Assembly (NCBI GenBank): GCA_947476285.1
Contig: CANJPU010000010.1
Span: forward strand, 1-64,000
Source of the DNA: Comamonadaceae bacterium
Lineage (GTDB): Bacteria; Pseudomonadota; Gammaproteobacteria; Burkholderiales; Burkholderiaceae_C
Direction of reading: 5' to 3'
DNA length: 64,000 nucleotides
Shown in pieces: positions 1 to 64,000 of the stretch; position 1 is the stretch's first letter; each line of letters opens with the position of its first letter. The notes beneath the pieces are model-generated. The model saw nothing but the letters and a program-made list of their open reading frames with translations, had not been told where the DNA came from and searched no databases. A program made the position numbers and the translations under genes.

Positions 1-90
1 CTGCGCGGGCATCGGGATATGAACTTCCTGATGACGGTCTTGGAGGCTCGGCAAACCGCCGTGCAGGCCAGCGAAAGAAAAGCCGCGTAG
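1..90 (+). CDS. C-terminal fragment of an unidentified protein (cut by window edge)
   Basis: The first frame is open from base 1 to a TAG at 88-90 and gives a 29-residue tail ending in QASERKAA. The residue mix, with a helical ExRQTAVQASER stretch, looks like a genuine protein C-terminus. It is too short to place in a family. The opposite strand is also open across part of this stretch, so the reading is not certain. If real, the gene converges on the broken CoA-transferase next to it. Confidence 0.35.
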   Translation: MRGHRDMNFLMTVLEARQTAVQASERKAA

Positions 91-109
91 TATCACGTCA
101 GAGGAGCCG

Positions 110-559
110 TCACCCGGCAGCGTTCAACAGTGATCGGGACATTGCCGGACTGCCCTCGCCAAATCCTTTGAGCTGGGCATAGACGATGCGGGGGTTGATA
201 GCCCGTATCACCGCCGGCGCAAAGCCCAGTCGATCTATCGCGCCGGGGCCGAAGTTCTCAACGAACACATCCGCCTTTTGCGCCAGTTGCTTGATCAGTG
301 CCTTGCCGGCTTCGGACTTGAGGTCCACCGTCATTGATTTCTTGTTGGCGTTGAGCTGCAAGAAATACCAGGCATCGCGCCCGGCTTGGTGCGCATGCGC
401 ATAACGCCCAGGCTCGCCGTTTTTCGGATGCTCGACCTTGACCACGTCGGCGCCCATCCAGGCGAGCACCTCGGTGCAGGACGGACCGGCCTCGAACTGG
501 GTCAGGTCCAGCACCTTGATTCCCTCAAGGCAACCGAGCTGTGCGGTGTGTGAATTCAC
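110..559 (-). pseudogene. Truncated CaiB/BaiF (class III) CoA-transferase
   Basis: The 149-residue product starts like a normal class III CoA-transferase: a GIKVLDLTQFEAGPSC segment near residue 14, then MGADVVKVEHP, the NANKKSMTVDLKS strand and ENFGPGAIDRLGF. Family members are about 400 residues. Similarity stops after GFGEGSP near residue 138, and the frame then runs through about ten unrelated residues to a stop. The catalytic aspartate, normally near residue 170, is therefore absent. I could not recover the missing part in another frame downstream, so this looks like a deletion or rearrangement scar rather than a simple frameshift. An intact paralogue lies at 25220-26425. Confidence 0.75.
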
Positions 560-870
560 GCGATGCTCATTTCTTCTGTTGATGTCTGATGAACGATGCG
601 GTGTTCTCCAGACGTATCGCAGTAGCTGTTCACGCGGGAATTCCCTTCCATAGACTCAGGCGCAGACCAAGGACAGAGCAATGTATGTCCTGGCCCTCGA
701 TCGGTCAATAGTGGTCGCATCAGTTGGTCGCATCAGCGGCCCTTGTCGCACCCCTTGGCTGGGAGTGTGATCGAGTCGTTTTGAATACCTCATGGCGGCT
801 ATTAGCCGGATGTAGAATGCAAAAAGCATCATTTGAATGTGCTACTCCCAAGAGAAAGCGAGATTTCCCA
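560..870. other. Intergenic region upstream of the branched-chain ABC operon
   Basis: About 310 bases lie between the start of the broken CoA-transferase (minus) and the binding-protein gene (plus). It must hold the promoter of the ABC operon. I do not see a convincing sigma-70 pair with normal spacing. A TAGAAT at 813-818 could be a -10 box. A tandem 12-base repeat is listed separately. No coding potential stands out. Confidence 0.4.
712..736. repeat. Tandem 12-base direct repeat upstream of livK
   Basis: The sequence tggtcgcatcag occurs at 712-723 and again at 725-736, separated by one base. It lies about 135 bases before the livK start, so the two copies could be adjacent sites for a regulator. 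A chance duplication is equally possible. Confidence 0.45.
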
Positions 871-2028
871 ATGAGACAACATCCTTTCATCCGTTCACTC
901 CTTACTTTGGCGGCAGCCGCTGCCTTCAGTGCCGGCGCGCAGGCGCAGGACATCAAGATCGGCGTGGCCGAAGCCTTGTCCGGTGGTGCGGCGCAATATG
1001 GCGTGGCCATTCGCAACGGCTTCCAGCTTGCTGCGCAAGAGATCAACGCCGCCGGCGGTATCAACGGCAAGAAGATCGAGCTCATCATTGAAGATGAGCA
1101 AGGCAAGAAAGAAGAAGCCATCAACGTCTTCAAGAAGCTGATTTTTCAAGACAACGTGCTGATGGTGTTCGGCCCCACGCTGTCGAACTCGGCCCTGGCC
1201 GCCGACCCAATTGCCCAGGCCGCCAAGACAGTGGCCTTTGGCACTTCCAACACGGCTGACGGCATCACCTCCATTGGCGACTATGTCTTTCGCAATTCGG
1301 TGACCGAGGCCGACGTGCTGCCCCAGACCATCAAGATGGCGGTCAAGAAGGCCAGCGTGAAGAAGGTGGCCGTGCTCTACGGCAACGACGACGTGTTCAC
1401 CAAGAGCGGCTACGACAACTTCAAGAAGGCCTTGGAAGACCTGAAGATTCCGGTCACCAGCACCGAAACCTTCGCCAAGGGCGATGTCGACTTCAAGGCC
1501 CAGCTCACCAAGATCAAGGCCGGCAACCCCGATGCCATCGTGCTGTCGGCCCTGCTTGCAGAGGGCGCCCCCATCATGGTGCAGGCGCGCCAGTTGGGCA
1601 TTACCGTGCCCTTCATTGGCGGCAACGGCATGAATTCGGTGAAAGTGTTCGAGCTGGCCAAGGACAAGTCAGACGGCCTGTATGTGGGCAGCCCCTGGTC
1701 GGCCAGCAACGTCACGCCTGAGAACTTGAAGTTCGTCAAGGCCTACACCGAGAAGTACAAGGTGGCACCCGATCAGTTCGCAGCTCAAGCCTATGACGGC
1801 CTGTACATCGTCACACAAGCAATCAAGAAGATCAAACTCACAGGCAAGCTGCCTGCCGACCGCACCGCGCTGCGCGGTGCACTGCCTTCGGTGAAATGGA
1901 CTGGCGCAACCGGCCCCTTCCAGTTCCGCCGCGCCACCGACAAGGCCGGCAAGCCCGCCGGCTATGACGCACAGCAAGTGCCCATCGTCAGCGTGACCAA
2001 GGGCGATCAGTTCGTGATCGAGAAGTAA
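871..2028 (+). CDS. livK: Branched-chain amino acid-type ABC transporter, periplasmic binding protein
   Basis: A 385-residue periplasmic binding protein of the Leu/Ile/Val family that delivers its ligand to the permease encoded downstream. The ATG at 871 is preferred over upstream in-frame starts because it opens a classical signal peptide (MRQHPFIRSLLTLAA, cleavage after AGAQA near residue 25) and follows a purine-rich agagaaagcgag at 851-862. The mature part begins DIKIGVAEALSG, and the EINAAGGINGKKIELI segment is a family hallmark. The ligand cannot be read from sequence. Paralogues bind amino acids, amides, urea or aromatic acids, and the acyl-CoA neighbourhood suggests an organic acid. 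A strong hairpin follows the stop codon. Confidence 0.92.
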   Translation: MRQHPFIRSLLTLAAAAAFSAGAQAQDIKIGVAEALSGGAAQYGVAIRNGFQLAAQEINAAGGINGKKIELIIEDEQGKKEEAINVFKKLIFQDNVLMVFGPTLSNSALAADPIAQAAKTVAFGTSNTADGITSIGDYVFRNSVTEADVLPQTIKMAVKKASVKKVAVLYGNDDVFTKSGYDNFKKALEDLKIPVTSTETFAKGDVDFKAQLTKIKAGNPDAIVLSALLAEGAPIMVQARQLGITVPFIGGNGMNSVKVFELAKDKSDGLYVGSPWSASNVTPENLKFVKAYTEKYKVAPDQFAAQAYDGLYIVTQAIKKIKLTGKLPADRTALRGALPSVKWTGATGPFQFRRATDKAGKPAGYDAQQVPIVSVTKGDQFVIEK

Positions 2029-2042
2029 AACGCGCATCAGGC

Positions 2043-2082
2043 AAGGACGGCGCCGATCGCATCGCGCCGTCCTTTCTTCTTG
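2043..2082 (+). terminator. Strong hairpin between binding protein and permease genes (terminator/attenuator)
   Basis: An 11-bp perfect stem is formed by aaggacggcgc (2043-2053) and gcgccgtcctt (2064-2074) around a 10-base loop, followed by a pyrimidine-rich tcttctt. The position, just after the binding-protein stop and before the permease genes, fits a partial terminator or an mRNA-stabilising structure. Either would make binding protein more abundant than permease, a common arrangement in ABC operons. Confidence 0.75.
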
Positions 2083-2121
2083 CCCCTGCGCGCATCACAG
2101 ACCCACCAGGAACTCATCGCC

Positions 2122-3003
2122 GTGTTGGAGCAGCAGCTTGTCAACGCCTTGTCGCTGGGCTGCGTCTATGCGCTGTTCGCGCTGGGCTTCACGCTGGTGT
2201 TCGGCGTGCTGGGTGTGGTCAATCTATCCCATGGTGCGGTGTTCATGGTGGGCGCCTACGCAGCCGAGCGCGCGGTGGTGCTGCTGCACATGCCGCTGTG
2301 GGGCGCACTGCTGTTTGCCTTTTTGTTCTGCGGCCTGATCGGCCTTGTCATTGATGTGCTGGTGCTGCGCCCGCTGCGCGCGCGCAATGCGCCCCACCTC
2401 ATTCCCATGATTGCCACCATCGGCGTGGCCATCATTCTCAACAACGGCACGCAAGGCCTCTTCGGCGCCGAGAATCGGCGTTTTCCGGCCTCGCTGGTGC
2501 CTGAAGAATCTCTCAGCCTGGGCGGGCTGCACCTCACGGCACTTGACCTGGGCATCATGCTGCTGTCGTTCGCGATGATGGCGGTGCTGTTGCTGACGCT
2601 CAAGAAAACCCAGTTGGGCCGGGCCTTGCGCGCGATTGCCGAATCACCCAAGGCGGCCTACTTGCTGGGCATCAATGTCGAAGGCCTGTTCTACCTGACC
2701 TCTTTCGTGGCGGCTGGCCTGGGCGGTATCGCCGGTGTGCTGATCGGGTTGTATTCCAACGCCCTGTTCCCACTGATGGGCCAACCCATGCTGCACAAGG
2801 GCATTGCGGTGATCATCCTGGGCGGCATGGGCGATATTCGCGGTGCGCTCTTGGCCGGGCTGTTCCTGGGCTTTGCCGAGGTGCTCTCGGTGGCCTACAT
2901 CGGATCGAGCATGCGCGATGCGGTGGGCTTTGGCCTCTTGTTCCTGATTTTGCTGCTGCGGCCCAAGGGTCTCTTTGGCACCGTGCACGAGCGCAAGGTC
3001 TGA
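2122..3003 (+). CDS. livH: Branched-chain ABC transporter permease, LivH type
   Basis: An inner-membrane permease subunit of about 293 residues. The proposed start is the GTG at 2122, preceded by AGGA at 2108-2111, giving the typical beginning LEQQLVNALSLGCVYALFALG. A TTG at 2080 is an alternative, but it sits in the terminator tail. The family segment VLGVVNLSHGAVFMVGAY lies near residue 27, and the cytoplasmic coupling region includes GRALRAIAESPKAAYLLGIN. Roughly eight hydrophobic segments are visible and the C-terminus LLRPKGLFG is typical. It should pair with LivM. Confidence 0.92.
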   Translation: MLEQQLVNALSLGCVYALFALGFTLVFGVLGVVNLSHGAVFMVGAYAAERAVVLLHMPLWGALLFAFLFCGLIGLVIDVLVLRPLRARNAPHLIPMIATIGVAIILNNGTQGLFGAENRRFPASLVPEESLSLGGLHLTALDLGIMLLSFAMMAVLLLTLKKTQLGRALRAIAESPKAAYLLGINVEGLFYLTSFVAAGLGGIAGVLIGLYSNALFPLMGQPMLHKGIAVIILGGMGDIRGALLAGLFLGFAEVLSVAYIGSSMRDAVGFGLLFLILLLRPKGLFGTVHERKV

Positions 3004-3005
3004 GC

Positions 3006-3872
3006 ATGGAGTGGTTTGAGTCTTTCTGGTCGGTCTACAGCAACCTCGTGCTCACCTTGGGCACCAACGCGCTCTTGGCCTTGTCCATCTACATGACGCT
3101 GGCCTGCGGCATGCTGTCCATCGCCAATGCCGCATTCATGGGCGTGGGCGCCTACACCTCGGCCCTGCTGACCATGCAGATGGGCGTGCCCTATCCGGTG
3201 GCTGTGCTGGCGGGCATGGCCGCGCCCTCCTTGCTGGCCTTTGTGATCGGCAAGCCCACGCTGCGCCTGTCGGGCGTGTACCTGGCCATGGCCACGCTGG
3301 CCTTTGGCGAAGTGGTGCGCATCGCGGTGCTCAATGCAGACTCATTGACCGGCGGCGCGCTGGGCCTCAACGGCATTCCACAGTCCACCGAGTGGTGGCA
3401 TGTGGCCCTTGCCCTGGCCCTGACGCTGCTGGTGCTGACGCGCCTGCGCCACTCCAAGGTGGGCCGCGCGTTTGAGGCCATCAAGGAAGACGAGACCGCC
3501 GCCGGCTTGATGGGCATCAATGTGCGCAAGCACAAGATGCTGGCCTTTGTGATGGGCGCGGCCATCGCCGGCCTGGCCGGCACGCTCAACGCCCACCTCA
3601 CCTTCTTCATCGGGCCCAATGAGTTCGGCTTTGATCGCGGGGTGGACATTCTCACCATGACCATCCTGGGCGGCATCAGCGGGCTGAGCGGCCCGGTGGT
3701 GGGTGCGGTGATTCTCACCCTGCTGCCCGAGATGTTGCGCTCGTTCAAGGATTTTCGCCTTGTGGTCAACGGCTTCATTCTGGTGTTGATTGTGCTGTTC
3801 CTGCCCAAGGGCATCTGGGATCCGGCCCGGTTTGCGAAGTGGTTCGGCCGCAAGGCAGGGGGTACGCAATGA
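3006..3872 (+). CDS. livM: Branched-chain ABC transporter permease, LivM type
   Basis: The second permease subunit (288 residues), starting two bases after the LivH stop. The N-terminus is hydrophobic, with SIANAAFMGVGAYTSALL near residue 38. The coupling-helix region GRAFEAIKEDETAAGLMGIN and the ending LFLPKGIWDPARF are characteristic. Several transmembrane helices are evident. It is short next to the longest LivM proteins but normal for the compact type. Its stop overlaps the LivG start in ATGA, so translation is probably coupled. Confidence 0.92.
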   Translation: MEWFESFWSVYSNLVLTLGTNALLALSIYMTLACGMLSIANAAFMGVGAYTSALLTMQMGVPYPVAVLAGMAAPSLLAFVIGKPTLRLSGVYLAMATLAFGEVVRIAVLNADSLTGGALGLNGIPQSTEWWHVALALALTLLVLTRLRHSKVGRAFEAIKEDETAAGLMGINVRKHKMLAFVMGAAIAGLAGTLNAHLTFFIGPNEFGFDRGVDILTMTILGGISGLSGPVVGAVILTLLPEMLRSFKDFRLVVNGFILVLIVLFLPKGIWDPARFAKWFGRKAGGTQ

Positions 3873-4663
3873 GCTGCCTTCTTCGCCTGGCGAATCTTTC
3901 GCGCGATTTCGGTGGCCTCAAGGTGCTGCAGGATGTGAATCTTGAGGTCCCCAAGGGCGGCATCTTCGGGCTGATCGGCCCCAATGGCGCGGGCAAGACC
4001 ACCGTCTTCAATCTGATCACCGCCTTGCTGCCGCCCACTGGCGGCAAGATCGAATTCAACGGCCGCGATCTGGCCGGCCTGATGCCCCATGAGATCACCG
4101 GGCTGGGCATTGCCCGCACCTTCCAGAACATTCGCATCTTCAAGGACATGACACTCCTGGAGAACGTGATGGTCGGCATGCACGGGCAGCTCAAGTACGG
4201 CCCGCTCGCGCTGCTGGCTGGCAGCGGCCTCTTTCGCTCCGAGGAGCGACGCGCGCGCGAGCGAGCCCGAGAGCTCTTGTCGTGGGTCAAGCTTGACCGC
4301 AAGATGGGCAAGCAGGCCGACAGCCTGTCATATGGCGACCAGCGCAAACTCGAACTTGCGCGTGCCCTGGCCAGCGAGCCGCAGTTGCTGCTGCTCGACG
4401 AACCAGTGGCCGGCATGAACAGCACCGAGAAAACCGACCTGATGCTGGAGATCCGCAACATCAGCTCGCGCGGGTACACCATTTTCATGATCGAACACGA
4501 CATGCGTTTCGTGATGGGCTTGTGCGAACAGATCGCGGTGCTCAATTTCGGCCACATCATCGCTCGCGGCGGCCCCGACGCGATCCGCAATGACCCGCAG
4601 GTGATTGAAGCGTACCTGGGGCGTGAGGACGACGAAGTCAGCACGCAGGGGGCCACAGCATGA
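3869..4663 (+). CDS. livG: Branched-chain ABC transporter ATP-binding protein, LivG type
   Basis: A 264-residue cytoplasmic ATPase. The ATG at 3869 overlaps the LivM stop and is preferred over an in-frame start 30 bases upstream. The Walker A motif GPNGAGKTT lies near residues 37-45, a Q-loop sits in ARTFQNIRIF, the signature is the variant LSYGDQRKLELARAL, and Walker B is LLLLDEPVAGMN. The C-terminal EAYLGRE is typical of LivG. It should form a heterodimer with LivF. The end overlaps LivF in ATGA. Confidence 0.94.
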   Translation: MSCLLRLANLSRDFGGLKVLQDVNLEVPKGGIFGLIGPNGAGKTTVFNLITALLPPTGGKIEFNGRDLAGLMPHEITGLGIARTFQNIRIFKDMTLLENVMVGMHGQLKYGPLALLAGSGLFRSEERRARERARELLSWVKLDRKMGKQADSLSYGDQRKLELARALASEPQLLLLDEPVAGMNSTEKTDLMLEIRNISSRGYTIFMIEHDMRFVMGLCEQIAVLNFGHIIARGGPDAIRNDPQVIEAYLGREDDEVSTQGATA

Positions 4664-5379
4664 GCACCGGTCCGCTGCTGCAGGTCAGCGGCCTGAAAGT
4701 AGCCTATGGCCACATCGAAGCAGTCAAGGGCATCGACCTGGAACTGCACGAAGGACAGATCACCACACTGGTGGGCGCCAACGGCGCGGGCAAGTCCACC
4801 ACGTTGCTGGCGCTGTCGGGCCTGGTTGCCAAGTCTGCAGGCCGCGTGATGTTCAATGGCATCGATCTCACGCGCATGGCGCCACACAAGATTGTGGCAA
4901 GCGGAGTGGTGCAAGTGGCCGAGGGCCGCGCCACCTTGACCACGCTCACCGTGCACGAGAACCTGGAGCTGGGCGCCTACACCCGGCGCGATCACCGCGC
5001 CGCGCGCGAGCGCGACATGGACTATGTCTACACCTTGTTCCCGCGCCTCAAAGAGCGTGCTCAGGGCGCCGCCGGCAATCTGTCTGGCGGCGAGCAGCAG
5101 ATGCTGGCAATCGGCCGCGCCCTGATGGCCAAGCCTCGGCTGCTGCTCTTGGACGAACCTTCCATGGGCCTGGCCCCGATTCTGGTTCAGGAAATCTTCC
5201 GCACGCTGCGCACCATCAATCAGACTGGCCTGACAATTTTTCTGGTGGAACAAAACGTGCGCCAGGCCCTGAAGATCGCAGACCGCGCCTACGTGATCGA
5301 GACCGGCCAGATTGTTCTGCAAGGAAGCGGCCGCGAGCTGCTTGACAACCCCAAGGTGCAAGAGGCTTATCTGGGTTGA
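4660..5379 (+). CDS. livF: Branched-chain ABC transporter ATP-binding protein, LivF type
   Basis: The second ATPase subunit (239 residues), last gene of the importer operon. Walker A GANGAGKSTTL is near residue 38, the signature is LSGGEQQMLAIGRAL, and Walker B is LLLLDEPSMGLAP. The segment VAEGRATLTTLTVHENLELGAY is characteristic of LivF. The protein ends EAYLG. Overlapping start and stop codons from LivM to LivF indicate tight co-translation. A small hairpin follows 14 bases after the stop. Confidence 0.94.
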   Translation: MSTGPLLQVSGLKVAYGHIEAVKGIDLELHEGQITTLVGANGAGKSTTLLALSGLVAKSAGRVMFNGIDLTRMAPHKIVASGVVQVAEGRATLTTLTVHENLELGAYTRRDHRAARERDMDYVYTLFPRLKERAQGAAGNLSGGEQQMLAIGRALMAKPRLLLLDEPSMGLAPILVQEIFRTLRTINQTGLTIFLVEQNVRQALKIADRAYVIETGQIVLQGSGRELLDNPKVQEAYLG

Positions 5380-5392
5380 TGGGATGAAGTGG

Positions 5393-5410
5393 TGGAGGTG
5401 CAGACCTCCA
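5393..5410 (+). terminator. Small hairpin after livF (possible operon end)
   Basis: A 7-bp stem tggaggt/acctcca encloses the loop gcag just downstream of the LivF stop. There is no clear U-run after it, so it would be at best a weak intrinsic terminator. It may instead protect the 3' end of the operon mRNA. Confidence 0.35.
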
Positions 5411-5514
5411 TCGCGGCAGCCTTGTTAATTCAATAGCTCCAAGGGCATCCCCCCTGGTTTGATGCAGACCTGCTGCCTAGAATTGTCTGTTCGATTCAGA
5501 CAGGAGCTTTTTCA

Positions 5515-6483
5515 GTGACCCGCATTCTCATCAAAACCATTTCATTCGCGCTGCTGGCCGGTGCGGTGCAGTGCGCGGCCTACGCACAAGCCTGGCCCAG
5601 CAAACCGATCCGGATGATCGTGCCCTCTGCTGCGGGCGGCATTCTGGATGGCGTGCACAGGGCCATCGCGCAGCAAATGTCCGAGAGCCTGGGCCAGCCC
5701 ATCGTGATCGACAACCGGCCTGGGGCAGGCGGCATGGTCGGCACAGGCGCGGTGGCCAAGGCCGAGCCCGATGGCTACACCATCGGCGTGATCGCCACCG
5801 GCCATGCGATTCATCCTTCCATACAGGCCAAGTTGCCTTATCACCCGACCCGTGACTTCGCCTTTGTCTCGCACACCATCAACCTCACCGCGATGTTGGT
5901 GACGCCGGCCTCCTTCCCTCCCAACAACGTCAAGGAGCTGATCGACTACGCGAAGGCCAGGCCAGGTGCGGTGACCTACGGCTCGGCTGGGCTGGGCCAA
6001 TCCAATCACCTCTCGGGTGTGATGTTTGGCCAGTTGGCCGGTATCGATGTGCGCCATGTGCCTTACCAGGGCAACGCACCGGCCACTACGGGCCTGTTGG
6101 CTGGCGATGTCTCGATGGTGTTCCTTGATCTGGTGGCCTCCAAACCTCTGATCGCCGCTGGCAAACTCAAAGGCTTGGCCGTTACCGGCAAGAAGCGCTC
6201 TCCCGCCGCTCCTGAGGCACCCCTGGTGAGCGAGACCTTGCCCGGCTTTGATGGCAACTCATGGCAAGGCATCATCGCGCCGGCCGGCACCCCACCCGAC
6301 GTGGTGCGCCGCCTGTCAGCGGCGGTAGCCAAAGCGGTGCAAACGAAGGCGGTACGAGACCGCTTCGAGCCAAATGGTGTCGAGCTGGTGGGCTCCACGC
6401 CCGAGCAGTTCACCGCGCATGTGAATTCGGAAATCGCGCATTGGCGGACCATCGCAATGGCGGCAGGCATCAAGCCGGAGTGA
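5515..6483 (+). CDS. Bug/TctC-family tripartite tricarboxylate transporter binding protein
   Basis: A 322-residue periplasmic solute receptor of the Bug family. It starts at GTG 5515 behind a good caggagc Shine-Dalgarno at 5500-5506. A signal peptide (to about residue 24, AAYAQ) is followed by the family start WPSKPIRMIVPSAAGG and then VIDNRPGAGGMVGTGAVAKAEPDGYT. Such proteins bind carboxylates and feed TctA/TctB membrane proteins, neither of which is encoded in this window, so it must use a distant permease or act as a sensor. Its neighbours, a thioesterase and an acyl-CoA synthetase, suggest a carboxylic acid ligand. Confidence 0.92.
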   Translation: MTRILIKTISFALLAGAVQCAAYAQAWPSKPIRMIVPSAAGGILDGVHRAIAQQMSESLGQPIVIDNRPGAGGMVGTGAVAKAEPDGYTIGVIATGHAIHPSIQAKLPYHPTRDFAFVSHTINLTAMLVTPASFPPNNVKELIDYAKARPGAVTYGSAGLGQSNHLSGVMFGQLAGIDVRHVPYQGNAPATTGLLAGDVSMVFLDLVASKPLIAAGKLKGLAVTGKKRSPAAPEAPLVSETLPGFDGNSWQGIIAPAGTPPDVVRRLSAAVAKAVQTKAVRDRFEPNGVELVGSTPEQFTAHVNSEIAHWRTIAMAAGIKPE

Positions 6484-6627
6484 GTGCCCAAGTGCGCCTG
6501 ATCTCGCATTGGCGCGCGTCACCCCTGCACGTGGCCCGCGTCGCGCGCCGGCATGTTTGGCAAAACACCTTCGCCGCTCCTTGTTCCCTGCGACCAATTC
6601 AGTTCAATCTTCAACTGACCGCAAACC

Positions 6628-7083
6628 ATGTCAAGCAATGCACCTGAAAACCCCACCAGCGAAGATCAGGACTTTGGCGCCTCCATGGGCTACCGACTGG
6701 CCGAATCGGCGGACGGCCTGGCGGTGGTGGAGCTCAAGATCTTGCCGCGCCACCGCAACCGCTGGGGCACGGTGCACGGCGGCGTGATACTCACCCTGAT
6801 GGACGCGGCTGGCCTGTGGTCGGGCGCCTACCGCGATGGTTTGATGCTGGCCGCATCGTCTGTGTCGGTAACCTGTAATTTCGTTCGTGCCGCCACTGGC
6901 GACCGGCTGCGTGCGCATGCGCAAGTGAGCAAGCTCGGGCGAGCGTTCTATTTTTCCGATCTGCGCGTGACCAGCGTGCCCGACGATACCCTGGTGGCCA
7001 CCGGCACCGGGGTATTCGCTTTCAGCCCGGACGGAAAATCGATGCGCATCACCGCAGATAACCCGATGCTGCGAACCGACTGA
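6628..7083 (+). CDS. PaaI-type hotdog acyl-CoA thioesterase
   Basis: A 151-residue single hotdog domain. The signature GTVHGGVILTLMDAAG (residues about 47-62) carries the HGG turn at residues 50-52 and the acidic residue D59 expected of the PaaI/4HBT-II group. These enzymes release free acids and CoA from aryl- or acyl-CoA esters, often as a relief valve for stalled catabolic intermediates. The stop lies 7 bases before the acyl-CoA synthetase start, so the two are very likely co-transcribed. The substrate is not deducible. Confidence 0.85.
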   Translation: MSSNAPENPTSEDQDFGASMGYRLAESADGLAVVELKILPRHRNRWGTVHGGVILTLMDAAGLWSGAYRDGLMLAASSVSVTCNFVRAATGDRLRAHAQVSKLGRAFYFSDLRVTSVPDDTLVATGTGVFAFSPDGKSMRITADNPMLRTD

Positions 7084-7090
7084 TTTCATC

Positions 7091-9268
7091 ATGCACAACA
7101 CATCACCAAACCAAGCCGCCAACCCGCCTGCGCCCCTGCGCGGCATCAAGGAACTCTCACGCCTGCTGGCGCCCGACAGCATCGCCGTGGTGGGCGCGTC
7201 CGACACGGCCGGCTCATTTGGCCGACGCTCGATGGAGAACATTCTGCCGGGCTTCAGTGGGCGTTTGTACCCCGTCAACCCCAAGCGCGAAACGATTCTG
7301 GATGTGCGCTGCTATCCGACTCTGGAAAGCCTGCCCGAGGTGCCCGACTGCGTGGTGCTGGTCGTGCCGCGTGAGCAGGCGCTGGACATCGTGGTGCGCT
7401 GCGCACGGCTGGGCGTGGGCGGCATCATTCTCTATACCTCGGGCTTTGCCGAAACCGGCATCGCCGAGCGCGTGGCCGTGCAGCAGGAGATCAGCCGCAT
7501 CGCACTGGAAAGCGGGATGCGAATTTTGGGGCCCAACTGCGTGGGCATTGTCAATTTCGTGAAGGATCAGGCGCTGCATTTCATGCCGAAATTTCGCGAC
7601 ATGCCAATGATCCGCGGCAACATCGGCCTCATCTCGCAAAGCGGCGGCCTGGGCTACACCGTGATACAGGCGCTGGAGCGCGGCGTCGGGTTTTCGCACT
7701 ACTTGTCGGCGGGCAACTCCTGCGATGTGGATGTGTGCGACCTGATCAACTATCTGGTGGAAGACCCGGACACGCGCGTCATCGCCTGCATCATCGAAGG
7801 TGTGCGCGACGGCGCGCGACTGCTGGAGGCAGGCCGCCGTGCGCTGGCCGCCGGCAAGCCACTGCTGATTCACAAGATGGGCAACAGCGAGATCAGCAAG
7901 CGCACCGCCTTGTCGCACACCGGCACACTGGCTGGTTCGCACGCAGCCTATCGAGCCGCCTTCGCGCGGGTGGGCATCGTGGCGGTGGACAACTGGGAAG
8001 ATCTGCTTGAAGTGGCCTGCCTGTTCTCCAAGACGGGCGCGCCAGTGGCCAGCGGTGTGGGCGTGATGGCCAGCTCGGGCGGTGCGGCGGTGATGGCGGC
8101 TGACAAGGCGCAAGAGTGGGGCGTTGATCTGCCCGCGCCGGCGCCGGCCACCGTGGACAAGCTGTCGGGCCTGGTGCCTGATTTTGGCTCCATCTCCAAC
8201 CCCACGGACATGACGGCCGAGACGCTCAAGAGTTTTGAGATGTATGGCAACTGCATCCGCGCTTTCGTGGAAGATCCTGGCTACGGCATGGTGGTGGTGC
8301 CCATGATTTCGGCGCAGCACCCCATCACTGCGGACCGGGCGCGCTACATCTGCGAGCTGGCGACCACACTGGACAAACCGCTGTGCCTCGTCTGGCTCAA
8401 CGAATGGCTGCAAGGCCCGGGCAGCGAAGTGTATGAAGCCAGCGCGCGGGTGCCGCTGTTTCGCTCCATGAGCCGATGCATGAAAGCGATTGCGCAGTGG
8501 CGTGATTACCACCAGAATCGCGCCCGACTCTTGCGCCCGCAAGCGCCTGCCTTGTCACCGGCATCCTGCGCTGGCGCGGCACTGGCGTGCGTAGCCGCCG
8601 CACCAGCGCGCGTGCTCAGCGAAACCCAAGCCAAGGCAGTGCTGACTTGCTATGAGATCGCGGTGCCGCGCCAGGGCATGGCTCACAGCGCCGATGAAGC
8701 GGTGCGCCTCGCCGAGGCAATTGGCTATCCGGTGGTGATGAAAGCCGATTCGCAGGACATCGCGCACAAGACCGAAGCAGGCGTGGTCAAGCTCCATCTG
8801 GATTCGGGCGAAGCGGTACGGCGCGCCTATGATGAAATCATCTCTGCCATCTCGCGCCTGCCCAAGGGCACGCAAGTAGCCGGCATTTCGGTGCAGCAGA
8901 TGGTGCGCTCAGATGCCGAGATGATGGTGGGCGCCACCGTCGATCCGCAGTTTGGGCCGCTGGTGACATGCGGCTTTGGCGGTATTGCGGTGGAGATCAC
9001 GCAAGACGTTTGCACACGTCTTGCGCCGGTGGGTATGGAAGAAGCGATGGAGATGATTCAAAGCCTGCGCGGCTATCGGCTGCTGACTGGTTTTCGAAAC
9101 ACGCCGCCGCTGGCTGTGCAGAAGTTCGCGCAACTGATCTGCAAGGTGTCGGAGCTGATCGCGCAGACTGGCGCAGAGATCGCGGAGATCGATGTCAACC
9201 CAGTGCTGCTGGGGCAAGACCATGCGGTTGCGGCCGATGCGCTGGTGGTGCGAAGGCTGCCTGACTAG
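7091..9268 (+). CDS. ADP-forming acyl-CoA synthetase, fused alpha-beta type
   Basis: A 725-residue protein with the acetate-CoA ligase (ADP-forming) layout: an N-terminal CoA-binding Rossmann domain (about 25-125, with IAVVGASDTAGSFGR), succinyl-CoA-ligase-like domains including SQSGGLGYT and SHTGTLAGS (likely phosphohistidine H276), and a C-terminal ATP-grasp domain (about 490-725, with GYPVVMKADSQDIAHKTEAG). It lacks the C-terminal GNAT domain of protein acetyltransferases of the Pat type. It probably activates a carboxylic acid imported by the adjacent transporters. A paralogue with the same layout is at 11858-14074. Its stop overlaps that of the convergent nucleotidyltransferase. Confidence 0.9.
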   Translation: MHNTSPNQAANPPAPLRGIKELSRLLAPDSIAVVGASDTAGSFGRRSMENILPGFSGRLYPVNPKRETILDVRCYPTLESLPEVPDCVVLVVPREQALDIVVRCARLGVGGIILYTSGFAETGIAERVAVQQEISRIALESGMRILGPNCVGIVNFVKDQALHFMPKFRDMPMIRGNIGLISQSGGLGYTVIQALERGVGFSHYLSAGNSCDVDVCDLINYLVEDPDTRVIACIIEGVRDGARLLEAGRRALAAGKPLLIHKMGNSEISKRTALSHTGTLAGSHAAYRAAFARVGIVAVDNWEDLLEVACLFSKTGAPVASGVGVMASSGGAAVMAADKAQEWGVDLPAPAPATVDKLSGLVPDFGSISNPTDMTAETLKSFEMYGNCIRAFVEDPGYGMVVVPMISAQHPITADRARYICELATTLDKPLCLVWLNEWLQGPGSEVYEASARVPLFRSMSRCMKAIAQWRDYHQNRARLLRPQAPALSPASCAGAALACVAAAPARVLSETQAKAVLTCYEIAVPRQGMAHSADEAVRLAEAIGYPVVMKADSQDIAHKTEAGVVKLHLDSGEAVRRAYDEIISAISRLPKGTQVAGISVQQMVRSDAEMMVGATVDPQFGPLVTCGFGGIAVEITQDVCTRLAPVGMEEAMEMIQSLRGYRLLTGFRNTPPLAVQKFAQLICKVSELIAQTGAEIAEIDVNPVLLGQDHAVAADALVVRRLPD

Positions 9269-9846
9269 GAGCCCGTCTCGCGCAGATCCAGCATCGTCTG
9301 TGCCCTCTGCAGCGCATCGCGGGTGTCCACATCCATCACGCAGCCCGCATCATCGACATCCAGCCGCATCGCCTGCCCGGCTTGCACAATCGACCGTGCG
9401 CCCTCATCGCCCTGCAAGGCCAGCAGCGCTTCGCGGCAAGTGCGGCCGAATCCGACTGGGTGGCCTCTTTGGCCCCTGTAGATGGGGATGACCACTTCAT
9501 GGTCTCTCAAGGCGTTCGCGACCGCCTGCAATGTCTCGGGCCGCACCAGGGGCAGATCGGCCGGCAGAATCAACCAGCCCGCCGCATCCGGCGTGGCGGC
9601 CACACCGGCGGCGATGCTCCAGCCCATGCCCTGCTGGACGATGTGCGCGAGATGTTCGCGCTCCACCACATGCCAGGGCAAGTGACTGGCGCGCACGCAG
9701 GCCATGACATGGTCACGCACCGGCATGCCCGAGAGCGGCGCATCCAGTTTGTCGAGCCCGCCACCGCTGGCGCGAAACCGCGTGCCGCTGCCTGCCGCAA
9801 GCACGATGACCACGGTCTGGGTTTCAGATTCGTTCTTGGTATTCAT
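9265..9846 (-). CDS. MobA/MocA-like molybdopterin nucleotidyltransferase
   Basis: A 193-residue nucleotidyltransferase with an N-terminal VIVLAAGSGTRFRASGG nucleotide loop (residues 13-29), a following LDKL lysine, the metal-binding LPADLPLVRPET, and RGHPVGF, which is typical of MocA/CoxC-like proteins that transfer CMP or GMP to molybdopterin. It may serve a molybdenum hydroxylase, none of which is encoded here. The gene converges on the acyl-CoA synthetase with overlapping stop codons and faces away from the next Bug gene. Confidence 0.8.
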   Translation of the reverse strand: MNTKNESETQTVVIVLAAGSGTRFRASGGGLDKLDAPLSGMPVRDHVMACVRASHLPWHVVEREHLAHIVQQGMGWSIAAGVAATPDAAGWLILPADLPLVRPETLQAVANALRDHEVVIPIYRGQRGHPVGFGRTCREALLALQGDEGARSIVQAGQAMRLDVDDAGCVMDVDTRDALQRAQTMLDLRETGS

Positions 9847-10017
9847 GCTTTTGTTGGACTGAGTTGTTCAGCTACAGCTTTCGCGCACTCGGACTAACCC
9901 GCAGTCTCGACCGATTGCGGAAAATTGTCTATGCTGAACGGCGTTTTGTTTCGACAATCATGGGCACCAGGATTTTTCCGGGCGGTGCCCGCCACTTCAC
10001 TTCACAGAAACCACTCC

Positions 10018-11004
10018 ATGCGAAGAACTTTCTCATTGTGGCGATGCATCGCCTTCTTGCCCGCTTGCGTGCTGGCGATGGTGTTGCCCCTGAACGCGGC
10101 TGCGCAGGCCTACCCTTCCAAACCTATCCGCGTGATCAGCCCCTGGCCGCCGGGCGGCCCGGCCGATGCGATCGCCAGGCCCATCTTCGAGAAGATGGGC
10201 GAGACCATCGGCCAACCCATGGTGCTGATGAACCGGCCTGGCGCCAACGGCGAGGTGGGCACCGCGCTGGCAGCGGCAGCCGAGCCCGATGGCTACACGG
10301 TGCTGTTCGCATCCACCGGGCCCAACGTGATCAGCGCCGCGCTGCAGCGCGACCTGCGCTACAACGCGCTTACCAGCTTTGAGCCAGTGACGAACTTCGT
10401 CAACAGCCCCTCGGTGTTGGTGGTGCGCGCCAATTTGCCAGTGCGCAATCTGAAGGAGCTGATCGACTATGCCAAGGCCAACCCCGGCAAACTCAATTAC
10501 GCATCGGCCGGCACCGGCAGCGCGCCGCAGATTTCGCTGGAGACTTTCAAGCGCGCCGCTGGCCTTGACATCAAGGAGATCCCCTACCCCGGCATGGCGC
10601 CGGCCACTGTCGATCTGATGGGCGACCGGGTGGACATGATGGCCGCCCAGTTCGGCAGCATGGTGCCGCACATCCAGGCGGGCAAGCTGCGCGCCATGGG
10701 CATGACCACCGCACGGCGCAACAGCCTGATGCCTGATCTGCCGACTGTGGCCGAAGTCGTGCCGGGCTTTACGCCCACCAACTCCTGGTTTGGCCTGATG
10801 GTGCCAGCGCGCACGCCCAAGGACATCGTGGACAAGCTCTACGCCGTCAGCGTCGAGGCACTCAAGAGCCCGGCGCTGGTCGAGCAGATGAAGAAACTGG
10901 GCCTGGATGTCGTCAGCCTGACACCCGCGCAGTTTTCAGAAGAACTCAAGCGCGATGTGACCAACTGGACGCGCGAGATGAAGGCCATCGGCCTGACCAA
11001 GTAA
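10018..11004 (+). CDS. Bug/TctC-family binding protein
   Basis: A 328-residue periplasmic receptor. The ATG at 10018 is chosen because it opens a signal peptide (MRRTFSLWRCIAFLPACVLA, cleavage near AAAQA at residue 30) directly before YPSKPIRVISPWPPGGPAD. The pair MNRPGANGEVGTALAAAAEPDGYT and LKELIDYAKANPGKLNYAS confirms the family. It heads a run of four same-strand genes (crotonase, acyl-CoA synthetase, dioxygenase), which suggests that its ligand is the substrate of that pathway. No TctA/TctB gene is nearby. Confidence 0.92.
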   Translation: MRRTFSLWRCIAFLPACVLAMVLPLNAAAQAYPSKPIRVISPWPPGGPADAIARPIFEKMGETIGQPMVLMNRPGANGEVGTALAAAAEPDGYTVLFASTGPNVISAALQRDLRYNALTSFEPVTNFVNSPSVLVVRANLPVRNLKELIDYAKANPGKLNYASAGTGSAPQISLETFKRAAGLDIKEIPYPGMAPATVDLMGDRVDMMAAQFGSMVPHIQAGKLRAMGMTTARRNSLMPDLPTVAEVVPGFTPTNSWFGLMVPARTPKDIVDKLYAVSVEALKSPALVEQMKKLGLDVVSLTPAQFSEELKRDVTNWTREMKAIGLTK

Positions 11005-11019
11005 CCCGCCACACAAACC

Positions 11020-11877
11020 ATGACCACAGACAAAACCTACGAAACCATCACCTGCACCATCGACCGGCACCGCGCGCGCATCGTGCTGAACCGGCCCGAC
11101 AAACGCAACGCCATCAACCAACTGATGCAAGACGAATTGGCCGACGCGCTGTGGACCGCCGATGACGACACGCAAGTGCACTGCGTGATTCTGAGCGGCA
11201 GCGGTTCGGATTTTTCGTCAGGCTATGACATGGGCCAATACGAGGGGGCCAACCCCGGCGCACAAAACCGCCACCGGGGCCGCAAGAGCTTTGATGACGA
11301 TGCCTGGCGGCTAGAGAAAGCGCAGCGCTGCCGCATGGCCTTGTTTGACATGCACAAGCCGGTGATCGCCCAGGTGCATGGCCGCTGCCTGGCCGGCGGC
11401 ACCGATCTGGCACTGATGTGCGACATCGTGATCTGCGCCGATGATGCGCGCTTTGGCTTTCCACCGGCGCGCGCGCAAGGCTCGCTGCCCAGCCACATGT
11501 GGCTCTACCATCTGGGCCCGCAATGGGCCAAGCGCATGCTGCTGACTGGCGATGCGATGGGCGGCAAGGACGCCGCCGCACTGGGCCTGGCACTCAAGTC
11601 GGTGCCCGCCGATCAGCTTGCCGCAGAGGTAGATGCACTGGCCGACCGCCTCGCCATGATCGACACCGATTTGCTCTCGGCCAACAAGCGCATCGTCAAC
11701 ATCGGCCTGGAGCTGATGGGCGCACGCACCATTCAGCGCATGGCAGCCGAGATGGACGCGCGCGGCCACCTGGCCGAAAGCCGCGAGACCTTCCGAAAGA
11801 ACGTGATGGAAAAAGGCATGAAAGAAGCGATTCGGCTTCGCGACGGAGCATTTGGCGATGACCTCATCCGCCGCTGA
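11020..11877 (+). CDS. Crotonase-fold (enoyl-CoA hydratase/isomerase-like) protein
   Basis: A 285-residue crotonase-family protein. The first oxyanion-hole segment is SGSGSDFSSGYDMGQY and the second GRCLAGGTDLALMCDIVICA. In classical enoyl-CoA hydratases the catalytic glutamates lie in a GGGCELA-type motif and in an FGxPE motif. Here these read GGTDLA and FGFPPAR, so at least one glutamate is replaced by aspartate and the other is absent. A non-hydratase activity (isomerase, hydrolase, decarboxylase) is therefore as likely as hydration. It overlaps the next gene by 20 bases. Confidence 0.85.
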   Translation: MTTDKTYETITCTIDRHRARIVLNRPDKRNAINQLMQDELADALWTADDDTQVHCVILSGSGSDFSSGYDMGQYEGANPGAQNRHRGRKSFDDDAWRLEKAQRCRMALFDMHKPVIAQVHGRCLAGGTDLALMCDIVICADDARFGFPPARAQGSLPSHMWLYHLGPQWAKRMLLTGDAMGGKDAAALGLALKSVPADQLAAEVDALADRLAMIDTDLLSANKRIVNIGLELMGARTIQRMAAEMDARGHLAESRETFRKNVMEKGMKEAIRLRDGAFGDDLIRR

Positions 11878-14074
11878 CACCCGGCCGGCGCGGGCTAGCG
11901 CGGCAGAAATGAAGCGCCTGCTCACGCCGCGCTCGATCGCCATCGTCGGCGCATCATCCGATCCAACCAAGTTCAGCGGGCGTTTCGTGCCCTATCTGGT
12001 GCGCCACAGCTACCCTGGCCAGATCTACCCGATCAACGCGCGCCGCGCCGAGATCTGCGGCATTGCCTGCTATGCCGATCTCGCATCGATCCCCGGTGAG
12101 GTGGATTGCGTGATCTATGCTGCGGCGGCCGCCGACGTGGAGCAGACCCTGGCCGCCTGTGCCGACAAGAAGGTCAAGCTGATCGTGGTCACCAGCGCTG
12201 GCTTTGCCGAGCGTGGCGACGAAGAGGGTGCACAACTGCAAGCGCGCATGCTGAAGGCCGCGCGCGGCGCGGGCGTGCGCGTCTTGGGCCCGAACTGCGT
12301 GGGTTTTCTCAACGCGCCGGGTCACATCGCGGCGGCGGCCGCTGCCGCGTTTGAGTGGCAGCCACCAATGCCTCAGGGCCATGTGGGCGTGGTCAGTCAA
12401 AGCGGCGGCCTGGGCTTGGGCACGATCGTGCTGGGCGGCTTCATCGAAGGCATTGGCTTTAGCCACATCGTGACCAGCGGCAACGAGGCCGATCTGGACG
12501 TGGTGGACTTCGCCCGTTTTCTGCTGCAAGACGATGACACCGACGCGATCTGCCTGACTCTGGAGGCCGTGCGCGACGGCCCAGGTTTTCTGCAAGTGCT
12601 GGAAGAGGCACAACGCATCGGCAAGCCGGTGATCGCCATCAAGACGGGGCAGTCGGATCTGGGCAAGGAGATGGCCGCTTCGCACACTGGCGCGCTGGCT
12701 GGCTCGCATGCGGTGTTCGCCGCAGTCGCCGCCCGCTACGGTGTGTGCCTGGTCGACGATATCGACGAGCTCTATCAAACCGGCACCATGTTTGCCAAGC
12801 TGCGCCGCGCCGGCAAGCTCGAACCCAAAGCCGCGCAGCGCTTCGTGGGTGAGGGCTGCACGTCGCAGTCGGTGTCGGGCGGGCACATCGGGCTGCTGGC
12901 TGATTTGGCCGCGATGCGGGGCATGAAGTTTCCCCACTTGTCGAATGACACACAAGCACTGCTGGCCGAGCGCCTGGGCAAGACCGGCAGCATCGCCAAC
13001 CCGGTGGACATGAGCGGAGGCAGCGTGTCAGACCCCGGCACCTGGGCGCGCTGCCTGGATGCGCTGCTGCGTGATCCGGCTGTCACGGTTGCGCTGCCCA
13101 TACTCACTGCCGCGCGCAATTACGATAGCGTGCGCGATGACCTGGTGCGGCTGTCGCAGGCACAAGACAAACCCATCATCGTCACCTGGGCCGGCGATGC
13201 ATTTGAGGGCGAGCGCAAACTCGGCATGCAAAAAAGCGTGCTGCCCTTCTTCAATTCGCCGGGGCGCACGGTGCGTGGCCTGGTTGCGCTTGATGCCTGG
13301 CAACGGGCACGGGCTGTGCCCAAGCCAACGCTGGCTGCGGCTGCCGCACAAGCCGCATCGCCCCATCCCTTGGTGCTGGCCGCGCGCGCGGCAGGCCGCA
13401 CCAGTCTGACCGAACGCGAGAGCAAGCAAGTGCTGGCCGAGCTGGGTTTTCCGGTCACACGCGAGCGGCTGGCGCAAAGCGCGCAGCAAGCCCGTGAGTT
13501 CGCACAGGAGCTAGGCTTTCCGGTGGCACTCAAGGGTGAGCATGAAGGCATCGCCCACAAGAGCGAAGCCGGCTTAGTCAAGCTGCATTTGCGCACGGGC
13601 GATGAAGTTGCCGCGGCTTATGCGCACATCCAGGAGCGCATGGCAGCATGGGCACCAGGACAGCCTGGCAACGGCGTGCTGGTGCAAGAGATGGTGCAAG
13701 CCAGCGCGGAGTTTGTGGTGGGCATCAGCACCGACCCTGTGTTCGGGCCCATGCTCATGTTCGGCCTGGGCGGTGTGTTTGTGGAAGTGCTGCAGGATGT
13801 GGCGCTGGCACCTGCCCCGCTGTCCATCGAAGAGGCGCATGCGCTGATCGGGCGGGTGCGCTGCGCGCAGCTGCTGCGCGGTGCACGCGGGCGCGCGCCG
13901 GTGGACCTGGACCGCCTGGCAAAACTGCTGGTGGCGCTGGGCGGCTTCGCGGCGGCCAACGCCGGCCTGGTGCGAGAGATCGACATCAATCCGCTGGCTG
14001 CGATCGATCGCACCGGCGACAATTTGCGTGTGCTGGATGCGCTGATCGTCCTGCACGCGCCATCCAAATCCTGA
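11858..14074 (+). CDS. ADP-forming acyl-CoA synthetase, fused alpha-beta type (second copy)
   Basis: A 738-residue paralogue of the 7091-9268 gene. The ATG at 11858 is supported by GGAG at 11845-11848. The CoA-binding domain (about 25-125) carries IAIVGASSDPTKFSGR, the phosphohistidine loop is SHTGALAGS with H276 in the same position as in the paralogue, and the C-terminal ATP-grasp half has GFPVALKGEHEGIAHKSEAG. It has an insertion-like GEGCTSQSVSGGHIG around residue 330 where the first copy has a conventional loop. It is translationally coupled to the crotonase, and the pair probably activates and processes one acid. Confidence 0.88.
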   Translation: MTSSAADTRPARASAAEMKRLLTPRSIAIVGASSDPTKFSGRFVPYLVRHSYPGQIYPINARRAEICGIACYADLASIPGEVDCVIYAAAAADVEQTLAACADKKVKLIVVTSAGFAERGDEEGAQLQARMLKAARGAGVRVLGPNCVGFLNAPGHIAAAAAAAFEWQPPMPQGHVGVVSQSGGLGLGTIVLGGFIEGIGFSHIVTSGNEADLDVVDFARFLLQDDDTDAICLTLEAVRDGPGFLQVLEEAQRIGKPVIAIKTGQSDLGKEMAASHTGALAGSHAVFAAVAARYGVCLVDDIDELYQTGTMFAKLRRAGKLEPKAAQRFVGEGCTSQSVSGGHIGLLADLAAMRGMKFPHLSNDTQALLAERLGKTGSIANPVDMSGGSVSDPGTWARCLDALLRDPAVTVALPILTAARNYDSVRDDLVRLSQAQDKPIIVTWAGDAFEGERKLGMQKSVLPFFNSPGRTVRGLVALDAWQRARAVPKPTLAAAAAQAASPHPLVLAARAAGRTSLTERESKQVLAELGFPVTRERLAQSAQQAREFAQELGFPVALKGEHEGIAHKSEAGLVKLHLRTGDEVAAAYAHIQERMAAWAPGQPGNGVLVQEMVQASAEFVVGISTDPVFGPMLMFGLGGVFVEVLQDVALAPAPLSIEEAHALIGRVRCAQLLRGARGRAPVDLDRLAKLLVALGGFAAANAGLVREIDINPLAAIDRTGDNLRVLDALIVLHAPSKS

Positions 14075-14093
14075 TTCTTCAGCGGAGGCTTTT

Positions 14094-14948
14094 ATGGCAT
14101 TCACACTCAAGCCCCTCACCCCTCACATGGGCGTTGAACTGACCGACTTCGACCCACGCGAGCCCTTTGACGATGCGACGGCGCGCGACCTGTACGACCT
14201 GATCAAGCGCCACCGCGTACTGCTGTTTCGCGCCAAGCCCTTGACCGAGGAACAACAGGTGCGTCTGACCTGCGTGGCCGGCGAAGTGACTTACCGAGGC
14301 GGGGGAAACTACGCCGACCCAGAGATGAAGTCTTGGATGGTGTCCAACTACCATGCCGATGGGCAATTCGGCAATGGCGAGTTGTCATTTCACTCTGACT
14401 TGAGCTTCACACCCCATATGCTCAAGGCGCGCTCGCTGCACGGGATTGCAGTGCCCTCTTCGCGCGAGGCGGGTGGCGAAACATTGTTCTCCGATGTCAT
14501 CAGAGCCTACGAGGAACTTGACGACACACTCAAGGCCCGGGTGGAAAATCTACGTGCCCGCTTTTCCGCGACCTACAACTATCCCGATGGCAGGGTGGAG
14601 ACGCTGGATCAAATGCGCCCGCTGATCGAGACCCATCCGTTCACAGGCCAACGCCTCATCGCCGCCAGCCGCGCAGTGACCAAGGAAGTGATCGGCATGG
14701 AGCGTGAGGAATTTCGGCCACTGCTCAAGCAACTGTGGGCACAGATGGAAAAGCCGGAATATGTGCTGCGCCATAGCTGGTCGGTGGGCGACACGGTGCT
14801 GTGGGACAACATCGGCACACAGCATGCACGCACGCCATTTGACTCCAGCGAGAAGCGGGCGCTGCGCGCAGTATCGGTTGACGATCCGTCCATCAGCATC
14901 CGCGCTAAAGACGCAGCCAACAGCGCCAAGCTGACGCAAAAGGCCTGA
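14094..14948 (+). CDS. TauD/TfdA-family Fe(II)/2-oxoglutarate dioxygenase
   Basis: A 284-residue member of the taurine/2,4-D dioxygenase family. The iron ligands are visible: H100 and D102 in FHSDLSF, and H244 in GTQHARTPF. The 2-oxoglutarate arginine lies shortly after, in KRALRAVSV. A strong ggagg at 14084-14088 precedes the ATG. These enzymes hydroxylate a carbon next to a sulfonate, ether or carboxylate to release a small acid. Position at the end of the Bug/crotonase/acyl-CoA synthetase run suggests that it attacks the same substrate, which is unknown. Confidence 0.88.
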   Translation: MAFTLKPLTPHMGVELTDFDPREPFDDATARDLYDLIKRHRVLLFRAKPLTEEQQVRLTCVAGEVTYRGGGNYADPEMKSWMVSNYHADGQFGNGELSFHSDLSFTPHMLKARSLHGIAVPSSREAGGETLFSDVIRAYEELDDTLKARVENLRARFSATYNYPDGRVETLDQMRPLIETHPFTGQRLIAASRAVTKEVIGMEREEFRPLLKQLWAQMEKPEYVLRHSWSVGDTVLWDNIGTQHARTPFDSSEKRALRAVSVDDPSISIRAKDAANSAKLTQKA

Positions 14949-14969
14949 GGTCGGTTCTGCAGCGGGAGA

Positions 14970-15326
14970 CTACTGGGCCGCCTGTCGGCTCTGCACTCTT
15001 TTCATCAGTTGGCTGATGCGGTTTCTGCTGACGTCAAATTCAATGCCCAGCGCCGCGCAGGTTTCGCCGGCCAGTCGCCTGCGCGCAATTTCCTGGAGCA
15101 TCTCTGCGGTCCACCTCACATTGGAGTGTCCTCGGCCCAGCGCTTTCTTGATGCATCTGGCGGCCGAGGCCTGCTGCTGATGCTTGTGCGCAGAGTCCAT
15201 ACAGGTCCACCACTGACGCATCTCGAATCGCACTTGCGGTTTGAACTGATCACCGGGCACGGCTGTCTCTAACGGCGTGTCTTGAACATCAGAACGATCT
15301 TGCAGGGATAAAGTTTCTTGCTGCAT
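14970..15326 (-). CDS. Small protein with a C-terminal helix-turn-helix-like segment
   Basis: I do not recognise the family. The start at 15326 is chosen over one 66 bases upstream because agaggtg lies eight bases before it. The 118-residue product has a polar N-terminal half and a C-terminal region (about 70-115) with the pattern RRRLAGETCAALGIEFDVSR followed by NRISQLMKRV, which reads as a helix-turn-helix. It could be a small regulator. It is transcribed against both flanking catabolic genes. Confidence 0.55.
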   Translation of the reverse strand: MQQETLSLQDRSDVQDTPLETAVPGDQFKPQVRFEMRQWWTCMDSAHKHQQQASAARCIKKALGRGHSNVRWTAEMLQEIARRRLAGETCAALGIEFDVSRNRISQLMKRVQSRQAAQ

Positions 15327-15517
15327 ATTGGCACCTCTTGCCGCGTTTTTCTCATGACCCGCCTGACCGGAAACTGACCAAGGATTAAGCATTTACCGCA
15401 GTCTCACAAACTGTGACAAGTTCTTGTGGCAGGTCGCGGCCTGTGTCGCCAATAGCGTGCCGTTTCCTGCAGACGCAGCACTGAGGTAAGCTCCTGCGAG
15501 GCATCCACACACAGCCC

Positions 15518-17203
15518 ATGACACCATCCCCCTCACCCACCATTGATTCTTCCGCTGTACAGGCGCTGCTGGCGCAATTGCGCGGCTTGTTCGATCACGG
15601 GCTGGACGCGCTGGCCGGCCAGTGCGCGCGAGACGGCGTGCTGGCTGCCGATCTGCTGGATCAGTGGCAACCACCTTGTTATGAAATCGCGTTTGCCGCA
15701 GCCGAATTGCTGGCTGCGCAAACGGCGCTTGCCTCTGCCACCAAGAGCACACCGCGCGAGTTGGACCTTGCGCACGCCTTCGCCTGCGAAGCGGCGGTCT
15801 CAGTGACCACGCGGCTGCAATCGGTGTTCGCAGATGTCGGGCTTGATAGCAAAGGGCTGACGCAGTTTGCATGCGGCCCAGAGATGCAGCATCTGCGCGA
15901 ATCGTTTGGTAGTACACACATGCTGGCTCGGCTGGGGCGTGAGTTGGCGCAGGCCGGCCCTGATCTTGAAGTGGGTGCGGTGGTGCTGGATGATTTGGCG
16001 GCCATGGCGCAGGACGCTTTCCGCCGCTTTGCCACCGATGTGGTGGCGCCGATGGCACAGCGCATTCATCGGCAAGACCTGACGGTGCCCGAGGATTTGC
16101 TCGGGCCACTGCGGCGCATGGGCGTGTTTGGCTTGTCGATTCCCGAGGAGTTTGGCGGCAGCGCACCGGCGGGCAGCGAAAACGCGATCGTGATGATCGC
16201 TGTGACCGAGGCACTCTCGCAGGCCTCACTGGCCGCAGCAGGCAGCCTGATCACGCGGCCCGAGATTTTGGCCCGTGCGCTGCTGGCCGGCGGCACGCCC
16301 GCACAAAAGAAACACTGGTTGCCCCAGATCGCAGCAGGGCAACCCCTGTGCGCAATTGCCATCACCGAGCCTGACTTCGGCTCGGACGTGGCCAGCCTGA
16401 ACTTGCGCGCAACCCGCACGCCAGGCGGCTGGCTGCTGAACGGCGCCAAGACCTGGTGCACTTTTGCAGGCAAGGCCGGCCTGCTGATGGTGGTGGCCCG
16501 TACCGGCACTGAGCGCGCGCAGGGGCACAAGGGCTTGAGCCTGATTCTGGTGGAGAAGCCTTCATTCGAGGGCCATGAATTCAATTGCCCGCAGCCTGCC
16601 GGCGGCCTGCTGAGCGGCCGCGCGATTCCCACCATTGGCTATCGCGGCATGCATTCATTCGACTTGTCGTTCAAGGATTTCTTCGTCACCGACGATCATG
16701 TGATTGGCGGCGAGCAAGGGCTGGGCAAGGGCTTTTACTTCACCATGGCCGGCATGGTGGGCGGGCGCATGCAAACTGCCGCCAGAGCCTGCGGCGTGAT
16801 GCGCGCGGCCCTGGCCGAATCAATCTCCTATGCGCGTGATCGGCGGGTGTTTGGCGCAGCCCTTGCCGACTTGTCCCTCACACAAGTGAAGATCGCCCGC
16901 ATGGCCGCGCGGCTGGCCGCCTGCCGCCAACTGACCTATGCGGTAGGCCATATGCTGGAGAGCGGTCAGGGCCGCATGGAAGCGAGCCTGGTCAAACTCT
17001 TTGCCTGCCGCAGCGCCGAGGCGCTGACCCGCGACGCCTTGCAGATCCACGGCGGCATGGGCTATGCGGAAGAGTCCGCCGTCAGCCGCTACTTTGTCGA
17101 TGCGCGCGTGCTCTCGATTTTCGAAGGTGCGGAGGAAACGCTGGCGCTCAAGGTGGTGGCACGCAGCCTGCTGGAAGATGCGTTGGCGAAGGTGCGCGAA
17201 TAA
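15518..17203 (+). CDS. Long acyl-CoA dehydrogenase, methylsuccinyl-CoA dehydrogenase-like
   Basis: A 561-residue FAD acyl-CoA dehydrogenase. The canonical 380-residue core occupies the C-terminal two-thirds, with GVFGLSIPEEFGGS, AIAITEPDFGSDVAS, NGAKTWCTFAGKAGLLMVVA, IHGGMGYAEES and the likely base in FEGAEETLALK. About 170 extra N-terminal residues precede it. This extension is known from (2S)-methylsuccinyl-CoA dehydrogenase of the ethylmalonyl-CoA pathway, so that is the closest functional guess. Crotonyl-CoA carboxylase/reductase and the mutases of that pathway are not in the window, so the substrate may be another branched dicarboxylyl-CoA. Confidence 0.85.
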   Translation: MTPSPSPTIDSSAVQALLAQLRGLFDHGLDALAGQCARDGVLAADLLDQWQPPCYEIAFAAAELLAAQTALASATKSTPRELDLAHAFACEAAVSVTTRLQSVFADVGLDSKGLTQFACGPEMQHLRESFGSTHMLARLGRELAQAGPDLEVGAVVLDDLAAMAQDAFRRFATDVVAPMAQRIHRQDLTVPEDLLGPLRRMGVFGLSIPEEFGGSAPAGSENAIVMIAVTEALSQASLAAAGSLITRPEILARALLAGGTPAQKKHWLPQIAAGQPLCAIAITEPDFGSDVASLNLRATRTPGGWLLNGAKTWCTFAGKAGLLMVVARTGTERAQGHKGLSLILVEKPSFEGHEFNCPQPAGGLLSGRAIPTIGYRGMHSFDLSFKDFFVTDDHVIGGEQGLGKGFYFTMAGMVGGRMQTAARACGVMRAALAESISYARDRRVFGAALADLSLTQVKIARMAARLAACRQLTYAVGHMLESGQGRMEASLVKLFACRSAEALTRDALQIHGGMGYAEESAVSRYFVDARVLSIFEGAEETLALKVVARSLLEDALAKVRE

Positions 17204-17218
17204 GTGAGGCTGGGAGCG

Positions 17219-17500
17219 TCACCGGCGCGGCGCAGTTTTATCGCGCAGCGTCCGAGCGGGCAGCGGGCTTGAGGCCTGAGCATCAACATAGGCGTCGATG
17301 AGCCGACGTATCATGCGCTGATACTGAGTGTGATGTTTCGTGGCTTCGGACTTAAAGAATTCGATACTCTTCTTGCTCAGAGCCAAAGTGACTTTCACCC
17401 CCTCTTCACGAAATGCCAACTCAGCAGGCGAAGGAAGGAAGTCGGACACCACCTGAGCTTTGCCAAGGGGTTCATTGGTGCATTTGATTTTCGCGCTCAT
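17219..17500 (-). CDS. CopG/BrnA-like antitoxin without a visible toxin
   Basis: The start at 17500 gives a 93-residue protein. The segment VSDFLPSPAELAFREEGVKV followed by TLALSKKSIEFFKSEA and QYQRMIRRLIDAYVD matches the CopG-type antitoxins of BrnT/BrnA modules, with a short beta strand then two helices for DNA binding. BrnT normally precedes BrnA, but only a transposase scrap and non-coding sequence lie upstream. It is therefore an orphan antitoxin or a relic of a toxin-antitoxin locus. Confidence 0.75.
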   Translation of the reverse strand: MSAKIKCTNEPLGKAQVVSDFLPSPAELAFREEGVKVTLALSKKSIEFFKSEATKHHTQYQRMIRRLIDAYVDAQASSPLPARTLRDKTAPRR

Positions 17501-17642
17501 AGATAAGCTTTCCTTTGCGCCAATAACCCTAGAAGCGGCAGTTGGACTCGCTCGAGTGGGTGTCTGGCAAGTCCGATTGATCTTGCCCCAAAAAAACGCA
17601 CCCCACAGTTGATATGAAAACTCAGCACTTGGCGAATCATAG

Positions 17643-17816
17643 ATGCGCAAGAGGAAATTTGTCGCGCCCACCGACCGCAAGCACGGCCTGCCCATCGGGC
17701 CGAATCTGTTGGCACGCGACTTCACCTACACCGCCACCGATGAGGGCCGGCTGTGCCCGATGACGCTTTTTCGACGATGGAGCGACGCTCAGCACCAAGA
17801 AAAGAAGTCCGCATAA
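17643..17816 (+). pseudogene. Fragment of an IS3-family transposase (OrfB)
   Basis: A 57-codon frame starts MRKRKFVAPTDRKHGLPIGP and continues NLLARDFTYTATDEGR. This matches the stretch just before the catalytic core of IS3-group OrfB transposases, where the typical form is KFVxTTDSKHxLPxAxNLLxRDF. After this the similarity is lost and the frame ends in an unrelated HQEKKSA tail. No catalytic DDE residues and no inverted repeats are found. It is a decayed insertion-sequence remnant between two orphan antitoxins. Confidence 0.7.
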
Positions 17817-17906
17817 TGGGCAGCCTATGGAGTGCGGTAAACAGGGGCAAGGGCATGCCGTCGTGTCCTTGCGAAATATTGCAAAAATAAGTGCTAGGAT
17901 TTACCC

Positions 17907-18182
17907 ATCGACACTGCAACCATTACCCGCGAAGCGTTGTCGCTCCCCGTGCAACAACGGGCGGAGTTGGCGGCGCAGCTTTTGTCCAACCTTGATGCGC
18001 TGGCCGAATCCGAGATTGAACCGCTTTGGTTTCAAGAAGCAGCGCACCGGGCTGCTGAAATGGATCAAGGGTTGTCCAAACGCATTCCTGCAGAGGAAGT
18101 GCGACGGCAAGCAAATGCCTTGCTCAAGTTTGCACGTTCAGACGAACCCGTTGCACCCTCGCTTGAAGCCGCATCGGCCTGA
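17907..18182 (+). CDS. Addiction-module antitoxin (unstable antitoxin family), apparently with an ATC start
   Basis: The reading frame matches the putative addiction-module component family, with REALSLPVQQRAELAAQLL near the start and WFQEAAHRAAEMDQGLSKRI then PAEEVRRQA later. Family members begin MSTATITREALSLP, and here the frame reads IDTATITREALSLP, so the expected initiator is ATC at 17907. An AGGA at 17896-17899 sits seven bases before it. The only conventional start is TTG at 17937, which would drop ten conserved residues. No RelE-like toxin follows. Either this is a rare non-ATG start or an antitoxin silenced by a point mutation. Confidence 0.65.
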   Translation: MDTATITREALSLPVQQRAELAAQLLSNLDALAESEIEPLWFQEAAHRAAEMDQGLSKRIPAEEVRRQANALLKFARSDEPVAPSLEAASA

Positions 18183-18190
18183 GATAAAGC

Positions 18191-19132
18191 TCAGGCGCTG
18201 GCGCGCGTCGCAGTGATCCAGCTCGCCGCTTCGTCCAAAGCGCGTTGCGCCGACGGCGTGGGAAACGACATGAAGCCGTGGAGCATGCCGGCAAAACGAG
18301 TGGCGTGCACCGGTACGCCATCGGCTGTCATGCGCCGGGCAAGCTCTTCGCCTTCGTCGCGCAAAGGGTCGGCCTCGGCGGTGAGGATGAAGGCCGGCGC
18401 CAGGCCTTTGTAGCTGCTGGCCTGCGAGGGTGCGGCATAGGGATTGCGCCGGTCAGCTTCGCTGCGCAAGTATTGCGCCCAGAACCACAGGATGTCCTTG
18501 CCAGTGAGGTAGTAGCCGCTGGAACAAGCCAGGAAAGATTCAGTGGGCGGATCGGGGTAGCGGGTGATGGGATAGAACAGCACCTGGCCATCCACCCGCA
18601 CGCCTTCGTCGCGCGCGCGCAGGCAGGTGGATGCGGCCAGGTTGGCGCCGGCGCTGCCGCCCGACACATACACCTGGTCTGGATTGGCGCCCAGCTCTTG
18701 TGCGTGCGCTTTAGCCCAGCCCAGGGCATCGAATGCGTCATGTGTGGCTGCGGGAAACTTGTTCTCCGGTGCCAGCCGGTAATCGACCGAGACCACCACG
18801 CAATGGGCCTGGTCGCACAGCACGCGGCAAACATGGTCGTAGTAGCCGTCGATGCCGCCAAAGACGAAACCGCCACCGTGAAAGAACAGCAACACCGAGG
18901 GCGTGGCTGTTGTCTCAAAGGGGTGATAGATGCGAAGGCGTATGTGGCCTTGCGAGCCTTCGATCTGCCGGTCATGCACCTGGCGCACCGGGTGGATGTC
19001 GTTGGCGCCGATGCGATTGCGGGTTTGCCGCAGTTGAGCGATCGGCGTCTCGTGCATCGCCGGGCGGGTGTTGATGTCCGCCAGCAGGGGCACGAGTTCA
19101 GGGGCGATGTAAGTGCCCATGCCTTCAATCAA
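18191..19132 (-). CDS. Alpha/beta-hydrolase esterase of the hormone-sensitive lipase group
   Basis: A 313-residue alpha/beta hydrolase. The HGGGFVFGG oxyanion motif, the nucleophile motif GGSAGANLA, the aspartate in TAEADPLRDEGEELA and the histidine in GMLHGFMSF make a complete triad of the HSL/acetyl-esterase family. The TTG at 19130-19132 has AAGG six bases upstream. An ATG 12 bases later is the alternative. It overlaps the end of the Bug gene, so the two form an operon. It may hydrolyse an ester or lactone taken up through that receptor. Confidence 0.87.
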   Translation of the reverse strand: MIEGMGTYIAPELVPLLADINTRPAMHETPIAQLRQTRNRIGANDIHPVRQVHDRQIEGSQGHIRLRIYHPFETTATPSVLLFFHGGGFVFGGIDGYYDHVCRVLCDQAHCVVVSVDYRLAPENKFPAATHDAFDALGWAKAHAQELGANPDQVYVSGGSAGANLAASTCLRARDEGVRVDGQVLFYPITRYPDPPTESFLACSSGYYLTGKDILWFWAQYLRSEADRRNPYAAPSQASSYKGLAPAFILTAEADPLRDEGEELARRMTADGVPVHATRFAGMLHGFMSFPTPSAQRALDEAASWITATRASA

Positions 19133-20087
19133 CCGTTACCTTGTTTTCCTTGACGATCTGTTCCCAGCGTTTGAGTTCATTGCGAACCAGGGTCTGGTAC
19201 TCAGCGCGGCTGGTGGTGGTGGGCACCATGCCCTGCGCAAGCCAACGCTCGCGGTTTTTGGGGTCATTGACTGCGCGTACGGCGGCGTCATGCAGCTTGT
19301 CGAGCACTGCGGTGGGCGTCTTGGCCGGGGCCAGCAGGCCCCACCAGATCTCGATGGAAAAATCAGCCAGCTCAGGAATGCCGGATTCGGCCACCGTGGG
19401 CACCGTGGGGAAGGATGCGAAGCGAACCTTTGACGTGACCGCAAGCGCCTTGAAATCACCGGATTTCACATGCGGCTCGACCGCTGCGGGCGTGCCAAAG
19501 AAGATCTCGACTTCCTTTGCCAACAAGGCCATGGTGGTCGGCCCTGTGCCCTTGTAGGCCACATGCTGCATGCGCAGGTTGGCTTGCTTGTTGAACAACA
19601 GATTGGCCATGTGGCCCGGTGTGCCGGCGCCGGGGCTGCCGAAGTTGTATTTGCCAGGGTTGGCGCGCACCCAGGCGACGAATTCCTTGAGGTTGTTGGC
19701 AGGCACCGCCTTATGCACCACGATCAGCACTGGCGAAGTGCCCAGCAAGGTGATGGGTGCGAAGTCCGCCGCCATGTCATAGCCCGGTGTCTTATAGATA
19801 AAGGGGTTGATGGTGTGCGAGTTGTTCGCCAGCAAGAGTGTGTAGCCATCGGGGGCGGCGGTGGCAACCTGCTGGGCGCCGATGTTGCCGGCGGCGCCGC
19901 CCTTGTTGTCGATGACCACCGATTGCTTGAGCTGCTCGGCCATGACGGGCGCCACCGGTCGCGCAAGGATGTCACTGCCGCCGCCGGGCGCGTAGGGAAT
20001 GACGATGTGGATTGCGCGTGACGGGAAATCCTGCGCCAGTGCGGGCGCCATCAGCAGGGCCAGCAGCCAGGGAAATAGTTTAGTCAT
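19125..20087 (-). CDS. Bug/TctC-family binding protein
   Basis: A 320-residue periplasmic receptor starting behind a strong AGGAG. The N-terminus MTKLFPWLLALLMAPALAQ is a signal peptide, and the mature start is DFPSRAIHIVIPYAPGGGSD. The segments VVIDNKGGAAGNIGAQQVAT and PDGYTLLLANNSHTIN confirm the Bug family. It is co-transcribed with the esterase and runs divergently from the retro-aldol-like operon at 20339-26425, so the shared 250-base region may carry promoters for both. Confidence 0.92.
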   Translation of the reverse strand: MTKLFPWLLALLMAPALAQDFPSRAIHIVIPYAPGGGSDILARPVAPVMAEQLKQSVVIDNKGGAAGNIGAQQVATAAPDGYTLLLANNSHTINPFIYKTPGYDMAADFAPITLLGTSPVLIVVHKAVPANNLKEFVAWVRANPGKYNFGSPGAGTPGHMANLLFNKQANLRMQHVAYKGTGPTTMALLAKEVEIFFGTPAAVEPHVKSGDFKALAVTSKVRFASFPTVPTVAESGIPELADFSIEIWWGLLAPAKTPTAVLDKLHDAAVRAVNDPKNRERWLAQGMVPTTTSRAEYQTLVRNELKRWEQIVKENKVTVD

Positions 20088-20338
20088 GTGTGTCTCCTGG
20101 GGTGAAGGCCTTTAAAACTTGACGGCATTGGTGGCGCCAGCCAAGGTCAGTACCGGCGAGTATATATTGAAGCCAAGGCGAAGACCCCGGCGCCGATGCA
20201 CGTTGCAAATTGAGGTCTATAGTGGGACTGCGTTGGCGACGTGCTCCCAGGTCGGCTGCAGGCTCGGTTGAACCCAGAAACGGCAAAGCTGAAAATGCCA
20301 ATTGACGCGGACCATCGCGCTGGCGATGATGGGCGCGC

Positions 20339-20806
20339 ATGTCTTCTCCCCCAATTTCTCCTCTGGCTCAAGCAGTCGATCGGCTTTGCCTGCGCAAGGG
20401 CAGCCGGCTCAAGGATCTGGGCCGCGCGCCTGTCGATCGCATTTCAGTGCGGCGCTTTCGCGAGGCGCTGGGTTTGCCGCCCGACCCCGCGCTGGGCGTG
20501 CCGCCGATGCTGGTTCACCACCTCCTGCGGCCTGATGTCGATGTGACCGTGGACGTCAGGCCGCACGAGACCATCGACTCGGTGCTGGACAACCCGGTCA
20601 ATGGCGGCACCGAAGTCAGCTTCAACCGCGCCTTGCGCCTGGAAGAAACCATCAGCGGCGAGCTGGTGCTGGCCGACGCCTATTTGCGTGAAGGCAAGAG
20701 CGGCGCGATGGCGGTGGTGGTGACCGAGTCACGCTACAGCGACGCGCAAGGCGCCCCAGTGGCCTGCGTGCGCTCGACCATGATCTATCGGGGGGCCAAG
20801 CCATGA
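20339..20806 (+). CDS. Half-size MaoC-like hotdog protein, likely non-catalytic partner
   Basis: A 155-residue protein with MaoC/FAS1-dehydratase-like features, including NPVNGGTEVSFNRALRLEE and a beta-rich C-terminal half ending VACVRSTMIYRG. It lacks the Asp-x4-His hydratase motif. In steroid side-chain degradation two small MaoC proteins (ChsH1/ChsH2-type) form one hydratase, one subunit holding the active site and the other binding the long acyl-CoA. This protein fits the second role. Its stop overlaps the next start in ATGA, so the subunits are made together. Confidence 0.7.
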   Translation: MSSPPISPLAQAVDRLCLRKGSRLKDLGRAPVDRISVRRFREALGLPPDPALGVPPMLVHHLLRPDVDVTVDVRPHETIDSVLDNPVNGGTEVSFNRALRLEETISGELVLADAYLREGKSGAMAVVVTESRYSDAQGAPVACVRSTMIYRGAKP

Positions 20807-21246
20807 TCGACGCGCCCCTGACCGCAGCCCGGGTGCTGGCCGCGCAAGCCGGTGATGTACTGGGCACGGCGACGCTGCCACCCGTGAGCAGCACACAGCT
20901 TGCGTTTTATTGCGCCGCCAGCGGCGTGACCGACCCAATTCATTTCGACCGTGAATTCGCCCGCCGCGCCGGCTTTACCGACCTGGTGGTCAATGGCTCG
21001 CTGCGCGTGGCCTGGATGGCGCAGGCCTTGAGCAGCCTGGTTGAGGCCCGCGGCATGCTGGTGGGGCTGTCTTGTTCGCACCGGGGCATGATGCTGGCGG
21101 GCGATGCACCCTGCATCCAGGCCCGCTATGCCGGACATGAACAAGAGCCAGACGGCGCGCTGCTGGTCAGGCTGCAGGTGGACACCAGCGTGCAGGGCCA
21201 GACGCGCGATGTGGGGCAAGCCACGGTGCGCCTGGCGCCAGCCTGA
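20803..21246 (+). CDS. MaoC-like enoyl-CoA hydratase, catalytic half
   Basis: A 147-residue single hotdog. The segment FYCAASGVTDPIHFDREFAR carries the Asp and His of the R-specific hydratase motif, followed by GFTDLVVNGSLRVAWMAQ, which is also typical. With the preceding gene it should form a heteromeric hydratase that adds water across an alpha,beta-unsaturated acyl-CoA made by the acyl-CoA dehydrogenases encoded next. It is translationally coupled to its partner. Confidence 0.8.
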   Translation: MIDAPLTAARVLAAQAGDVLGTATLPPVSSTQLAFYCAASGVTDPIHFDREFARRAGFTDLVVNGSLRVAWMAQALSSLVEARGMLVGLSCSHRGMMLAGDAPCIQARYAGHEQEPDGALLVRLQVDTSVQGQTRDVGQATVRLAPA

Positions 21247-21284
21247 GATCAACCCTGTGCAAACACAAGAAAGGCAGTGCCTCT

Positions 21285-22442
21285 GTGCTGATTGAATTTT
21301 CCCCGCAAATCGAAGACTTCAAACGCGAAGTGGCAAGCACCTTCAGCAAGTTGCAGCGGCCCGAGTGGCTTTCGCTGGACCTGGAGTGTCCGGAGTATCT
21401 GGCGCTGGGGCGACAGATGGACCAGGAGCTGATACGCAGGGGCTGGTATGTGGAGCACTGGCCGCACGACTATGGCGGCGGCGGCACTGCCGACTCGTTC
21501 ATGCGCCATGCGGTACTGCGCGAAATGGAGGGCTACTTTCGGGTGCCTACCTTTGGTGGCCACGGCCGCTACATCGTCGGGCCGGCACTGATCGAGTTCG
21601 GCACGCCTGAGCAAAAAAAGCGCTACTTGCCGCCCATTGCGCGCGGCGAAACTGTGATCTGTCTAGGCTTTACCGAGCCCGACGCTGGCAGCGACCTGGC
21701 GGCCATGCAACTGAAGGTGGTGCGCGATGGTGACTACTTTGTCGCCAACGGCAGCAAGCTCTACATCACCTACGGCCATTACGCGACTTCCATGCTGCTG
21801 GCCGCGCGCACCGACAACAGCGGCAAGCGCCACGATGGGGTGAGCCTGTTCTTGATGGACATGAAGCTACCCGGCATCACGGTAAGCCCGCTTCATTGCC
21901 TGACAGGTCACCAGGTCAACGAAGTGCACATGGACAATGTGCGCATACCTGCCGATGCACTGCTGGGCGAGCAAGGCCGGGGCTTCTATCACATGACGGT
22001 GGCGCTGAACTTCGAGCGCTCGGGCCTGGACCTGCCGGCCAAGTACATGGCGCAACTGGAAGACGTGGCCGAATACGCCCGCGCCACCGGCCGCTGGCAG
22101 CGCAGTGCCATACGCGAAGGCATAGGCAGGCTGGCCGCTATCCTGGAAGCCTGGCGCATGATCTGCTGGCGCGTGGTGATGCTGCAAGTCAAGGGCCAGG
22201 TGCCAAGCTGGGAGGCGTCCATGGCCCAGTTCTATCGCAAGGATTTCAATCCGCAGTTCGGCCGCCTGATGCTGGAGGTGATGGGGCCGCAGGCCCTGGT
22301 GGAACGCGGCGAACCACGCTCCACACTGAGTGGGCGGATCGAATGGTATCTGCGGGAGTCCTTCAACAACCACGGACAGGGCGGACGCTTTGTCACACGC
22401 AATGTGATCGGCCGGCGCGGGCTGGATCTGCCGCGCAAGTAA
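21285..22442 (+). CDS. Acyl-CoA dehydrogenase, FAD-binding subunit (ChsE/FadE-like)
   Basis: A 385-residue acyl-CoA dehydrogenase starting at GTG 21285 behind aagg. The flavin-contact segments CLGFTEPDAGSDLAAMQ and VANGSKLYITYGH are present. The C-terminus reads NNHGQGGRFVTRNVIG rather than the usual EGT-type motif, which is common in subunits of heteromeric steroid acyl-CoA dehydrogenases. A candidate base is the glutamate in VALNFERSG. Immediately downstream is a divergent relative, so a mixed alpha/beta enzyme like ChsE1/ChsE2 is likely. Confidence 0.85.
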   Translation: MLIEFSPQIEDFKREVASTFSKLQRPEWLSLDLECPEYLALGRQMDQELIRRGWYVEHWPHDYGGGGTADSFMRHAVLREMEGYFRVPTFGGHGRYIVGPALIEFGTPEQKKRYLPPIARGETVICLGFTEPDAGSDLAAMQLKVVRDGDYFVANGSKLYITYGHYATSMLLAARTDNSGKRHDGVSLFLMDMKLPGITVSPLHCLTGHQVNEVHMDNVRIPADALLGEQGRGFYHMTVALNFERSGLDLPAKYMAQLEDVAEYARATGRWQRSAIREGIGRLAAILEAWRMICWRVVMLQVKGQVPSWEASMAQFYRKDFNPQFGRLMLEVMGPQALVERGEPRSTLSGRIEWYLRESFNNHGQGGRFVTRNVIGRRGLDLPRK

Positions 22443-22457
22443 AGGCATCGCAAGAAC

Positions 22458-23576
22458 ATGAACGACACCACCGACAACGCCACCGACGACACCTACACAT
22501 TGCTGCGCGATTCGGCCCGTGATTTTTGCGCGGGCCTGGCACAGCAGCCTGCTGGCCGAGAACACGACACACGGCTTTGGAAAGAGATGGCCCAACTGGG
22601 CTGGATGGGCGTGGCCATCGCCGAAGAACTGGGCGGCTCAGCCAACGGGCTGGTGGGCGCAGGCGTGATCGCCAGCGAACTGGGCCGGGTCGGGCAGATC
22701 CGCGGCTATGCCGAGACCGTGGCTTTCGCGGCGGCACTGGAGCGCGCGGGCCAACACACAAGCAAGCCAGTGGCCGCGCTGCTGCGCGCAGTGGCACAGG
22801 GCGAGATTCAACTGGGTTTCATGCGCGCGTTCACCGATGCCCGTGTGGCTGTCGGCGATGCGGTCAGTGAGGCGAGCGACGGTCTCATGCCGGATGCAGG
22901 CGCACCCCGCGTGGGCCTGGTCATGCTCTCACCGAGCGGCGAGTTGATGTTGCATGAGTTGGGCACAACTGCTAGGCAGACACTCTTGCGAACCACCTCG
23001 CGCGCTGCCGACATTCACTTGCAGCTCGATGCCATCGCGCGCGATGCCGGCAACACGCGCAGCATGCTGGCCGCAGGCGAGCAGGCCCGCGCGGTTTGGG
23101 CCGACGCGCAGATGCTGTACCGGCTACTCACCGCCGCACAGCTCATTGCCGCAACGCAGGCCGCGCTGGGCATATGCACTGATTACGCGAAGGTGCGTTC
23201 TCAGTTCGGCCAGTTGATCGGCTCGTTCCAGGCGGTGCAGCATGCACTGGTGGATATTCTGGCCAGCTCGGATGCGGGCGAACTGCTGGTCTTGCGCGCT
23301 CTGGCGGCACTGGACCATGGCGCGGCCGACCAACAATCGCTGGCGGCAGCGGCCACCGCGTTCGCCCGTGAGACGGCCTGGACCGGCCTGATGAAGAGCT
23401 ATGACATCATGGGCGGCGTTGGCTTCGTGGAGGTCCATCCGATCAACCGCCTCACTCGCGCGCTGCTGCCTGCAATCGCCAGCATTGGCTCAACCAGTGA
23501 ATGCGAAGACGCGGTGGCCGAACATGTCCGACCCGGCCACTGGCTGGCACAACCCGAAGCGAGAATGCGCACATGA
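22458..23576 (+). CDS. Acyl-CoA dehydrogenase-like partner subunit
   Basis: A 372-residue, more divergent acyl-CoA dehydrogenase. The N-terminal helical domain has LWKEMAQLGWMGVAIAEELG, and the C-terminal domain has VRSQFGQLIGSFQAVQHALV and YDIMGGVGFVEVHPINR. The middle beta domain is weakly conserved and lacks the usual TEPxAGSD flavin loop. It is therefore best read as the second subunit of a heteromeric enzyme with the preceding gene, 15 bases upstream. The stop overlaps the DUF35 start in ATGA. Confidence 0.82.
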   Translation: MNDTTDNATDDTYTLLRDSARDFCAGLAQQPAGREHDTRLWKEMAQLGWMGVAIAEELGGSANGLVGAGVIASELGRVGQIRGYAETVAFAAALERAGQHTSKPVAALLRAVAQGEIQLGFMRAFTDARVAVGDAVSEASDGLMPDAGAPRVGLVMLSPSGELMLHELGTTARQTLLRTTSRAADIHLQLDAIARDAGNTRSMLAAGEQARAVWADAQMLYRLLTAAQLIAATQAALGICTDYAKVRSQFGQLIGSFQAVQHALVDILASSDAGELLVLRALAALDHGAADQQSLAAAATAFARETAWTGLMKSYDIMGGVGFVEVHPINRLTRALLPAIASIGSTSECEDAVAEHVRPGHWLAQPEARMRT

Positions 23577-24031
23577 ACCAGGCAACCCCATCCACCACCG
23601 CGCCGCCGGCCAAGCCGCTGCCAATTCCAAGCGAACTCGCGCAACCCTTCTGGGACGCGCTGCGCCGCAATGAGCTGCATCTGCAGCGCTGCGATTCCTG
23701 CGGCTTCTTCAACCATCCACCGCGCATCTGCTGCCCGCAATGCCATGGGCATGCGCTCACCTGGACAAAGGTCGAGCCGCGCGGCACGGTGTACAGCTAC
23801 ACCATCGTGCACCGCCCGCCAGTGCCGGCCTTCAAGGCCGACGTGCCCTATGCGGCCGCCCTGGTGGAGATAGTGGGCACCAACGCCAAGCTCTTGTCCA
23901 ACTTGATCGCACCGCTAGACCAACTGCGCATCGGCATGCCAGTGGAGGTGGTGTTTGATCCGGTCAATTCAAATATATCGCTGTTTCGCTTCCGTCCGCA
24001 GGCAGCGGACCTCACCACGGAGAGCCGCTGA
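23573..24031 (+). CDS. DUF35 zinc-ribbon/OB-fold protein, partner of the thiolase-like protein
   Basis: A 152-residue DUF35 protein. The N-terminal helix FWDALRRNELHLQRCDSCGF leads into a rubredoxin-like zinc site (C-x2-C in RCDSCG and ICCPQCHG), followed by an OB fold with VEPRGTVYSYTIVHRPP. DUF35 proteins pair with thiolase-fold enzymes. In the steroid aldolase Ltp2 the DUF35 domain is required for the retro-aldol activity. The start overlaps the preceding stop, and the stop overlaps the next start by one base, so a stoichiometric complex is likely. Confidence 0.87.
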   Translation: MNQATPSTTAPPAKPLPIPSELAQPFWDALRRNELHLQRCDSCGFFNHPPRICCPQCHGHALTWTKVEPRGTVYSYTIVHRPPVPAFKADVPYAAALVEIVGTNAKLLSNLIAPLDQLRIGMPVEVVFDPVNSNISLFRFRPQAADLTTESR

Positions 24032-25209
24032 TGGCCACACCTGATTACGCCGCTACCCGCAGCCTGTTGAAGGGCGCCGCCATCGTGGGCGTGCACACCA
24101 CCGAACAGGGCGACTTGCCCAATCGCAGCAGTGACGACTTGCTGCTCGAATCCATCGAGGGCGCGCTGGCCGATGCCGGCATGACCATCGACGATGTAGA
24201 TGGCATCGCCGGCGGGCGCAGCCCAACCGACAGCGCGGCCACCGCATTCCCCGCTTACTGGGCAGAGATGCTGGGCCGACCGATTCGCTACTTCAGCACC
24301 GTGGACGCGGCAGCGGCTGCGCACTCGGCCAATATCCTGCACGCCGCATTGGCCGTGGCTGCGGGGCTGGCCGAGACGATTGTGGTGGTGGGCGGTGGCA
24401 GCCGCGGCGGATCGCGCCAGGAGAACGTCGAGAAGATGGCCTATGCGCATGGCGAGTTCGATGTGTCATGGGGCACGCTGGTGCCCTCATGGTTCGCGCT
24501 GGCCGCGCGTCGCCACATGCATGAGTTCGGCACCACATCAGAGCAGTTGGCCGAGATCGCAGTGGCCACCCGCGCATGGGCCGGCATGCACCCGCAGGCC
24601 ATCATGAAAAAGCCGATCACCGTTGCCGATGTGGTGGGCTCACGCATGATCTCCGACCCCTTGCACCTGCTGGATTGCTGCCTGTCCAATGACGGCGCGG
24701 GCGCGTTGGTGATCACCAGCAAGGCGCGCGCGGCCGACTGCCGCAAGAAGCCGGTGCAGGTGCTGGGCGGCGCGGAGGACTACACCTTCCAGGGCTATGT
24801 GAACGTCAGCCATGACTGGCTGGTCTCGGGCGCGGTGCATGCTGGCAAGCGCTCGCTGGAGATGGCCGACCTGAAGCACGATGACATCGATCTGCTGGAA
24901 ATTTACGACTGCTTCACCATCACGGTCTTGCGCATGCTGGAAGACCTGGGTTTTTGCAAGCGCGGCGAAGGCGGCCCTTGGGTCGCCGATGGCAAGCTGC
25001 GCCCCGGCGGCAGCCATCCGCTCAACACACACGGCGGTGGCCTTTCATGGGGGCACAGCTTCTCGGGCCTGGCCCACGGCATCGAGGCGGTGCACCAGCT
25101 ACGCGGTGAATGCGGCGAGCGTCAGGTCGCCGGTGCGCGCACTGCCCTGGTCCACAGCCAGGGCGGGCCGCTGGCCATGCACAGCACCGTGATATTGGCC
25201 ACACCTTGA
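24031..25209 (+). CDS. Thiolase-fold lipid-transfer-like protein, probable Ltp2-type acyl-CoA aldolase
   Basis: A 392-residue SCP-x/thiolase-like protein. Family landmarks are the N-terminal GAAIVGVHTTEQGDLPNRSS, the middle AAAAHSANILHAALAVAAG, DIDLLEIYDCFTITVLRMLE and NTHGGGLSWGHSF. In real thiolases a nucleophilic cysteine precedes the helix at about residue 90. Here the corresponding place reads DAAAAAHSA, with no cysteine. This matches Ltp2-type enzymes, which cleave a hydroxyacyl-CoA by retro-aldol chemistry together with a DUF35 partner, encoded just upstream. The acyl substrate is unknown. Confidence 0.82.
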   Translation: MATPDYAATRSLLKGAAIVGVHTTEQGDLPNRSSDDLLLESIEGALADAGMTIDDVDGIAGGRSPTDSAATAFPAYWAEMLGRPIRYFSTVDAAAAAHSANILHAALAVAAGLAETIVVVGGGSRGGSRQENVEKMAYAHGEFDVSWGTLVPSWFALAARRHMHEFGTTSEQLAEIAVATRAWAGMHPQAIMKKPITVADVVGSRMISDPLHLLDCCLSNDGAGALVITSKARAADCRKKPVQVLGGAEDYTFQGYVNVSHDWLVSGAVHAGKRSLEMADLKHDDIDLLEIYDCFTITVLRMLEDLGFCKRGEGGPWVADGKLRPGGSHPLNTHGGGLSWGHSFSGLAHGIEAVHQLRGECGERQVAGARTALVHSQGGPLAMHSTVILATP

Positions 25210-25219
25210 AGGCTTGAAC

Positions 25220-26425
25220 ATGCTGCCTCTGAACGGCATTCGGGTGGTGGACATCACCCGTTTTATCTCCGGCCCTTTCTGCGCCATGTACCTGGGCGAC
25301 CTGGGCGCCGACGTGATCAAGATCGAGCATCCGCGCGATGGCGATGGCACGCGCCGATGGGGCTCAGGCCCGCACGCCGCGGACAACCCCTACTACCTCT
25401 CGGTCAATCGCAGCAAGCGCTCGCTCGGTCTAGATTTGAAACACCCGCAGGGCTTGAAGATTCTGGAACAACTGATCGCCAAGAGCGACGTGCTACTGAC
25501 CAACTCGATCCCCGGCACGCTCGATGAGATGGGCCTGGGCGCGCAACGGCTGCGCGAGATCAACCCCCGCCTGGTGTCATGCCAGATTACCGGCTTTGGC
25601 GACAAGGGGCCCGACAGCCAGCGCGGCGCCTTCGACTTCACCGTGCAAGCCGAGTCGGGGCTGATGTCGCTGGTGGGCGAGCCCGAAGGCGCGCCGATGA
25701 AGGTGGGCGCGCCGATACTGGACGTGCTCAGCGGGCTCAACGCCTGCGTGGGCGTGCTGGCCTCGCTGATGGCCAGGCAGGCCGGCGGCGAGCCGATGAA
25801 GGTCTCCACCTCCATGATTGAGACCGCGATTTGCAGCATGCCCAACATCGTGAGCGACTACCTGGTGGGCGGGCTGATTCCGCAGCGCCACGGCAATGCG
25901 CACCCGAATCTGATGCCCTATGAAATCTATGAAACCAGCGACCGCTGGCTGGCACTGGGCATGGGCAACGAGCCGCAGTGGGCGCGCTTTTGCGAACTGA
26001 CAGGCCGCGCCGACCTCAAGGCAGACCCGCGCTTCAAAGTCAACACCGACCGCCTGGCAAACCGCGACGTCCTGAACGAACAACTCAAGCCCATCTTCGC
26101 CGCGCATCCGCTGGCATGGTGGCAGCGCGCACTGGCCGATGCGTCCATACCCTGCGCCGCCGTCAATTCAGTGCCCGATGCACTGGCCAGTGCGCAGGTG
26201 CAAGCCCTGGACATCGTGCGCGATGTGCCGCACCCGCTGTATGGCAGCTTCAAGATGGCGCGCTCGCCGATCAGCCTGGACGACACGCCGCTTGAAATCA
26301 AGAGGCCCCCGCCGTGCCTGGGCCAACACACCGACGAGGTGTTGACGCAAGTGCTGGGTTTGTCGGCGGCGCAGATTGCGCAACTGCGTGAAGCACGGGT
26401 GGTGGCTGGCGCTGCAGTGGGGTGA
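25220..26425 (+). CDS. CaiB/BaiF (class III) CoA-transferase
   Basis: A 401-residue class III CoA-transferase. The ATG at 25220 follows GAAGG with seven bases spacing. The sequence begins LPLNGIRVVDITRFISGPFC, and continues with LGADVIKIEHP and NRSKRSLGLDLK. The expected catalytic aspartate lies in GAPILDVLSGLNACVG near residue 170. It closes the operon that starts with the MaoC pair and would activate the imported acid by transferring CoA from another thioester, avoiding ATP use. A truncated relative lies at 110-559. Confidence 0.9.
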   Translation: MLPLNGIRVVDITRFISGPFCAMYLGDLGADVIKIEHPRDGDGTRRWGSGPHAADNPYYLSVNRSKRSLGLDLKHPQGLKILEQLIAKSDVLLTNSIPGTLDEMGLGAQRLREINPRLVSCQITGFGDKGPDSQRGAFDFTVQAESGLMSLVGEPEGAPMKVGAPILDVLSGLNACVGVLASLMARQAGGEPMKVSTSMIETAICSMPNIVSDYLVGGLIPQRHGNAHPNLMPYEIYETSDRWLALGMGNEPQWARFCELTGRADLKADPRFKVNTDRLANRDVLNEQLKPIFAAHPLAWWQRALADASIPCAAVNSVPDALASAQVQALDIVRDVPHPLYGSFKMARSPISLDDTPLEIKRPPPCLGQHTDEVLTQVLGLSAAQIAQLREARVVAGAAVG

Positions 26426-26447
26426 TCGCGGCCTACCGCCGCTTCGC

Positions 26448-27770
26448 TTATTTTCGCGCGATGGCCATCAGCGCTTGCAGTGGCTGGCTGGCACGACGGT
26501 CCAGATCCATGATGCCGCTCCAGGCTGCCTCGGTTTCCTCTGGCGCGTAGCCTGCGTACTCGAAGCACGCGTCAAACTTCGCGCGTGCCGCATCGTCGCC
26601 GGGCGGCGCCTGGTAGGCTTGGTCGAAGAGTTTGACCGCACCGCTCTTCATTTGCACTTCAATGCGCGCCTGCGGCAGCCCGGCCTCGTCGGTGCCGCTG
26701 TCAACGATGTTCACACGCTGGGCCATGCTCAGGGCGGCCGGGTCGCTCAAGGCTGCGTCGTTGAGCGTGCGCAAACTCACCTCGCCTCGCACCAATGTGA
26801 AAGCCACCATGAAGGGAATGCTGTACTTGGCATCCTGCAAGGTCTGCGGCACTCTTCGCTCTTCGATCGGCGAGCACAGCTTGGCGGCGGATTTGTTGAC
26901 GCTGACAGTCACGCGCTCGATGTCTGACAGGTCGAGTCCGGCCCTCAGGTGCAGCGCGGCCGAAATGAAGGGGTGTGAAAACCGGCAACTCGGCCAGGGC
27001 TTGACTTCGGTGTCGGCCCATACCGAAACAGTGGGCGCGAGCAACTGGCGCGTCTGATCGGCATCAAGATGACGGCCGAAGTAGATGCGAAAGAATCCTG
27101 CCTCTCCATCGAGTGCAGTAGCCGGCCCGATCATGCCGGCGCGCGCCAGCAGCGCAGCTTGCACGCCGCCCATGGCAGCGAAGGCCGGATAGATCGCCCT
27201 GGCATTGCTGCCGGTACCAAAGCCTGCCTCTTTGCCGCCAGCAGCCTGCATATAGGCCAAGCCGAAGGCCGAGCGAATCTGCGCCGCATCCAGCCGCATG
27301 ATGATGCCCGCTGACAGTGCCCCAGAAAAATACCCAAACAATTGCGTGAGAAACCAGTCCGATCCTGGGCCACGGCCTTGCGGCTTCCAGATGGCACCCA
27401 GCCGGCACAGCAACTCATTGGACAGTGACACCGCATCGACCACTTCAGCCCCGGTGGTGTCCGGCCCCGCCACAGCCAGGGCTGCCGGCAAGTTCACTGC
27501 CGTAGGGTGCACACGCGCCATATCATGGATATCGTCGAAGTCCATGATGTGGCCATAGGCTGAGGCAGCGAATGCATACTCGGCCCCCTGCGGCGCGGCG
27601 CTTGCGCAGCCCTTGCGCACGATCTGCGCCAGGGGGCTGGCCTCGCGCGCGGCGACCGAGATGGCGACGTTGTCCGCGATGTGCATGCGCGCCTTCTGAC
27701 GCATGGCGTCCGACAAGCCATGCGCGCGTTGTTCAAAGGCGCTGGCGATGACCTGCGTGCTCAGGGTCAT
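26448..27770 (-). CDS. MmgE/PrpD-family protein
   Basis: A 440-residue member of the 2-methylcitrate dehydratase/aconitate decarboxylase/iminodisuccinate epimerase superfamily. ATG 27770 is preferred to the upstream TTG because GAGG lies six bases before it. The central segment AYGHIMDFDDIHDMARVHPT matches the family pattern (HxxDFDD...HP), and GGVQAALLARAGMIGP is the usual helix. The precise reaction, which may be dehydration, decarboxylation or epimerisation of a tricarboxylate-like acid, cannot be read. It ends a four-gene minus-strand operon with a binding protein. Confidence 0.87.
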   Translation of the reverse strand: MTLSTQVIASAFEQRAHGLSDAMRQKARMHIADNVAISVAAREASPLAQIVRKGCASAAPQGAEYAFAASAYGHIMDFDDIHDMARVHPTAVNLPAALAVAGPDTTGAEVVDAVSLSNELLCRLGAIWKPQGRGPGSDWFLTQLFGYFSGALSAGIIMRLDAAQIRSAFGLAYMQAAGGKEAGFGTGSNARAIYPAFAAMGGVQAALLARAGMIGPATALDGEAGFFRIYFGRHLDADQTRQLLAPTVSVWADTEVKPWPSCRFSHPFISAALHLRAGLDLSDIERVTVSVNKSAAKLCSPIEERRVPQTLQDAKYSIPFMVAFTLVRGEVSLRTLNDAALSDPAALSMAQRVNIVDSGTDEAGLPQARIEVQMKSGAVKLFDQAYQAPPGDDAARAKFDACFEYAGYAPEETEAAWSGIMDLDRRASQPLQALMAIARK

Positions 27771-27778
27771 GGCTTGCC

Positions 27779-28447
27779 TCAACTCACGGACTTTGCCGCA
27801 TCGGTCAGCGTTTTGCCAGCCGCCACCGCGCCTTCCATGCGCGTGTCGGAGGCATTGACGCGCTCGGCGATGGCCAGCACTTCATCCAGGCGGTCGCGCG
27901 GCACCACCACGATGCCGGTGGGGTCGCCAATGATCAGGTCGCCCCGGCGCACGCGCACGCCCGACAAATTGATGGGCTCGCCAAAGCTGTGCAGGTGCAC
28001 GCGACGTTTGCCCGTGCGCGGCGTGACGTGGCGGCTGGCGACCCACAAGCCAGCCTTGCGAATGTCGGCCACATCGCGGCAGGCACCATTGATGATGACG
28101 GCTTCGATGCCGCGCTTGAATGCGGACAAGGCGACGATGCCACCCATCATGGAGACCTCGGCGCCGCCGGCATCGACCATCAGCACTTCGGTGGGGCCGG
28201 CCGCAGCGACCATGCGGTCCTGGCCGAAGTCTTTCAGCTCGAAGCCGCCGAGCGCGCGCACTTCGGCTTGCACCGTTACGGCAAATCCGGCGCAGCGCCC
28301 TTCGCCGCTGCGTTGGGGCAGACCGGAGAGCACGCCCTCGATGCCCAGTTCGTCCATCGCATCGGACCAAGTGGCAGAGCTGATGCGCAGGCAACGCTGG
28401 AGCAGCGCACGCGCGGCTTCGATGTCGGGATTGCTTAGGCTACTCAT
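27779..28447 (-). CDS. RraA-like protein (possible HMG/CHA-type aldolase)
   Basis: A 222-residue RraA-fold protein beginning MSSLSNPDIEAAR. The segments SATWSDAMDELGI, GGAEVSMMGGIVALSAFKRG, INGACRDVADIRKAGLWVAS and GDLIIGDPTGIVVVPRD are typical. Proteins of this family include regulators of RNase E and metal-dependent aldolases for 4-hydroxy-4-methyl-2-oxoglutarate or oxaloacetate decarboxylation. In an operon with MmgE/PrpD and a lactonase-like protein, the aldolase/decarboxylase role is far more likely than RNase E control. Confidence 0.85.
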   Translation of the reverse strand: MSSLSNPDIEAARALLQRCLRISSATWSDAMDELGIEGVLSGLPQRSGEGRCAGFAVTVQAEVRALGGFELKDFGQDRMVAAAGPTEVLMVDAGGAEVSMMGGIVALSAFKRGIEAVIINGACRDVADIRKAGLWVASRHVTPRTGKRRVHLHSFGEPINLSGVRVRRGDLIIGDPTGIVVVPRDRLDEVLAIAERVNASDTRMEGAVAAGKTLTDAAKSVS

Positions 28448-28451
28448 GGCA

Positions 28452-29336
28452 TCAGCCCGCAAAGCGCGGCACCGCGAAGCCCTTGGCGCCAGTGTGCGCG
28501 ACGAACAAGGCACCTGCCAGCGGCTGCGGCGCGAGTTGCTCGGGCGTGAGCTTCTGGTAGGCGGTGGTGATGTAGAGGGTGTCGAGTTGCGGCCCGGCGA
28601 ATGTGCAGCAGGTGGGCTGCGTGACGGGCAGTTCGATCACGCGGTCGATCTTGCCGGCCGGTGTGTAGCGCACGATGCGCGAGCCCCCGTACTTGGCATT
28701 CCACAGGCAGCCATCGGTGTCGATGGCCGAGCCGTCGGGCGCGCCGGCCTCGTCGGCGCAGTCAACAAACACCCGGCGGTTGGAGATGCGGCCTTCTGCG
28801 CCGTCGTAGTCAAACACCCAGATTTTCTTGGCCGGTGTGTCGGCGAAGTACATGAGTTTGTCGTCGGGGCTGAACACGGTGGAGTTGGGTATGTCGACCT
28901 GGTCGAACACCTTGCGCACCGACAGGTCGGGGTCGACCCGATAGAAGGAGCCGAGCGGACCGCGCTCGGTGTCGTGCATGGTGCCGACCCAGAATCGGCC
29001 ACGGGTGTCGGGCCGGCCATCGTTGAGGCGATGGCCGGGGATCTTGTCTTCAAGGGCCAGCAGGCGCTCGCACTTTCCGCTGCTGTGATCGAAGCCATAG
29101 AGGCCATCCTGCAAGGAGAGCAGCGCGCCACCGCGTTCGCGAAATGCCCAACTGCCCACGGAGGTGGTGGGCAGCTTGAACTGGCGGTGCTCGCCGGTGC
29201 CGGGGTGCCAGTGCTGCAACAAAGGTGCGCGCACATCGATCCACCACAGCCTGCCATCCTGTGCATTCCACAGCGGCACTTCGCCCAGCGCGTCGCGGCA
29301 TTTGAACGCGCATTCGGCTTTTAATACGTCGGCCAT
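28452..29336 (-). CDS. SMP-30/gluconolactonase/LRE-family protein
   Basis: A 294-residue six-bladed propeller of the SMP-30 family, starting at MADVLKAE (29336). Likely metal ligands are the glutamate in LGEVPLWN, the asparagine in GHRLNDGRPDTRGRFWVGTM, an asparagine in DIPNSTVFSPDD and the aspartate in APDGSAIDTDGCLWNA. Such enzymes open sugar or organophosphate lactones using a divalent metal. Packed between an RraA-like aldolase and a Bug receptor, it probably opens a lactone made from the imported compound. Confidence 0.87.
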   Translation of the reverse strand: MADVLKAECAFKCRDALGEVPLWNAQDGRLWWIDVRAPLLQHWHPGTGEHRQFKLPTTSVGSWAFRERGGALLSLQDGLYGFDHSSGKCERLLALEDKIPGHRLNDGRPDTRGRFWVGTMHDTERGPLGSFYRVDPDLSVRKVFDQVDIPNSTVFSPDDKLMYFADTPAKKIWVFDYDGAEGRISNRRVFVDCADEAGAPDGSAIDTDGCLWNAKYGGSRIVRYTPAGKIDRVIELPVTQPTCCTFAGPQLDTLYITTAYQKLTPEQLAPQPLAGALFVAHTGAKGFAVPRFAG

Positions 29337-29370
29337 ATGAGTCTTTCTTGGAGTCTTTCTGGCGTTGAAC

Positions 29371-30375
29371 TTATTGAACCTTGACGCCGGTTTCGCGCTG
29401 GATGTCGCGAAAGATCCGGTGCTCGCTGGCGACAAAATCTTTGACTTCGGAGACTGACTTGGACGGGTACGGCAACAGCGAGCCTGTCCTCAAGCCCTTG
29501 ATGACTTCCGGGTCGGCAACTGCCTCAGTGATTGAACGGCGCAGCTTTTCGCTGACATCGGCAGGCATGCCTGGCGGACCTAGCAGAATCAGCCAGTTGC
29601 GCATGGCAAATTGCAGTGGCTGGGACTGTTCGATCAGTGTCTTCGCGTTGGGCAGCATGGAAGACTTTTCGGTATTGGTCAGCACCGCCACCGAACGCAG
29701 TCGGCCCTGGTCAACCATGGGCTTGACGGTGCCGGCAATGTCGTTGAGCACACCATCCACATGGCCACCCACTGCATCGATGATGGCCGGGCCACCGCCC
29801 GCGTAGGGCACCGGCACCATCTTGGCTCCGGTGTCCATGTTGATCTTTTGCAGAATCAGCTCAGGCTGGCCGCCACGCCCTGCCACGCCGATGCGGATGG
29901 GCCGGGTCTTGGACAGATCGATCAATTCCTTGAGGCTGTTGGCCGGAACGGCCGGGTTGACCAGCAGGGCAGATTCGGACGTGGCCACCAGAGAGATGGG
30001 GGTGAAGTCCTTGAGCGCGTCGTAGGGCAGATTGGGGAAGGTATGCGGATTGACCACGATGGGGCTGGCAGTCGTGATGAGCACCGTGTAGCCGTCGGGC
30101 TGCGACTTGGCCAGAAAGCTCAGCGCGATGCCGCCATTGGCGCCGGCCATGCTTTCCACGGTGACTGGCACGCCCAGCATCTGCGACAGCTTGGGGCCGA
30201 TGATGCGCGAGAGCGTATCGGTGGAGCCGCCCGGTGGATAAGGGGTGAGCAGGCGGATCGCCTTGCTGGGGTAAGTCTGGGCGAGCGCGACAGCGGCAGT
30301 CAGCGCGAACATGGCGGCAAACAAGCCGCGCAGCCACAGGCGAGCCAAGCCACCCGCATTGCAGGAAAAACGCAT
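29371..30375 (-). CDS. Bug/TctC-family binding protein
   Basis: A 334-residue receptor with AGGAG seven bases before the ATG at 30375. The signal peptide (to about residue 33, VALAQ) precedes TYPSKAIRLLTPYPPGGSTD. The segments VESMAGANGGIALSFLAKSQ and PDGYTVLITTASPIVVNPHT confirm the family. It is the first gene of the minus-strand operon with SMP-30, RraA and MmgE/PrpD genes, which suggests that it supplies their substrate. No membrane subunits are present. Confidence 0.92.
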   Translation of the reverse strand: MRFSCNAGGLARLWLRGLFAAMFALTAAVALAQTYPSKAIRLLTPYPPGGSTDTLSRIIGPKLSQMLGVPVTVESMAGANGGIALSFLAKSQPDGYTVLITTASPIVVNPHTFPNLPYDALKDFTPISLVATSESALLVNPAVPANSLKELIDLSKTRPIRIGVAGRGGQPELILQKINMDTGAKMVPVPYAGGGPAIIDAVGGHVDGVLNDIAGTVKPMVDQGRLRSVAVLTNTEKSSMLPNAKTLIEQSQPLQFAMRNWLILLGPPGMPADVSEKLRRSITEAVADPEVIKGLRTGSLLPYPSKSVSEVKDFVASEHRIFRDIQRETGVKVQ

Positions 30376-30718
30376 GTATGTCTCCTCGATGGAATGGGCA
30401 ATCGTGCACTCATCCGGCAATGTGGTCAATTAGCATTTATGGCTTCGTCCAGTCAAATTTCGCAGGATCGCAGTGCAGATGGTGGCACCCTCGCTCGGAC
30501 CCGGCCATGGTGAGGTCAAGACGCCGACCTTTTTCAACTGCCATTGGTTTGTCGCCTTCTACGGCTGAAGCACTGGGCATGTGCGAATCCGCCACGCAAC
30601 TCAGGCAGACGCGATAAGTGTTCAAATCACTTTAACAAACAAACAGCAAATCGGCACTGAGGAATTTCATGAATGAGCGAAGCTTGGGTGCGCAGGTCTT
30701 GACGAGTCGGCGAGCACC
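30376..30718. other. Intergenic region between a Bug operon and an MFS gene
   Basis: About 340 bases separate two divergent genes and must contain both promoters. A short minus-strand frame (62 codons, 30437-30625) and an overlapping plus-strand frame are open, but neither has a ribosome site or a recognisable motif. I see no repeat or clear operator. It may contain a decayed gene. Confidence 0.4.
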
Positions 30719-31981
30719 ATGAACCCAGACGCCCATCAACTCTGGCGCGCTCCCCGCTGGGCCCTGGCCTTGCTGCTGGCCTTGATCGGGATGCTCGGGC
30801 CGTTTGCCATCGACACCTATCTTCCGGCCTTCTCCGGCATCGCCCAGACCCTGGGTGCCACGCCGGTTGAAATGCAGCAGACGCTGTCTGCCTACCTGTT
30901 CGGCTTTGCGTTCATGAATCTGTTTCACGGGGCGATGGCCGACAGTTTTGGGCGGCGCCCGGTGGTGCTGTGGGGTATTGCGATCTACACCCTGGCCTGC
31001 GTCGGGTGCGCCTTGTCGCAGACCATCGGCCAGTTGGTCTTCTTCCGGGGCCTGCAAGGCTTGTCCACAGGGGCCGGCATTGTGGTCTCGCGCGCGGTCA
31101 TCCGCGACATGTTTGCGCCAGCGCAGGCGCAGAAGGTGATGAGCCAGGTGACGATTTATTTCGGCATTGCGCCGGCCATCGCGCCCCTGATCGGGGGCTG
31201 GCTGTTTGTGCATGCCGGCTGGCACAGCATATTCTGGTTTCTGGCGCTAGTGGGAGTGGGCTTGTGGATCGCCAACTTCAGGCTGCTGCCCGAGTCACTG
31301 CACGTGTCGCAGCGCCAGCCTTTCAATGTGCGCAACCTCATGCAGGGCTATTGGGAGTTGGGGTCGAACCCACGCTTCTTGCTACTGGCATTGGCCAGCG
31401 GCGTGCCATTCAATGGCATGTTTCTTTATGTGCTGGCGGCGCCGGCGTTCCTGGGTGAGCACCTGCATCTGGCGCCCACGCAGTTCTTCTGGTTTTTCAT
31501 GTTGACCATCACCGGCATCATGGGCGGCGCCTGGGTCAGCGGAAGGATGGCCGGCAGGATTTCACCGCGCAGGCAGATCCGCTGGGGCTTCGCGATCATG
31601 CTGCTCGCGTCCGCCATCAACGTGACGGGCAACCTCCTCTTCACACCCACGGTTGGCTGGGCCTTGCCGCCCATCGCACTATTTACTTTCGGCTGGGCGC
31701 TGATGGTGCCAGTGGTGACGCTGCTGGTGCTGGATATGTTTCCGCAAAGGCGCGGGCTGGCTTCGTCGCTGCAGTCTGTGATTGCCTCAACGGCAAACGG
31801 GCTGGTCGCAGGCGTGATCGTGCCGCTGGTGATGCATTCGACGCGGGCGCTGGCGCTCACGTCGGCAGTGCTGATGGGCGTGGGTTTGGTGGCCTGGATT
31901 CTTGTGCACTGGCTGTGGCCAGGCACGGGCAAGCTGGTAGCCGATGTGGCGAACCAGCCTGCTTCCGTTGTTCAGCCTTGA
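30719..31981 (+). CDS. Bcr/CflA-family multidrug efflux MFS transporter
   Basis: A 420-residue major facilitator with twelve predicted helices. The N-terminal LLALIGMLGPFAIDTYLPAF and HGAMADSFGRRPVVLWG (motif A, loop 2-3) place it with Bcr/CflA drug exporters. RDMFAPAQAQKVMSQVTIYF is the usual central region. It exports small toxic compounds by proton antiport. The gene stands alone and converges on the helicase gene with a one-base gap. Confidence 0.88.
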   Translation: MNPDAHQLWRAPRWALALLLALIGMLGPFAIDTYLPAFSGIAQTLGATPVEMQQTLSAYLFGFAFMNLFHGAMADSFGRRPVVLWGIAIYTLACVGCALSQTIGQLVFFRGLQGLSTGAGIVVSRAVIRDMFAPAQAQKVMSQVTIYFGIAPAIAPLIGGWLFVHAGWHSIFWFLALVGVGLWIANFRLLPESLHVSQRQPFNVRNLMQGYWELGSNPRFLLLALASGVPFNGMFLYVLAAPAFLGEHLHLAPTQFFWFFMLTITGIMGGAWVSGRMAGRISPRRQIRWGFAIMLLASAINVTGNLLFTPTVGWALPPIALFTFGWALMVPVVTLLVLDMFPQRRGLASSLQSVIASTANGLVAGVIVPLVMHSTRALALTSAVLMGVGLVAWILVHWLWPGTGKLVADVANQPASVVQP

Positions 31982-33805
31982 TCAGTCGGCAGGCTTGTAG
32001 GGCCGCTTCTTGAGTTCACGCGGAACGAAGACCTTGCCGCCGTTGCCGGGTTTGGCATGCACAGGCTTGCCAAAGCTCGGGGTGCGGACGGGAAAATCAC
32101 CGCGTGGGGCGAAATCACCACGGGGGGCGAAATCACCACGGGGGGCGAAATCACCGCGGGGTGCGAAGCCTTCACGTCGGCCGTGGGCCGGGCCACCGGT
32201 GTCGCCAAAGCCAGGCTTGCGGCCGTAGCCTTCGCTGCCACCACGGCGTGCATCGAAGCCGCGATCTTCTCGTGGCGCGAAGCCGCCACCGAAACCGCCG
32301 CTGCGTTGTCCGCCGCCAAACTTGCGATCGCGCGGCCCGTAGTCGCGGCTGGGACGACCGGCAAAATCACCACCGGGGCGACCACCTTGCGGGGCACGCT
32401 GCTGGGGCTCCAGGCCCGGGATCACATCGGCCTTGAAGGGCTGGCGCGTGTAGCCTTCGATGTCGAAAATCTTGCGGCGGTCGCGCATTTCGGCAAAGGT
32501 GACAGCCAAGCCATCGCGGCCGGCGCGGCCGGTGCGGCCGATGCGGTGGGTGTAGTCTTCGGCCTTCATGGGCAGGCCGTAGTTGAAGACGTGGGTGATG
32601 GTGGGTACGTCGAGGCCTCGGGCGGCGACGTCAGTGGCCACCAGCACTTGTACTTGCCCTTGGCGCAGCGCCATCAGGCGCCGGTTGCGCAGGCCCTGAC
32701 TGAGCGCGCCATGCAAAGCTACCGCGTCAAAGCCGGCTTGCTGCAGGTCATTGGCCAGGCCGTCGCATTCGATCTGCGTGCTGGCGAACACGATGGCTTG
32801 GTTGATGGTGGTGTCGCGCAGCCAGTGGTCCAGCAACTTACGCTTGTGCGCGGGGGTGTCGGCCCAGAACAGCATCTGCTTGATGTTGACGTGCTTTTCC
32901 TGCGGATTGTCGATTTGGATTTTGCGTGGCTGGCGCATGACGCGCGATGCCAATTGCTGGATGCGTGGCGCGAAGGTGGCGCTGAACATCATGGTCTGGC
33001 GGCGCTGGGCGGTGAGCTGGTTGACTTCGGCCAGGTCGTCGGAAAAGCCCAGATCCAGCATGCGGTCGGCTTCGTCAACCACGAGGAACTGCACCTTGTC
33101 CAGCTTGATCTGCATGGAGCGCTGCAAGTCGAGCAGGCGGCCCGGCGTGGCGACCACGAGGTCGGCGTTTTGCAGCTTGGCGATTTGAAGCTGGTAGGGC
33201 ATGCCGCCCACCACATTGGCCACGCGCAGGCCGCGGCAATGCTTGACCAGATCGATGGCGTCATGCGCCACCTGCTGCGCGAGTTCGCGCGTGGGGCACA
33301 GGATCAGCGCGCCGGGCGTAGCAGCCTTGAAGTTGCGAAAGTTGGTGGGGTCTTTGCGCTTGGGCCGCTTGGGCGCGGGCTCACCGCGTTCCAGGGCTTG
33401 TGCGCATGCGAGTTCGAAGTCGGCGCGTTCCTGGGCCAGTGCCTGCTCTTGCTGCTTGAGCAATGTGTGCAGCACGGGCAGCAAAAAGGCTGCGGTCTTG
33501 CCGCTGCCAGTCTGGCTGGAGACCATCAGGTCGGTGTAGCCAGCGGCGGCGTCATCCGAGGGAAGCGCCATGGGAATGGTTTGCTCTTGCACCGGTGTGG
33601 GCTGGGTAAAGCCCAGGTCCTGCACTGCCTGAAGCAATTCGGGCGCGAGGCCCATTTTGACGAAGCCGTTCGGCGCGAGCGGCTCGGTGGGTTCTGTTTG
33701 GGCAGCTTGCTCCACCTGATGCACGCCGTCATTGGCGGGAATCGAAGCAGCGATAAAGGATTGCGCAGGCGAAAAGTCGCCTTGCACTTCAATAGTGTCG
33801 GTCAT
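31982..33805 (-). CDS. DEAD-box RNA helicase, RhlE-like, with repeat-rich basic tail
   Basis: A 607-residue ATP-dependent RNA helicase. The motifs are in order: the Q motif region (GFTQPTPVQEQTIP), motif I SSQTGSGKTAA, Ia [28 protein letters not shown], and [14 protein letters not shown] charged insertion of about 45 residues (ALAQERADFELACAQALERG) separates motif I from Ia. The C-terminal 140 residues are rich in Gly, Arg and aromatic residues and contain four DFAPRG-type hexapeptides. The function is probably ribosome assembly or mRNA remodelling, especially in the cold. It follows orn on the same strand after 250 bases. Confidence 0.92.
   Translation of the reverse strand: MTDTIEVQGDFSPAQSFIAASIPANDGVHQVEQAAQTEPTEPLAPNGFVKMGLAPELLQAVQDLGFTQPTPVQEQTIPMALPSDDAAAGYTDLMVSSQTGSGKTAAFLLPVLHTLLKQQEQALAQERADFELACAQALERGEPAPKRPKRKDPTNFRNFKAATPGALILCPTRELAQQVAHDAIDLVKHCRGLRVANVVGGMPYQLQIAKLQNADLVVATPGRLLDLQRSMQIKLDKVQFLVVDEADRMLDLGFSDDLAEVNQLTAQRRQTMMFSATFAPRIQQLASRVMRQPRKIQIDNPQEKHVNIKQMLFWADTPAHKRKLLDHWLRDTTINQAIVFASTQIECDGLANDLQQAGFDAVALHGALSQGLRNRRLMALRQGQVQVLVATDVAARGLDVPTITHVFNYGLPMKAEDYTHRIGRTGRAGRDGLAVTFAEMRDRRKIFDIEGYTRQPFKADVIPGLEPQQRAPQGGRPGGDFAGRPSRDYGPRDRKFGGGQRSGGFGGGFAPREDRGFDARRGGSEGYGRKPGFGDTGGPAHGRREGFAPRGDFAPRGDFAPRGDFAPRGDFPVRTPSFGKPVHAKPGNGGKVFVPRELKKRPYKPAD
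32094..32165. repeat. Four tandem 18-bp units inside the DEAD-box helicase gene
   Basis: Four adjacent 18-bp units (consensus aaatcaccRcgggggg-cg, 32094-32111, 32112-32129, 32130-32147 and 32148-32165) differ at only a few positions. On the coding strand they specify a repeated Gly-Asp-Phe-Ala-Pro-Arg hexapeptide. The number of units may vary between strains by slippage without shifting the frame. Confidence 0.9.
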
Positions 33806-34058
33806 GTTTACTCACACGCACACGTCACCGGAGGGCCCGGCGGCGTTGTCGTCAATGGTTAAAAAACACCAACCATCAAACGACTATCAGGACCCGAAGG
33901 CCACTGGTGGCTTATCAGCGTTTCGCGCTGTCTGAATATTTTTCAGAGAAACCGTGTGTGAAGGCAGATGCACTGCGGCTGCAAATCCAGCCAAGCCGCC
34001 GATTATGGCATGGTCAGGGTTTTCCCGCAAGCGATCTTGAAATGATTGAGCGCAATGA

Positions 34059-34643
34059 CTATGGCTGATGCCGCAGAAAATGCTCGCGGTAATGCGCGAG
34101 TTCGTCGATGGACTCGTGCACATCGGCCAGGGCCGTGTGCTTTTGCTGCTTCTTGAAGGCGTTGTAGATGTCCGGGCGCCATCGCTTGGCGAGCTCCTTC
34201 AAGGTGCTGACATCGATGTTTCTGTAGTGGAAGAAGGCCTCCAGCTTGGGCATGTACTTGACCAGAAACCGGCGGTCTTGACTGATGGTGTTGCCGCACA
34301 GGGGCGTGCTGCCCTTGGGGGCGAACTTGATCAGGAAGTCGATGATCTGCTGCTCGGCCTGCGCTTCGCTAAGCCTTGAGGCTTTGACCTTGTCGATCAG
34401 TCCGCTGCGCCCGTGGGTGCCTTTGTTCCAGGCGTCCATCTTGTTCAACTGCTCGTCGCTTTGGTGAATGACCAGCACCGGCCCTTCGATGCGGGGCGTT
34501 AGTTCGGCGCCGGTGACAATCACCGCAATTTCAATCAGCCGGTCGACCTCAGGGTCAAGGCCCGTCATTTCACAATCGAGCCAGATCAGGTTCTGGTCGC
34601 TCTTGCTTAGCTTGGCAGGCTCAGGGGATACGTTTTCAGACAT
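34059..34643 (-). CDS. orn: Oligoribonuclease
   Basis: A 194-residue DEDDh exonuclease that degrades 2-5-nucleotide RNAs and the linear dinucleotide pGpG. The first acidic pair is D23/E25 in [13 protein letters not shown], the second aspartate lies in [11 protein letters not shown], and the final HxxxxD is in [19 protein letters not shown]. Length and motifs match the E. coli enzyme (181 residues). It starts divergently from the M48 protease gene, 48 bases apart. Confidence 0.95.
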
Positions 34644-34691
34644 GCCGGGATTGTCGCCTACCCATGACCTAAACTACAGGTCGCCCAAACC

Positions 34692-35960
34692 ATGAACCAT
34701 TCCTACACCCTCACACTTGTTTTCGCGGTCTTCCTCATGGTCGACCTGTGCGCGAAACTGTGGCTGTCTGGCCGGCAGATTCGCCATGTGGCGCGGCACC
34801 GCGATGTGGTGCCCCCAGCCTTCACCGACACGGTGTCACTGGTGTCGCATCAGAAAGCGGCCGACTACACCATCACCAAGACACGCTTTGGCATGCTGGA
34901 GCTGGCCTTGGGTGCGGCCATGCTGCTGGGCTGGACTTTGCTGGGCGGCATTGATACGCTGAACCTGAGCCTGCGCGGCTGGCTGGGCACGGGCATGGCG
35001 CAGCAGTTGGCGTTGCTGGCCTGCTTTGCCTTCATCAGCGGCGCAATCGATTTGCCGCTGACGCTGTATCAGACCTTCGTGATCGAACAGCGCTTTGGCT
35101 TCAACAAGATGACCCTGCGCCTGTGGCTGGCCGACCTTGCCAAGTCAACACTGATTGGCGCGCTGATCGGGCTGCCGATTGCCGCGCTCATTCTCTGGTT
35201 GATGGGGGCCGCCGGCAGTCTGTGGTGGTTGTGGGCCTGGGCAGTGTGGATGGGCTTTAACCTGCTGCTGCTGGTGATTTACCCCACATTCATCGCACCG
35301 ATTTTCAACAAATTCAAGCCGCTCGATGACGATGTGCTGAAGCAGCGCGTCACCGCGCTGATGAATCGCTGTGGCTTTGCAGCCAAGGGTTTGTTTGTGA
35401 TGGATGGCAGCAAGCGCAGCGCCCATGCCAATGCGTATTTCACCGGCTTTGGCGCGTCAAAGCGGGTGGTGTTCTACGATACGCTGCTGGCCAAGCTGAG
35501 CCCGGCCGAGGTGGACGCCGTGCTCGCGCATGAGTTGGGGCATTTCAAGCACAAGCACATCATCAAGCGAATCGTCGGTTTGTTCGCGCTGAGTCTGGCC
35601 GGCTTTGCGCTGCTGGGCTGGTTGTCGCAGCAACTGTGGTTCTACACCGGCCTGGGCGTGCGGCCAAACCTGAGTGGGCCCAACGATGCGCTGGCGCTGC
35701 TGCTGTTTCTGCTGGCTGTTCCGGTGTTCTCTTTCTTGCTGTCGCCACTGTTCGCCCTGCTCTCGCGCCGACATGAATTTCAGGCCGACGCCTATGCGAT
35801 CAAGCAAACCAGCAGCCACGATTTATCCACTGCCTTGCTCAAGATGTATGAAGACAATGCGTCCACTTTGACGCCCGACCCAATCTATGTGAAGTTCTAC
35901 TATTCGCATCCACCGGCCAGCGAGCGGCTGCAGCGCATGAGCACAGGTGTGTTGGCATGA
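34692..35960 (+). CDS. M48-family zinc metalloprotease, Ste24-like
   Basis: A 422-residue integral membrane protease. The zinc motif is H280-E-L-G-H284 in VLAHELGHFKHKHI, with the third ligand probably in SRRHEFQADAYAIKQ. Several transmembrane helices flank the catalytic part, as in CAAX protease 1. The bacterial role is probably membrane protein quality control, since prenylated proteins are absent. It heads an operon with phhB and rsgA. The stop overlaps phhB in ATGA. Confidence 0.9.
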   Translation: MNHSYTLTLVFAVFLMVDLCAKLWLSGRQIRHVARHRDVVPPAFTDTVSLVSHQKAADYTITKTRFGMLELALGAAMLLGWTLLGGIDTLNLSLRGWLGTGMAQQLALLACFAFISGAIDLPLTLYQTFVIEQRFGFNKMTLRLWLADLAKSTLIGALIGLPIAALILWLMGAAGSLWWLWAWAVWMGFNLLLLVIYPTFIAPIFNKFKPLDDDVLKQRVTALMNRCGFAAKGLFVMDGSKRSAHANAYFTGFGASKRVVFYDTLLAKLSPAEVDAVLAHELGHFKHKHIIKRIVGLFALSLAGFALLGWLSQQLWFYTGLGVRPNLSGPNDALALLLFLLAVPVFSFLLSPLFALLSRRHEFQADAYAIKQTSSHDLSTALLKMYEDNASTLTPDPIYVKFYYSHPPASERLQRMSTGVLA

Positions 35961-36298
35961 GCAGCATGTTCAAGCCCAAGGACTGGTCTGTGCAGCCGCG
36001 CCGGGCGCTCACCGCCACTGAGGTCGTGACCCGGCTTGCCAGTGCGCCGGGCTGGAAACTCATGGGCGATGGCAAGGCTGTCGCAATCGAGAAGACGTAT
36101 ACGTTCGCGAACTACCACGAGACCATGGCCTTTGTGAACGCGGCGGCCTGGATCGCCCATGCGCAAGATCATCACCCCGACTTGTCGGTGCACTACAACC
36201 GCTGCGTGGTGCGCTGGAACACGCATGACGTGGGCGGCTTGTCGCAGACTGATTTCGAGTGCGCGGCGCTGATCGACAGCCTGCCGGGCATGGCATGA
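35957..36298 (+). CDS. phhB: 4a-hydroxytetrahydrobiopterin dehydratase (pterin-4a-carbinolamine dehydratase)
   Basis: A 113-residue protein with the family active-site segment IAHAQDHHPDLSVHYN near residue 68 and the strand VVRWNTHDVGGLSQTD. It dehydrates 4a-hydroxytetrahydrobiopterin, recycling the pterin used by phenylalanine hydroxylase. No phenylalanine hydroxylase gene lies here. The ATGA overlap with the M48 protease gene implies co-translation. Beyond shared expression, no functional link is obvious. Confidence 0.92.
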   Translation: MSSMFKPKDWSVQPRRALTATEVVTRLASAPGWKLMGDGKAVAIEKTYTFANYHETMAFVNAAAWIAHAQDHHPDLSVHYNRCVVRWNTHDVGGLSQTDFECAALIDSLPGMA

Positions 36299-36310
36299 AG
36301 GCCTTTCGTC

Positions 36311-37234
36311 TTGACTGAGCGCGCCGCGCTCGACCGCGGGCTGGTGGTGGCCAGCCACGGCCGCCATTGTCTGGTTGAAACGCCCGAGGGAGAACGCCTG
36401 ATATGCCATCCGCGCGGCAAGAAGAGCTCGGCGGTGGTGGGCGACCGGGTGCTCTGGCAAGGTTCGCACGATGAAGGCACCATCGAAAAAGTCGAAGAAC
36501 GTCGCAATCTGTTCTATCGCCAGGATGAAATTCGCACCAAGTCGTTTGCTGCCAATCTTGATCAGGTGTTGGTCTTGATCGCAGCCAGCCCGGAGTTCTC
36601 TGAAAGCCAGCTCTCGCGCGCATTGATCGCTGCGCAGGCCGAAGGCATTACGCCCATCATCGCCTTGAACAAAAGCGACATGGTGGAGCCTTTCGAGCGG
36701 GCATGGGCCAGGCTGCTGCCCTACCAGCGCATGCACTACGGTGTGCTGCCTCTGTCGCTCAAGCGCTCGGGCGACGTCGATCGCGAGCACCTGCTAAAGC
36801 TCATGCAGGGCAAGACCACCCTGGTGCTGGGCCCCTCTGGCGCAGGCAAGAGCACGCTGATCAACCTGCTGGTGCCAAAGGCCCTGGCACAGACCGGAGA
36901 AATTTCCAAGGCGCTCAACGCAGGCAAGCACACCACAACCAGCACCACCTGGTATTGGGTGGACGATGCGCGTACGACGGCCCTGATCGATTCGCCAGGG
37001 TTTCAAGAGTTTGGCCTGAACCACATCGAACCGATGCAGCTTGCCTCTTGCATGCCAGACCTGAAGGCGCACATGGGCAATTGCAAGTTCTACAACTGCA
37101 GCCATTTGCACGAGCCTGGTTGCGGCGTGCTGGCCGCCGTGGGCAAGGATTGCGCCGAGGGGGGCATCACCGCCTCGCGCCACAGGATCTACAAGGAGTT
37201 GTTTGCTGAGTTGTCGCAGCCGCGGCGTTTCTAG
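36311..37234 (+). CDS. rsgA: Ribosome small subunit-dependent GTPase A
   Basis: A 307-residue circularly permuted GTPase that checks 30S maturation. The order is an OB domain (HGRHCLVETPEGERL), then G4 IIALNKSDM, G1 GPSGAGKSTLINLLVP, G3 DSPGFQEFG, and a C-terminal zinc site NCKFYNCSHLHEPGC. No ATG fits. The TTG at 36311 has AAGG nine bases upstream. It is shorter at the N-terminus than the E. coli protein (350). It is the last gene of the operon with the M48 protease and phhB. Confidence 0.94.
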   Translation: MTERAALDRGLVVASHGRHCLVETPEGERLICHPRGKKSSAVVGDRVLWQGSHDEGTIEKVEERRNLFYRQDEIRTKSFAANLDQVLVLIAASPEFSESQLSRALIAAQAEGITPIIALNKSDMVEPFERAWARLLPYQRMHYGVLPLSLKRSGDVDREHLLKLMQGKTTLVLGPSGAGKSTLINLLVPKALAQTGEISKALNAGKHTTTSTTWYWVDDARTTALIDSPGFQEFGLNHIEPMQLASCMPDLKAHMGNCKFYNCSHLHEPGCGVLAAVGKDCAEGGITASRHRIYKELFAELSQPRRF

Positions 37235-37255
37235 GGCAGTGTTCTTGACGGTCTT

Positions 37256-38248
37256 TCAGCCCAACAGCCGCGCCAATGTCAGCAAGGCCAGCAGCACCAT
37301 CCACAACACCACTGAGCGCCACACCAGGCCCACGATCTGCGCCAGGTGAGCGACCTCAGGTTGGCGGCCGGGCGTGCTCTCGATGCTCTCCTGCGCCACT
37401 TCGACGGGTGGCTCCTGGCTAGGTGATGTGCCGGGTTGAACGATGGATTTCAATACCGCGCCGCCCAGGCGCACATTCACCGCGCCGGAGGTGGCCGCGA
37501 GGACCACGCCGTCGTTGTCGTGGGGAAAGCGTTGCGCGTGGTTACGCCAGCAGTCGATGGCGTCCTCGAAGCTGCCTACAACAGCAAATGCCAACGCGGT
37601 GGTGCGTGCGGGCAGCCAGTCGATCAGGTGCCAGGCGCGGATGGCCGCGCCTTGCAGTGCGGCGCTGGCGGGCTGAGTATCGTCAAGACTGCGCAGGTGC
37701 CAGTGGCGCGAGACAAATTCGCTCATGCGATAGAGCACCGCACCGGCTGGGCCCAGACCAAATGCAGCCAGCACGGAGAAACAGGTCAGCACGCCAAAGA
37801 CATGGCGGTGCGCGGCGAGCACGGAGTATTCGATGACATGGCGCACGATCTCGCTGCGCGGTAGTTCGCTTGCATCGACCCGCTGCCATCCTGCCAGCAG
37901 TTCGCGCGCACGCTCTTCGTCGCCCGCATCCAACGCATCTCGAATGTCAGTGAAGTGGTGGCTGAACTGCCGAAAACCCAACGTGAAGTAGAGCACGCAA
38001 ATACTCCAGAGCACGGCCACGGGCCACCCGAGCAGCAGTGCCAGTGCCCAGTGAATGCCCACCGCCAGCAGCGAAGGCAGCAGCACCGCCACTGTCCAGG
38101 CCAGCCAGCCGTGGTGCCGGCCTCCAGCATCGAAGTTTCGGCTGGCCCAGCGTGCATAGCCTCTGCTAAAGGAATGAATCGGATTGTGCGGTGCCAGGGG
38201 ACGCACCTGCTCGATCAGGAGCGCAAACAGAATGGCGAAGAAACTCAT
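37256..38248 (-). CDS. CobD/CbiB-like membrane protein
   Basis: A 330-residue integral membrane protein resembling adenosylcobinamide-phosphate synthase. It has the N-terminal FFAILFALLIEQVRPLAPHN, TLGFRQFSHHFTDIRDALDA and SAALQGAAIRAWHLIDWLPA followed by AFAVVGSFEDAIDCWR. In the betaproteobacterial relatives this gene sits outside cobalamin operons, and no other cob gene is in the window, so the CobD role is uncertain. It lies 38 bases downstream of the Nudix gene on the same strand. Confidence 0.8.
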   Translation of the reverse strand: MSFFAILFALLIEQVRPLAPHNPIHSFSRGYARWASRNFDAGGRHHGWLAWTVAVLLPSLLAVGIHWALALLLGWPVAVLWSICVLYFTLGFRQFSHHFTDIRDALDAGDEERARELLAGWQRVDASELPRSEIVRHVIEYSVLAAHRHVFGVLTCFSVLAAFGLGPAGAVLYRMSEFVSRHWHLRSLDDTQPASAALQGAAIRAWHLIDWLPARTTALAFAVVGSFEDAIDCWRNHAQRFPHDNDGVVLAATSGAVNVRLGGAVLKSIVQPGTSPSQEPPVEVAQESIESTPGRQPEVAHLAQIVGLVWRSVVLWMVLLALLTLARLLG

Positions 38249-38286
38249 GCCCAGATGATAAGGGCCGGCCAGCCCCTGGGCTGCGT

Positions 38287-38991
38287 TCAGGCGGATAGGA
38301 AACGATACAGATTGCGCAGCATCGCCGCCGTGGCGCCCCAGACCAGCCGCTCAGTACCGCCTTCCATGTACGACATGGAAATCCACTTGCGGTGCTCGCC
38401 GTCGACTTCTACCGCATGGTGGCGGTGGTGGGCCGGGTTCATGAGGAAATCCAGCGGCACCTCGAAGGCGTCCGCGACTTCGTTGGTGTTGAGCATCAAC
38501 CGGTGCTGCGCATTGACCAGCCCCACCACCGGGGTGACAACGAATTGGGTGCCCGTGGTGTAAGTGGGCAAGTGTCCGATCACCTCCACCAAGTGTGAGC
38601 CCAGGCCGATTTCTTCGTCCGCTTCGCGCAGCGCCGTGTGAGCGGCGTCAGTATCGGTCTTGTCGCGCTTGCCCCCGGGAAACGCCACCTGGCCGGAATG
38701 ACTGGACAGATGGGAGGTTCGCTCGGTCAGAAGGATGGTGGGTCGCTCGCGCATGACCACGGGCACGAGAACCGATGCAGCAGCGGTTTCGTGTGGAATG
38801 CAACCGTATTCGAAGATGATCTCCGGCACCCACTGCGGCGGCGCGTGAAAGCGGCGGCGCAGTGCCTCAGGGCTAAGTTCGGACCCAGGCACCGCAGGCA
38901 AGTGCGAGTCGATGGCCAGCACCGGCACCTTGCTGGGGTCGAAATTGGGCAGCTTGGACAGCAGCGTGCGACGAACGGGTGGATTGGCCAT
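38287..38991 (-). CDS. Nudix hydrolase, CoA pyrophosphatase type
   Basis: A 234-residue Nudix protein. The motif LLTERTSHLSSHSGQVAFPG precedes a Nudix box with TALREADEEIGLGS. The LLTxRxxxLxxHxGQxxFPGG pattern is the CoA-pyrophosphatase signature (UPF0035). The enzyme splits CoA and its esters into phosphopantetheine and 3',5'-ADP. Start 38991 (MANPPVRRT) has no clear Shine-Dalgarno. An upstream in-frame start at 39027 lies next to the palindromic element. Confidence 0.88.
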   Translation of the reverse strand: MANPPVRRTLLSKLPNFDPSKVPVLAIDSHLPAVPGSELSPEALRRRFHAPPQWVPEIIFEYGCIPHETAAASVLVPVVMRERPTILLTERTSHLSSHSGQVAFPGGKRDKTDTDAAHTALREADEEIGLGSHLVEVIGHLPTYTTGTQFVVTPVVGLVNAQHRLMLNTNEVADAFEVPLDFLMNPAHHRHHAVEVDGEHRKWISMSYMEGGTERLVWGATAAMLRNLYRFLSA

Positions 38992-39031
38992 GAATAGGTG
39001 AAAGCAGAAACAAAAAAGCCGCCACAAGCAT

Positions 39032-39196
39032 TAGGAGCCTGTTGGACTCTGGGCGTCGGCTGCAATTTGCGAGAAACCGGTCCATTTTTTCCCGCCTTCT
39101 TGCCCCATAGCTGGGCTATGGGGCTGCGAATGCGGAAAAAACTGTCCTCGGTTTTCGCAAATTTCGCTTCGACGCCCAAAGTCCAACAGGCTCCTA
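39032..39196. repeat. 165-bp near-perfect palindromic element
   Basis: The outer 27 bases (39032-39058 and 39170-39196) are inverted copies with one mismatch, and both ends read taggagcctgttggac inward. Complementarity continues imperfectly inward, and the centre has a 9-bp perfect stem gccccatag/ctatggggc (39102-39110 and 39116-39124) with loop ctggg. The element has no coding capacity. It lies between rplS and the Nudix gene, both on the minus strand. It resembles MITE- or REP-type elements and may act as an RNA hairpin terminator in both directions. Confidence 0.9.
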
Positions 39197-39226
39197 GGCT
39201 GAGACGGCTTTCTTGATGATTGCTGC

Positions 39227-39601
39227 TTACTGGGCAGCGACCAGCTTGCTGGGCAGCTTTTCTTTGATGCGGGCGGACTTGCCGCTGCGCTCACGCAGGT
39301 AGTAGAGCTTGGCGCGGCGCACATCACCGCGACGCTTGACTTCGATGCCGGCGATCAGCGGGCTGTAGGTCTGGAAGGTACGCTCCACACCTTCGCCGCT
39401 GGAGATCTTGCGCACGGTGAAGCCGCTGTTGAGGCCGCGATTGCGCTTGGCAATGACGACGCCTTCATAGGCCTGCACGCGTTTGCGGGTGCCTTCAACG
39501 ACGTTCACGCTAACGATAACGGTGTCGCCAGGGGCGAAGGGAGGGATTTTCTTGCCCAGGCGGACAATTTCTTCCTGCTCGAGAGTTTGGATCAGATTCA
39601 T
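39227..39601 (-). CDS. rplS: 50S ribosomal protein L19
   Basis: A 124-residue L19 with the family opening [60 protein letters not shown] and the basic C-terminus [22 protein letters not shown] sits seven bases before the ATG. It is the final gene of the rpsP-rimM-trmD-rplS operon, and the palindromic element lies 30 bases beyond its stop, in position to end or process the transcript. Confidence 0.98.
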
Positions 39602-39715
39602 GACTTAACCTTAGTGATCGTGCCCGCGCTACGCTAGGGGCGGCCTGCCAACACCCCATGAAATGAAAGGCGTTATTGCGTGCCGCGGCCGGGCAGAGGA
39701 TCGAAAAGCCTTTGA

Positions 39716-40474
39716 TTATAAGCAAGTTTTGGGAAGGCTGGCCAGCCAGGCTTCATCGGCTGGTGAAAGCCGCCCTGCCCTTCTTGCAGCTTCGATCAAG
39801 TCAGCCCGATGGGTGGCCGTGAGTTCCAGCCGCCGCTGCCGGCGCCAGTGCTCGATGTTGGCGTGGTGGCCCGACAGCAGTTCGGCGGGCACTGTCATGC
39901 CCTCCCATTCTTCGGGCCGGGTGTAGTGGGGGCAATCAAGCAGACCGTCCAAGGCCGGATTGAAACTGTCGAACTGATGGCTGTCTTGGTCGCCCAGCAC
40001 ACCTGGCTGCAAGCGCGCCACCGCATCGAGCAGAGCCATGGCGGCGATTTCGCCGCCCGAAAGAACGAAGTCGCCCAGGCTGATTTGAAGATCGACATGG
40101 CTATCAATGAAGCGCTGGTCCACGCCCTCGTAGCGGCCACAGATCAGCACCGCGCCCTGGCTGGCCGACCAGCCCTGCACCTGTGCGTGGTCGAGTTTTT
40201 GGCCTATGGGGGAGAACAGCACCACAGGAGCAGCGTCGCCGCGCTGAGCGCGTATCGCCGCAAGGCACTGCGACAGGGGCTCAGCCATCATGACCATGCC
40301 CGGTCCTCCGCCAAATGGCCTGTCATCGACGCGTCGGTAATTGCCCTGGGCAAAATCGCGGGGATTCCACAGGTGAACGTCCACCAGGGCGGACTCAAAA
40401 GCGCGCCGCGTCACCCCGCTGGCCAGGAATGGCGCGAAGAGCTCAGTGAACAAGGTGATGACATCAAAGCGCAT
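39716..40474 (-). CDS. trmD: tRNA (guanine-N1)-methyltransferase
   Basis: A 252-residue SPOUT methyltransferase that makes m1G37 in tRNAs. The N-terminus [16 protein letters not shown], the [20 protein letters not shown] motif and the knot region [26 protein letters not shown] are characteristic. It lies between rimM and rplS in the usual ribosomal operon order, with gaps of 37 and 114 bases. Confidence 0.97.
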
Positions 40475-40511
40475 GGGCGATCAAAGCAGTGTGCAGGCCC
40501 CAAGGCCGGGC

Positions 40512-41105
40512 TCAGTAATCCGGCTGCCAATCGACCAGGATGCGCCTGCCCGGCAGGTCCACTGAATCGACAAAGGCCGAGACGAAGGGAATCATTCGCT
40601 CTGCCATTTTGCCCTCTTGCTCATATTGAGCAACCAGCACGGTTTGCGGCCCAGTGGACAGAAGCTCTCGCACCTGACCGAGGGCCACACCTTCGCGATT
40701 GATGACATCCAGACCGATCAGGTCGACCCAGTAGTATTCGTCGGCACCGGCGGTGGGAAAGCTGGACCGGGGCACGAAGATGCGCGCGCCTTTTAGCGAC
40801 TCGGCCGCACTGCGATCATCGACCTCATGAACGCTGGCCACGATGGTGTCGGAATGCTCCTTGGCTTCGCGCACGCGCAGCAGCAATGCGCCGCTGAAAG
40901 TGGGGATGCCCCGCTCAGTGGGCAGGATATACCAGCGTCGGGATGAAAAAAGCGCTTCCGGGGAAGCGCTGTGGGGCAGGACCTTGAACCAGCCCTTGAC
41001 ACCCCATGCGTCGGCGATGCGCCCGACTTCGACTGCGTCCGCGGGCAACTGCGCGACGTCCAGGCCCGCCGGCAGCGAGGCACTGCGCGGCTTGGGGGCT
41101 GTCAC
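40512..41105 (-). CDS. rimM: Ribosome maturation factor RimM
   Basis: A 197-residue RimM: an N-terminal barrel domain with EVGRIADAWGVKGWFKVLPH and a C-terminal PRC-barrel with DEYYWVDLIGLDVINREGVA and PGRRILVDWQPDY. It binds S19 and helps to mature the 30S head. The start is a GTG (41103-41105) just beyond the rpsP stop. An ATG overlapping that stop is out of frame. Confidence 0.96.
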   Translation of the reverse strand: MTAPKPRSASLPAGLDVAQLPADAVEVGRIADAWGVKGWFKVLPHSASPEALFSSRRWYILPTERGIPTFSGALLLRVREAKEHSDTIVASVHEVDDRSAAESLKGARIFVPRSSFPTAGADEYYWVDLIGLDVINREGVALGQVRELLSTGPQTVLVAQYEQEGKMAERMIPFVSAFVDSVDLPGRRILVDWQPDY

Positions 41106-41106
41106 A

Positions 41107-41364
41107 TCAGGCGGCGGGCTTGGCCGCGGCCTGCTGCTTGAGCAAACGCTCTACCGTTGGCGAGACCTGCGCGCCCACGCTGCGCCAATAGGTCAGGCGG
41201 TCTTGCGCAACGCGGATACCTTCCTCGTTGTCCTTGGCGATGGGGTTGTAGAAACCCAGGCGCTCGATGAAACGGCCATCGCGACGGGTCTGCTTGGCAG
41301 CGGCCACGATATTGAAGAAAGGACGGCCTTTGGCACCGCCACGAGAGAGTCGAATGACGACCAT
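41107..41364 (-). CDS. rpsP: 30S ribosomal protein S16
   Basis: An 85-residue S16 starting [20 protein letters not shown] and including [24 protein letters not shown] lies seven bases before the ATG. It is the first gene of the rpsP-rimM-trmD-rplS operon. The operon promoter should lie in the 140 bases between this start and the divergent acetyltransferase gene. Confidence 0.98.
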
Positions 41365-41506
41365 GATTTATCCTTGGGTGGAGGGGAAAATTCCCCCCGG
41401 GGTCTTTCCAGCGTTGAGACACGCGCTATGGCCACCCGGCCAGCGACACGCTGCAGAGCCTGCGATTATAGCGTTTTCGGGTCTAATGCTTATTTTCCAA
41501 TCAAGA

Positions 41507-42037
41507 ATGATCACCATCCGACCCAGTCGAGACTCGGATCTGTCCGCCGTCACGGCGATCTACGCCCACCACGTGCGCACCGGCACCGGCACTTTCGAGA
41601 CCACCGCGCCGACCGAAGCCGAGATGAGCTTGCGACGCCGCGATGTACTGGACAAGGGCCTGCCTTACCTAGTGGCCGAGCACAATGGCACGGTGCTGGG
41701 CTTTGCCTACTGCCAGTGGTTCAAGCCAAGACCGGCCTACCGATTCTCGGCCGAAGACTCGATCTACCTGCATCCGGATGCCGCTGGCAAGGGGCTGGGC
41801 CGGCGGCTTCTTGCCGAGTTGGCTCGGCAAGCACAGGCGGCTGGCATTCGCAAGCTGATCGCGGTGATCGGCGATTCGGCCAATGCCGCGTCCATCGGTG
41901 TGCATCGAGCAGAGGGCTTCACGCCGGCAGGTTTGTTCAAATCTTGCGGCTGGAAATTCGGCAAGTGGCTGGACATTGTTCTCATGGAAAAAACCATAGG
42001 CGACGGTGACGCAACTTCACCGGAAGGCACAAACTGA
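41507..42037 (+). CDS. GNAT N-acetyltransferase, phosphinothricin/methionine sulfone acetyltransferase-like
   Basis: A 176-residue GNAT enzyme. The start MITIRPSRDSDLSAVTAIYA, the segment TFETTAPTEAEMSLRR, the acetyl-CoA loop HPDAAGKGLGRRLLAEL and the C-terminal NAASIGVHRAEGF-FKSCGWKFGKWLD match the Pat/MddA group, which acetylates amino-acid analogues such as phosphinothricin and methionine sulfone. Start 41507 gives the usual length. An in-frame ATG at 41486 is possible. Neither has a good Shine-Dalgarno. Confidence 0.9.
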   Translation: MITIRPSRDSDLSAVTAIYAHHVRTGTGTFETTAPTEAEMSLRRRDVLDKGLPYLVAEHNGTVLGFAYCQWFKPRPAYRFSAEDSIYLHPDAAGKGLGRRLLAELARQAQAAGIRKLIAVIGDSANAASIGVHRAEGFTPAGLFKSCGWKFGKWLDIVLMEKTIGDGDATSPEGTN

Positions 42038-42050
42038 TGAATGCATCGAC

Positions 42051-42497
42051 ATGAAAAACAAGACTCTGGCTGCCTGGCTGGCTTTTCTGGGTGGGCCCTT
42101 GGGCCTTCACCGGTTTTATTTGCGCGGGCTGGACGACATGCTGGGCTGGTGCCTGCCCATTCCCACAGCGCTGGGAGTGTACGGAATTCAGCGGGTGCAG
42201 CAATTCGGGGTGGACGATCAATGGAGCTGGGTGCTGATTCCCTTGCTGGGCTTTACCGTGGCAGGCTGCGCGCTCACGGCCATCGTCTATGGCCTGATGT
42301 CAAGAGAGCAATGGAATGCCCGCCAGAACCCGACGGCGGCCCAAGACAGCATGGCCGGCAGCACCAACTGGCTGACCATCGGCGCAGTGGTCGTGTCGCT
42401 GCTGGTGGGCACCTCGGTGCTGATGGCCAGCATTGCCTTCAGCGTGCAGCGCTACTTCGAATACCAGATCGAGGAAGGGCGAAAAATTTCGCAGTGA
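42051..42497 (+). CDS. TM2-domain-like small membrane protein
   Basis: A 148-residue protein starting MKNKTLAAWLAFLGGPLGLH. The N-terminal pair of hydrophobic helices with LGLHRFYLRG is the TM2 pattern (GxHRFYxG). Two more hydrophobic segments follow (LIPLLGFTVAGCALTAIVYG and LTIGAVVVSLLVGTSVLMAS), so four membrane helices are likely, and the tail EEGRKISQ is polar. The function is unknown. The start lies 13 bases after the acetyltransferase stop and is convergent with the phosphate transporter. Confidence 0.8.
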   Translation: MKNKTLAAWLAFLGGPLGLHRFYLRGLDDMLGWCLPIPTALGVYGIQRVQQFGVDDQWSWVLIPLLGFTVAGCALTAIVYGLMSREQWNARQNPTAAQDSMAGSTNWLTIGAVVVSLLVGTSVLMASIAFSVQRYFEYQIEEGRKISQ

Positions 42498-42525
42498 TGG
42501 CCACGCCGGCCGCAAGCCAGCACAC

Positions 42526-43536
42526 TTAGAAAATCTGCAAGCTGACCCAGTAGGCAATGGCCGCGATGAAGGCGCTGGCTGGAATGGTGAAGATCCAGGC
42601 CCACACGATGTTGCCAGCCACCCCCCAACGCACCGCGCTGGCCCTGTGGGTGGAGCCCACGCCCACGATAGCACCGGTGATGGTGTGGGTGGTGGACACC
42701 GGAATACCCAGCCCAGTGGCCAGGAACAGCGTGATAGCGCCACCTGTCTCCGCGCAGAAACCACCTACCGGGCGCAGCTTGGTGATTTTCTGGCCCATGG
42801 TCTTGACAATGCGCCAGCCGCCGAACAAGGTTCCCAGGCCGATGGCCAAGTAGCAGGAGACGACAACCCAGGTGGGGGGCATTTTGTCGGCCGCGCCGAT
42901 GTAGCCGGTGGCGATCAGCAGAAGCCAGATGATGCCGATTGTCTTTTGCGCATCGTTGCCGCCATGGCCCAGACTGTATGCGCCGGCCGAGACGAGTTGC
43001 AGCCTGCGAAACCATCCATCCACCCGGGACGGCGTGGCCCGGCGAAACAGATGCGAGACCAGCAGCATCATGAGCGAGCCCAGCAGGAAGCCCAGCAGAG
43101 GCGACACGAAGATGAAAACAACGGTCTTCCAGATGCCGCCGGCGATCAGCGAGCCCGCGCCTGACTTGGCGATCACGGCCCCCACGATGCCGCCGATCAG
43201 TGCATGCGATGAGCTGCTGGGTATGCCGTAATACCAGGTCAGGAAATTCCAGGTGATGCCTCCCAGCAAGGCGCCAAACACCACGTGAATATCCACCACC
43301 CCAGGTTGCACGATGCCCTTGCCTATGGTTGCAGCCACGCTCAACTGGAAGACAAAGATAGCAATGACGTTGAACACAGCGGCGAATAGCACCGCCTGCC
43401 CCGGCTTGAGTACGCCGGTGGAGACGACCGTGGCGATCGAATTCGCCGCATCATGGAATCCGTTCATGAAGTCAAAGGCCAGCGCGAGCGCCACCAGCAA
43501 AATCACCACCCAGAGCGCGGCTTGCGTGTTTGTCAT
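42526..43536 (-). CDS. pit: Low-affinity inorganic phosphate transporter, Pit family
   Basis: A 336-residue PiT transporter. Both family signatures are present: NGFHDAANSIATVVSTG near the N-terminus and GHGGNDAQKTIGIIWLLLIA in the second half, plus PVSTTHTITGAIVGVGS. Around ten membrane helices are evident. It imports metal-phosphate complexes with protons. The start 43536 (MTNTQAALWVV) is preferred over one 69 bases upstream, which overlaps the DUF47 gene. The DUF47 partner lies 17 bases upstream, the usual Pit pairing. Confidence 0.94.
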   Translation of the reverse strand: MTNTQAALWVVILLVALALAFDFMNGFHDAANSIATVVSTGVLKPGQAVLFAAVFNVIAIFVFQLSVAATIGKGIVQPGVVDIHVVFGALLGGITWNFLTWYYGIPSSSSHALIGGIVGAVIAKSGAGSLIAGGIWKTVVFIFVSPLLGFLLGSLMMLLVSHLFRRATPSRVDGWFRRLQLVSAGAYSLGHGGNDAQKTIGIIWLLLIATGYIGAADKMPPTWVVVSCYLAIGLGTLFGGWRIVKTMGQKITKLRPVGGFCAETGGAITLFLATGLGIPVSTTHTITGAIVGVGSTHRASAVRWGVAGNIVWAWIFTIPASAFIAAIAYWVSLQIF

Positions 43537-43553
43537 GCCTTGCGCCCCTGCAA

Positions 43554-44201
43554 TCAGGAATGCTCGAGGACGATGCCCTCGATCACGTTGGCCACGTCCT
43601 CGCATTTGTCGGTGATGGTCTCCAGCAACTCATAGATTGCCTTGAGCTTGATGACCTCGCGCACGTCGGGCTCTTCACGAAACAGCTTGCTCATGGCAGA
43701 GCGCATGACGCGGTCGGCGTCCGATTCGAGCTGGTCGATTTCCTCGCAGGTCTTGAGCGCAGCCTCGGCCGTGGCGGGGTCGGCCAGCTTGCCGATCATG
43801 TAAACGGCCTCCTTGACCCGATCGCAGCACTTGACGCTCAGGTCGGTCAGGCGGGTGATCTCTTCGGTCATGTGCCGCACGTCGTACAGCGCCATGGTCT
43901 CGGCTGAGTCCTGAATCAAGTCGGCCACATCGTCCATGGTGTTGATCAGGGTGTGAATCTGGTCGCGGTCGATGGGCGTGATGAAGGTCTTGTGGATCAT
44001 GCGGTTGACCTCGTGAGTCACGCGGTCGGCTGCGCGCTCGGCGTTGTCCACATCACGGTTGTACTGCTCGCGCAGATGCACATCGTTGTAGTTGGCGACC
44101 AGTTGCGAGAAGGCGCGCGCGGCATCGACGATGCGATCCGCATGCTGATTGAACAGCTCGAAAAAATTGCCTTCGCGTGGCATCAGCTTGCCAAACAGCA
44201 T
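43554..44201 (-). CDS. DUF47 PhoU-like regulator of the Pit transporter
   Basis: A 215-residue, all-helical PhoU-like protein beginning MLFGKLMPREGNFFELFNQH, with MIHKTFITPIDRDQIHTLIN, MDDVADLIQDSAETMALY and LKAIYELLETITDKCEDVAN, the repeated metal-binding helices of the family. AAGGAG seven bases upstream fixes the start. These proteins accompany Pit transporters and modulate phosphate uptake. It is the first gene of a two-gene operon with pit. Confidence 0.92.
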   Translation of the reverse strand: MLFGKLMPREGNFFELFNQHADRIVDAARAFSQLVANYNDVHLREQYNRDVDNAERAADRVTHEVNRMIHKTFITPIDRDQIHTLINTMDDVADLIQDSAETMALYDVRHMTEEITRLTDLSVKCCDRVKEAVYMIGKLADPATAEAALKTCEEIDQLESDADRVMRSAMSKLFREEPDVREVIKLKAIYELLETITDKCEDVANVIEGIVLEHS

Positions 44202-44304
44202 TGCCGGCTCCTTATTCGGTGGTAACGGGGACTGCGGGGAGTTTAACTTGGCAAGGCCGCTGCACACGGGCCTCTTACTGACAGAATGCGGAGAATGCCG
44301 AGCT

Positions 44305-44967
44305 ATGCACAATCCGCAGACCTTGCCTGAGCCGGTCGTCTTTGCCGACGACCACATGATCGTGGTGCAAAAGCCGGCGGGCCTCCTGTGCGTACCCGGA
44401 CGAGGCGCGGACAAACAGGACTGCCTGGCTGCGCGCATACAGCGGGTCTATCCAGATGCCCTGGTGGTGCACCGGCTGGACATGAGCACCTCAGGCCTGT
44501 GGCTGATGGCACGCGGAGCCCAGATGCAGCGTCGCCTGAGTCAGGCCTTTGAGCGGCGCGAGGTTACCAAGCGCTATATCGCCGTGGTGGCCGGCCGCCC
44601 ATCGACCGGATTGGCTGCCGATGAATGGGCCTTGATCGATCTACCCTTGGCCGCCGACTGGCCGAACCGTCCGCTGCGCATCGTGGACCCCGTGCACGGC
44701 AAACCCAGCCAGACGCGCTGGCGCGTACTCGGCACGGATGAACCAGGGGACAGCACCCGACTTCTGCTTGAGCCCATCACCGGCCGCTCTCATCAATTGC
44801 GGGTGCATCTGAAGGCGCTGGGTCATCCGATCCTGGGCGACATGCTGTATGCACCCCCGCTCATCCAGGCGCGCGCCGCGCGCCTGTTGCTGCACGCCAG
44901 TGGGCTGCGCCTGACTCATCCGCTGACTGGCAGCGCGCTGCGGTTTGAAAGTGCAGCGCCTTTTTGA
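44305..44967 (+). CDS. rluA: RluA-family pseudouridine synthase
   Basis: A 220-residue pseudouridine synthase with the catalytic motif VVHRLDMSTSGLWLMARG (active aspartate in HRLD), the conserved KRYIAVVAGRP and the C-terminal EPITGRSHQLRVHLKALGHP. Size and KPSQTRWRVL are closest to RluA, which modifies 23S rRNA position 746 and tRNA position 32, rather than to the longer RluC/RluD with an S4 domain. Start 44305 (MHNPQTLPE) is preferred over a longer frame that overlaps the DUF47 gene. Confidence 0.87.
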   Translation: MHNPQTLPEPVVFADDHMIVVQKPAGLLCVPGRGADKQDCLAARIQRVYPDALVVHRLDMSTSGLWLMARGAQMQRRLSQAFERREVTKRYIAVVAGRPSTGLAADEWALIDLPLAADWPNRPLRIVDPVHGKPSQTRWRVLGTDEPGDSTRLLLEPITGRSHQLRVHLKALGHPILGDMLYAPPLIQARAARLLLHASGLRLTHPLTGSALRFESAAPF

Positions 44968-45055
44968 TCAATGGCAAGAATCGGGCGCGCTTGCAGGATT
45001 TATCCTGATCAAAGAGCTACTATGTAAGGGGATCAATCAAAGTAACGGAGGCCCC

Positions 45056-45367
45056 ATGTCACAATTATCTGCCGCCCACAGGGCCAAACTGATGGAAGAC
45101 CTCAAGCTGGTCATCGCCGATGCCGAGGAGCTCCTGAAAATCACCGCAGGCGAGGTTGGCGACAAGGCATCCCAGATGCGCGTGCGCATGCAGGACCGGC
45201 TCGATCAGGCCAAGGTCGAACTCGCCAATCTGCAGGAGATGGCCTTTGCCAAGGCCAAAGATGCCGGCAAAGCTGCGGACAACTACGTGCATGACAACCC
45301 ATGGAAGGCCGTGGGCATCGCTGCCGGCGTTGGCTTGGTGCTCGGCCTTCTCATCAGCCGCCGCTGA
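45056..45367 (+). CDS. DUF883 (ElaB/YqjD-type) membrane-anchored ribosome-binding protein
   Basis: A 103-residue protein with a long amphipathic helix (KLMEDLKLVIADAEELLKIT through LANLQEMAFAKAKDAG) and a C-terminal membrane anchor DNPWKAVGIAAGVGLVLGLL ending ISRR. This matches the ElaB/YgaM/YqjD family, tail-anchored inner-membrane proteins that bind ribosomes in stationary phase. GGAG lies five bases before the ATG. It is the first of a YqjD-YqjE-YqjK-like trio. Confidence 0.9.
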   Translation: MSQLSAAHRAKLMEDLKLVIADAEELLKITAGEVGDKASQMRVRMQDRLDQAKVELANLQEMAFAKAKDAGKAADNYVHDNPWKAVGIAAGVGLVLGLLISRR

Positions 45368-45376
45368 CCGGCGCCC

Positions 45377-45763
45377 ATGAGCACACCGGAATCAACCGGC
45401 GGATTGTTTTCGTCACTGCGTCAGATGCTGGACACGGTGCTGGAGATTGCGCAGGTGCGGCTGAAGCTGCTGGGCAATGAGCTGCAGCAGGAGAAGCTAC
45501 GTGTCTTCGACGGCCTGATGATGGCCATCGCCGGCTTGATGGTGTTGATGGTGGGCGCAGTGCTTCTGTGCGCGCTGGTGCTCATGCTGTTCGCTCCAGC
45601 CTACCGTCTGGCCGCGCTGTCGGTGATGACATTGACCTTCCTGGCTACCGGCATGTGGCTGATTCGCGCCGGGCAGCGCAGGCTGAGCAAGAGCGGCGGT
45701 CCGTTCGACGCGACCCTCTCGGAACTGGACCAGGACCGCAAGGGTCTGGTGCCGCGCGACTAG
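45377..45763 (+). CDS. YqjE-like (phage holin family / DUF1469) membrane protein
   Basis: A 128-residue protein with an N-terminal amphipathic region (LRQMLDTVLEIAQVRLKLLG), two hydrophobic helices (MMAIAGLMVLMVGAVLLCAL and LAALSVMTLTFLATGMWLI) and a polar tail. The LLGNELQQEK stretch is typical of the YqjE family. The function is unknown, and the holin label comes from domain databases rather than a lytic role. It lies 9 bases after the DUF883 gene. Confidence 0.85.
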   Translation: MSTPESTGGLFSSLRQMLDTVLEIAQVRLKLLGNELQQEKLRVFDGLMMAIAGLMVLMVGAVLLCALVLMLFAPAYRLAALSVMTLTFLATGMWLIRAGQRRLSKSGGPFDATLSELDQDRKGLVPRD

Positions 45764-45773
45764 AAAGCCGCAA

Positions 45774-46115
45774 GTGCTCAGTTCAAGACAAAGGCAATTG
45801 AACCAAGAGCGCGCAGCCTTGGTGCAAACGAGCGCGCATTTGCGAAACCGGCTGGCCGATCAGGCGCAGGTGCTGCGCGGGCCGCTGGCCCTGGCTGATC
45901 GCGTGCGCAATGCCGGCGCGTGGCTGGCGGATCATCCTCAGTGGTTGCTTGCTGCGGCTGGGGTGCTGGCGCTCTTGCGGCCGCGCCGGGCACTGGCCTG
46001 GTCGCTCAAGCTGTGGTGGGGCTGGCGCGCTTGGCAACAGGTGCAGCGCTTCATCTCGTCGCGTTCGCACGCCGACGCAGGCGCTCAGCCAGCTTGGAAC
46101 CCGTTCGCCCGATAA
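45774..46115 (+). CDS. YqjK-like protein
   Basis: A 113-residue protein starting at GTG 45774. It begins LSSRQRQLNQERAALVQTSA, followed by LRNRLADQAQVLRGPLALAD, then a hydrophobic AWLADHPQWLLAAAGVLALL and a basic RPRRALAWSLKLWWGWRAWQ. This is the YqjK pattern: a basic amphipathic head with one membrane segment. It ends the trio and converges on the dioxygenase gene, overlapping it by about 30 bases. Confidence 0.75.
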   Translation: MLSSRQRQLNQERAALVQTSAHLRNRLADQAQVLRGPLALADRVRNAGAWLADHPQWLLAAAGVLALLRPRRALAWSLKLWWGWRAWQQVQRFISSRSHADAGAQPAWNPFAR

Positions 46116-46819
46116 GTCAACACCAGGGTGTCGCGGTGTCCCTGCCCGTCCAGTGGCTGGATCGGCGTGGTCTCGTGTATCACCCGCTCGTCATCTAGCA
46201 GCAACACACTCCAGGGTTCGGTCAGAGTGAAGCGCTGGCCGGCCGGCCCATCTGACTCGAACACCCGCGTCTCGCCGCCCTTGATGCCCCGGCGATCGAT
46301 CAGAAAGACAGCGACCAGATCGACGCCATCGCGATGTGCGCCTTCTGGCGTGGGCCGGCCTATGCCGCCTTCGGTGTCGATGCGAAACTGATGCGCCTCG
46401 ACAAACCAGCGTTGCGTGCCCTTGAGTTGCGAACTCACCCGTGCCAGCGCGCGCAAGAGAAGCGGCCATGCCGGCGACCCAATCACCGAATCGGCCACGG
46501 GCTCAAACCAGCGCTGCATGCCGCCGTGCAGTGCGTTGTAGTGCAGCGATTGCCAGTGCGCCCGATGCGGTGCCAACTCCACTTGGTCGCCCTGCACCAC
46601 GAAGCAGGAATGCCGACGCCGGCGGTAATGCCCGCCGTCCCTGAGATAGGTATCGGGCGGCAGATCACCCCAACTGGGGCACAGCCTCTGCAAGTCTTGC
46701 TCGGCGCATGCGCTGAGTTCTCGAAACGCTGCGGCATCCAGTACGGCAAAGCCGTGCACCGCCAATTGTTGTGGCAGCTGGCCACTGGGGCTAAGCGGGG
46801 GTGGGAGCGTTGTTGACAT
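46085..46819 (-). CDS. PF10014-type Fe(II)/2-oxoglutarate dioxygenase
   Basis: A 244-residue protein with the arrangement of the 2OG-Fe dioxygenase family that includes L-isoleucine 4-hydroxylase. Iron ligands are the histidine and aspartate in PEGAHRDGVDLVAVF and the distal histidine in DDERVIHETTPI. The 2-oxoglutarate arginine is probably in HRDTLVLTYRANG. It hydroxylates or sulfoxidises a free amino acid. As the last gene of the operon with egtB and egtD, it may act on histidine, ergothioneine or a relative. Confidence 0.82.
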   Translation of the reverse strand: MSTTLPPPLSPSGQLPQQLAVHGFAVLDAAAFRELSACAEQDLQRLCPSWGDLPPDTYLRDGGHYRRRRHSCFVVQGDQVELAPHRAHWQSLHYNALHGGMQRWFEPVADSVIGSPAWPLLLRALARVSSQLKGTQRWFVEAHQFRIDTEGGIGRPTPEGAHRDGVDLVAVFLIDRRGIKGGETRVFESDGPAGQRFTLTEPWSVLLLDDERVIHETTPIQPLDGQGHRDTLVLTYRANGFQAG

Positions 46820-46853
46820 TAGCCCTCGAGCTTAACCGCGCACCACGCTCGCA

Positions 46854-47135
46854 CTAGACCTCCACCTTCACGCCCTTCCAGAACGCAACCCTGTCCCTGA
46901 TCATGTCGGCCTCGGGTTTGGGATCGGGGTAGTACCACACGGCGTCGGCGTTCATCTCACCGTTGACCAACAGCGAGTAATAGCTGGCCTGGCCCTTCCA
47001 GGCGCAACTGGTGCGGTGGTTGCTGAAAGTGGTGAATTCGCGCCGCAGCGAGCTGGCGGGAAAGTAGTGATTGCCATCGACCACGACCGTGTCGTCGCTT
47101 TGCGCAATCACTGCGCCGTTCCAGGTGGCTTTCAT
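46854..47135 (-). CDS. DUF427 family protein
   Basis: A 93-residue protein beginning MKATWNGAVIAQSDDTVVVD, followed by GNHYFPASSLRREFTTFSNH, RTSCAWKGQASYYSLLVNG and AVWYYPDPKPEADMIRDRVA. This is the classical DUF427 sequence, a small beta-barrel of unknown biochemical role. The start 47135 is chosen over a longer one overlapping egtD. It lies 16 bases after the egtD stop and 34 bases before the PF10014 dioxygenase start, so it belongs to the same transcript. Confidence 0.9.
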   Translation of the reverse strand: MKATWNGAVIAQSDDTVVVDGNHYFPASSLRREFTTFSNHRTSCAWKGQASYYSLLVNGEMNADAVWYYPDPKPEADMIRDRVAFWKGVKVEV

Positions 47136-47151
47136 GAAGTGTTCCTTGATG

Positions 47152-48126
47152 TCATCGGGGTGCGTGCAACCAGTGCACACTGAAAAGTTGATCCGGATCG
47201 GTCCAGACCGGGCCGGGGGTGAAGCCGGCCCGGGCGGCCAGCGCGCGCATGCTGTCGATGGTGAACTTGTAGGAGTTCTCGGTGTGAAAGGCTTCGCCTT
47301 CTTCGAAAGTGTGGGGTACGCCGCCGAACTCGATGGTCTGCTTGCGCCGGCTGATCAAGTGCATTTCGATGCGCTGCTGCGGCGCGTTGTAGAAGGCGCT
47401 ATGGGCAAACTGCTGCAGATCGAAACCGGTGCCAAGCTCGCGGTTGGCGCGTGCCAGCAAATTGAGATTGAAGGCGGCCGTTACGCCTTGCGCGTCGTTG
47501 TATGCGGCATGCAGCACTGCGGGGTCCTTGATCAGATCGGCCCCCAGCAGCAGCGCACCGCCTTGCAGAGCACGCCCCGCCCTTCGCAAAAATTGCTCTG
47601 CCTGTCGCGGCGTGAAGTTGCCAATGGTGGAGCCGGGGAAGAAGCCCACGCGCATGCCCATGCCACGGGGACAGGGCGGCAAGCGCAGCCTGGCACTGTA
47701 GTCGGCCACCACCGGCTGCACCTGCAAGGCCGGATAGTCGCGCGCAAGCTGCGCCGCGCAGGCATTCAAATGCTCTCCTGAAATGTCGATGGGCAGATAG
47801 CCCGCTGGTTCGGTCATGGCACCAAGCAGAAGCCTAACCTTGCGCAAGGAGCCGGCGCCAAACTCGACAATCTGGGCGCGCGGCCCCATCAAATGCGCGA
47901 TCTCGCCGGCCGTTTCGGTCAGCAAGCGCAGCTCAACGCGCGTGGGGTAGTACTCCGGTAAGCCGCAGATCAGGTCGAACAGCCTGGAGCCTTCCGCGTC
48001 GTAGAAATACTTGGGCGAGATGCTGCGCGGCCGCGACACCAACGCTGACATCATGTCGCGCGCAAATGCGCTCGACATGGCGGCATCAGGGACCGGTTCG
48101 AAGTGACCCCGGGCAGGCTTCAGCAT
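47152..48126 (-). CDS. egtD: L-histidine N-alpha-methyltransferase EgtD
   Basis: A 324-residue SAM-dependent methyltransferase that trimethylates histidine to hercynine. Characteristic parts are PKYFYDAEGSRLFDLICGLP, PTRVELRLL, the SAM loop VEFGAGSLRKVRLLL, YLPIDISGEHL, FPGSTIGNF and LLLGADLIKDPAVLHAAYND, followed by AAFNLNLLARANRELG. The egtB stop overlaps this start by seven bases. Together they make hercynine and then its sulfoxide conjugate. Confidence 0.94.
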   Translation of the reverse strand: MLKPARGHFEPVPDAAMSSAFARDMMSALVSRPRSISPKYFYDAEGSRLFDLICGLPEYYPTRVELRLLTETAGEIAHLMGPRAQIVEFGAGSLRKVRLLLGAMTEPAGYLPIDISGEHLNACAAQLARDYPALQVQPVVADYSARLRLPPCPRGMGMRVGFFPGSTIGNFTPRQAEQFLRRAGRALQGGALLLGADLIKDPAVLHAAYNDAQGVTAAFNLNLLARANRELGTGFDLQQFAHSAFYNAPQQRIEMHLISRRKQTIEFGGVPHTFEEGEAFHTENSYKFTIDSMRALAARAGFTPGPVWTDPDQLFSVHWLHAPR

Positions 48127-49412
48127 GTGCCCATGTCCTGCGCCAGCCGCAGCCCAGAGTACTGCCAGCGCGCTGCGGGCGCGAAGAAGTTGCGGTAGCT
48201 TGGCCGCGAATGGCCTTGGGGTGTTGCACGGCTTGAGCCGCGCAACACCTGCTGACCCACCATGAACTTACCGTTGTACTCACCCACTGCGCCGGCCAGC
48301 GGCCGGAAACCTGGGTAGGGTTCATAGGAAGAGCGCGTCCACTGCCATGCCAAGCCGTTCATCTGCGTGACGCCGGGCGCGCCGAAAGCGGCCTCCCATT
48401 CGAACTCGGTTGGCAAGCGCGCGCCGGCCCATTCGGCGTAGGCAGCGGCTTCGTAGAAACTCAAGTTGCACACTTCAGCCGCGGCGTCCAGCGGCCTGAC
48501 CCCGTGTAAGCCGAAGACCTGCCAATGCGATTGCGGCGCGCGCGCGTCGCCGGGCTCAATCCAGTACAAGGGTGCCTTCCAGCGGCCAGTCTGCACAGCC
48601 GCCCAGCCATCGGACAACCACAACGCTGGCCGCTCATAGCCGCCATCGGCCATGAACTGCGCGTACTCGCCGCATGTCACCAGAGCGCCCGCGATGCGAT
48701 AGGGCGCCAGCAGCACCGAATGGCGTGGGCGTTCATTGTCAAAGCCAAAGTGCCCACCCCCATGCCCCACCGGCACGATGCCGCCGGGCATGTCCAGCCA
48801 GTGCGCCGCAGCTTGCGCATGGCTTGCGCAAAGCGGCTCTGCCTGGGCCGACAGGTAAGCAGGCAGCAGCGGGTTGCACCAAAGGGCATGCAAGATATCG
48901 GTGACGATCAACTCCTGATGCTGCTGCTCATGGTGCAGGCCCAGTTCGATCAGTGGCGCGGCCACCTGCCAGGCCGCTTCACCGGCTTGGCCGATGAAGC
49001 CATGCAGGGCGGCGTCCACGTGCGCGCGGTAGGCATGGACATCCGCCAGCGACGGTCGCGTCAGCAACCCGCGCTGTGCCCTCGGATGGCGCGGGCCGAG
49101 CGACTCGTAGTAGGAGTTGAAGAGCTCAAAGTAGCGCGCATCGAAAACCTTGTACCCCGCCAGATGAGGCACCAGCACCACCGCTTCGAAAAACCAACTG
49201 GTGTGGGCCAAGTGCCATTTGGTCGGGCTCGCGTCGGGCATCGATTGAATGCACTGATCTTCCACTGAAAGCGGTGCGGCCAGTGCCAGACTGTGCGCGC
49301 GAACCCGGGCCATTCGCTGCGCACAATGCGCACGCGTCGAGTTCGCGCACGCGCCCGTGAGCTCTGGCTGGGTCGGCTTGTTCTGCATCACAGACATCGG
49401 GAGCTCAGCCAT
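48120..49412 (-). CDS. egtB: Hercynine oxygenase / sulfoxide synthase EgtB
   Basis: A 430-residue non-heme iron enzyme: a DinB-like N-terminal domain with HLAHTSWFFEAVVL and the iron motif H-x3-H-x-E in LHHEQQHQELIVTDILHAL, then an FGE-sulfatase-type C-terminal domain with LPTEFEWEAAF, GLAWQWTRSSYEPYPG and VLRGSSRATP. It joins hercynine to a thiol (cysteine or gamma-glutamylcysteine) with O2. No egtC lies in the operon, so cysteine use is plausible. The start is uncertain, as ATGs at 49412, 49397 and 49388 are all possible. Confidence 0.92.
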   Translation of the reverse strand: MAELPMSVMQNKPTQPELTGACANSTRAHCAQRMARVRAHSLALAAPLSVEDQCIQSMPDASPTKWHLAHTSWFFEAVVLVPHLAGYKVFDARYFELFNSYYESLGPRHPRAQRGLLTRPSLADVHAYRAHVDAALHGFIGQAGEAAWQVAAPLIELGLHHEQQHQELIVTDILHALWCNPLLPAYLSAQAEPLCASHAQAAAHWLDMPGGIVPVGHGGGHFGFDNERPRHSVLLAPYRIAGALVTCGEYAQFMADGGYERPALWLSDGWAAVQTGRWKAPLYWIEPGDARAPQSHWQVFGLHGVRPLDAAAEVCNLSFYEAAAYAEWAGARLPTEFEWEAAFGAPGVTQMNGLAWQWTRSSYEPYPGFRPLAGAVGEYNGKFMVGQQVLRGSSRATPQGHSRPSYRNFFAPAARWQYSGLRLAQDMGTC

Positions 49413-49446
49413 GCTTGCGTTTGTATTCACCGGCAACCAATCGGCC

Positions 49447-49965
49447 TCAGACTGCGCCCTGCGGATGTGTGGGATCGACCCACAGCACCTGCTCGGGCTT
49501 TTCCGCCGGCTCGATGTCCAGATTGATGGCCACCGCTTCGCCGTCGCTGCGGCACAGCACGCACTCCAGCGCCTCTGAGGTGCTGGCATTGATCTCCTGG
49601 TGGGGCACATAGGGTGGCACGTAGATGAAATCGCCCGGCCCGGCCTCGGCGGTAAATTCCAGATGCTCGCCCCAGCGCATGCGCGCTCGGCCTTTGACGA
49701 TGTAGATCACGCTCTCCAGGTGCCCATGATGATGCGCGCCGGTCTTGGCGTTGGCATGGATGGTGACCGTGCCGGCCCAGAGCTTTTGCGCGCCCACCCG
49801 GGCAAAGTTGATGGCCGCCTTGCGGTTCATGCCTGGAGTCTGCGCGGTGTTCGGATCAAGCTGATCGCCCGCAATGACGCGCACGCCATCGTGTTTCCAG
49901 CGCGGATCGTGTGGATGCGAATGGTCGCCGTGCGCGTGCCCATCGTGCGAATGAGGGTGGTTCAT
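49447..49965 (-). CDS. Cupin-domain protein with histidine-rich N-terminus
   Basis: A 172-residue cupin. The first 24 residues are histidine-rich (MNHPHSHDGHAHGDHSHPHD), followed by a cupin barrel with KTGAHHHGHLESVIYIVKGR and GDFIYVPPYVPHQEINAS, which contain the usual metal histidines and glutamate. The function is probably a metal-dependent dioxygenase or a sensor. It is 34 bases upstream of egtB on the same strand and so heads the ergothioneine operon. An iron or thiol-oxygenase role is inferred only from that position. Confidence 0.82.
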   Translation of the reverse strand: MNHPHSHDGHAHGDHSHPHDPRWKHDGVRVIAGDQLDPNTAQTPGMNRKAAINFARVGAQKLWAGTVTIHANAKTGAHHHGHLESVIYIVKGRARMRWGEHLEFTAEAGPGDFIYVPPYVPHQEINASTSEALECVLCRSDGEAVAINLDIEPAEKPEQVLWVDPTHPQGAV

Positions 49966-50077
49966 GAGGGTGACGCTTTCTGGGTAAGGGCCTGGGCCGC
50001 CAAAACATTGTGCCCGATTCACAGCGGGGGCAACGCGCACCGATATCATCTGGTGGCTCAACCACGAGGATCCCACC

Positions 50078-51040
50078 ATGCGACCCATTTGCCACGCCTT
50101 CGCGCTCCTGCTGCTGGCTGCCAGCACCGCCGCGCTGGCAGCTTTCCCCGACAAACCCATCCGCGTGGTCATCGGTTTTCCAGCCGGCGGTCCCTTGGAC
50201 CAGCATGCCAGGCTGCTGAGTGATCGCCTGCAGGCCGTACTGGGGCAGCCCGTCATCATCGACTACAAGTCCGGTGCGGGCGGCACGGTGGGCGCCCAGG
50301 ACGTGATGAAAGCCGCGCCCGATGGCTACACCCTGATGCTGGCCAACACTGGCGTCATGGTGATCAACCCCGCGCTTTACGGCAAGCTGCCCTACCAGAC
50401 GCTGCGCGACTTCACGCCCATCGCGCGCACCGCGATGCAGCCACTGGCACTGCTGGTCAATCCAAAGCTGCCCATCAATTCGCTCAAGGAGTTCATGGAC
50501 TACGCCCGTTCGCGGCCGGGCCAGGTTAACTATGGCTCAGCCGGCAATGGCGGCATCAGCCATCTGGTGCCCGAGATGTTCAAGAACGCAACCGGCTTGT
50601 TCATGGTGCACATTCCCTACCGCGGAAGCGCGCCAGCATTCACCGATCTGATGGCCGGGCAGGTGCAGTTCATGGCTGAGTCCATCCCGCAGGCGGCCAA
50701 CTACCACAAGCAGGGCAAGGTGCGCGCGTTGGCTGTCACCAGCCGCGAGCGCAACCCAGCACTGCCCGACACGCCCACCGTGATCGAAAGCGGGATCAAG
50801 GATTTCGAGGTGGTTGGCTTCTACGGATTTCTTGCGCCCGCCGGACTTCCCCGCGACGTGACCGCGCGCTTGAGTGATGCGTTCAAGCAGGTGTTGGCCA
50901 GCCCTGAGGTACGCAACCGCATGGTCTCGCAGGGCGCGGACCCGGCCTTCCTTGGCAGCGAGGACTTCACCCGCTTTCTCGCTGCCGAGATGCCGCGCTG
51001 GGCTGATGCGGTCAAAAAATCAGGCGCGCGGATGGATTGA
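50078..51040 (+). CDS. Bug/TctC-family binding protein
   Basis: A 320-residue receptor. A gagga at 50066-50070 precedes the ATG by seven bases. The signal peptide ends near STAALA (residue 22), followed by AFPDKPIRVVIGFPAGGPLD. The segments VIIDYKSGAGGTVGAQDVMK and PDGYTLMLANTGVMVINPAL confirm the family. It stands alone between the ergothioneine operon and a GFA enzyme gene, with no membrane partner nearby. The ligand is unknown. Confidence 0.92.
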   Translation: MRPICHAFALLLLAASTAALAAFPDKPIRVVIGFPAGGPLDQHARLLSDRLQAVLGQPVIIDYKSGAGGTVGAQDVMKAAPDGYTLMLANTGVMVINPALYGKLPYQTLRDFTPIARTAMQPLALLVNPKLPINSLKEFMDYARSRPGQVNYGSAGNGGISHLVPEMFKNATGLFMVHIPYRGSAPAFTDLMAGQVQFMAESIPQAANYHKQGKVRALAVTSRERNPALPDTPTVIESGIKDFEVVGFYGFLAPAGLPRDVTARLSDAFKQVLASPEVRNRMVSQGADPAFLGSEDFTRFLAAEMPRWADAVKKSGARMD

Positions 51041-51048
51041 ACAGGCGC

Positions 51049-51549
51049 TCAACGCCCGGTGCCCATGCGAGCGAGCAAGCTCTTGCGCCGCTCCTGGCTG
51101 TCGGCGGGCCAGTACTGCTTGCGATCGTAGAACTCGGGCACCGCGGGCACGCCCTCGGGCAACATCACCCAGGGCTGTTTGGAACTGGTGAAGATGTGGA
51201 TATCGGGTGGCACCTGGTCAGGGTCGTCGAGCGTGCCCACGCGCACGAAACTCATGGAAGTGCCAGCGCCTGCATAGTGGCTCCACACCGCGATGCGGCA
51301 GTGTGGGCAGCGGGCAATGGACTGCCCTTTCCCGCTGGCTGAGGGTGTCTGCACCATCTCTGGCTGCTCACCCAGCAATGTCACTCGGTCGGCTTCGATC
51401 ATCGCGTTGAGCGCGAAGGCGCTGCCGCTCTCGCGCTGGCACCAGCGGCAATGGCAGCAGTGCACATACAGCGGGGGCGATTCCATTCGATACCGCACGG
51501 CCTTGCAATCGCAGCCGCCTGACAGGGGATACGCGCCGCTTGAAGACAT
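51049..51549 (-). CDS. GFA/CENP-V-domain protein (glutathione-dependent formaldehyde-activating-like)
   Basis: A 166-residue protein with the zinc pattern of the GFA family: LSGGCDCKAVRYRME, then HCCHCRWCQRESGSAF and IARCPHCRIAVWSHY. These cysteines bind two zincs. Despite the family name, most members do not process formaldehyde, so the reaction is unknown. The gene ends 8 bases from the Bug gene stop (convergent). Confidence 0.87.
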   Translation of the reverse strand: MSSSGAYPLSGGCDCKAVRYRMESPPLYVHCCHCRWCQRESGSAFALNAMIEADRVTLLGEQPEMVQTPSASGKGQSIARCPHCRIAVWSHYAGAGTSMSFVRVGTLDDPDQVPPDIHIFTSSKQPWVMLPEGVPAVPEFYDRKQYWPADSQERRKSLLARMGTGR

Positions 51550-51655
51550 GGGTGCCGTCCTTTCGAAGTGGGTGGATCATGCCCCGCCCGTGGGCTTGGT
51601 CAAGCCAGAGTTATAGCAGCTCGAATGGGCGCCAGGCAGTAAGATCGCCCGGTCG

Positions 51656-52804
51656 ATGCCCGCAGTTCTTTTTCTTTTCACCATCACCAATCTGGTCATC
51701 GGTACCGGCGCCTTCGTGCTGTCGGGCATGCTGCACGATGTCGCCAGGTCGCTCGGGGTCAGTGTCTCGGTGGCGGGCCAGGCGGTCACAGCTTATGCGC
51801 TGGCTGCGGCTTTCGTGGCACCACTGCTGTTGGTCCTGACTGGCGCTCTGGCGCGCAAACCCGCGATGCTGGTGGCGCTGGCGGCCTTCACCATAGGCAA
51901 CCTGCTCTCGGCCCTGGCCTCTTCCATGACCCTGCTCTTGATTGGGCGTGTGCTGATGGGAGCCAGCGGCTCCATGTTCACTGCGGTGTCGGCCGGCGTG
52001 GTGGTGGCACTGGTGGCGCCAGAGCGGCGCGGCCGCGCGCTGGCCCTTGCTTTTCTGGGCATGAGCATGAGCTATGCGGTGGGCGTGCCCTTTGGGGCCT
52101 GGCTGGGCATGAACCATGGCTGGCAGGTTCCGATCTGGCTGGTGACTGGCGCCTGCGTGCTTGTGATGGCCGTGCTGGCGTTTGCACTGCCGCGCGAAAT
52201 CCACGCACCCAGAGCAACCTTCGCTGGCCTGGGCATGGTGATGAGGCAGTGGGACATCTTGCGCATCTTGCTGCGGACGCTGCTGTACTTCACTGCCATT
52301 TTCAGCGTGATGGCTTATGCAGGGCCGGTGATGCTTGCGCTCAATCCGCTCACGCCAGGGGAACTTTCGCTCATGCTGATGATGTTCGGCTTTTCAGGCG
52401 TGGCTGGCAGCATGTTCAGCGGCTGGGTGGTGGACCGGATTGGCGCCCTGCGCGCAGCCCGGCGCCAATTGATCCTGCTGGCCGGCATGATGCTGCTGGT
52501 GCCGCTCACAAGCGGCCACCCTGTAGTGACGATTATTGTGTTCGTGGCATGGGGCATCGCGGGCTTTGGCCTGTCAACTTCTCAGCAAGTGATGCTGACC
52601 ACCCGCATGCTCTCTCAGGCGCCTTTGGTGCTCAGCCTGAACACATCGATGCTCTACGTAGGCTCCGCCCTGGGCGCGGCCATCAGCGGTACATTCGCCA
52701 GCCTGGTCGGGCTAGACAAACTGTCGTGGGTCGGACTGCCCTTTGCCCTTCTTGGACTGCTGACGCTGTGGTCGCGCAAGCCGGCACGACCGAAGGTGTC
52801 GTGA
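51656..52804 (+). CDS. MFS transporter, AraJ-like DHA1 group
   Basis: A 382-residue major facilitator with about twelve hydrophobic helices. The first half carries GQAVTAYALAAAFVAPLLLV, a motif A remnant TGALARKPAMLVALAAFTIG and LLIGRVLMGASGSMFTAVSA, typical of AraJ/NepI-type exporters of the DHA1 group. The substrate is unknown. It converges on the DMT permease gene, whose stop lies six bases away. Confidence 0.87.
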   Translation: MPAVLFLFTITNLVIGTGAFVLSGMLHDVARSLGVSVSVAGQAVTAYALAAAFVAPLLLVLTGALARKPAMLVALAAFTIGNLLSALASSMTLLLIGRVLMGASGSMFTAVSAGVVVALVAPERRGRALALAFLGMSMSYAVGVPFGAWLGMNHGWQVPIWLVTGACVLVMAVLAFALPREIHAPRATFAGLGMVMRQWDILRILLRTLLYFTAIFSVMAYAGPVMLALNPLTPGELSLMLMMFGFSGVAGSMFSGWVVDRIGALRAARRQLILLAGMMLLVPLTSGHPVVTIIVFVAWGIAGFGLSTSQQVMLTTRMLSQAPLVLSLNTSMLYVGSALGAAISGTFASLVGLDKLSWVGLPFALLGLLTLWSRKPARPKVS

Positions 52805-52810
52805 CTGGCT

Positions 52811-53869
52811 CTAGTGCTCATGCCGATGATGCGCATCCGGAAAATGCGGATGGCTGTGCATCAGGGGTTGGTGCTGATGCAAATGGCTGTGGCGGGTGCC
52901 AGGTGCCACATGTGGATCATGCGGGTGTTCGTGATGCGCATCGTCCGCGCCGTGCACATGCTCGTGCGAATGCGCCATCGGCTCATGTGCATGGGGGTGC
53001 GCATGGCGCTCGGTCAGATGCAGCGCAACTCCCACTGCCATCAGTAGGCCGGCCGCCAGCAGGGGCACAGTGACCGGTTCATTCAGCAGCGTAATCGCCA
53101 GCATGGCCCCAAAGAAGGGTGCCACTGAAAAATAGGCACCGGTGCGTGCAGTGCCCAGTTCGCGCAGGCCCACCACGAACAAGGCCAGGCTCGCGCCATA
53201 GCTGGCAAATCCGACAAGCGCGGCCCCCAGGACCACCGGCAGCGAAGGCATCGATGCACCCATCAGCAGTGCAAGTACCAGATTGGTCCCACCCGCTGCC
53301 AGCCCCTTGACCATGGCGATCCAGGACGCATCGGCCAGAGACACCTTGCGCGTGAGATTGTTGTCCAGAGCCCAGGCCAAGCAAGCTGCGCACACGAGCA
53401 GCGCCGGCTGCCATTGCGGCCAACTCATCTGTCCTGGCCAGGCCAACACCAGGCCGCCCGCCACGATCGCCAGCATGCCGATGGCCACACGGCGGTTGAA
53501 ATTCTCGCGAAAGACAAACCAGGCCAAGAGCGCGGTGAACACAGCTTCCGCATTGAGCAGCAGTGAGGCAGCCGAAGCCTGCATGCCGGCCAGCCCGAGC
53601 ATCAGCAGCACCGGCCCCGCCACACCGCCAGCCAGCACTGCACCGGCCAGCCATTTGGTTTCATCCGCCGCCAGCCGCACTGGCGCACTGCCTTGAATCT
53701 TGCGCATCAAGCCCAGGCCCAAACCCGAGCCCAGGTAGAGCAAGGCGGCCAGCATCCAGGGGCTGGCTTGCGCGAGCAGCAACTTGGCCAAAGGCGTGCC
53801 ACCACCGAACAAGAGCGCTGCCGCCAGACTGGCCCACACACCGCGCTGCATACCGGCCATGGGCTTCAT
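52811..53869 (-). CDS. EamA/DMT-family permease with histidine-rich C-terminal tail
   Basis: A 352-residue permease starting at 53869 (MKPMAGMQRGVWAS) behind ggag. Ten hydrophobic helices form two EamA repeats, with GGTPLAKLLLAQASPWMLAA near the start and FGAMLAITLLNEPVTVPLLA near the end. The last 65 or so residues are unusual, with more than 25 histidines in clusters such as HSHEHVHGADDAHHEHPHDP and HSHLHQHQPLMHSHPHFPDA. Such tails bind transition metals. The divergent neighbour is a metal transporter, so a role in metal efflux or metal-sensed export is plausible. Confidence 0.88.
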   Translation of the reverse strand: MKPMAGMQRGVWASLAAALLFGGGTPLAKLLLAQASPWMLAALLYLGSGLGLGLMRKIQGSAPVRLAADETKWLAGAVLAGGVAGPVLLMLGLAGMQASAASLLLNAEAVFTALLAWFVFRENFNRRVAIGMLAIVAGGLVLAWPGQMSWPQWQPALLVCAACLAWALDNNLTRKVSLADASWIAMVKGLAAGGTNLVLALLMGASMPSLPVVLGAALVGFASYGASLALFVVGLRELGTARTGAYFSVAPFFGAMLAITLLNEPVTVPLLAAGLLMAVGVALHLTERHAHPHAHEPMAHSHEHVHGADDAHHEHPHDPHVAPGTRHSHLHQHQPLMHSHPHFPDAHHRHEH

Positions 53870-54001
53870 GCAGCAGGACTCCCGGCGCGGGCCAGTGCAC
53901 GCTGTCTGATGGTCGGGCTGAGTTTGTGAATCTGCATGAGCTGATGAGATTGTGATCGTGATTGGGCCTGCCCGGTTTCCAGGTTCATCTAAACTGATCG
54001 C

Positions 54002-54628
54002 CTGTCCGCACATCACCACCACCATCATCACGAGTCGCATTCGCCTGCTGAGCCGGGCCTGCGCCGAGTGCTGTGGATCGCCTTGCTGGTCAATGCCTTG
54101 ATGTTCGGCGTGGAGATCGCGGCCGGACTCAAATCGGGGTCGGTCTCTTTGCTGGCTGATGCGATCGATTTTTTCGGGGACGCGGCCAACTACGCCCTGA
54201 CACTGGCGGTACTCAACCTGAGCCCAGCATGGCGCGCCCGTGCTGCAATCGTCAAGGCTGCCAGCATGCTGGGCTTTGGTGTGCTGGTGCTGGGCCGCAC
54301 CGGATGGTCCGCCCTGCACGGCATCGCGCCAGAGCCAGCAACGATGGGCGCGGTGGGCGCACTGGCCTTGGCGGCCAATGTCGGCGTGGCGGCACTGCTT
54401 TATGCATTCAGACAAGGCGATGCCAATCTGCGCGGTGTGTGGCTATGCAGCCGCAACGACGCCATCGGCAACCTGGCTGTGATGCTGGCTGCGGTAGGTG
54501 TGTTTGGCACTGGCACCGCCTGGCCCGATCTGGCCGTCGCCCTGGTGATGGCGGCCCTGGCCATCAGTGCCGGATGGTCGGTGATGCGCGAGGCACTGCG
54601 CGAGCTGGCCGAGCACACCCACGTCTGA
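54002..54628 (+). CDS. Short cation diffusion facilitator (CDF) transporter, probable CTG start
   Basis: A CDF transporter of about 208 residues. The core WIALLVNALMFGVEIAAGLK, SLLADAIDFFGDAANYAL and SRNDAIGNLAVMLAAVG have the family metal residues (Asp-x3-Asp and Asp-x3-Asn). A GTG at 54068 would cut into the first helix. The frame stays open upstream to a stop at 53990-53992 and encodes SAHHHHHHHESHSPAEPGLR, a typical CDF head, but the only candidate initiator before it is CTG at 54002. It also lacks the usual cytoplasmic C-terminal domain (family about 300 residues). Confidence 0.72.
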   Translation: MSAHHHHHHHESHSPAEPGLRRVLWIALLVNALMFGVEIAAGLKSGSVSLLADAIDFFGDAANYALTLAVLNLSPAWRARAAIVKAASMLGFGVLVLGRTGWSALHGIAPEPATMGAVGALALAANVGVAALLYAFRQGDANLRGVWLCSRNDAIGNLAVMLAAVGVFGTGTAWPDLAVALVMAALAISAGWSVMREALRELAEHTHV

Positions 54629-54660
54629 AGTGTTCATCGCAAGGCCGATGGCGATGGATA

Positions 54661-55683
54661 ATGATTCGCATGGCTCGACCACCCTCCTCCTCCCGCCCCC
54701 TGCGCCGCCTGGATTCGATCACCGACGTGGCCGGCATCGAAGTGGGCCACTTCACCGATAGCCGCCGCCCCACAGGCTGCAGCGTGGTCATTGCGCGCGA
54801 TGGCGCTGTGGGTGGAGTCGATGTGCGTGGCGCGGCGCCCGGCACGCGCGAGACCGACCTGCTGCATCCCACCCACTTGATCGAGCGCGTGCATGCCATC
54901 TTGCTGGCTGGCGGCAGTGCCTGGGGCCTGGATGCCGCCAGCGGTGTGGTGGCGTGGCTGGAAGAGCAAGACGTGGGCATGCCGGTGGGCCCGGTGCGGC
55001 TACCCCTGGTGCCCGCAGCAGTGCTGTTCGACCTGCTGGTGGGCGACGCGAAGATCCGCCCCGACGCATTGGCAGGCAGGCGCGCCTGTGAAGCAGCATC
55101 AAAGAACCCGCCCGACCAGGGCAATGTGGGCGCGGGTACCGGCGCCGCCATCGGCAAGGTGTTCGGCATCGCTCGGGCCATGAAGGGCGGCATCGGCAGC
55201 GCATCGGTCACGGTCGATGGCGTGACGGTGGGCGCACTTGTGGCCTGCAATGCCTTGGGCGACGTGATGGACCCCGACACCGCGCAGGTGATTGCCGGGG
55301 CGCGCAGCAAGAACGGCAAGGCACTCATCGACACCCGCCGTGCACTGCTGCGCGGCGAACTTCCCACGCCCCATCTGGCGGGCACCAACACCACCATTGG
55401 CGTGATCGCCACCGACGCAATTCTCACCAAAGCCCAGGCATCCCGCCTGGCCACGGTGGGTCATGATGGGCTGGCGCGCAGCATCAACCCGGTGCACACC
55501 ATGTCCGACGGTGACACCTTGTTCGCACTGGGCACAGGCCTGTCAGGCAAGTCGCCCGGCATGATGCTCCTGTGCACCATGGCCGCCGAGGCAACGGCAC
55601 GCGCGGTGGTGCGCGCGATCCGCGCAGCGCAAGGCATACGCGTGGGCAAGCTGCATCTTCCTGCGGCCTGCGACCTGAGCTAA
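54661..55683 (+). CDS. P1-family peptidase (DmpA/L-aminopeptidase-like)
   Basis: A 340-residue protein of the self-processing DmpA/OAT-like family. Family segments include GCSVVIARDGAVGGVDVRGA, AILLAGGSAWGLDAASGVVA, GNVGAGTGAAIGKVFGI and, at the processing site, GTNTTIGVIATDAILTKAQA, where the threonine after Asn would be the N-terminal nucleophile of the beta chain. It cleaves small peptides or amides, often beta-peptides or D-residues. ATG 54661 is used. One nine bases later is possible. Confidence 0.87.
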   Translation: MIRMARPPSSSRPLRRLDSITDVAGIEVGHFTDSRRPTGCSVVIARDGAVGGVDVRGAAPGTRETDLLHPTHLIERVHAILLAGGSAWGLDAASGVVAWLEEQDVGMPVGPVRLPLVPAAVLFDLLVGDAKIRPDALAGRRACEAASKNPPDQGNVGAGTGAAIGKVFGIARAMKGGIGSASVTVDGVTVGALVACNALGDVMDPDTAQVIAGARSKNGKALIDTRRALLRGELPTPHLAGTNTTIGVIATDAILTKAQASRLATVGHDGLARSINPVHTMSDGDTLFALGTGLSGKSPGMMLLCTMAAEATARAVVRAIRAAQGIRVGKLHLPAACDLS

Positions 55684-55690
55684 GGTCCCC

Positions 55691-57046
55691 ATGCCCACAG
55701 CCCTACGCAACACCCTGCTGACGCTGCGCGATCTGCTGATTTCGGCCGGGCCTTTCGCTTTCCTCGCCGTGGGTTTGTTGATCCTGGCCTACCTGTGGAT
55801 GAACCCGACACCGCCCCGGCGGGTGACGCTGGCCACCGGGCCGGCACAAAGCGCTTACGACGAGTTCGGCAAGCGCTACCAAAAGGCCCTGGCCGCCAAC
55901 GGCATCGAGGTCGTCCTCAAGCCCAGCCAGGGATCATCGGACAACCTGCGTTTGCTGCGCGAGGGCCAAGCCGATCTGGGCTTTGTGCAGGGCGGCAGTA
56001 GCGAGCGCGCCGTCACCGAAGACAGCGGCATAGAATCCCTGGGCAGTCTGTTTGTCGAACCGCTGTGGCTGTTCTATCGCGAGGATTCCCTGCGGAAACC
56101 CTCCACTGGCACCCCAGGCAAGCGCAACAATGCGCTCGTGAGCCTGTCGCAATTGCAGGGCCTGCGCCTCAATGTCGGCAGCGCCGGCAGCGGCGTGCCC
56201 AGTCTGCTGGAAAAACTCTTCGAGGCCAACAACATCGATGCCAAACGCATCACCCTGTCAAGGCTCGAACAAACTCCGGCCACCGTCGCATTTCTCGCTG
56301 GCGATATCGACGCGGTGGTGTTCGCATCGGCGCCCGAATCCCTGATGGTGCAGATGCTGCTGCAAACGCCGGGTGTCAAGCTGATGAACTTCGGGCAAAG
56401 CGAAGCCTATTCGCGGCGCTTTGCGTTTCTCACACCTGTGGTGCTGCCGCGCGGCGTGGTGAACCTCGCCCGCGATGTGCCGCCCGCCGACATGCGACTG
56501 GTGGCCACCACCACCTCACTGCTCACGCGCAAAGAGACGCACCCTGCCCTGTTGCAGCTCTTCACGCAGGCCGCGCGCGCCTTGCATGGGCCAGCCGGCT
56601 GGTTCAACCGCGCAGGTGCATTTCCTGATCCCGAACACAGCGAATACCCCTTGTCGGCCGAAGCCGAGCGCGCCATCAAGGGCGGCCAGCCATTCCTGCA
56701 GCGCTATCTGCCTTTCTGGCTGGCCAATCTGATCGAGCGCATGTGGCTGGCGCTGGGCATCATCCTGGCCATGCTGCTGCCGCTCTCGCGGGTGGTGCCG
56801 CCGCTGTATCAGTTTCGAATCCGCTCACGGGTGTTCCGCTGGTATGCGCAATTGCGCGACATTGAACACCGAATGCAAGACGAGAAAGTGCAGATCGCCG
56901 CCTTACGCAAGGAGCTGGATACGCTGGACGAGAAAACCGGCCACATCATCGTGCCGCTGTCCTACGCCGACGAGCTTTACGCCTTGCGCAACAACATCGA
57001 GCTGGTGCGCCGCAAGCTCGATGCCCTCCCAGCGCGGCCTACTTGA
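55691..57046 (+). CDS. TAXI-family TRAP-type binding protein with C-terminal membrane anchor
   Basis: A 451-residue protein. A first membrane helix (AGPFAFLAVGLLILAYLWM, about 18-36) is followed by a TAXI-type binding domain: RVTLATGPAQSAYDEFGKRY, LRLNVGSAGSGVPSLLEKLF and AFLAGDIDAVVFASAPESLM. A second helix (MWLALGIILAMLLPLSRVV, about 350) leads to a charged coiled coil (IEHRMQDEKVQIAALRKELD). Usual TAXI receptors are about 320 residues and soluble, so this is the longer, double-anchored subtype, more like a sensor. No TRAP membrane subunit is encoded nearby. Confidence 0.87.
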   Translation: MPTALRNTLLTLRDLLISAGPFAFLAVGLLILAYLWMNPTPPRRVTLATGPAQSAYDEFGKRYQKALAANGIEVVLKPSQGSSDNLRLLREGQADLGFVQGGSSERAVTEDSGIESLGSLFVEPLWLFYREDSLRKPSTGTPGKRNNALVSLSQLQGLRLNVGSAGSGVPSLLEKLFEANNIDAKRITLSRLEQTPATVAFLAGDIDAVVFASAPESLMVQMLLQTPGVKLMNFGQSEAYSRRFAFLTPVVLPRGVVNLARDVPPADMRLVATTTSLLTRKETHPALLQLFTQAARALHGPAGWFNRAGAFPDPEHSEYPLSAEAERAIKGGQPFLQRYLPFWLANLIERMWLALGIILAMLLPLSRVVPPLYQFRIRSRVFRWYAQLRDIEHRMQDEKVQIAALRKELDTLDEKTGHIIVPLSYADELYALRNNIELVRRKLDALPARPT

Positions 57047-58700
57047 GGGCCTTGTAGCGCATCCGCTTGGGCTTGGCGCCCTCTTCACCCAAGCGCCTGC
57101 GTTTGTCGGCTTCGTATTCCTGGTAGTTGCCGTCAAAGAAGGTCCACTGGCTGTCGCCTTCGGCGGCCAGGATGTGCGTGGCGATGCGGTCGAGGAACCA
57201 GCGGTCATGGCTGATCACCATGACGCTGCCGGCAAACTCAAGCAGCGCATCTTCCAGCGCGCGCAGGGTCTCCACGTCCAGGTCGTTGGACGGCTCGTCA
57301 AGCAGCAGCACGTTGCCGCCGGCGATCAGTGTCTTGGCCAGGTGCAAGCGCCCGCGCTCACCACCCGAGAGCGAGCCCACTCGTTTTTGCTGGTCGCCGC
57401 CATTGAAGTTGAAGCGGCCCGCATATGCGCGGCTGGCCATCTGGAACTTGCCCACGTTCAGGATGTCCAGGCCGCCGGAGATGTCTTCCCACACGGTCTT
57501 GTTGTTCTCCAGCTCGTCGCGGTGCTGGTCCACGAAGGCCATCTTCACCGTGGAGCCGATGACCACCTGGCCGCTGTCGGCTTGCTCTTTGCCCGCGATC
57601 AGCTTGAACAGCGTGGACTTGCCCGCGCCGTTGGGGCCGATGATGCCGACGATGGCGCCAGCCGGCACCTTGAAGCTGAGGTTGTCGATCAGCACGCGGT
57701 CGCCGAACGATTTGGTGACGTTGTGGAATTCAATCACCTGGCTGCCCAAGCGGTCGGCCACGGGGATGAAGATCTCCTGGGTTTCGTTGCGCTTCTGGTA
57801 TTCGTAGTCGGACAGCTCTTCAAAGCGGGCCAGACGCGACTTGCTCTTGGCCTGCCGCGCCTTGGGGTTCTGGCGCACCCACTCCAGCTCTTTCTTCATC
57901 GCTCTCATGTGGGCGTCTTCTGACTTCTGCTCGGCTTCCAGGCGCGCTTCCTTTTGCTCCAGCCACGTGCTGTAGTTGCCCTTCCAGGGAATGCCGGCAC
58001 CGCGGTCGAGTTCGAGAATCCACTCGGCGGCGTTGTCCAGGAAGTAGCGGTCGTGGGTGATGGCCACCACGGTACCGGTGAAACGCTTGAGAAAAACCTC
58101 CAACCACTCCACGCTTTCAGCATCCAGGTGGTTGGTGGGCTCATCAAGCAACAGCATGTCGGGCTTTGACAGGAGCAGGCGGCACAGGGCCACGCGGCGC
58201 TTCTCACCGCCAGACAGCACGCCGACCTTGGCGTCCCAAGGCGGCAGGCGCAGTGCGTCGGCGGCGATTTCAAGCTGATGCTCCGAGTCGGTCCCGGCCG
58301 TGGCGATGATGGCCTCCAGCCGCGCTTGTTCGGCCGCCAGGGCGTCAAAGTCGGCTTCCGGTTCGGCATAGGCCGCATACACCTCTTCGAGCTTGGCCTT
58401 GGCCGCAAAGACCTCGCCCAAGGCTTCTTCGACGCTCTCGCGCACCGTGTGATCGGGGTTCAGCTTGGGCTCTTGGGGCAGGTAGCCGATGGTCAGGCCT
58501 GGCATGGGCGTGGCCTCGCCCTCGATCTCCGTGTCCAGGCCGGCCATGATCCTGAGCAGCGTGGATTTTCCCGAGCCATTCAGACCCAACATCCCTATCT
58601 TGGCACCGGGGAAGAAAGACAGTGAAATGTCCTTGAGGATGTGTCGCTTCGGCGGAACGATCTTGCCGACGCGGTTCATTGTGAAAACGTATTGGGCCAT
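57039..58700 (-). CDS. ettA: Energy-dependent translational throttle protein EttA (ABC-F)
   Basis: A 553-residue ABC-F protein, close to E. coli EttA (555). Two nucleotide domains are present: GLNGSGKSTLLRIMAGLD with LSGGEKRRVALCRLLLSKPD and LLLDEPTNHLDAESVEWLEV, then GPNGAGKSTLFKLIAGKEQA with LSGGERGRLHLAKTLIAGGN and LLLDEPSNDLDVETLRALED. The linker carries the P-site interaction arm (KKELEWVRQNPKARQAKSKS). It binds the ribosomal E site and gates the first peptide bond according to ATP/ADP ratio. It converges on the TAXI gene, overlapping by eight bases. Confidence 0.95.
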   Translation of the reverse strand: MAQYVFTMNRVGKIVPPKRHILKDISLSFFPGAKIGMLGLNGSGKSTLLRIMAGLDTEIEGEATPMPGLTIGYLPQEPKLNPDHTVRESVEEALGEVFAAKAKLEEVYAAYAEPEADFDALAAEQARLEAIIATAGTDSEHQLEIAADALRLPPWDAKVGVLSGGEKRRVALCRLLLSKPDMLLLDEPTNHLDAESVEWLEVFLKRFTGTVVAITHDRYFLDNAAEWILELDRGAGIPWKGNYSTWLEQKEARLEAEQKSEDAHMRAMKKELEWVRQNPKARQAKSKSRLARFEELSDYEYQKRNETQEIFIPVADRLGSQVIEFHNVTKSFGDRVLIDNLSFKVPAGAIVGIIGPNGAGKSTLFKLIAGKEQADSGQVVIGSTVKMAFVDQHRDELENNKTVWEDISGGLDILNVGKFQMASRAYAGRFNFNGGDQQKRVGSLSGGERGRLHLAKTLIAGGNVLLLDEPSNDLDVETLRALEDALLEFAGSVMVISHDRWFLDRIATHILAAEGDSQWTFFDGNYQEYEADKRRRLGEEGAKPKRMRYKALK

Positions 58701-58786
58701 GGGATGCTGTCTTGATTGAATGCTGGGGGAAAGGCGTGATTATCCCAGCCCTGGGATCGGGTCGGCTCAAACCGCCCAACGGTGGC

Positions 58787-60988
58787 TCAGGAATTGCCGT
58801 CCAGGCTGTTCTTGAGGGCGGTCTTGGCGACCTTGTCCAAGGCCTCGTCCACCAGGTGGCGCTCTGCCACCACCTTGATCTGGCCCTGGGCGCGCAGCCG
58901 GTCCAAGGTGCGGCGCGACATGGAGTGAGCCGTGCCCGCCAGTGAAGTGAACATGAACAGCGTGCCATGCGGGCTGGCCCAGGTGAGTTGAGCCCGTACC
59001 CATTGCGCCTTGACCATCAGTTCGACCCAACTGCCAGTGCGCAACTCGCCCGCGCTGACCGGCCCAGCCGGCGCCTCCATCACCGCCTCAGGGCTGGCCA
59101 CATGCTCTGGCGCGAGGTCTTCTTCGGGGAAAAATCCGGAGTCGACCTGCTCTTTCTCGTCCAGCCAGAAGCCGGACGAATCCTGGGTGCTGTCGCTGAA
59201 CTGTGATGCCTGTGCTTCGGCAGCGTCGGCCGCGGCCTGGCTTGCCAGATCGCGACCCTCATGCACTGCGGCGCGGTGGATGGTGATCAGGTTGTTGAAG
59301 AACCGGGCTGTGAGTTCGGGCGGATAGGAAATTCGGTCCAGGCCTTCGCGCAGCTTTGCCAGCAAGCCTGGAATCATCTGCACCAGGCGTTTGGACCGGC
59401 CCCGGCTGGCAGTGCTTTTCTGCACGCTCCAGACAAGGTCTTCGACCATGGCTCGGTAGCCGTAAGGGTCGTCAGAGCCATCTGCGCAGCTCAATTGAGC
59501 TTGCGCCACCACCTGTGACCATGAGTTCTTGAGGAAGTCGGCAACAAAGTCGGCGACCTCCAGGTTTTCGATGCGCTGCGCGAATTCGGCCGCCAGCTTT
59601 TGGGCCAGAAGGTTGCGTTGCTCAGCATGCAACAAGGCCTTGGCGGCTTCCTCCCGGCGTTGGCGCAGCACTTGATCATGCTCATCCCAGTGCTCTTGCA
59701 GGCGGTCTAGGAGGCCGCCAAAATGTTCGGCATCGGCCGGCTTGCTGGCGAGCGAAACAACGCATTCCTGCACTGTGGCCACGAAGCGCGGCCAGCCCGG
59801 GTCGGTGTCCGCCGAGAAGGCCAGGCTGCGCTGGGTCACCTGGTCGAGAAACTGCCGCGCGGGATGGGTGCGGTCACTGAAGAAACGCGAGTCCTGCTCG
59901 GCCAGATGCAGCACTGCGGACTCCATTGATTTGAGTTGCTGCTTGAAATCGGGCAACAGGCGGCGGTCCTGCACCAGGTTGTCGAACATCAGGCGCACGA
60001 CCTCCTCACCAAGCTGCAGGCCCAGCCTGGATGGCGGCTTGGGTGGCTCGTGCTGCTCTATCAGCATGTCCACTGGCTGGGCTGGCGGGGCTGACTTGGG
60101 GCGCTTCTCCAGCTTTTGCACAAGTGCATCGACTTGCTTCATGTCTTGCAGCAAAGCCATGGAGGCAGGCATGGTGTGCAGAAAATCCCGCTGCTGCCCT
60201 GGGGTCGCATCAAGATCACCGGCCAGGAGCTTGCGCAACTTGTCCAGTGTCAGCAGGGTCTTGGCCATGGAGTCAGCCACCGGCTTGCCCGAAGCACCGG
60301 CGCCCTTTTGCACCCGGCCGCCCACCGGCACTGCGGGCTCCACGCCGCAGGAGCGCAACCAGTCGGCCAGCTCGCGGTAGAGGCGGCGCAGGTTGACGCC
60401 CACCAAGCCGGCTGCAGGTGCGATCATCGCCTCGCGCACCGATGCGTCGGGTACATGAGTGGCCAGGCAACTTTGCAGGGCACGCACGAATACGTCGGGC
60501 CGCAGTGGATTGAGACCAGGCTGAATGGTGCGCCATCCGAGCAAAGTGCTGATGAGACCATCGAGCCCCGGCAACACATCGTCCACCGCCAGGGATATCT
60601 CCTGCTGGGCGCGTGCCACTTCGATGCTTTGGTCCAACTCCGAGTCTTCGAACAGCCGCAGGTCTTCAAAGCGCAAAGCCTCGGTGTGCACCTGCTCCTT
60701 TCCGCCGCCTTCATAGACAAGGCGGGTGAGTTCCGCACGGAAAGTGGCGCACACTTCTTTGCGGTTGTCAGCCAGCCTGTCGATCACGCCCTTGATTTGC
60801 GCCTGCGCAAATCCGGCAACACGACGGGCAGCCGTCGGCGAAGCAGCCGTCTTCAGGCCGCTGAGCATGTCGTTGATCAACAGATCCGACTGGTGCAACA
60901 CTGCGTCCAGGCAGTCATTGAGTGCCGGCTGGAATGCGGTCGCGTCGTCGGAGACGCCCATCCGCCGAAGATTCAGCAAGTTGGCCAT
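58787..60988 (-). CDS. DUF1631 family protein
   Basis: A 733-residue soluble protein starting at 60988 (MANLLNLRRMGV). The architecture is almost entirely helical, with EQDSRFFSDRTHPARQFLDQ and PPELTARFFNNLITIHRAAV typical of DUF1631. The C-terminal part ends in a small beta domain (LRTGSWVELMVKAQWVRAQL and SPHGTLFMFTSLAGTAHSMS) resembling a PilZ-like fold, so cyclic-di-GMP or RNA contact is a possible but unproven role. It lacks a clear ribosome site, and an upstream start 168 bases earlier is less likely. Confidence 0.8.
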   Translation of the reverse strand: MANLLNLRRMGVSDDATAFQPALNDCLDAVLHQSDLLINDMLSGLKTAASPTAARRVAGFAQAQIKGVIDRLADNRKEVCATFRAELTRLVYEGGGKEQVHTEALRFEDLRLFEDSELDQSIEVARAQQEISLAVDDVLPGLDGLISTLLGWRTIQPGLNPLRPDVFVRALQSCLATHVPDASVREAMIAPAAGLVGVNLRRLYRELADWLRSCGVEPAVPVGGRVQKGAGASGKPVADSMAKTLLTLDKLRKLLAGDLDATPGQQRDFLHTMPASMALLQDMKQVDALVQKLEKRPKSAPPAQPVDMLIEQHEPPKPPSRLGLQLGEEVVRLMFDNLVQDRRLLPDFKQQLKSMESAVLHLAEQDSRFFSDRTHPARQFLDQVTQRSLAFSADTDPGWPRFVATVQECVVSLASKPADAEHFGGLLDRLQEHWDEHDQVLRQRREEAAKALLHAEQRNLLAQKLAAEFAQRIENLEVADFVADFLKNSWSQVVAQAQLSCADGSDDPYGYRAMVEDLVWSVQKSTASRGRSKRLVQMIPGLLAKLREGLDRISYPPELTARFFNNLITIHRAAVHEGRDLASQAAADAAEAQASQFSDSTQDSSGFWLDEKEQVDSGFFPEEDLAPEHVASPEAVMEAPAGPVSAGELRTGSWVELMVKAQWVRAQLTWASPHGTLFMFTSLAGTAHSMSRRTLDRLRAQGQIKVVAERHLVDEALDKVAKTALKNSLDGNS

Positions 60989-61330
60989 GATGTCGTGGAG
61001 AGCAAGTTGTAAATTATGAGTCCGTATGGCGGCGCTGCGCCAGTGTTTTCCCTCCTGGATGCGGCGGCGCGGGTAAAAAGCGCGACAGGGTTGCGAAGTG
61101 TCAACCGCAGTAACCGAAATGGTGAATTCAAGGCCATATTCGCATTCGTGCGACAATAGCCCTGTTGCGGACTCCAGTTGCCCGCAATCTCAGCGTTTCG
61201 CTGGGGACATGGCAGGTTCTCTCAAAACCGCGCCGGCTCCCAAACCCCTGAACCTCATCTGCCTTTGACTGGCTCGGTGCGCTGCACCGTACAGGCCGAT
61301 TCCCAAGCGCCACGGATGGCGCACCCTTAA
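60989..61330. other. Intergenic region between a DUF1631 gene and rhlE
   Basis: About 340 bases of divergent upstream sequence. It must contain the promoters of both genes. The helicase start has no obvious Shine-Dalgarno (ccttaaATG), and the leader is probably long, as is usual for cold-regulated DEAD-box genes. I see no repeat, riboswitch or gene. Confidence 0.45.
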
Positions 61331-63094
61331 ATGACTTTTGACGAACTGAAACTGGCACCCGCCATTCTCAAAGCCGTGCGCGAGCAAGGCTACGAAACCC
61401 CCACCCCCATTCAGGCTCAGGCGATTCCCGTCGTGCTCGAAGGGCACGACCTCCTCGGAGGCGCCCAGACCGGCACCGGCAAGACCGCTGCCTTCACCCT
61501 GCCCATGCTGCACAAGCTCACCATGAGCCGCAGTGCCAAAAACAAATTCGGCGGCTATGGCATCCGCGCGTTGGTGCTCACCCCCACCCGCGAGTTGGCG
61601 GCGCAGGTCGAGGAATCGATCCGTACTTACGGCAAGTATCTGCAACTGACTTCCACCGTCATCTTCGGCGGCGTGGGCATGAACCCGCAGATCAGCAAGC
61701 TCAAGAGCGGCGTTGACATCCTGGTGGCCACCCCTGGCCGCCTGCTCGATCTGCAGCAGCAAGGCATGCTGGACCTGTCCACCGTGCAGATGCTGGTGCT
61801 GGACGAAGCCGACCGCATGCTGGACATGGGCTTCCTGCCCGATGTGAAGAAGATCCTGGCCCTGGTGCCCAAGGAAAAGCAAAGCCTGCTGTTCTCGGCC
61901 ACCTTCAGTGACGAAATCCGCGAGCTGGCCAACGCCTTGCTGCGCAATCCCCAGAGCGTGCAGGTCACCCCGCGCAACTCCACCGTGCAGCGCATCACGC
62001 AAGTGGTTCACCCGGTGGGACGCGGCAAGAAGAAGCAATTGCTGGCCCACATCATCCAGCAACACAACTGGAGCCAGGTGCTGGTGTTCACCCGCACCAA
62101 ATTCGGCGCCAACAATGTGGCCGAGTTCCTGACCAAGAACGGCATTCAGGCGATGGCGCTGCATGGCAACAAGAGCCAATCAGCGCGCACCCAGGCCTTG
62201 TCCGGCTTCAAGAGCGGCGAGATTCGCGCCCTGGTGGCCACCGACATCGCCGCCCGCGGCATCGACATCGACGAGCTGCCGCATGTGGTGAACTACGAAA
62301 TCCCCAACGTGCCGGAAGATTACGTGCACCGCATCGGCCGCACTGGCCGCGCGGGCAACGACGGCGCAGCCGTCAGCCTGGTCTGCCTGGACGAAGAAGG
62401 CTTCATGCAAGAGATCGAACGCTTCACCAAGCAGCAGATCCCGGTGCAAGTGGTTGAAGGCTTTGGCGTCGAGCCCGGCGAGCGGGCCGAGCCCATCGCC
62501 ATGGGCCGCCAGACCATCTGGGGCGGCGCTGGCCGCCCGCCCAGCCGCGAAGTGATGATGGCCGCCGCCAAGTCAGCGCGCCAGGAGATGATGCAGCGCA
62601 TGCGTGACAACAAGAACGGCGACACCGAGCGCAGCCCACGTAACGGCGCAGGCAGCGGCGGTGGCAATGGTGGTGGCAATGCAGGCCGAGGCTCGCGCAG
62701 CGGCGGTACGGCGCAGCCGCAAGGCCAGCGCGCACAGGGCCAGCGCCCCGCGCGTGGTGGTGCATCCAACAACAACCCACCCGCACGCCATGCCGGCAAC
62801 CAGGCCCCGCGCCAAGCGCGCCACAACCTGGAAGACCAGCCACGCGAAGGCGCGCACAACATCTCCAGCCCCTTCGTGCAGCGCGATGCGCCGGTCAGGC
62901 ATACGGACGGCCAGCCCGATCCGCTGCGCACCAGCGTGGACAGCATGGGCGGGCGCGGCAGGCGTGGTGGTGGTGGTGGTGGTGGTGGTGGTGGCGGAGG
63001 CGGCGGTGGTGGTGGTGGGCGCCCGAATCGCTCAGGCGGCGGTGGCTTTGGCCCTCGCAATCAAGGCAACCCCGCACGCAGCTACGGCCGCTAA
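61331..63094 (+). CDS. rhlE: DEAD-box RNA helicase RhlE
   Basis: A 587-residue RNA helicase of the RhlE group. The motifs are the Q motif region ([14 protein letters not shown]), [18 protein letters not shown], Ia [33 protein letters not shown], and [17 protein letters not shown]. The C-terminal 190 residues are basic and rich in Gly, Asn and Arg, ending in an 18-glycine run and GRPNRSGGG. RhlE acts in ribosome assembly and mRNA turnover. The convergent neighbour is the DsbA-like gene. The second helicase in the window (31982-33805) is a distinct paralogue. Confidence 0.93.
62966..63019 (+). repeat. GGT trinucleotide run encoding polyglycine in rhlE
   Basis: Nine consecutive GGT codons (62966-62992) are followed by mixed GGC/GGA codons and then four more GGT, giving 18 glycines in a row. 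The run is in frame and near the C-terminus. Slippage in units of three would change the tail length without breaking the protein. Confidence 0.92.
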
Positions 63095-63106
63095 ATACCG
63101 ACCGTT

Positions 63107-63691
63107 TTAGTTGGCCGGCGCCTGCAAGCCCAGCAGCCTGGCCAGATCCGCTGTCGGTAGCGAGCCTTCTTTGGTGACCAGTGCACCGGTCTGCGCATGC
63201 GTGCCAACGATGGTGGGGATGGACGCAAAGCCAAAGCGGTTGAACACCTCGGTGTTCTTGGTGACCTGCGCCTTTTGCGCATCGATGCCACTGGCCGCTG
63301 AAATGCCGCCGCCCTTGGCCAGGATGGAAGTCTCATGCTCGTCCATCAGGGCCACTGGGTCCTTTGCCGCCAGCAGCGTCGCACCTTGCGCCAAGCTGGA
63401 GTCATTCAGAATGCGTACCGGCATCCACACAAACTTTGCCTGTGACTTCAGTGGCTTGGCTGCCTGCCACAGCGCCGCGCAATGGGGACACTGCGAATCG
63501 AAGAATACATAGACCGTGCGCACGCTCATGGCCGAGCCAGCGGTAAAGCCCGTGGCTTCCGATTGGATCGCAGCAACCGATACCGGTGCCGATGCAGCTT
63601 TGCCCGCGCCCGATGACGGCGGTGAATCCTTGCAACCGGCGAGCATGACGGAAAAGGCCAGAACGGCAAAAAGTAGTCGGAATGTTTTCAT
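63107..63691 (-). CDS. DsbA/thioredoxin-like lipoprotein with CPHC active site
   Basis: A 194-residue exported lipoprotein. The signal peptide MKTFRLLFAVLAFSVMLAGC ends in a lipobox LAGC, so cysteine 20 is lipidated. A thioredoxin fold follows with the active site FFDSQCPHCAALWQAAKPL and the cis-proline region FGFASIPTIVG. CPHC is the DsbA/DsbC-like dithiol. It is short, without the DsbC/G dimerisation domain, so it is probably a small periplasmic oxidoreductase. Confidence 0.85.
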   Translation of the reverse strand: MKTFRLLFAVLAFSVMLAGCKDSPPSSGAGKAASAPVSVAAIQSEATGFTAGSAMSVRTVYVFFDSQCPHCAALWQAAKPLKSQAKFVWMPVRILNDSSLAQGATLLAAKDPVALMDEHETSILAKGGGISAASGIDAQKAQVTKNTEVFNRFGFASIPTIVGTHAQTGALVTKEGSLPTADLARLLGLQAPAN

Positions 63692-63783
63692 GGCTTTGAA
63701 CTAAGTCCGCAGCGGACCGGGGCAATGGCAATGCTGCAAGTATGGCAGCTTCGGAGGTGGCGGGCAGGCGAGATAATGCCCGC

Positions 63784-64000
63784 ATGAGACTTCTACACAC
63801 CATGCTGCGCGTAGGCGACCTGCAGCGATCGATTGATTTCTATACCCGACTGCTGGGCATGAAGCACTTGCGCACCACCGATCGGCCTGAGCAAAAATAT
63901 TCGCTCGCCTTCGTCGGCTACGGCAGCAACCCCGAGCATGCCGAGATCGAACTCACCTACAACTACGGTGTCGATCACTATGAGATGGGCACCGCATTTG
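63784..64000 (+). CDS. gloA: Glyoxalase I (lactoylglutathione lyase), N-terminal part, cut by window edge
   Basis: The frame starts at 63784 with [20 protein letters not shown] and continues [20 protein letters not shown], then [17 protein letters not shown]. This is the canonical GloA opening, with the first metal histidine in LLHTMLRV. It isomerises the methylglyoxal-glutathione adduct. About 73 residues are visible of a family of about 135. It is divergent from the DsbA-like gene. Confidence 0.92.

Follow-up and report, generated by a model that had tools for sequence, protein, structure and literature searches.

Organisation and conservation of the locus

In the 64,000 nt of DNA analysed here (the window), seven + strand genes (g1 to g7, Table 1) follow one another nearly without gaps between positions 20339 and 26425; three junctions overlap and the remaining three gaps are 38, 15 and 4 bases. 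The seven tightly coupled genes described in a first-pass annotation of this DNA are borne out, being co-directional, near-gapless and with domains recognised by Pfam. The start listed for g7 is a TTG, with an ATG as the third codon, and the g5 sequence used in the Pfam, NCBIfam and PDB scans began one codon before the tabulated start. A promoter scan gave one weak site upstream of g1, not above those of shuffled sequences.

Table 1. Genes of the operon and neighbouring genes, with the domains found in the Pfam scans.
Gene	Position	Strand	Domains and remarks
g1	20339-20806	+	FAS1_DH hot-dog, PF13452, 33 bits
g2	20803-21246	+	MaoC, PF01575, 35 bits
g3	21285-22442	+	acyl-CoA dehydrogenase, three domains, PF02770/PF02771/PF00441
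g4	22458-23576	+	acyl-CoA dehydrogenase, N and C domains only, PF00441/PF02771
g5	23573-24031	+	DUF35: zf-ChsH2 (PF12172, 48 bits) and OB_ChsH2_C (PF01796, 70 bits)
g6	24031-25209	+	thiolase-like, PF22691, 173 bits
g7	25214-26425	+	CoA-transferase family III, PF02515, 418 bits
Crotonase	11020-11877		upstream of the operon
MmgE/PrpD family protein	26448-27782	-	PF03972 and PF19305; 49% relative beside the ortholog operon
RraA-like aldolase	27779-28513	-	PF03737, 98 bits; no counterpart found at the ortholog operon
SMP-30/gluconolactonase family	28452-29435	-	PF08450, 277 bits; 61% relative beside the ortholog operon
TctC/Bug solute receptor	29371-30429	-	PF03401, 160 bits; 62% relative beside the ortholog operon

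An ortholog locus (L044), with the seven genes in the same order and 43-84% protein identity, was found in a lake metagenome bin by scanning genome contigs with six short g3 patterns, which matched 21 stretches, one locus being confirmed. Since an independent metagenome bin has the same gene order, we considered the operon as more than a chance arrangement. It appears to be rare in bacteria. A g3 search at 1e-90 over 399 genomes of the order returned only the own locus, with four candidates scored per genome and a cut-off strict enough to miss diverged orthologs, and the g4 matches listed from 60 relatives all had, outside the own locus, 25-38% identity. The seven-gene set was present in none of 20 loci of the best g6 relatives from other genomes, and on plasmids g6 and g3 had relatives below 60% identity only. 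No paper treating the operon was found in a literature search over titles and the beginnings of abstracts, outside subscription papers and preprints.

Relatives of the SMP-30, MmgE/PrpD and TctC genes also flank the ortholog operon, in orientations that differ from those of the window, which indicates a functional link to the operon; the MmgE/PrpD, RraA-like and SMP-30 genes may be part of another pathway. The region from 18.2 to 30.4 kb holds 13 genes; the Pfam scans, which covered 12 of them, showed no 3-hydroxyacyl-CoA dehydrogenase and no thiolase besides g6, hence a keto-thiolase route would have no oxidation step in that region.

Dehydrogenase and hot-dog subunits

The best PDB matches of g3 were Tcur3483 (1e-51) and 4x28 (1e-48), the latter presumably being ChsE4-ChsE5, and the best match of g4 was Tcur3481 (2e-14); we assume a steroid role for the Tcur3483/Tcur3481 proteins of T. 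curvata. The middle domain is present in g3 together with a helix-G-like Glu244-Arg245 pair, and E244, R245 and P88 are invariant across five aligned alpha subunits; we infer that E244 is the catalytic Glu. The g4 protein is without the middle domain and keeps R247-x-Q249-F250-G251 in the alignment. As in an alpha2beta2 ChsE enzyme, the subunits are adjacent, with the middle domain and the Glu in g3 and the FAD ADP-ribose side in g4, so that they look like complementary alpha and beta halves of a steroid-type acyl-CoA dehydrogenase. Such halves are described for ChsE4-ChsE5 and ChsE1-ChsE2 in PMC11153573 and PMC8399759, and the two subunit roles (catalytic Glu side and FAD ADP-ribose side) in PMC11153573. 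We also asked whether g3 could be an ordinary or a pimeloyl-CoA dehydrogenase and discarded this assignment: the best NCBIfam model, PimC, gave just 154 bits where the cut-off is 624, and the nearest solved chains were instead Tcur3483 and 4x28.

The g1 sequence matched no hydratase chain in the PDB, and no catalytic motif was seen in it. Its AlphaFold2 model (pLDDT 73) was searched with Foldseek, and the list was led by itaconyl-CoA hydratase (8huc/8khg) and by 4w78/4wnb chains, with E values from 4e-6 to 1e-5 and TM-scores by query length of 0.47-0.58. The 4w78/4wnb chains are the longer ones of the ChsH1-ChsH2 complex, taken as ChsH2 by length, and the match to them (6e-6 to 1e-5) has modest TM-scores (0.50-0.58) for a model of that pLDDT. 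Hence g1 is probably an inert or substrate-binding MaoC subunit, like the MaoC domain of ChsH2. The g2 sequence gave weak PDB matches to R-hydratases. Of the Asp/His dyad of the ChsH1-ChsH2 hydratase it keeps His47, and the canonical Asp position, five residues before, is Val42 in the alignment; the ortholog likewise has Val there, and both copies share His47 and Asp44, three residues before it. Singly, neither g1 nor g2 matched a ChsH1/H2 chain in the sequence search against the PDB; a five-row MaoC profile including g2 and a ChsH1-like paralog did so at 1e-15. As the catalytic Asp of g2 is replaced by Val, hydration is the weakest link of the scheme proposed below.

DUF35 protein, aldolase candidate and CoA-transferase

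The g5 protein is free-standing, with a rubredoxin-like zinc ribbon (Cys-x2-Cys-x10-Cys-x2-Cys) and an OB fold; it matched 9myr_B (2e-25) and 6ok1_B (5e-22), the DUF35 chains of CtShy and TcChsH2 being among the best. The matches of g6 were 4u4e, 9myr_A and 6ok1_A, with CtSal and TcLtp2 among the best, at 36% identity to TcLtp2 and 34% to Sal over the parts compared. Against NCBIfam PRK07855 (NF005892), which we take as the Ltp2 model, g6 scored 258.5 bits, short of the cut-off of 469. In the tree it lies outside the Ltp2 group and is not grouped with CtSal, whose place is unsure because of its long branch.

Aligned with TcLtp2, CtSal and a canonical thiolase, g6 has Ala95 at the position of the thiolase nucleophile. 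The nucleophilic Cys of canonical and SCP2 thiolases is thus missing; it is kept in the control thiolase (L070) and in two of the 25 g6 relatives of the same genome (L066, L067). The label "cysteine-less" given to g6 in the first-pass annotation holds for this position and not for the whole protein, which has six cysteines. One of them, C294 in the motif Y292-D-C294-F, aligns with the catalytic Cys304 of Sal, and Y292 with the catalytic Tyr302, giving the YDC(Y) signature of Sal; Cys304 and the YDC motif are described in PMC12329534. His342 stands at the position of Ltp2 Tyr344 and Sal Gln352, therefore g6 has neither the YDHF and second catalytic Tyr of Ltp2 nor the Gln of Sal. We considered g6, from its sequence, as a candidate thiolase-fold aldolase related to Ltp2 and Sal, with an active-site geometry (Tyr292/Cys294/His342) predicted from the alignment.

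The first-pass annotation had equated the gene set with ChsE1/E2, ChsH1/H2 and Ltp2. For g3, g4, g5 and g6 the solved-structure matches (Tcur3483, Tcur3481, CtShy/TcChsH2 and CtSal/TcLtp2) agree with this, with the limit that g6 falls outside the Ltp2 subfamily (258 against 469 bits). For the MaoC part the agreement comes from the five-row profile, and the single sequences and the lost Asp of g2 go against it.

The g7 protein matches PF02515 over its full length with the family Asp and is a class III (CaiB/BaiF) CoA-transferase, nearest to succinate-HMG/glutarate CoA-transferase. Its best PDB match was 9br7 (SUGCT, 4e-85), with Asp141 of g7 aligned to an Asp of 9br7; we assume that this class III family Asp has a catalytic role. 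The score against NF052585 was 320 bits, under the cut-off of 750, and a benzylsuccinate CoA-transferase subunit was also matched in the PDB search. An assignment as alpha-methylacyl-CoA racemase was rejected, the racemase chains reaching at most 111 bits against 289 for succinate-HMG CoA-transferase.

Search for steroid genes and related modules in the genome

The whole-genome search with KshA_C gave no match, so KshA of the aerobic 9,10-seco ring pathway was not found. Among the 17 best FAD_binding_2 loci, 10 were scanned as KstD-like candidates and none passed a curated KstD cut-off, the best reaching 465 of 789. Pfam scans of 18 window proteins showed no steroid ring gene, in agreement on this point with the first-pass annotation, and no steroid gene was recognised in the first 40 or 70 residues of the other window genes and of those in the 28.6 kb of contig outside the window. 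Within the scope of these scans, the description of the operon in that annotation as one without steroid genes holds for ring opening and for the contig, and it needs correction for the genome (95% complete, 117 contigs). In fact, an igr-like operon (MaoC-DUF35 fusion, ACAD, MaoC, Ltp2, ACAD) lies on another contig, its Ltp2 is 64% identical to that of T. curvata, and two proteins of this genome exceed the PRK07855 cut-off of 469 (659 and 674). With such an Ltp2-grade aldolase, the genome is not free of genes resembling those for steroid side chains.

Modules of this general kind are numerous here: 9 of the 27 thiolase-like genes, g6 included, have a DUF35, an ACAD, a hydratase (a MaoC pair, a double MaoC or a crotonase) and an activator gene within 6 kb. 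Across the 399 genomes of the order, a g6 relative (at most 1e-60) was found in 73 and a full-length KshA_C in 4, with both in only 1, which points to a weak tie to steroid rings; in line with the first-pass annotation, many genomes that have a g6 relative gave no full-length KshA_C match. The 1e-60 cut leaves uncounted an aldolase-like fragment in one steroid-type locus (G281), where it accompanies a full-length KshA_C match and a DUF35 protein of 323 aa. Moreover, g6 relatives occur in 12 of the 25 genomes with any KshA_C match and in 5 of the 15 above the cut-off, against 73/399 overall; the weaker matches are probably other Rieske oxygenases.

Proposed pathway and alternative explanations

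We propose, with a probability of about 0.57, that the operon serves CoA transfer, desaturation, hydration and retro-aldol shortening of a branched acid other than a steroid, possibly a dicarboxylic one. Around the observed gene order, domains, motifs, conserved neighbourhood and absence of KshA_C, the reactions, complexes and substrate would be as follows. The operon would carry out one shortening round for an acid that ordinary beta-oxidation cannot finish. The g7 enzyme would take CoA from a thioester, probably succinyl-CoA, and transfer it to the acid; g3 and g4, as a heteromer whose complementary halves share a single flavin, would give the 2-enoyl-CoA, and the g1/g2 pair would hydrate this to a 3-hydroxyacyl-CoA, probably with a tertiary hydroxyl. 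Bound to g5, g6 would split it by a retro-aldol reaction, in which Tyr292 may act as the base on the hydroxyl and Cys294 as the acid on the enolate of the released acyl-CoA, His342 standing in for the Tyr of Ltp2 or the Gln of Sal. The cleavage would release acetyl- or propionyl-CoA together with a ketone, an aldehyde or a 2-oxo acid. The branched acid and its activation by CoA transfer, already put forward in the first-pass annotation, are suggested by the gene content. As substrate we favour a branched dicarboxylate or a lactone-derived acid, because the enzymes nearest to g7 use dicarboxylates and the neighbouring genes conserved with the operon code for a TctC receptor, an SMP-30 and an MmgE/PrpD protein.

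That the operon acts instead on a steroid or bile-acid side chain, with ring genes missed, unassembled, of an oxygen-free type lacking KshA or supplied by a partner, is suggested by the T. curvata proteins as nearest solved relatives of g3/g4, by the igr-like operon and the two Ltp2-grade proteins of the same genome, by the incomplete assembly and by the co-occurrence of g6 relatives with weaker KshA_C matches. We consider it unlikely, since KshA_C is absent although the same search gives full-length matches in four genomes of the order, the 10 KstD-like candidates are below the curated cut-offs, g6 is outside the Ltp2 group, activation is apparently by a class III transferase and not by a ligase, and the partial reading of the rest of the contig revealed no steroid gene. 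A pathway like that of Bbs, in which the DUF35-thiolase pair thiolyses a 3-keto acyl-CoA (Claisen) and the alcohol dehydrogenase is encoded elsewhere, would explain why the gene logic is that of bbs, why g6/g5 match BbsB/BbsA models and structures, and why g7 matches a benzylsuccinate CoA-transferase subunit. It is made improbable by the Ala at the nucleophile position of g6, by an operon without such a dehydrogenase and by scores of 148 and 29, far under the Bbs equivalog cut-offs of 750 and 250.

The Val that replaces the catalytic Asp in each of the two known copies of g2, the lack of an active-site motif in g1 and the crotonase encoded upstream would also suit a g1/g2 pair acting as scaffold, isomerase or thioesterase, the hydroxyacyl-CoA coming from elsewhere, for example from an SMP-30-opened lactone or the crotonase; as g1/g2 head the operon in both genomes and both copies of g2 retain His47 and Asp44, we give this little credence. 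It is highly improbable that the operon is biosynthetic or acts on a natural product, through an aldol or a Friedel-Crafts-like acylation as in PhlABC: PhlC is distantly related to g6, but only weakly similar to it (67 bits, where the best chain reaches 253), and the TctC-type receptors, the CoA-transferase and the dehydrogenase suit catabolism.

Beyond the proposed shortening of a non-steroid acid, we tentatively suggest, at somewhat less than even odds, that the aldolases of steroid side chains form just two minor branches within a large family of CoA-activated retro-aldol modules with a third, so far undescribed type of site, Tyr/(Cys or other)/His. With these modules Burkholderiales-type bacteria would cut C2 or C3 units off many beta-blocked acids that are not steroids, and the operon of the window would be a rare, complete and CoA-transferase-driven example. 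Heteromeric dehydrogenases and DUF35-aldolases of the g3-g6 type are so far known from steroid use; if they serve other acids too, a ring gene should also be required before steroid degradation is called from a genome. A Tyr/Cys/His aldolase set would then also be open to study of the ways in which bacteria break acids that block normal beta-oxidation, and the 27 thiolase-like genes of this genome are a panel for substrate range.

Comparison with known systems

Among non-steroid systems, we take ipfE of the ibuprofen genes to be a DUF35 protein acting after ring dioxygenation, and we know of no ACAD/MaoC/CoA-transferase operon of the window form in ipf. The likeness is in the non-steroid use of such a thiolase: according to PMC9195938, the ipfDE-encoded thiolase releases propionyl-CoA. 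On plasmid pBPS33-1 of Hydrogenophaga sp. BPS33, near IS1071, there is a GntR-TctC-ACAD-ECH-thiolase-OB fold-CoA transferase cluster, for which a literature search found no functional study and matched only linuron plasmids and benzoyl-CoA. It shares with the window the CoA-transferase, thiolase/OB-fold pairs and the TctC receptor, and differs in its single ACAD, its crotonase and its two thiolase/OB-fold pairs. The benzylsuccinate operon bbs has a class III CoA-transferase, an ACAD, a hydratase, the DUF35 protein BbsA and the thiolase BbsB; unlike Bbs, whose route includes an alcohol dehydrogenase and whose thiolase has the Cys, the window operon has no alcohol dehydrogenase, and g6 no nucleophilic Cys.

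Of the steroid systems, Sal-Shy (bile-acid C5 side chain; PDB 9myr; PMC12329534 and PMC11321319) shares with g6/g5 the Tyr and Cys of YDC and the DUF35 partner. It differs in having Gln352 where g6 has His342 and a C3H1 zinc ribbon where g5 has C4; the putative hydratase of the window is the separate g1/g2 pair. Compared with the igr genes ChsE1E2-ChsH1H2-Ltp2 (M. tuberculosis; ORF40-44 of Comamonas testosteroni TA441, PMC12502768), the DUF35 protein of the window is encoded by its own gene instead of being fused to the inert MaoC domain, g6 has YDCF...H instead of the YDHF...Y of Ltp2, the MaoC dyad is non-canonical and a CoA-transferase gene is inside the operon. The two operons have in common two dissimilar ACAD subunits, two MaoC proteins, a DUF35 protein and a thiolase-fold aldolase without the nucleophilic Cys.

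Operon structure and predicted function

The seven genes lie head-to-tail on the + strand at 20339-26425, their junctions being either overlaps or gaps of at most 38 bases, with the start of g5 overlapping the stop of g4; coordinates, Pfam domains and junctions bear out the gene set of the first-pass annotation. The listed start of g7 is a TTG, and its third codon is an ATG. The operon most likely activates a non-steroid, beta-blocked acid by CoA transfer, then desaturates and hydrates it and splits the product by retro-aldol cleavage; as a guess, based on the relatives of g7 and on the neighbour genes, the substrate class is a branched or lactone-derived dicarboxylate. The cluster found upstream in the window is possibly a separate acid pathway.

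Genes of the operon (domains by Pfam) and other features considered
Feature	Coordinates	Strand	Description
g1		+	FAS1_DH hot-dog protein
g2		+	MaoC protein
g3		+	acyl-CoA dehydrogenase (ACAD), three domains
g4		+	second acyl-CoA dehydrogenase, without middle domain
g5	start 23573	+	zinc-ribbon/OB (DUF35) protein
g6		+	thiolase-fold protein
g7		+	class III CoA-transferase
Window, upstream cluster	7091-17203		two ADP-forming acyl-CoA ligases, crotonase, TauD-like dioxygenase, 561-aa acyl-CoA dehydrogenase
L047 (same genome)	9796-10386		~195-aa protein, no Pfam match, adjoining aldolase module
L044 (lake metagenome bin)	18350-18925		~195-aa protein, no Pfam match, adjoining aldolase module
L049 (same genome)	5994-8390		two acyl-CoA dehydrogenase halves fused, 799 aa
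L065 (contig C15, same genome)	7706-12799		MaoC-DUF35 fusion, ACAD, MaoC, Ltp2-like aldolase, ACAD, then TctC, CoA-transferase
L062 (contig C81, same genome)	8974-10434		one 487-aa protein, FAS1_DH - zinc ribbon/OB - MaoC, beside Ltp2-like aldolase

Dehydrogenases, DUF35 protein and hydratases

The likeness to the steroid side-chain enzymes that had been proposed stood for g3-g6, by their closest solved structures, but only in part for g1 and g2, neither of which alone matched a ChsH1/H2 chain. These structures were Tcur3483 (1e-51) and 4x28 (1e-48), which we take to be ChsE4-ChsE5, for g3; Tcur3481 (2e-14) for g4; 9myr_B (2e-25) and the T. curvata ChsH2 DUF35 chain (5e-22) for g5; and 4u4e (5e-74), the bile-acid side-chain aldolase CtSal (9myr_A, 2e-52) and the steroid side-chain aldolase TcLtp2 (6ok1, 3e-52) for g6. 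Besides the middle domain, g3 has the Glu-Arg pair E244-R245, invariant in 5/5 aligned alpha subunits, and g4 keeps RxQFG. According to PMC11153573 and PMC8399759, in ChsE4-ChsE5 and ChsE1-ChsE2 the flavin ring and the catalytic Glu belong to the alpha subunit and the ADP-ribose contact to the beta subunit, and a proline widens the cavity. The features of g3 and g4 fit this division of labour, and Pro88 of g3 may, by inference, be the counterpart of that proline.

Hydration is the operon's least secure step. No catalytic motif was seen in g1. Its model (pLDDT 73) most resembled itaconyl-CoA hydratase and ChsH1-ChsH2 complex chains, the E-values being 4e-6 to 1e-5 and the TM-scores modest; a two-row g1 profile gave zero matches. 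In g2 His47 is present and the Asp five residues upstream is replaced by Val42, likewise in its ortholog; a five-row profile built from g2, its ortholog and three further MaoC proteins matched many MaoC chains, including those of the ChsH1-ChsH2 complex at 1e-15.

The candidate aldolase g6

The motifs of g6 were compared by alignment with those of TcLtp2 and CtSal, a canonical thiolase from this genome serving as control. The protein had been described as lacking the cysteine, which is correct for the nucleophile position (Ala95) but not for the YD motif (Tyr292-Asp-Cys294-Phe), where Cys294 is present. Sal has, according to PMC12329534, a catalytic Tyr302 and Cys304, with Gln352 at the position of TcLtp2 Tyr344; the Tyr/Cys pair is thus common to Sal and g6, whereas at the third position g6 has His342, as opposed to Gln352 in Sal and Tyr344 in TcLtp2. 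The control thiolase also has a His there. Among 25 relatives from the same genome (the count leaves out the L059 gene), the third position was His in 14, Tyr in 6 and another residue in 5, the YD-motif Tyr was present in 21, its Cys in 8 and the nucleophilic Cys in 2.

A rapid 46-row tree was built after four L068 and L069 rows of weak similarity had been dropped, with SH-aLRT as the only measure of support; in it g6, its ortholog and the L049 paralog formed one supported group (97), adjoining the Ltp2 group with weaker support (82), and CtSal stood apart on a long branch. Judging from tree and motif alignment together, g6 is related to Ltp2 and Sal, yet was placed in neither characterised branch. 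Its likeness to Ltp2 held in the structure match and not at the Ltp2 cut-off, which g6 failed and the C15 and C81 aldolases passed.

Related modules in the same genome and elsewhere

In this 95% complete genome of 4.9 Mb in 117 contigs, a g6 search with a limit of E 0.001 drew 28 matches, of which one is, judged by motifs, a canonical thiolase; DUF35 was matched 24 times, 23 of them over the cut-off. With 27 thiolase-like genes (L047-L069), and 24 DUF35 matches against at most 10 in each of 60 relatives (61 genomes searched), the family is strongly expanded. Within 6 kb of these 27 genes, with partner classes assigned by similarity to seed proteins, there was DUF35 for 23, an acyl-CoA dehydrogenase for 13, a hydratase for 18, an activator (CoA-transferase or ADP-forming ligase) for 14 and a TctC receptor for 24, the last count proving little because TctC genes are very common in this genome. 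DUF35, dehydrogenase, hydratase and activator occurred together for 9/27, the window's gene included. L047, L049 and L050 follow the same module logic with a crotonase or double MaoC as hydratase; in the L049 module the fused dehydrogenase halves stand with a crotonase, an aldolase, DUF35, a CoA-transferase and MmgE.

Six short g3 patterns, run against genome_contigs (84,980 species), led to a single confirmed locus, L044 (ErkenSummer_bin-2939), which has all seven genes in the same order at 43-84% identity. It is flanked, in other orientations, by relatives of the window's MmgE/PrpD (49%), SMP-30 (61%) and TctC receptor (62%); RraA had no match at this locus, where a GntR regulator is encoded instead. 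No other genome among 399 of the order matched g3 at 1e-90. At 20 loci with the best g6 relatives elsewhere, some of which end at contig ends, the seven-gene set was found in none; DUF35 was present in 18, a dehydrogenase in 12, an activator in 13 and a TctC receptor in 16, with DUF35, dehydrogenase, hydratase and activator together in 5.

On the Hydrogenophaga plasmid pBPS33-1 (204-213 kb of the record) there is a GntR-TctC-ACAD-ECH-thiolase-OB-CoA-transferase-OB-thiolase cluster, to which one on Polaromonas JS666 plasmid 2 is related. Since the former lies near IS1071, such modules may be mobile. The ipfE product is presumably a DUF35 protein. According to PMC9195938, ipfDE of ibuprofen degradation gives a precedent for the non-steroid use of a thiolase/OB-fold pair.

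The steroid question

A steroid catabolic cluster next to the window would have told against the first-pass annotation; on the rest of the contig, judged by the N-terminal 70 residues of every protein predicted there, no steroid-related gene was recognised. KshA_C had zero matches in this genome, and none of the 10 loci scanned, out of the best 17 FAD_binding_2 loci, reached a KstD cut-off (top score 465 of 789). In the 399 genomes of the order KshA_C had any match in 25, one over the cut-off in 15 and one to the full model in 4; at one KshA locus (G281) a 323-aa DUF35 protein is encoded along with a fragment resembling an aldolase, hence the method detects such clusters. With a limit of 1e-60 and no more than four candidates scored per genome, relatives of g6 turned up in 73/399 genomes, including 1/4 with full-length KshA_C, 5/15 over the cut-off and 12/25 with any match. 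KshA is therefore absent from most g6 carriers. Weak KshA_C matches, which are commoner among g6 carriers than in the whole set, are probably other Rieske oxygenases.

Pointing the other way, the aldolases of C15 and C81 are 64% and 67% identical to TcLtp2; for comparison, TA441 Ltp2 is 61-64% identical to those of four other genera according to PMC12502768. Given these Ltp2-grade aldolases in a genome with no KshA_C, either they act on steroid side chains or enzymes of this grade have other uses too. The 487-aa protein beside the C81 aldolase looks as if ChsH2 and ChsH1 had been fused, and the C15 operon has the same gene order as igr/ORF40-44, the order of ORF40-44 being deduced from how PMC12502768 numbers these ORFs and describes their functions.
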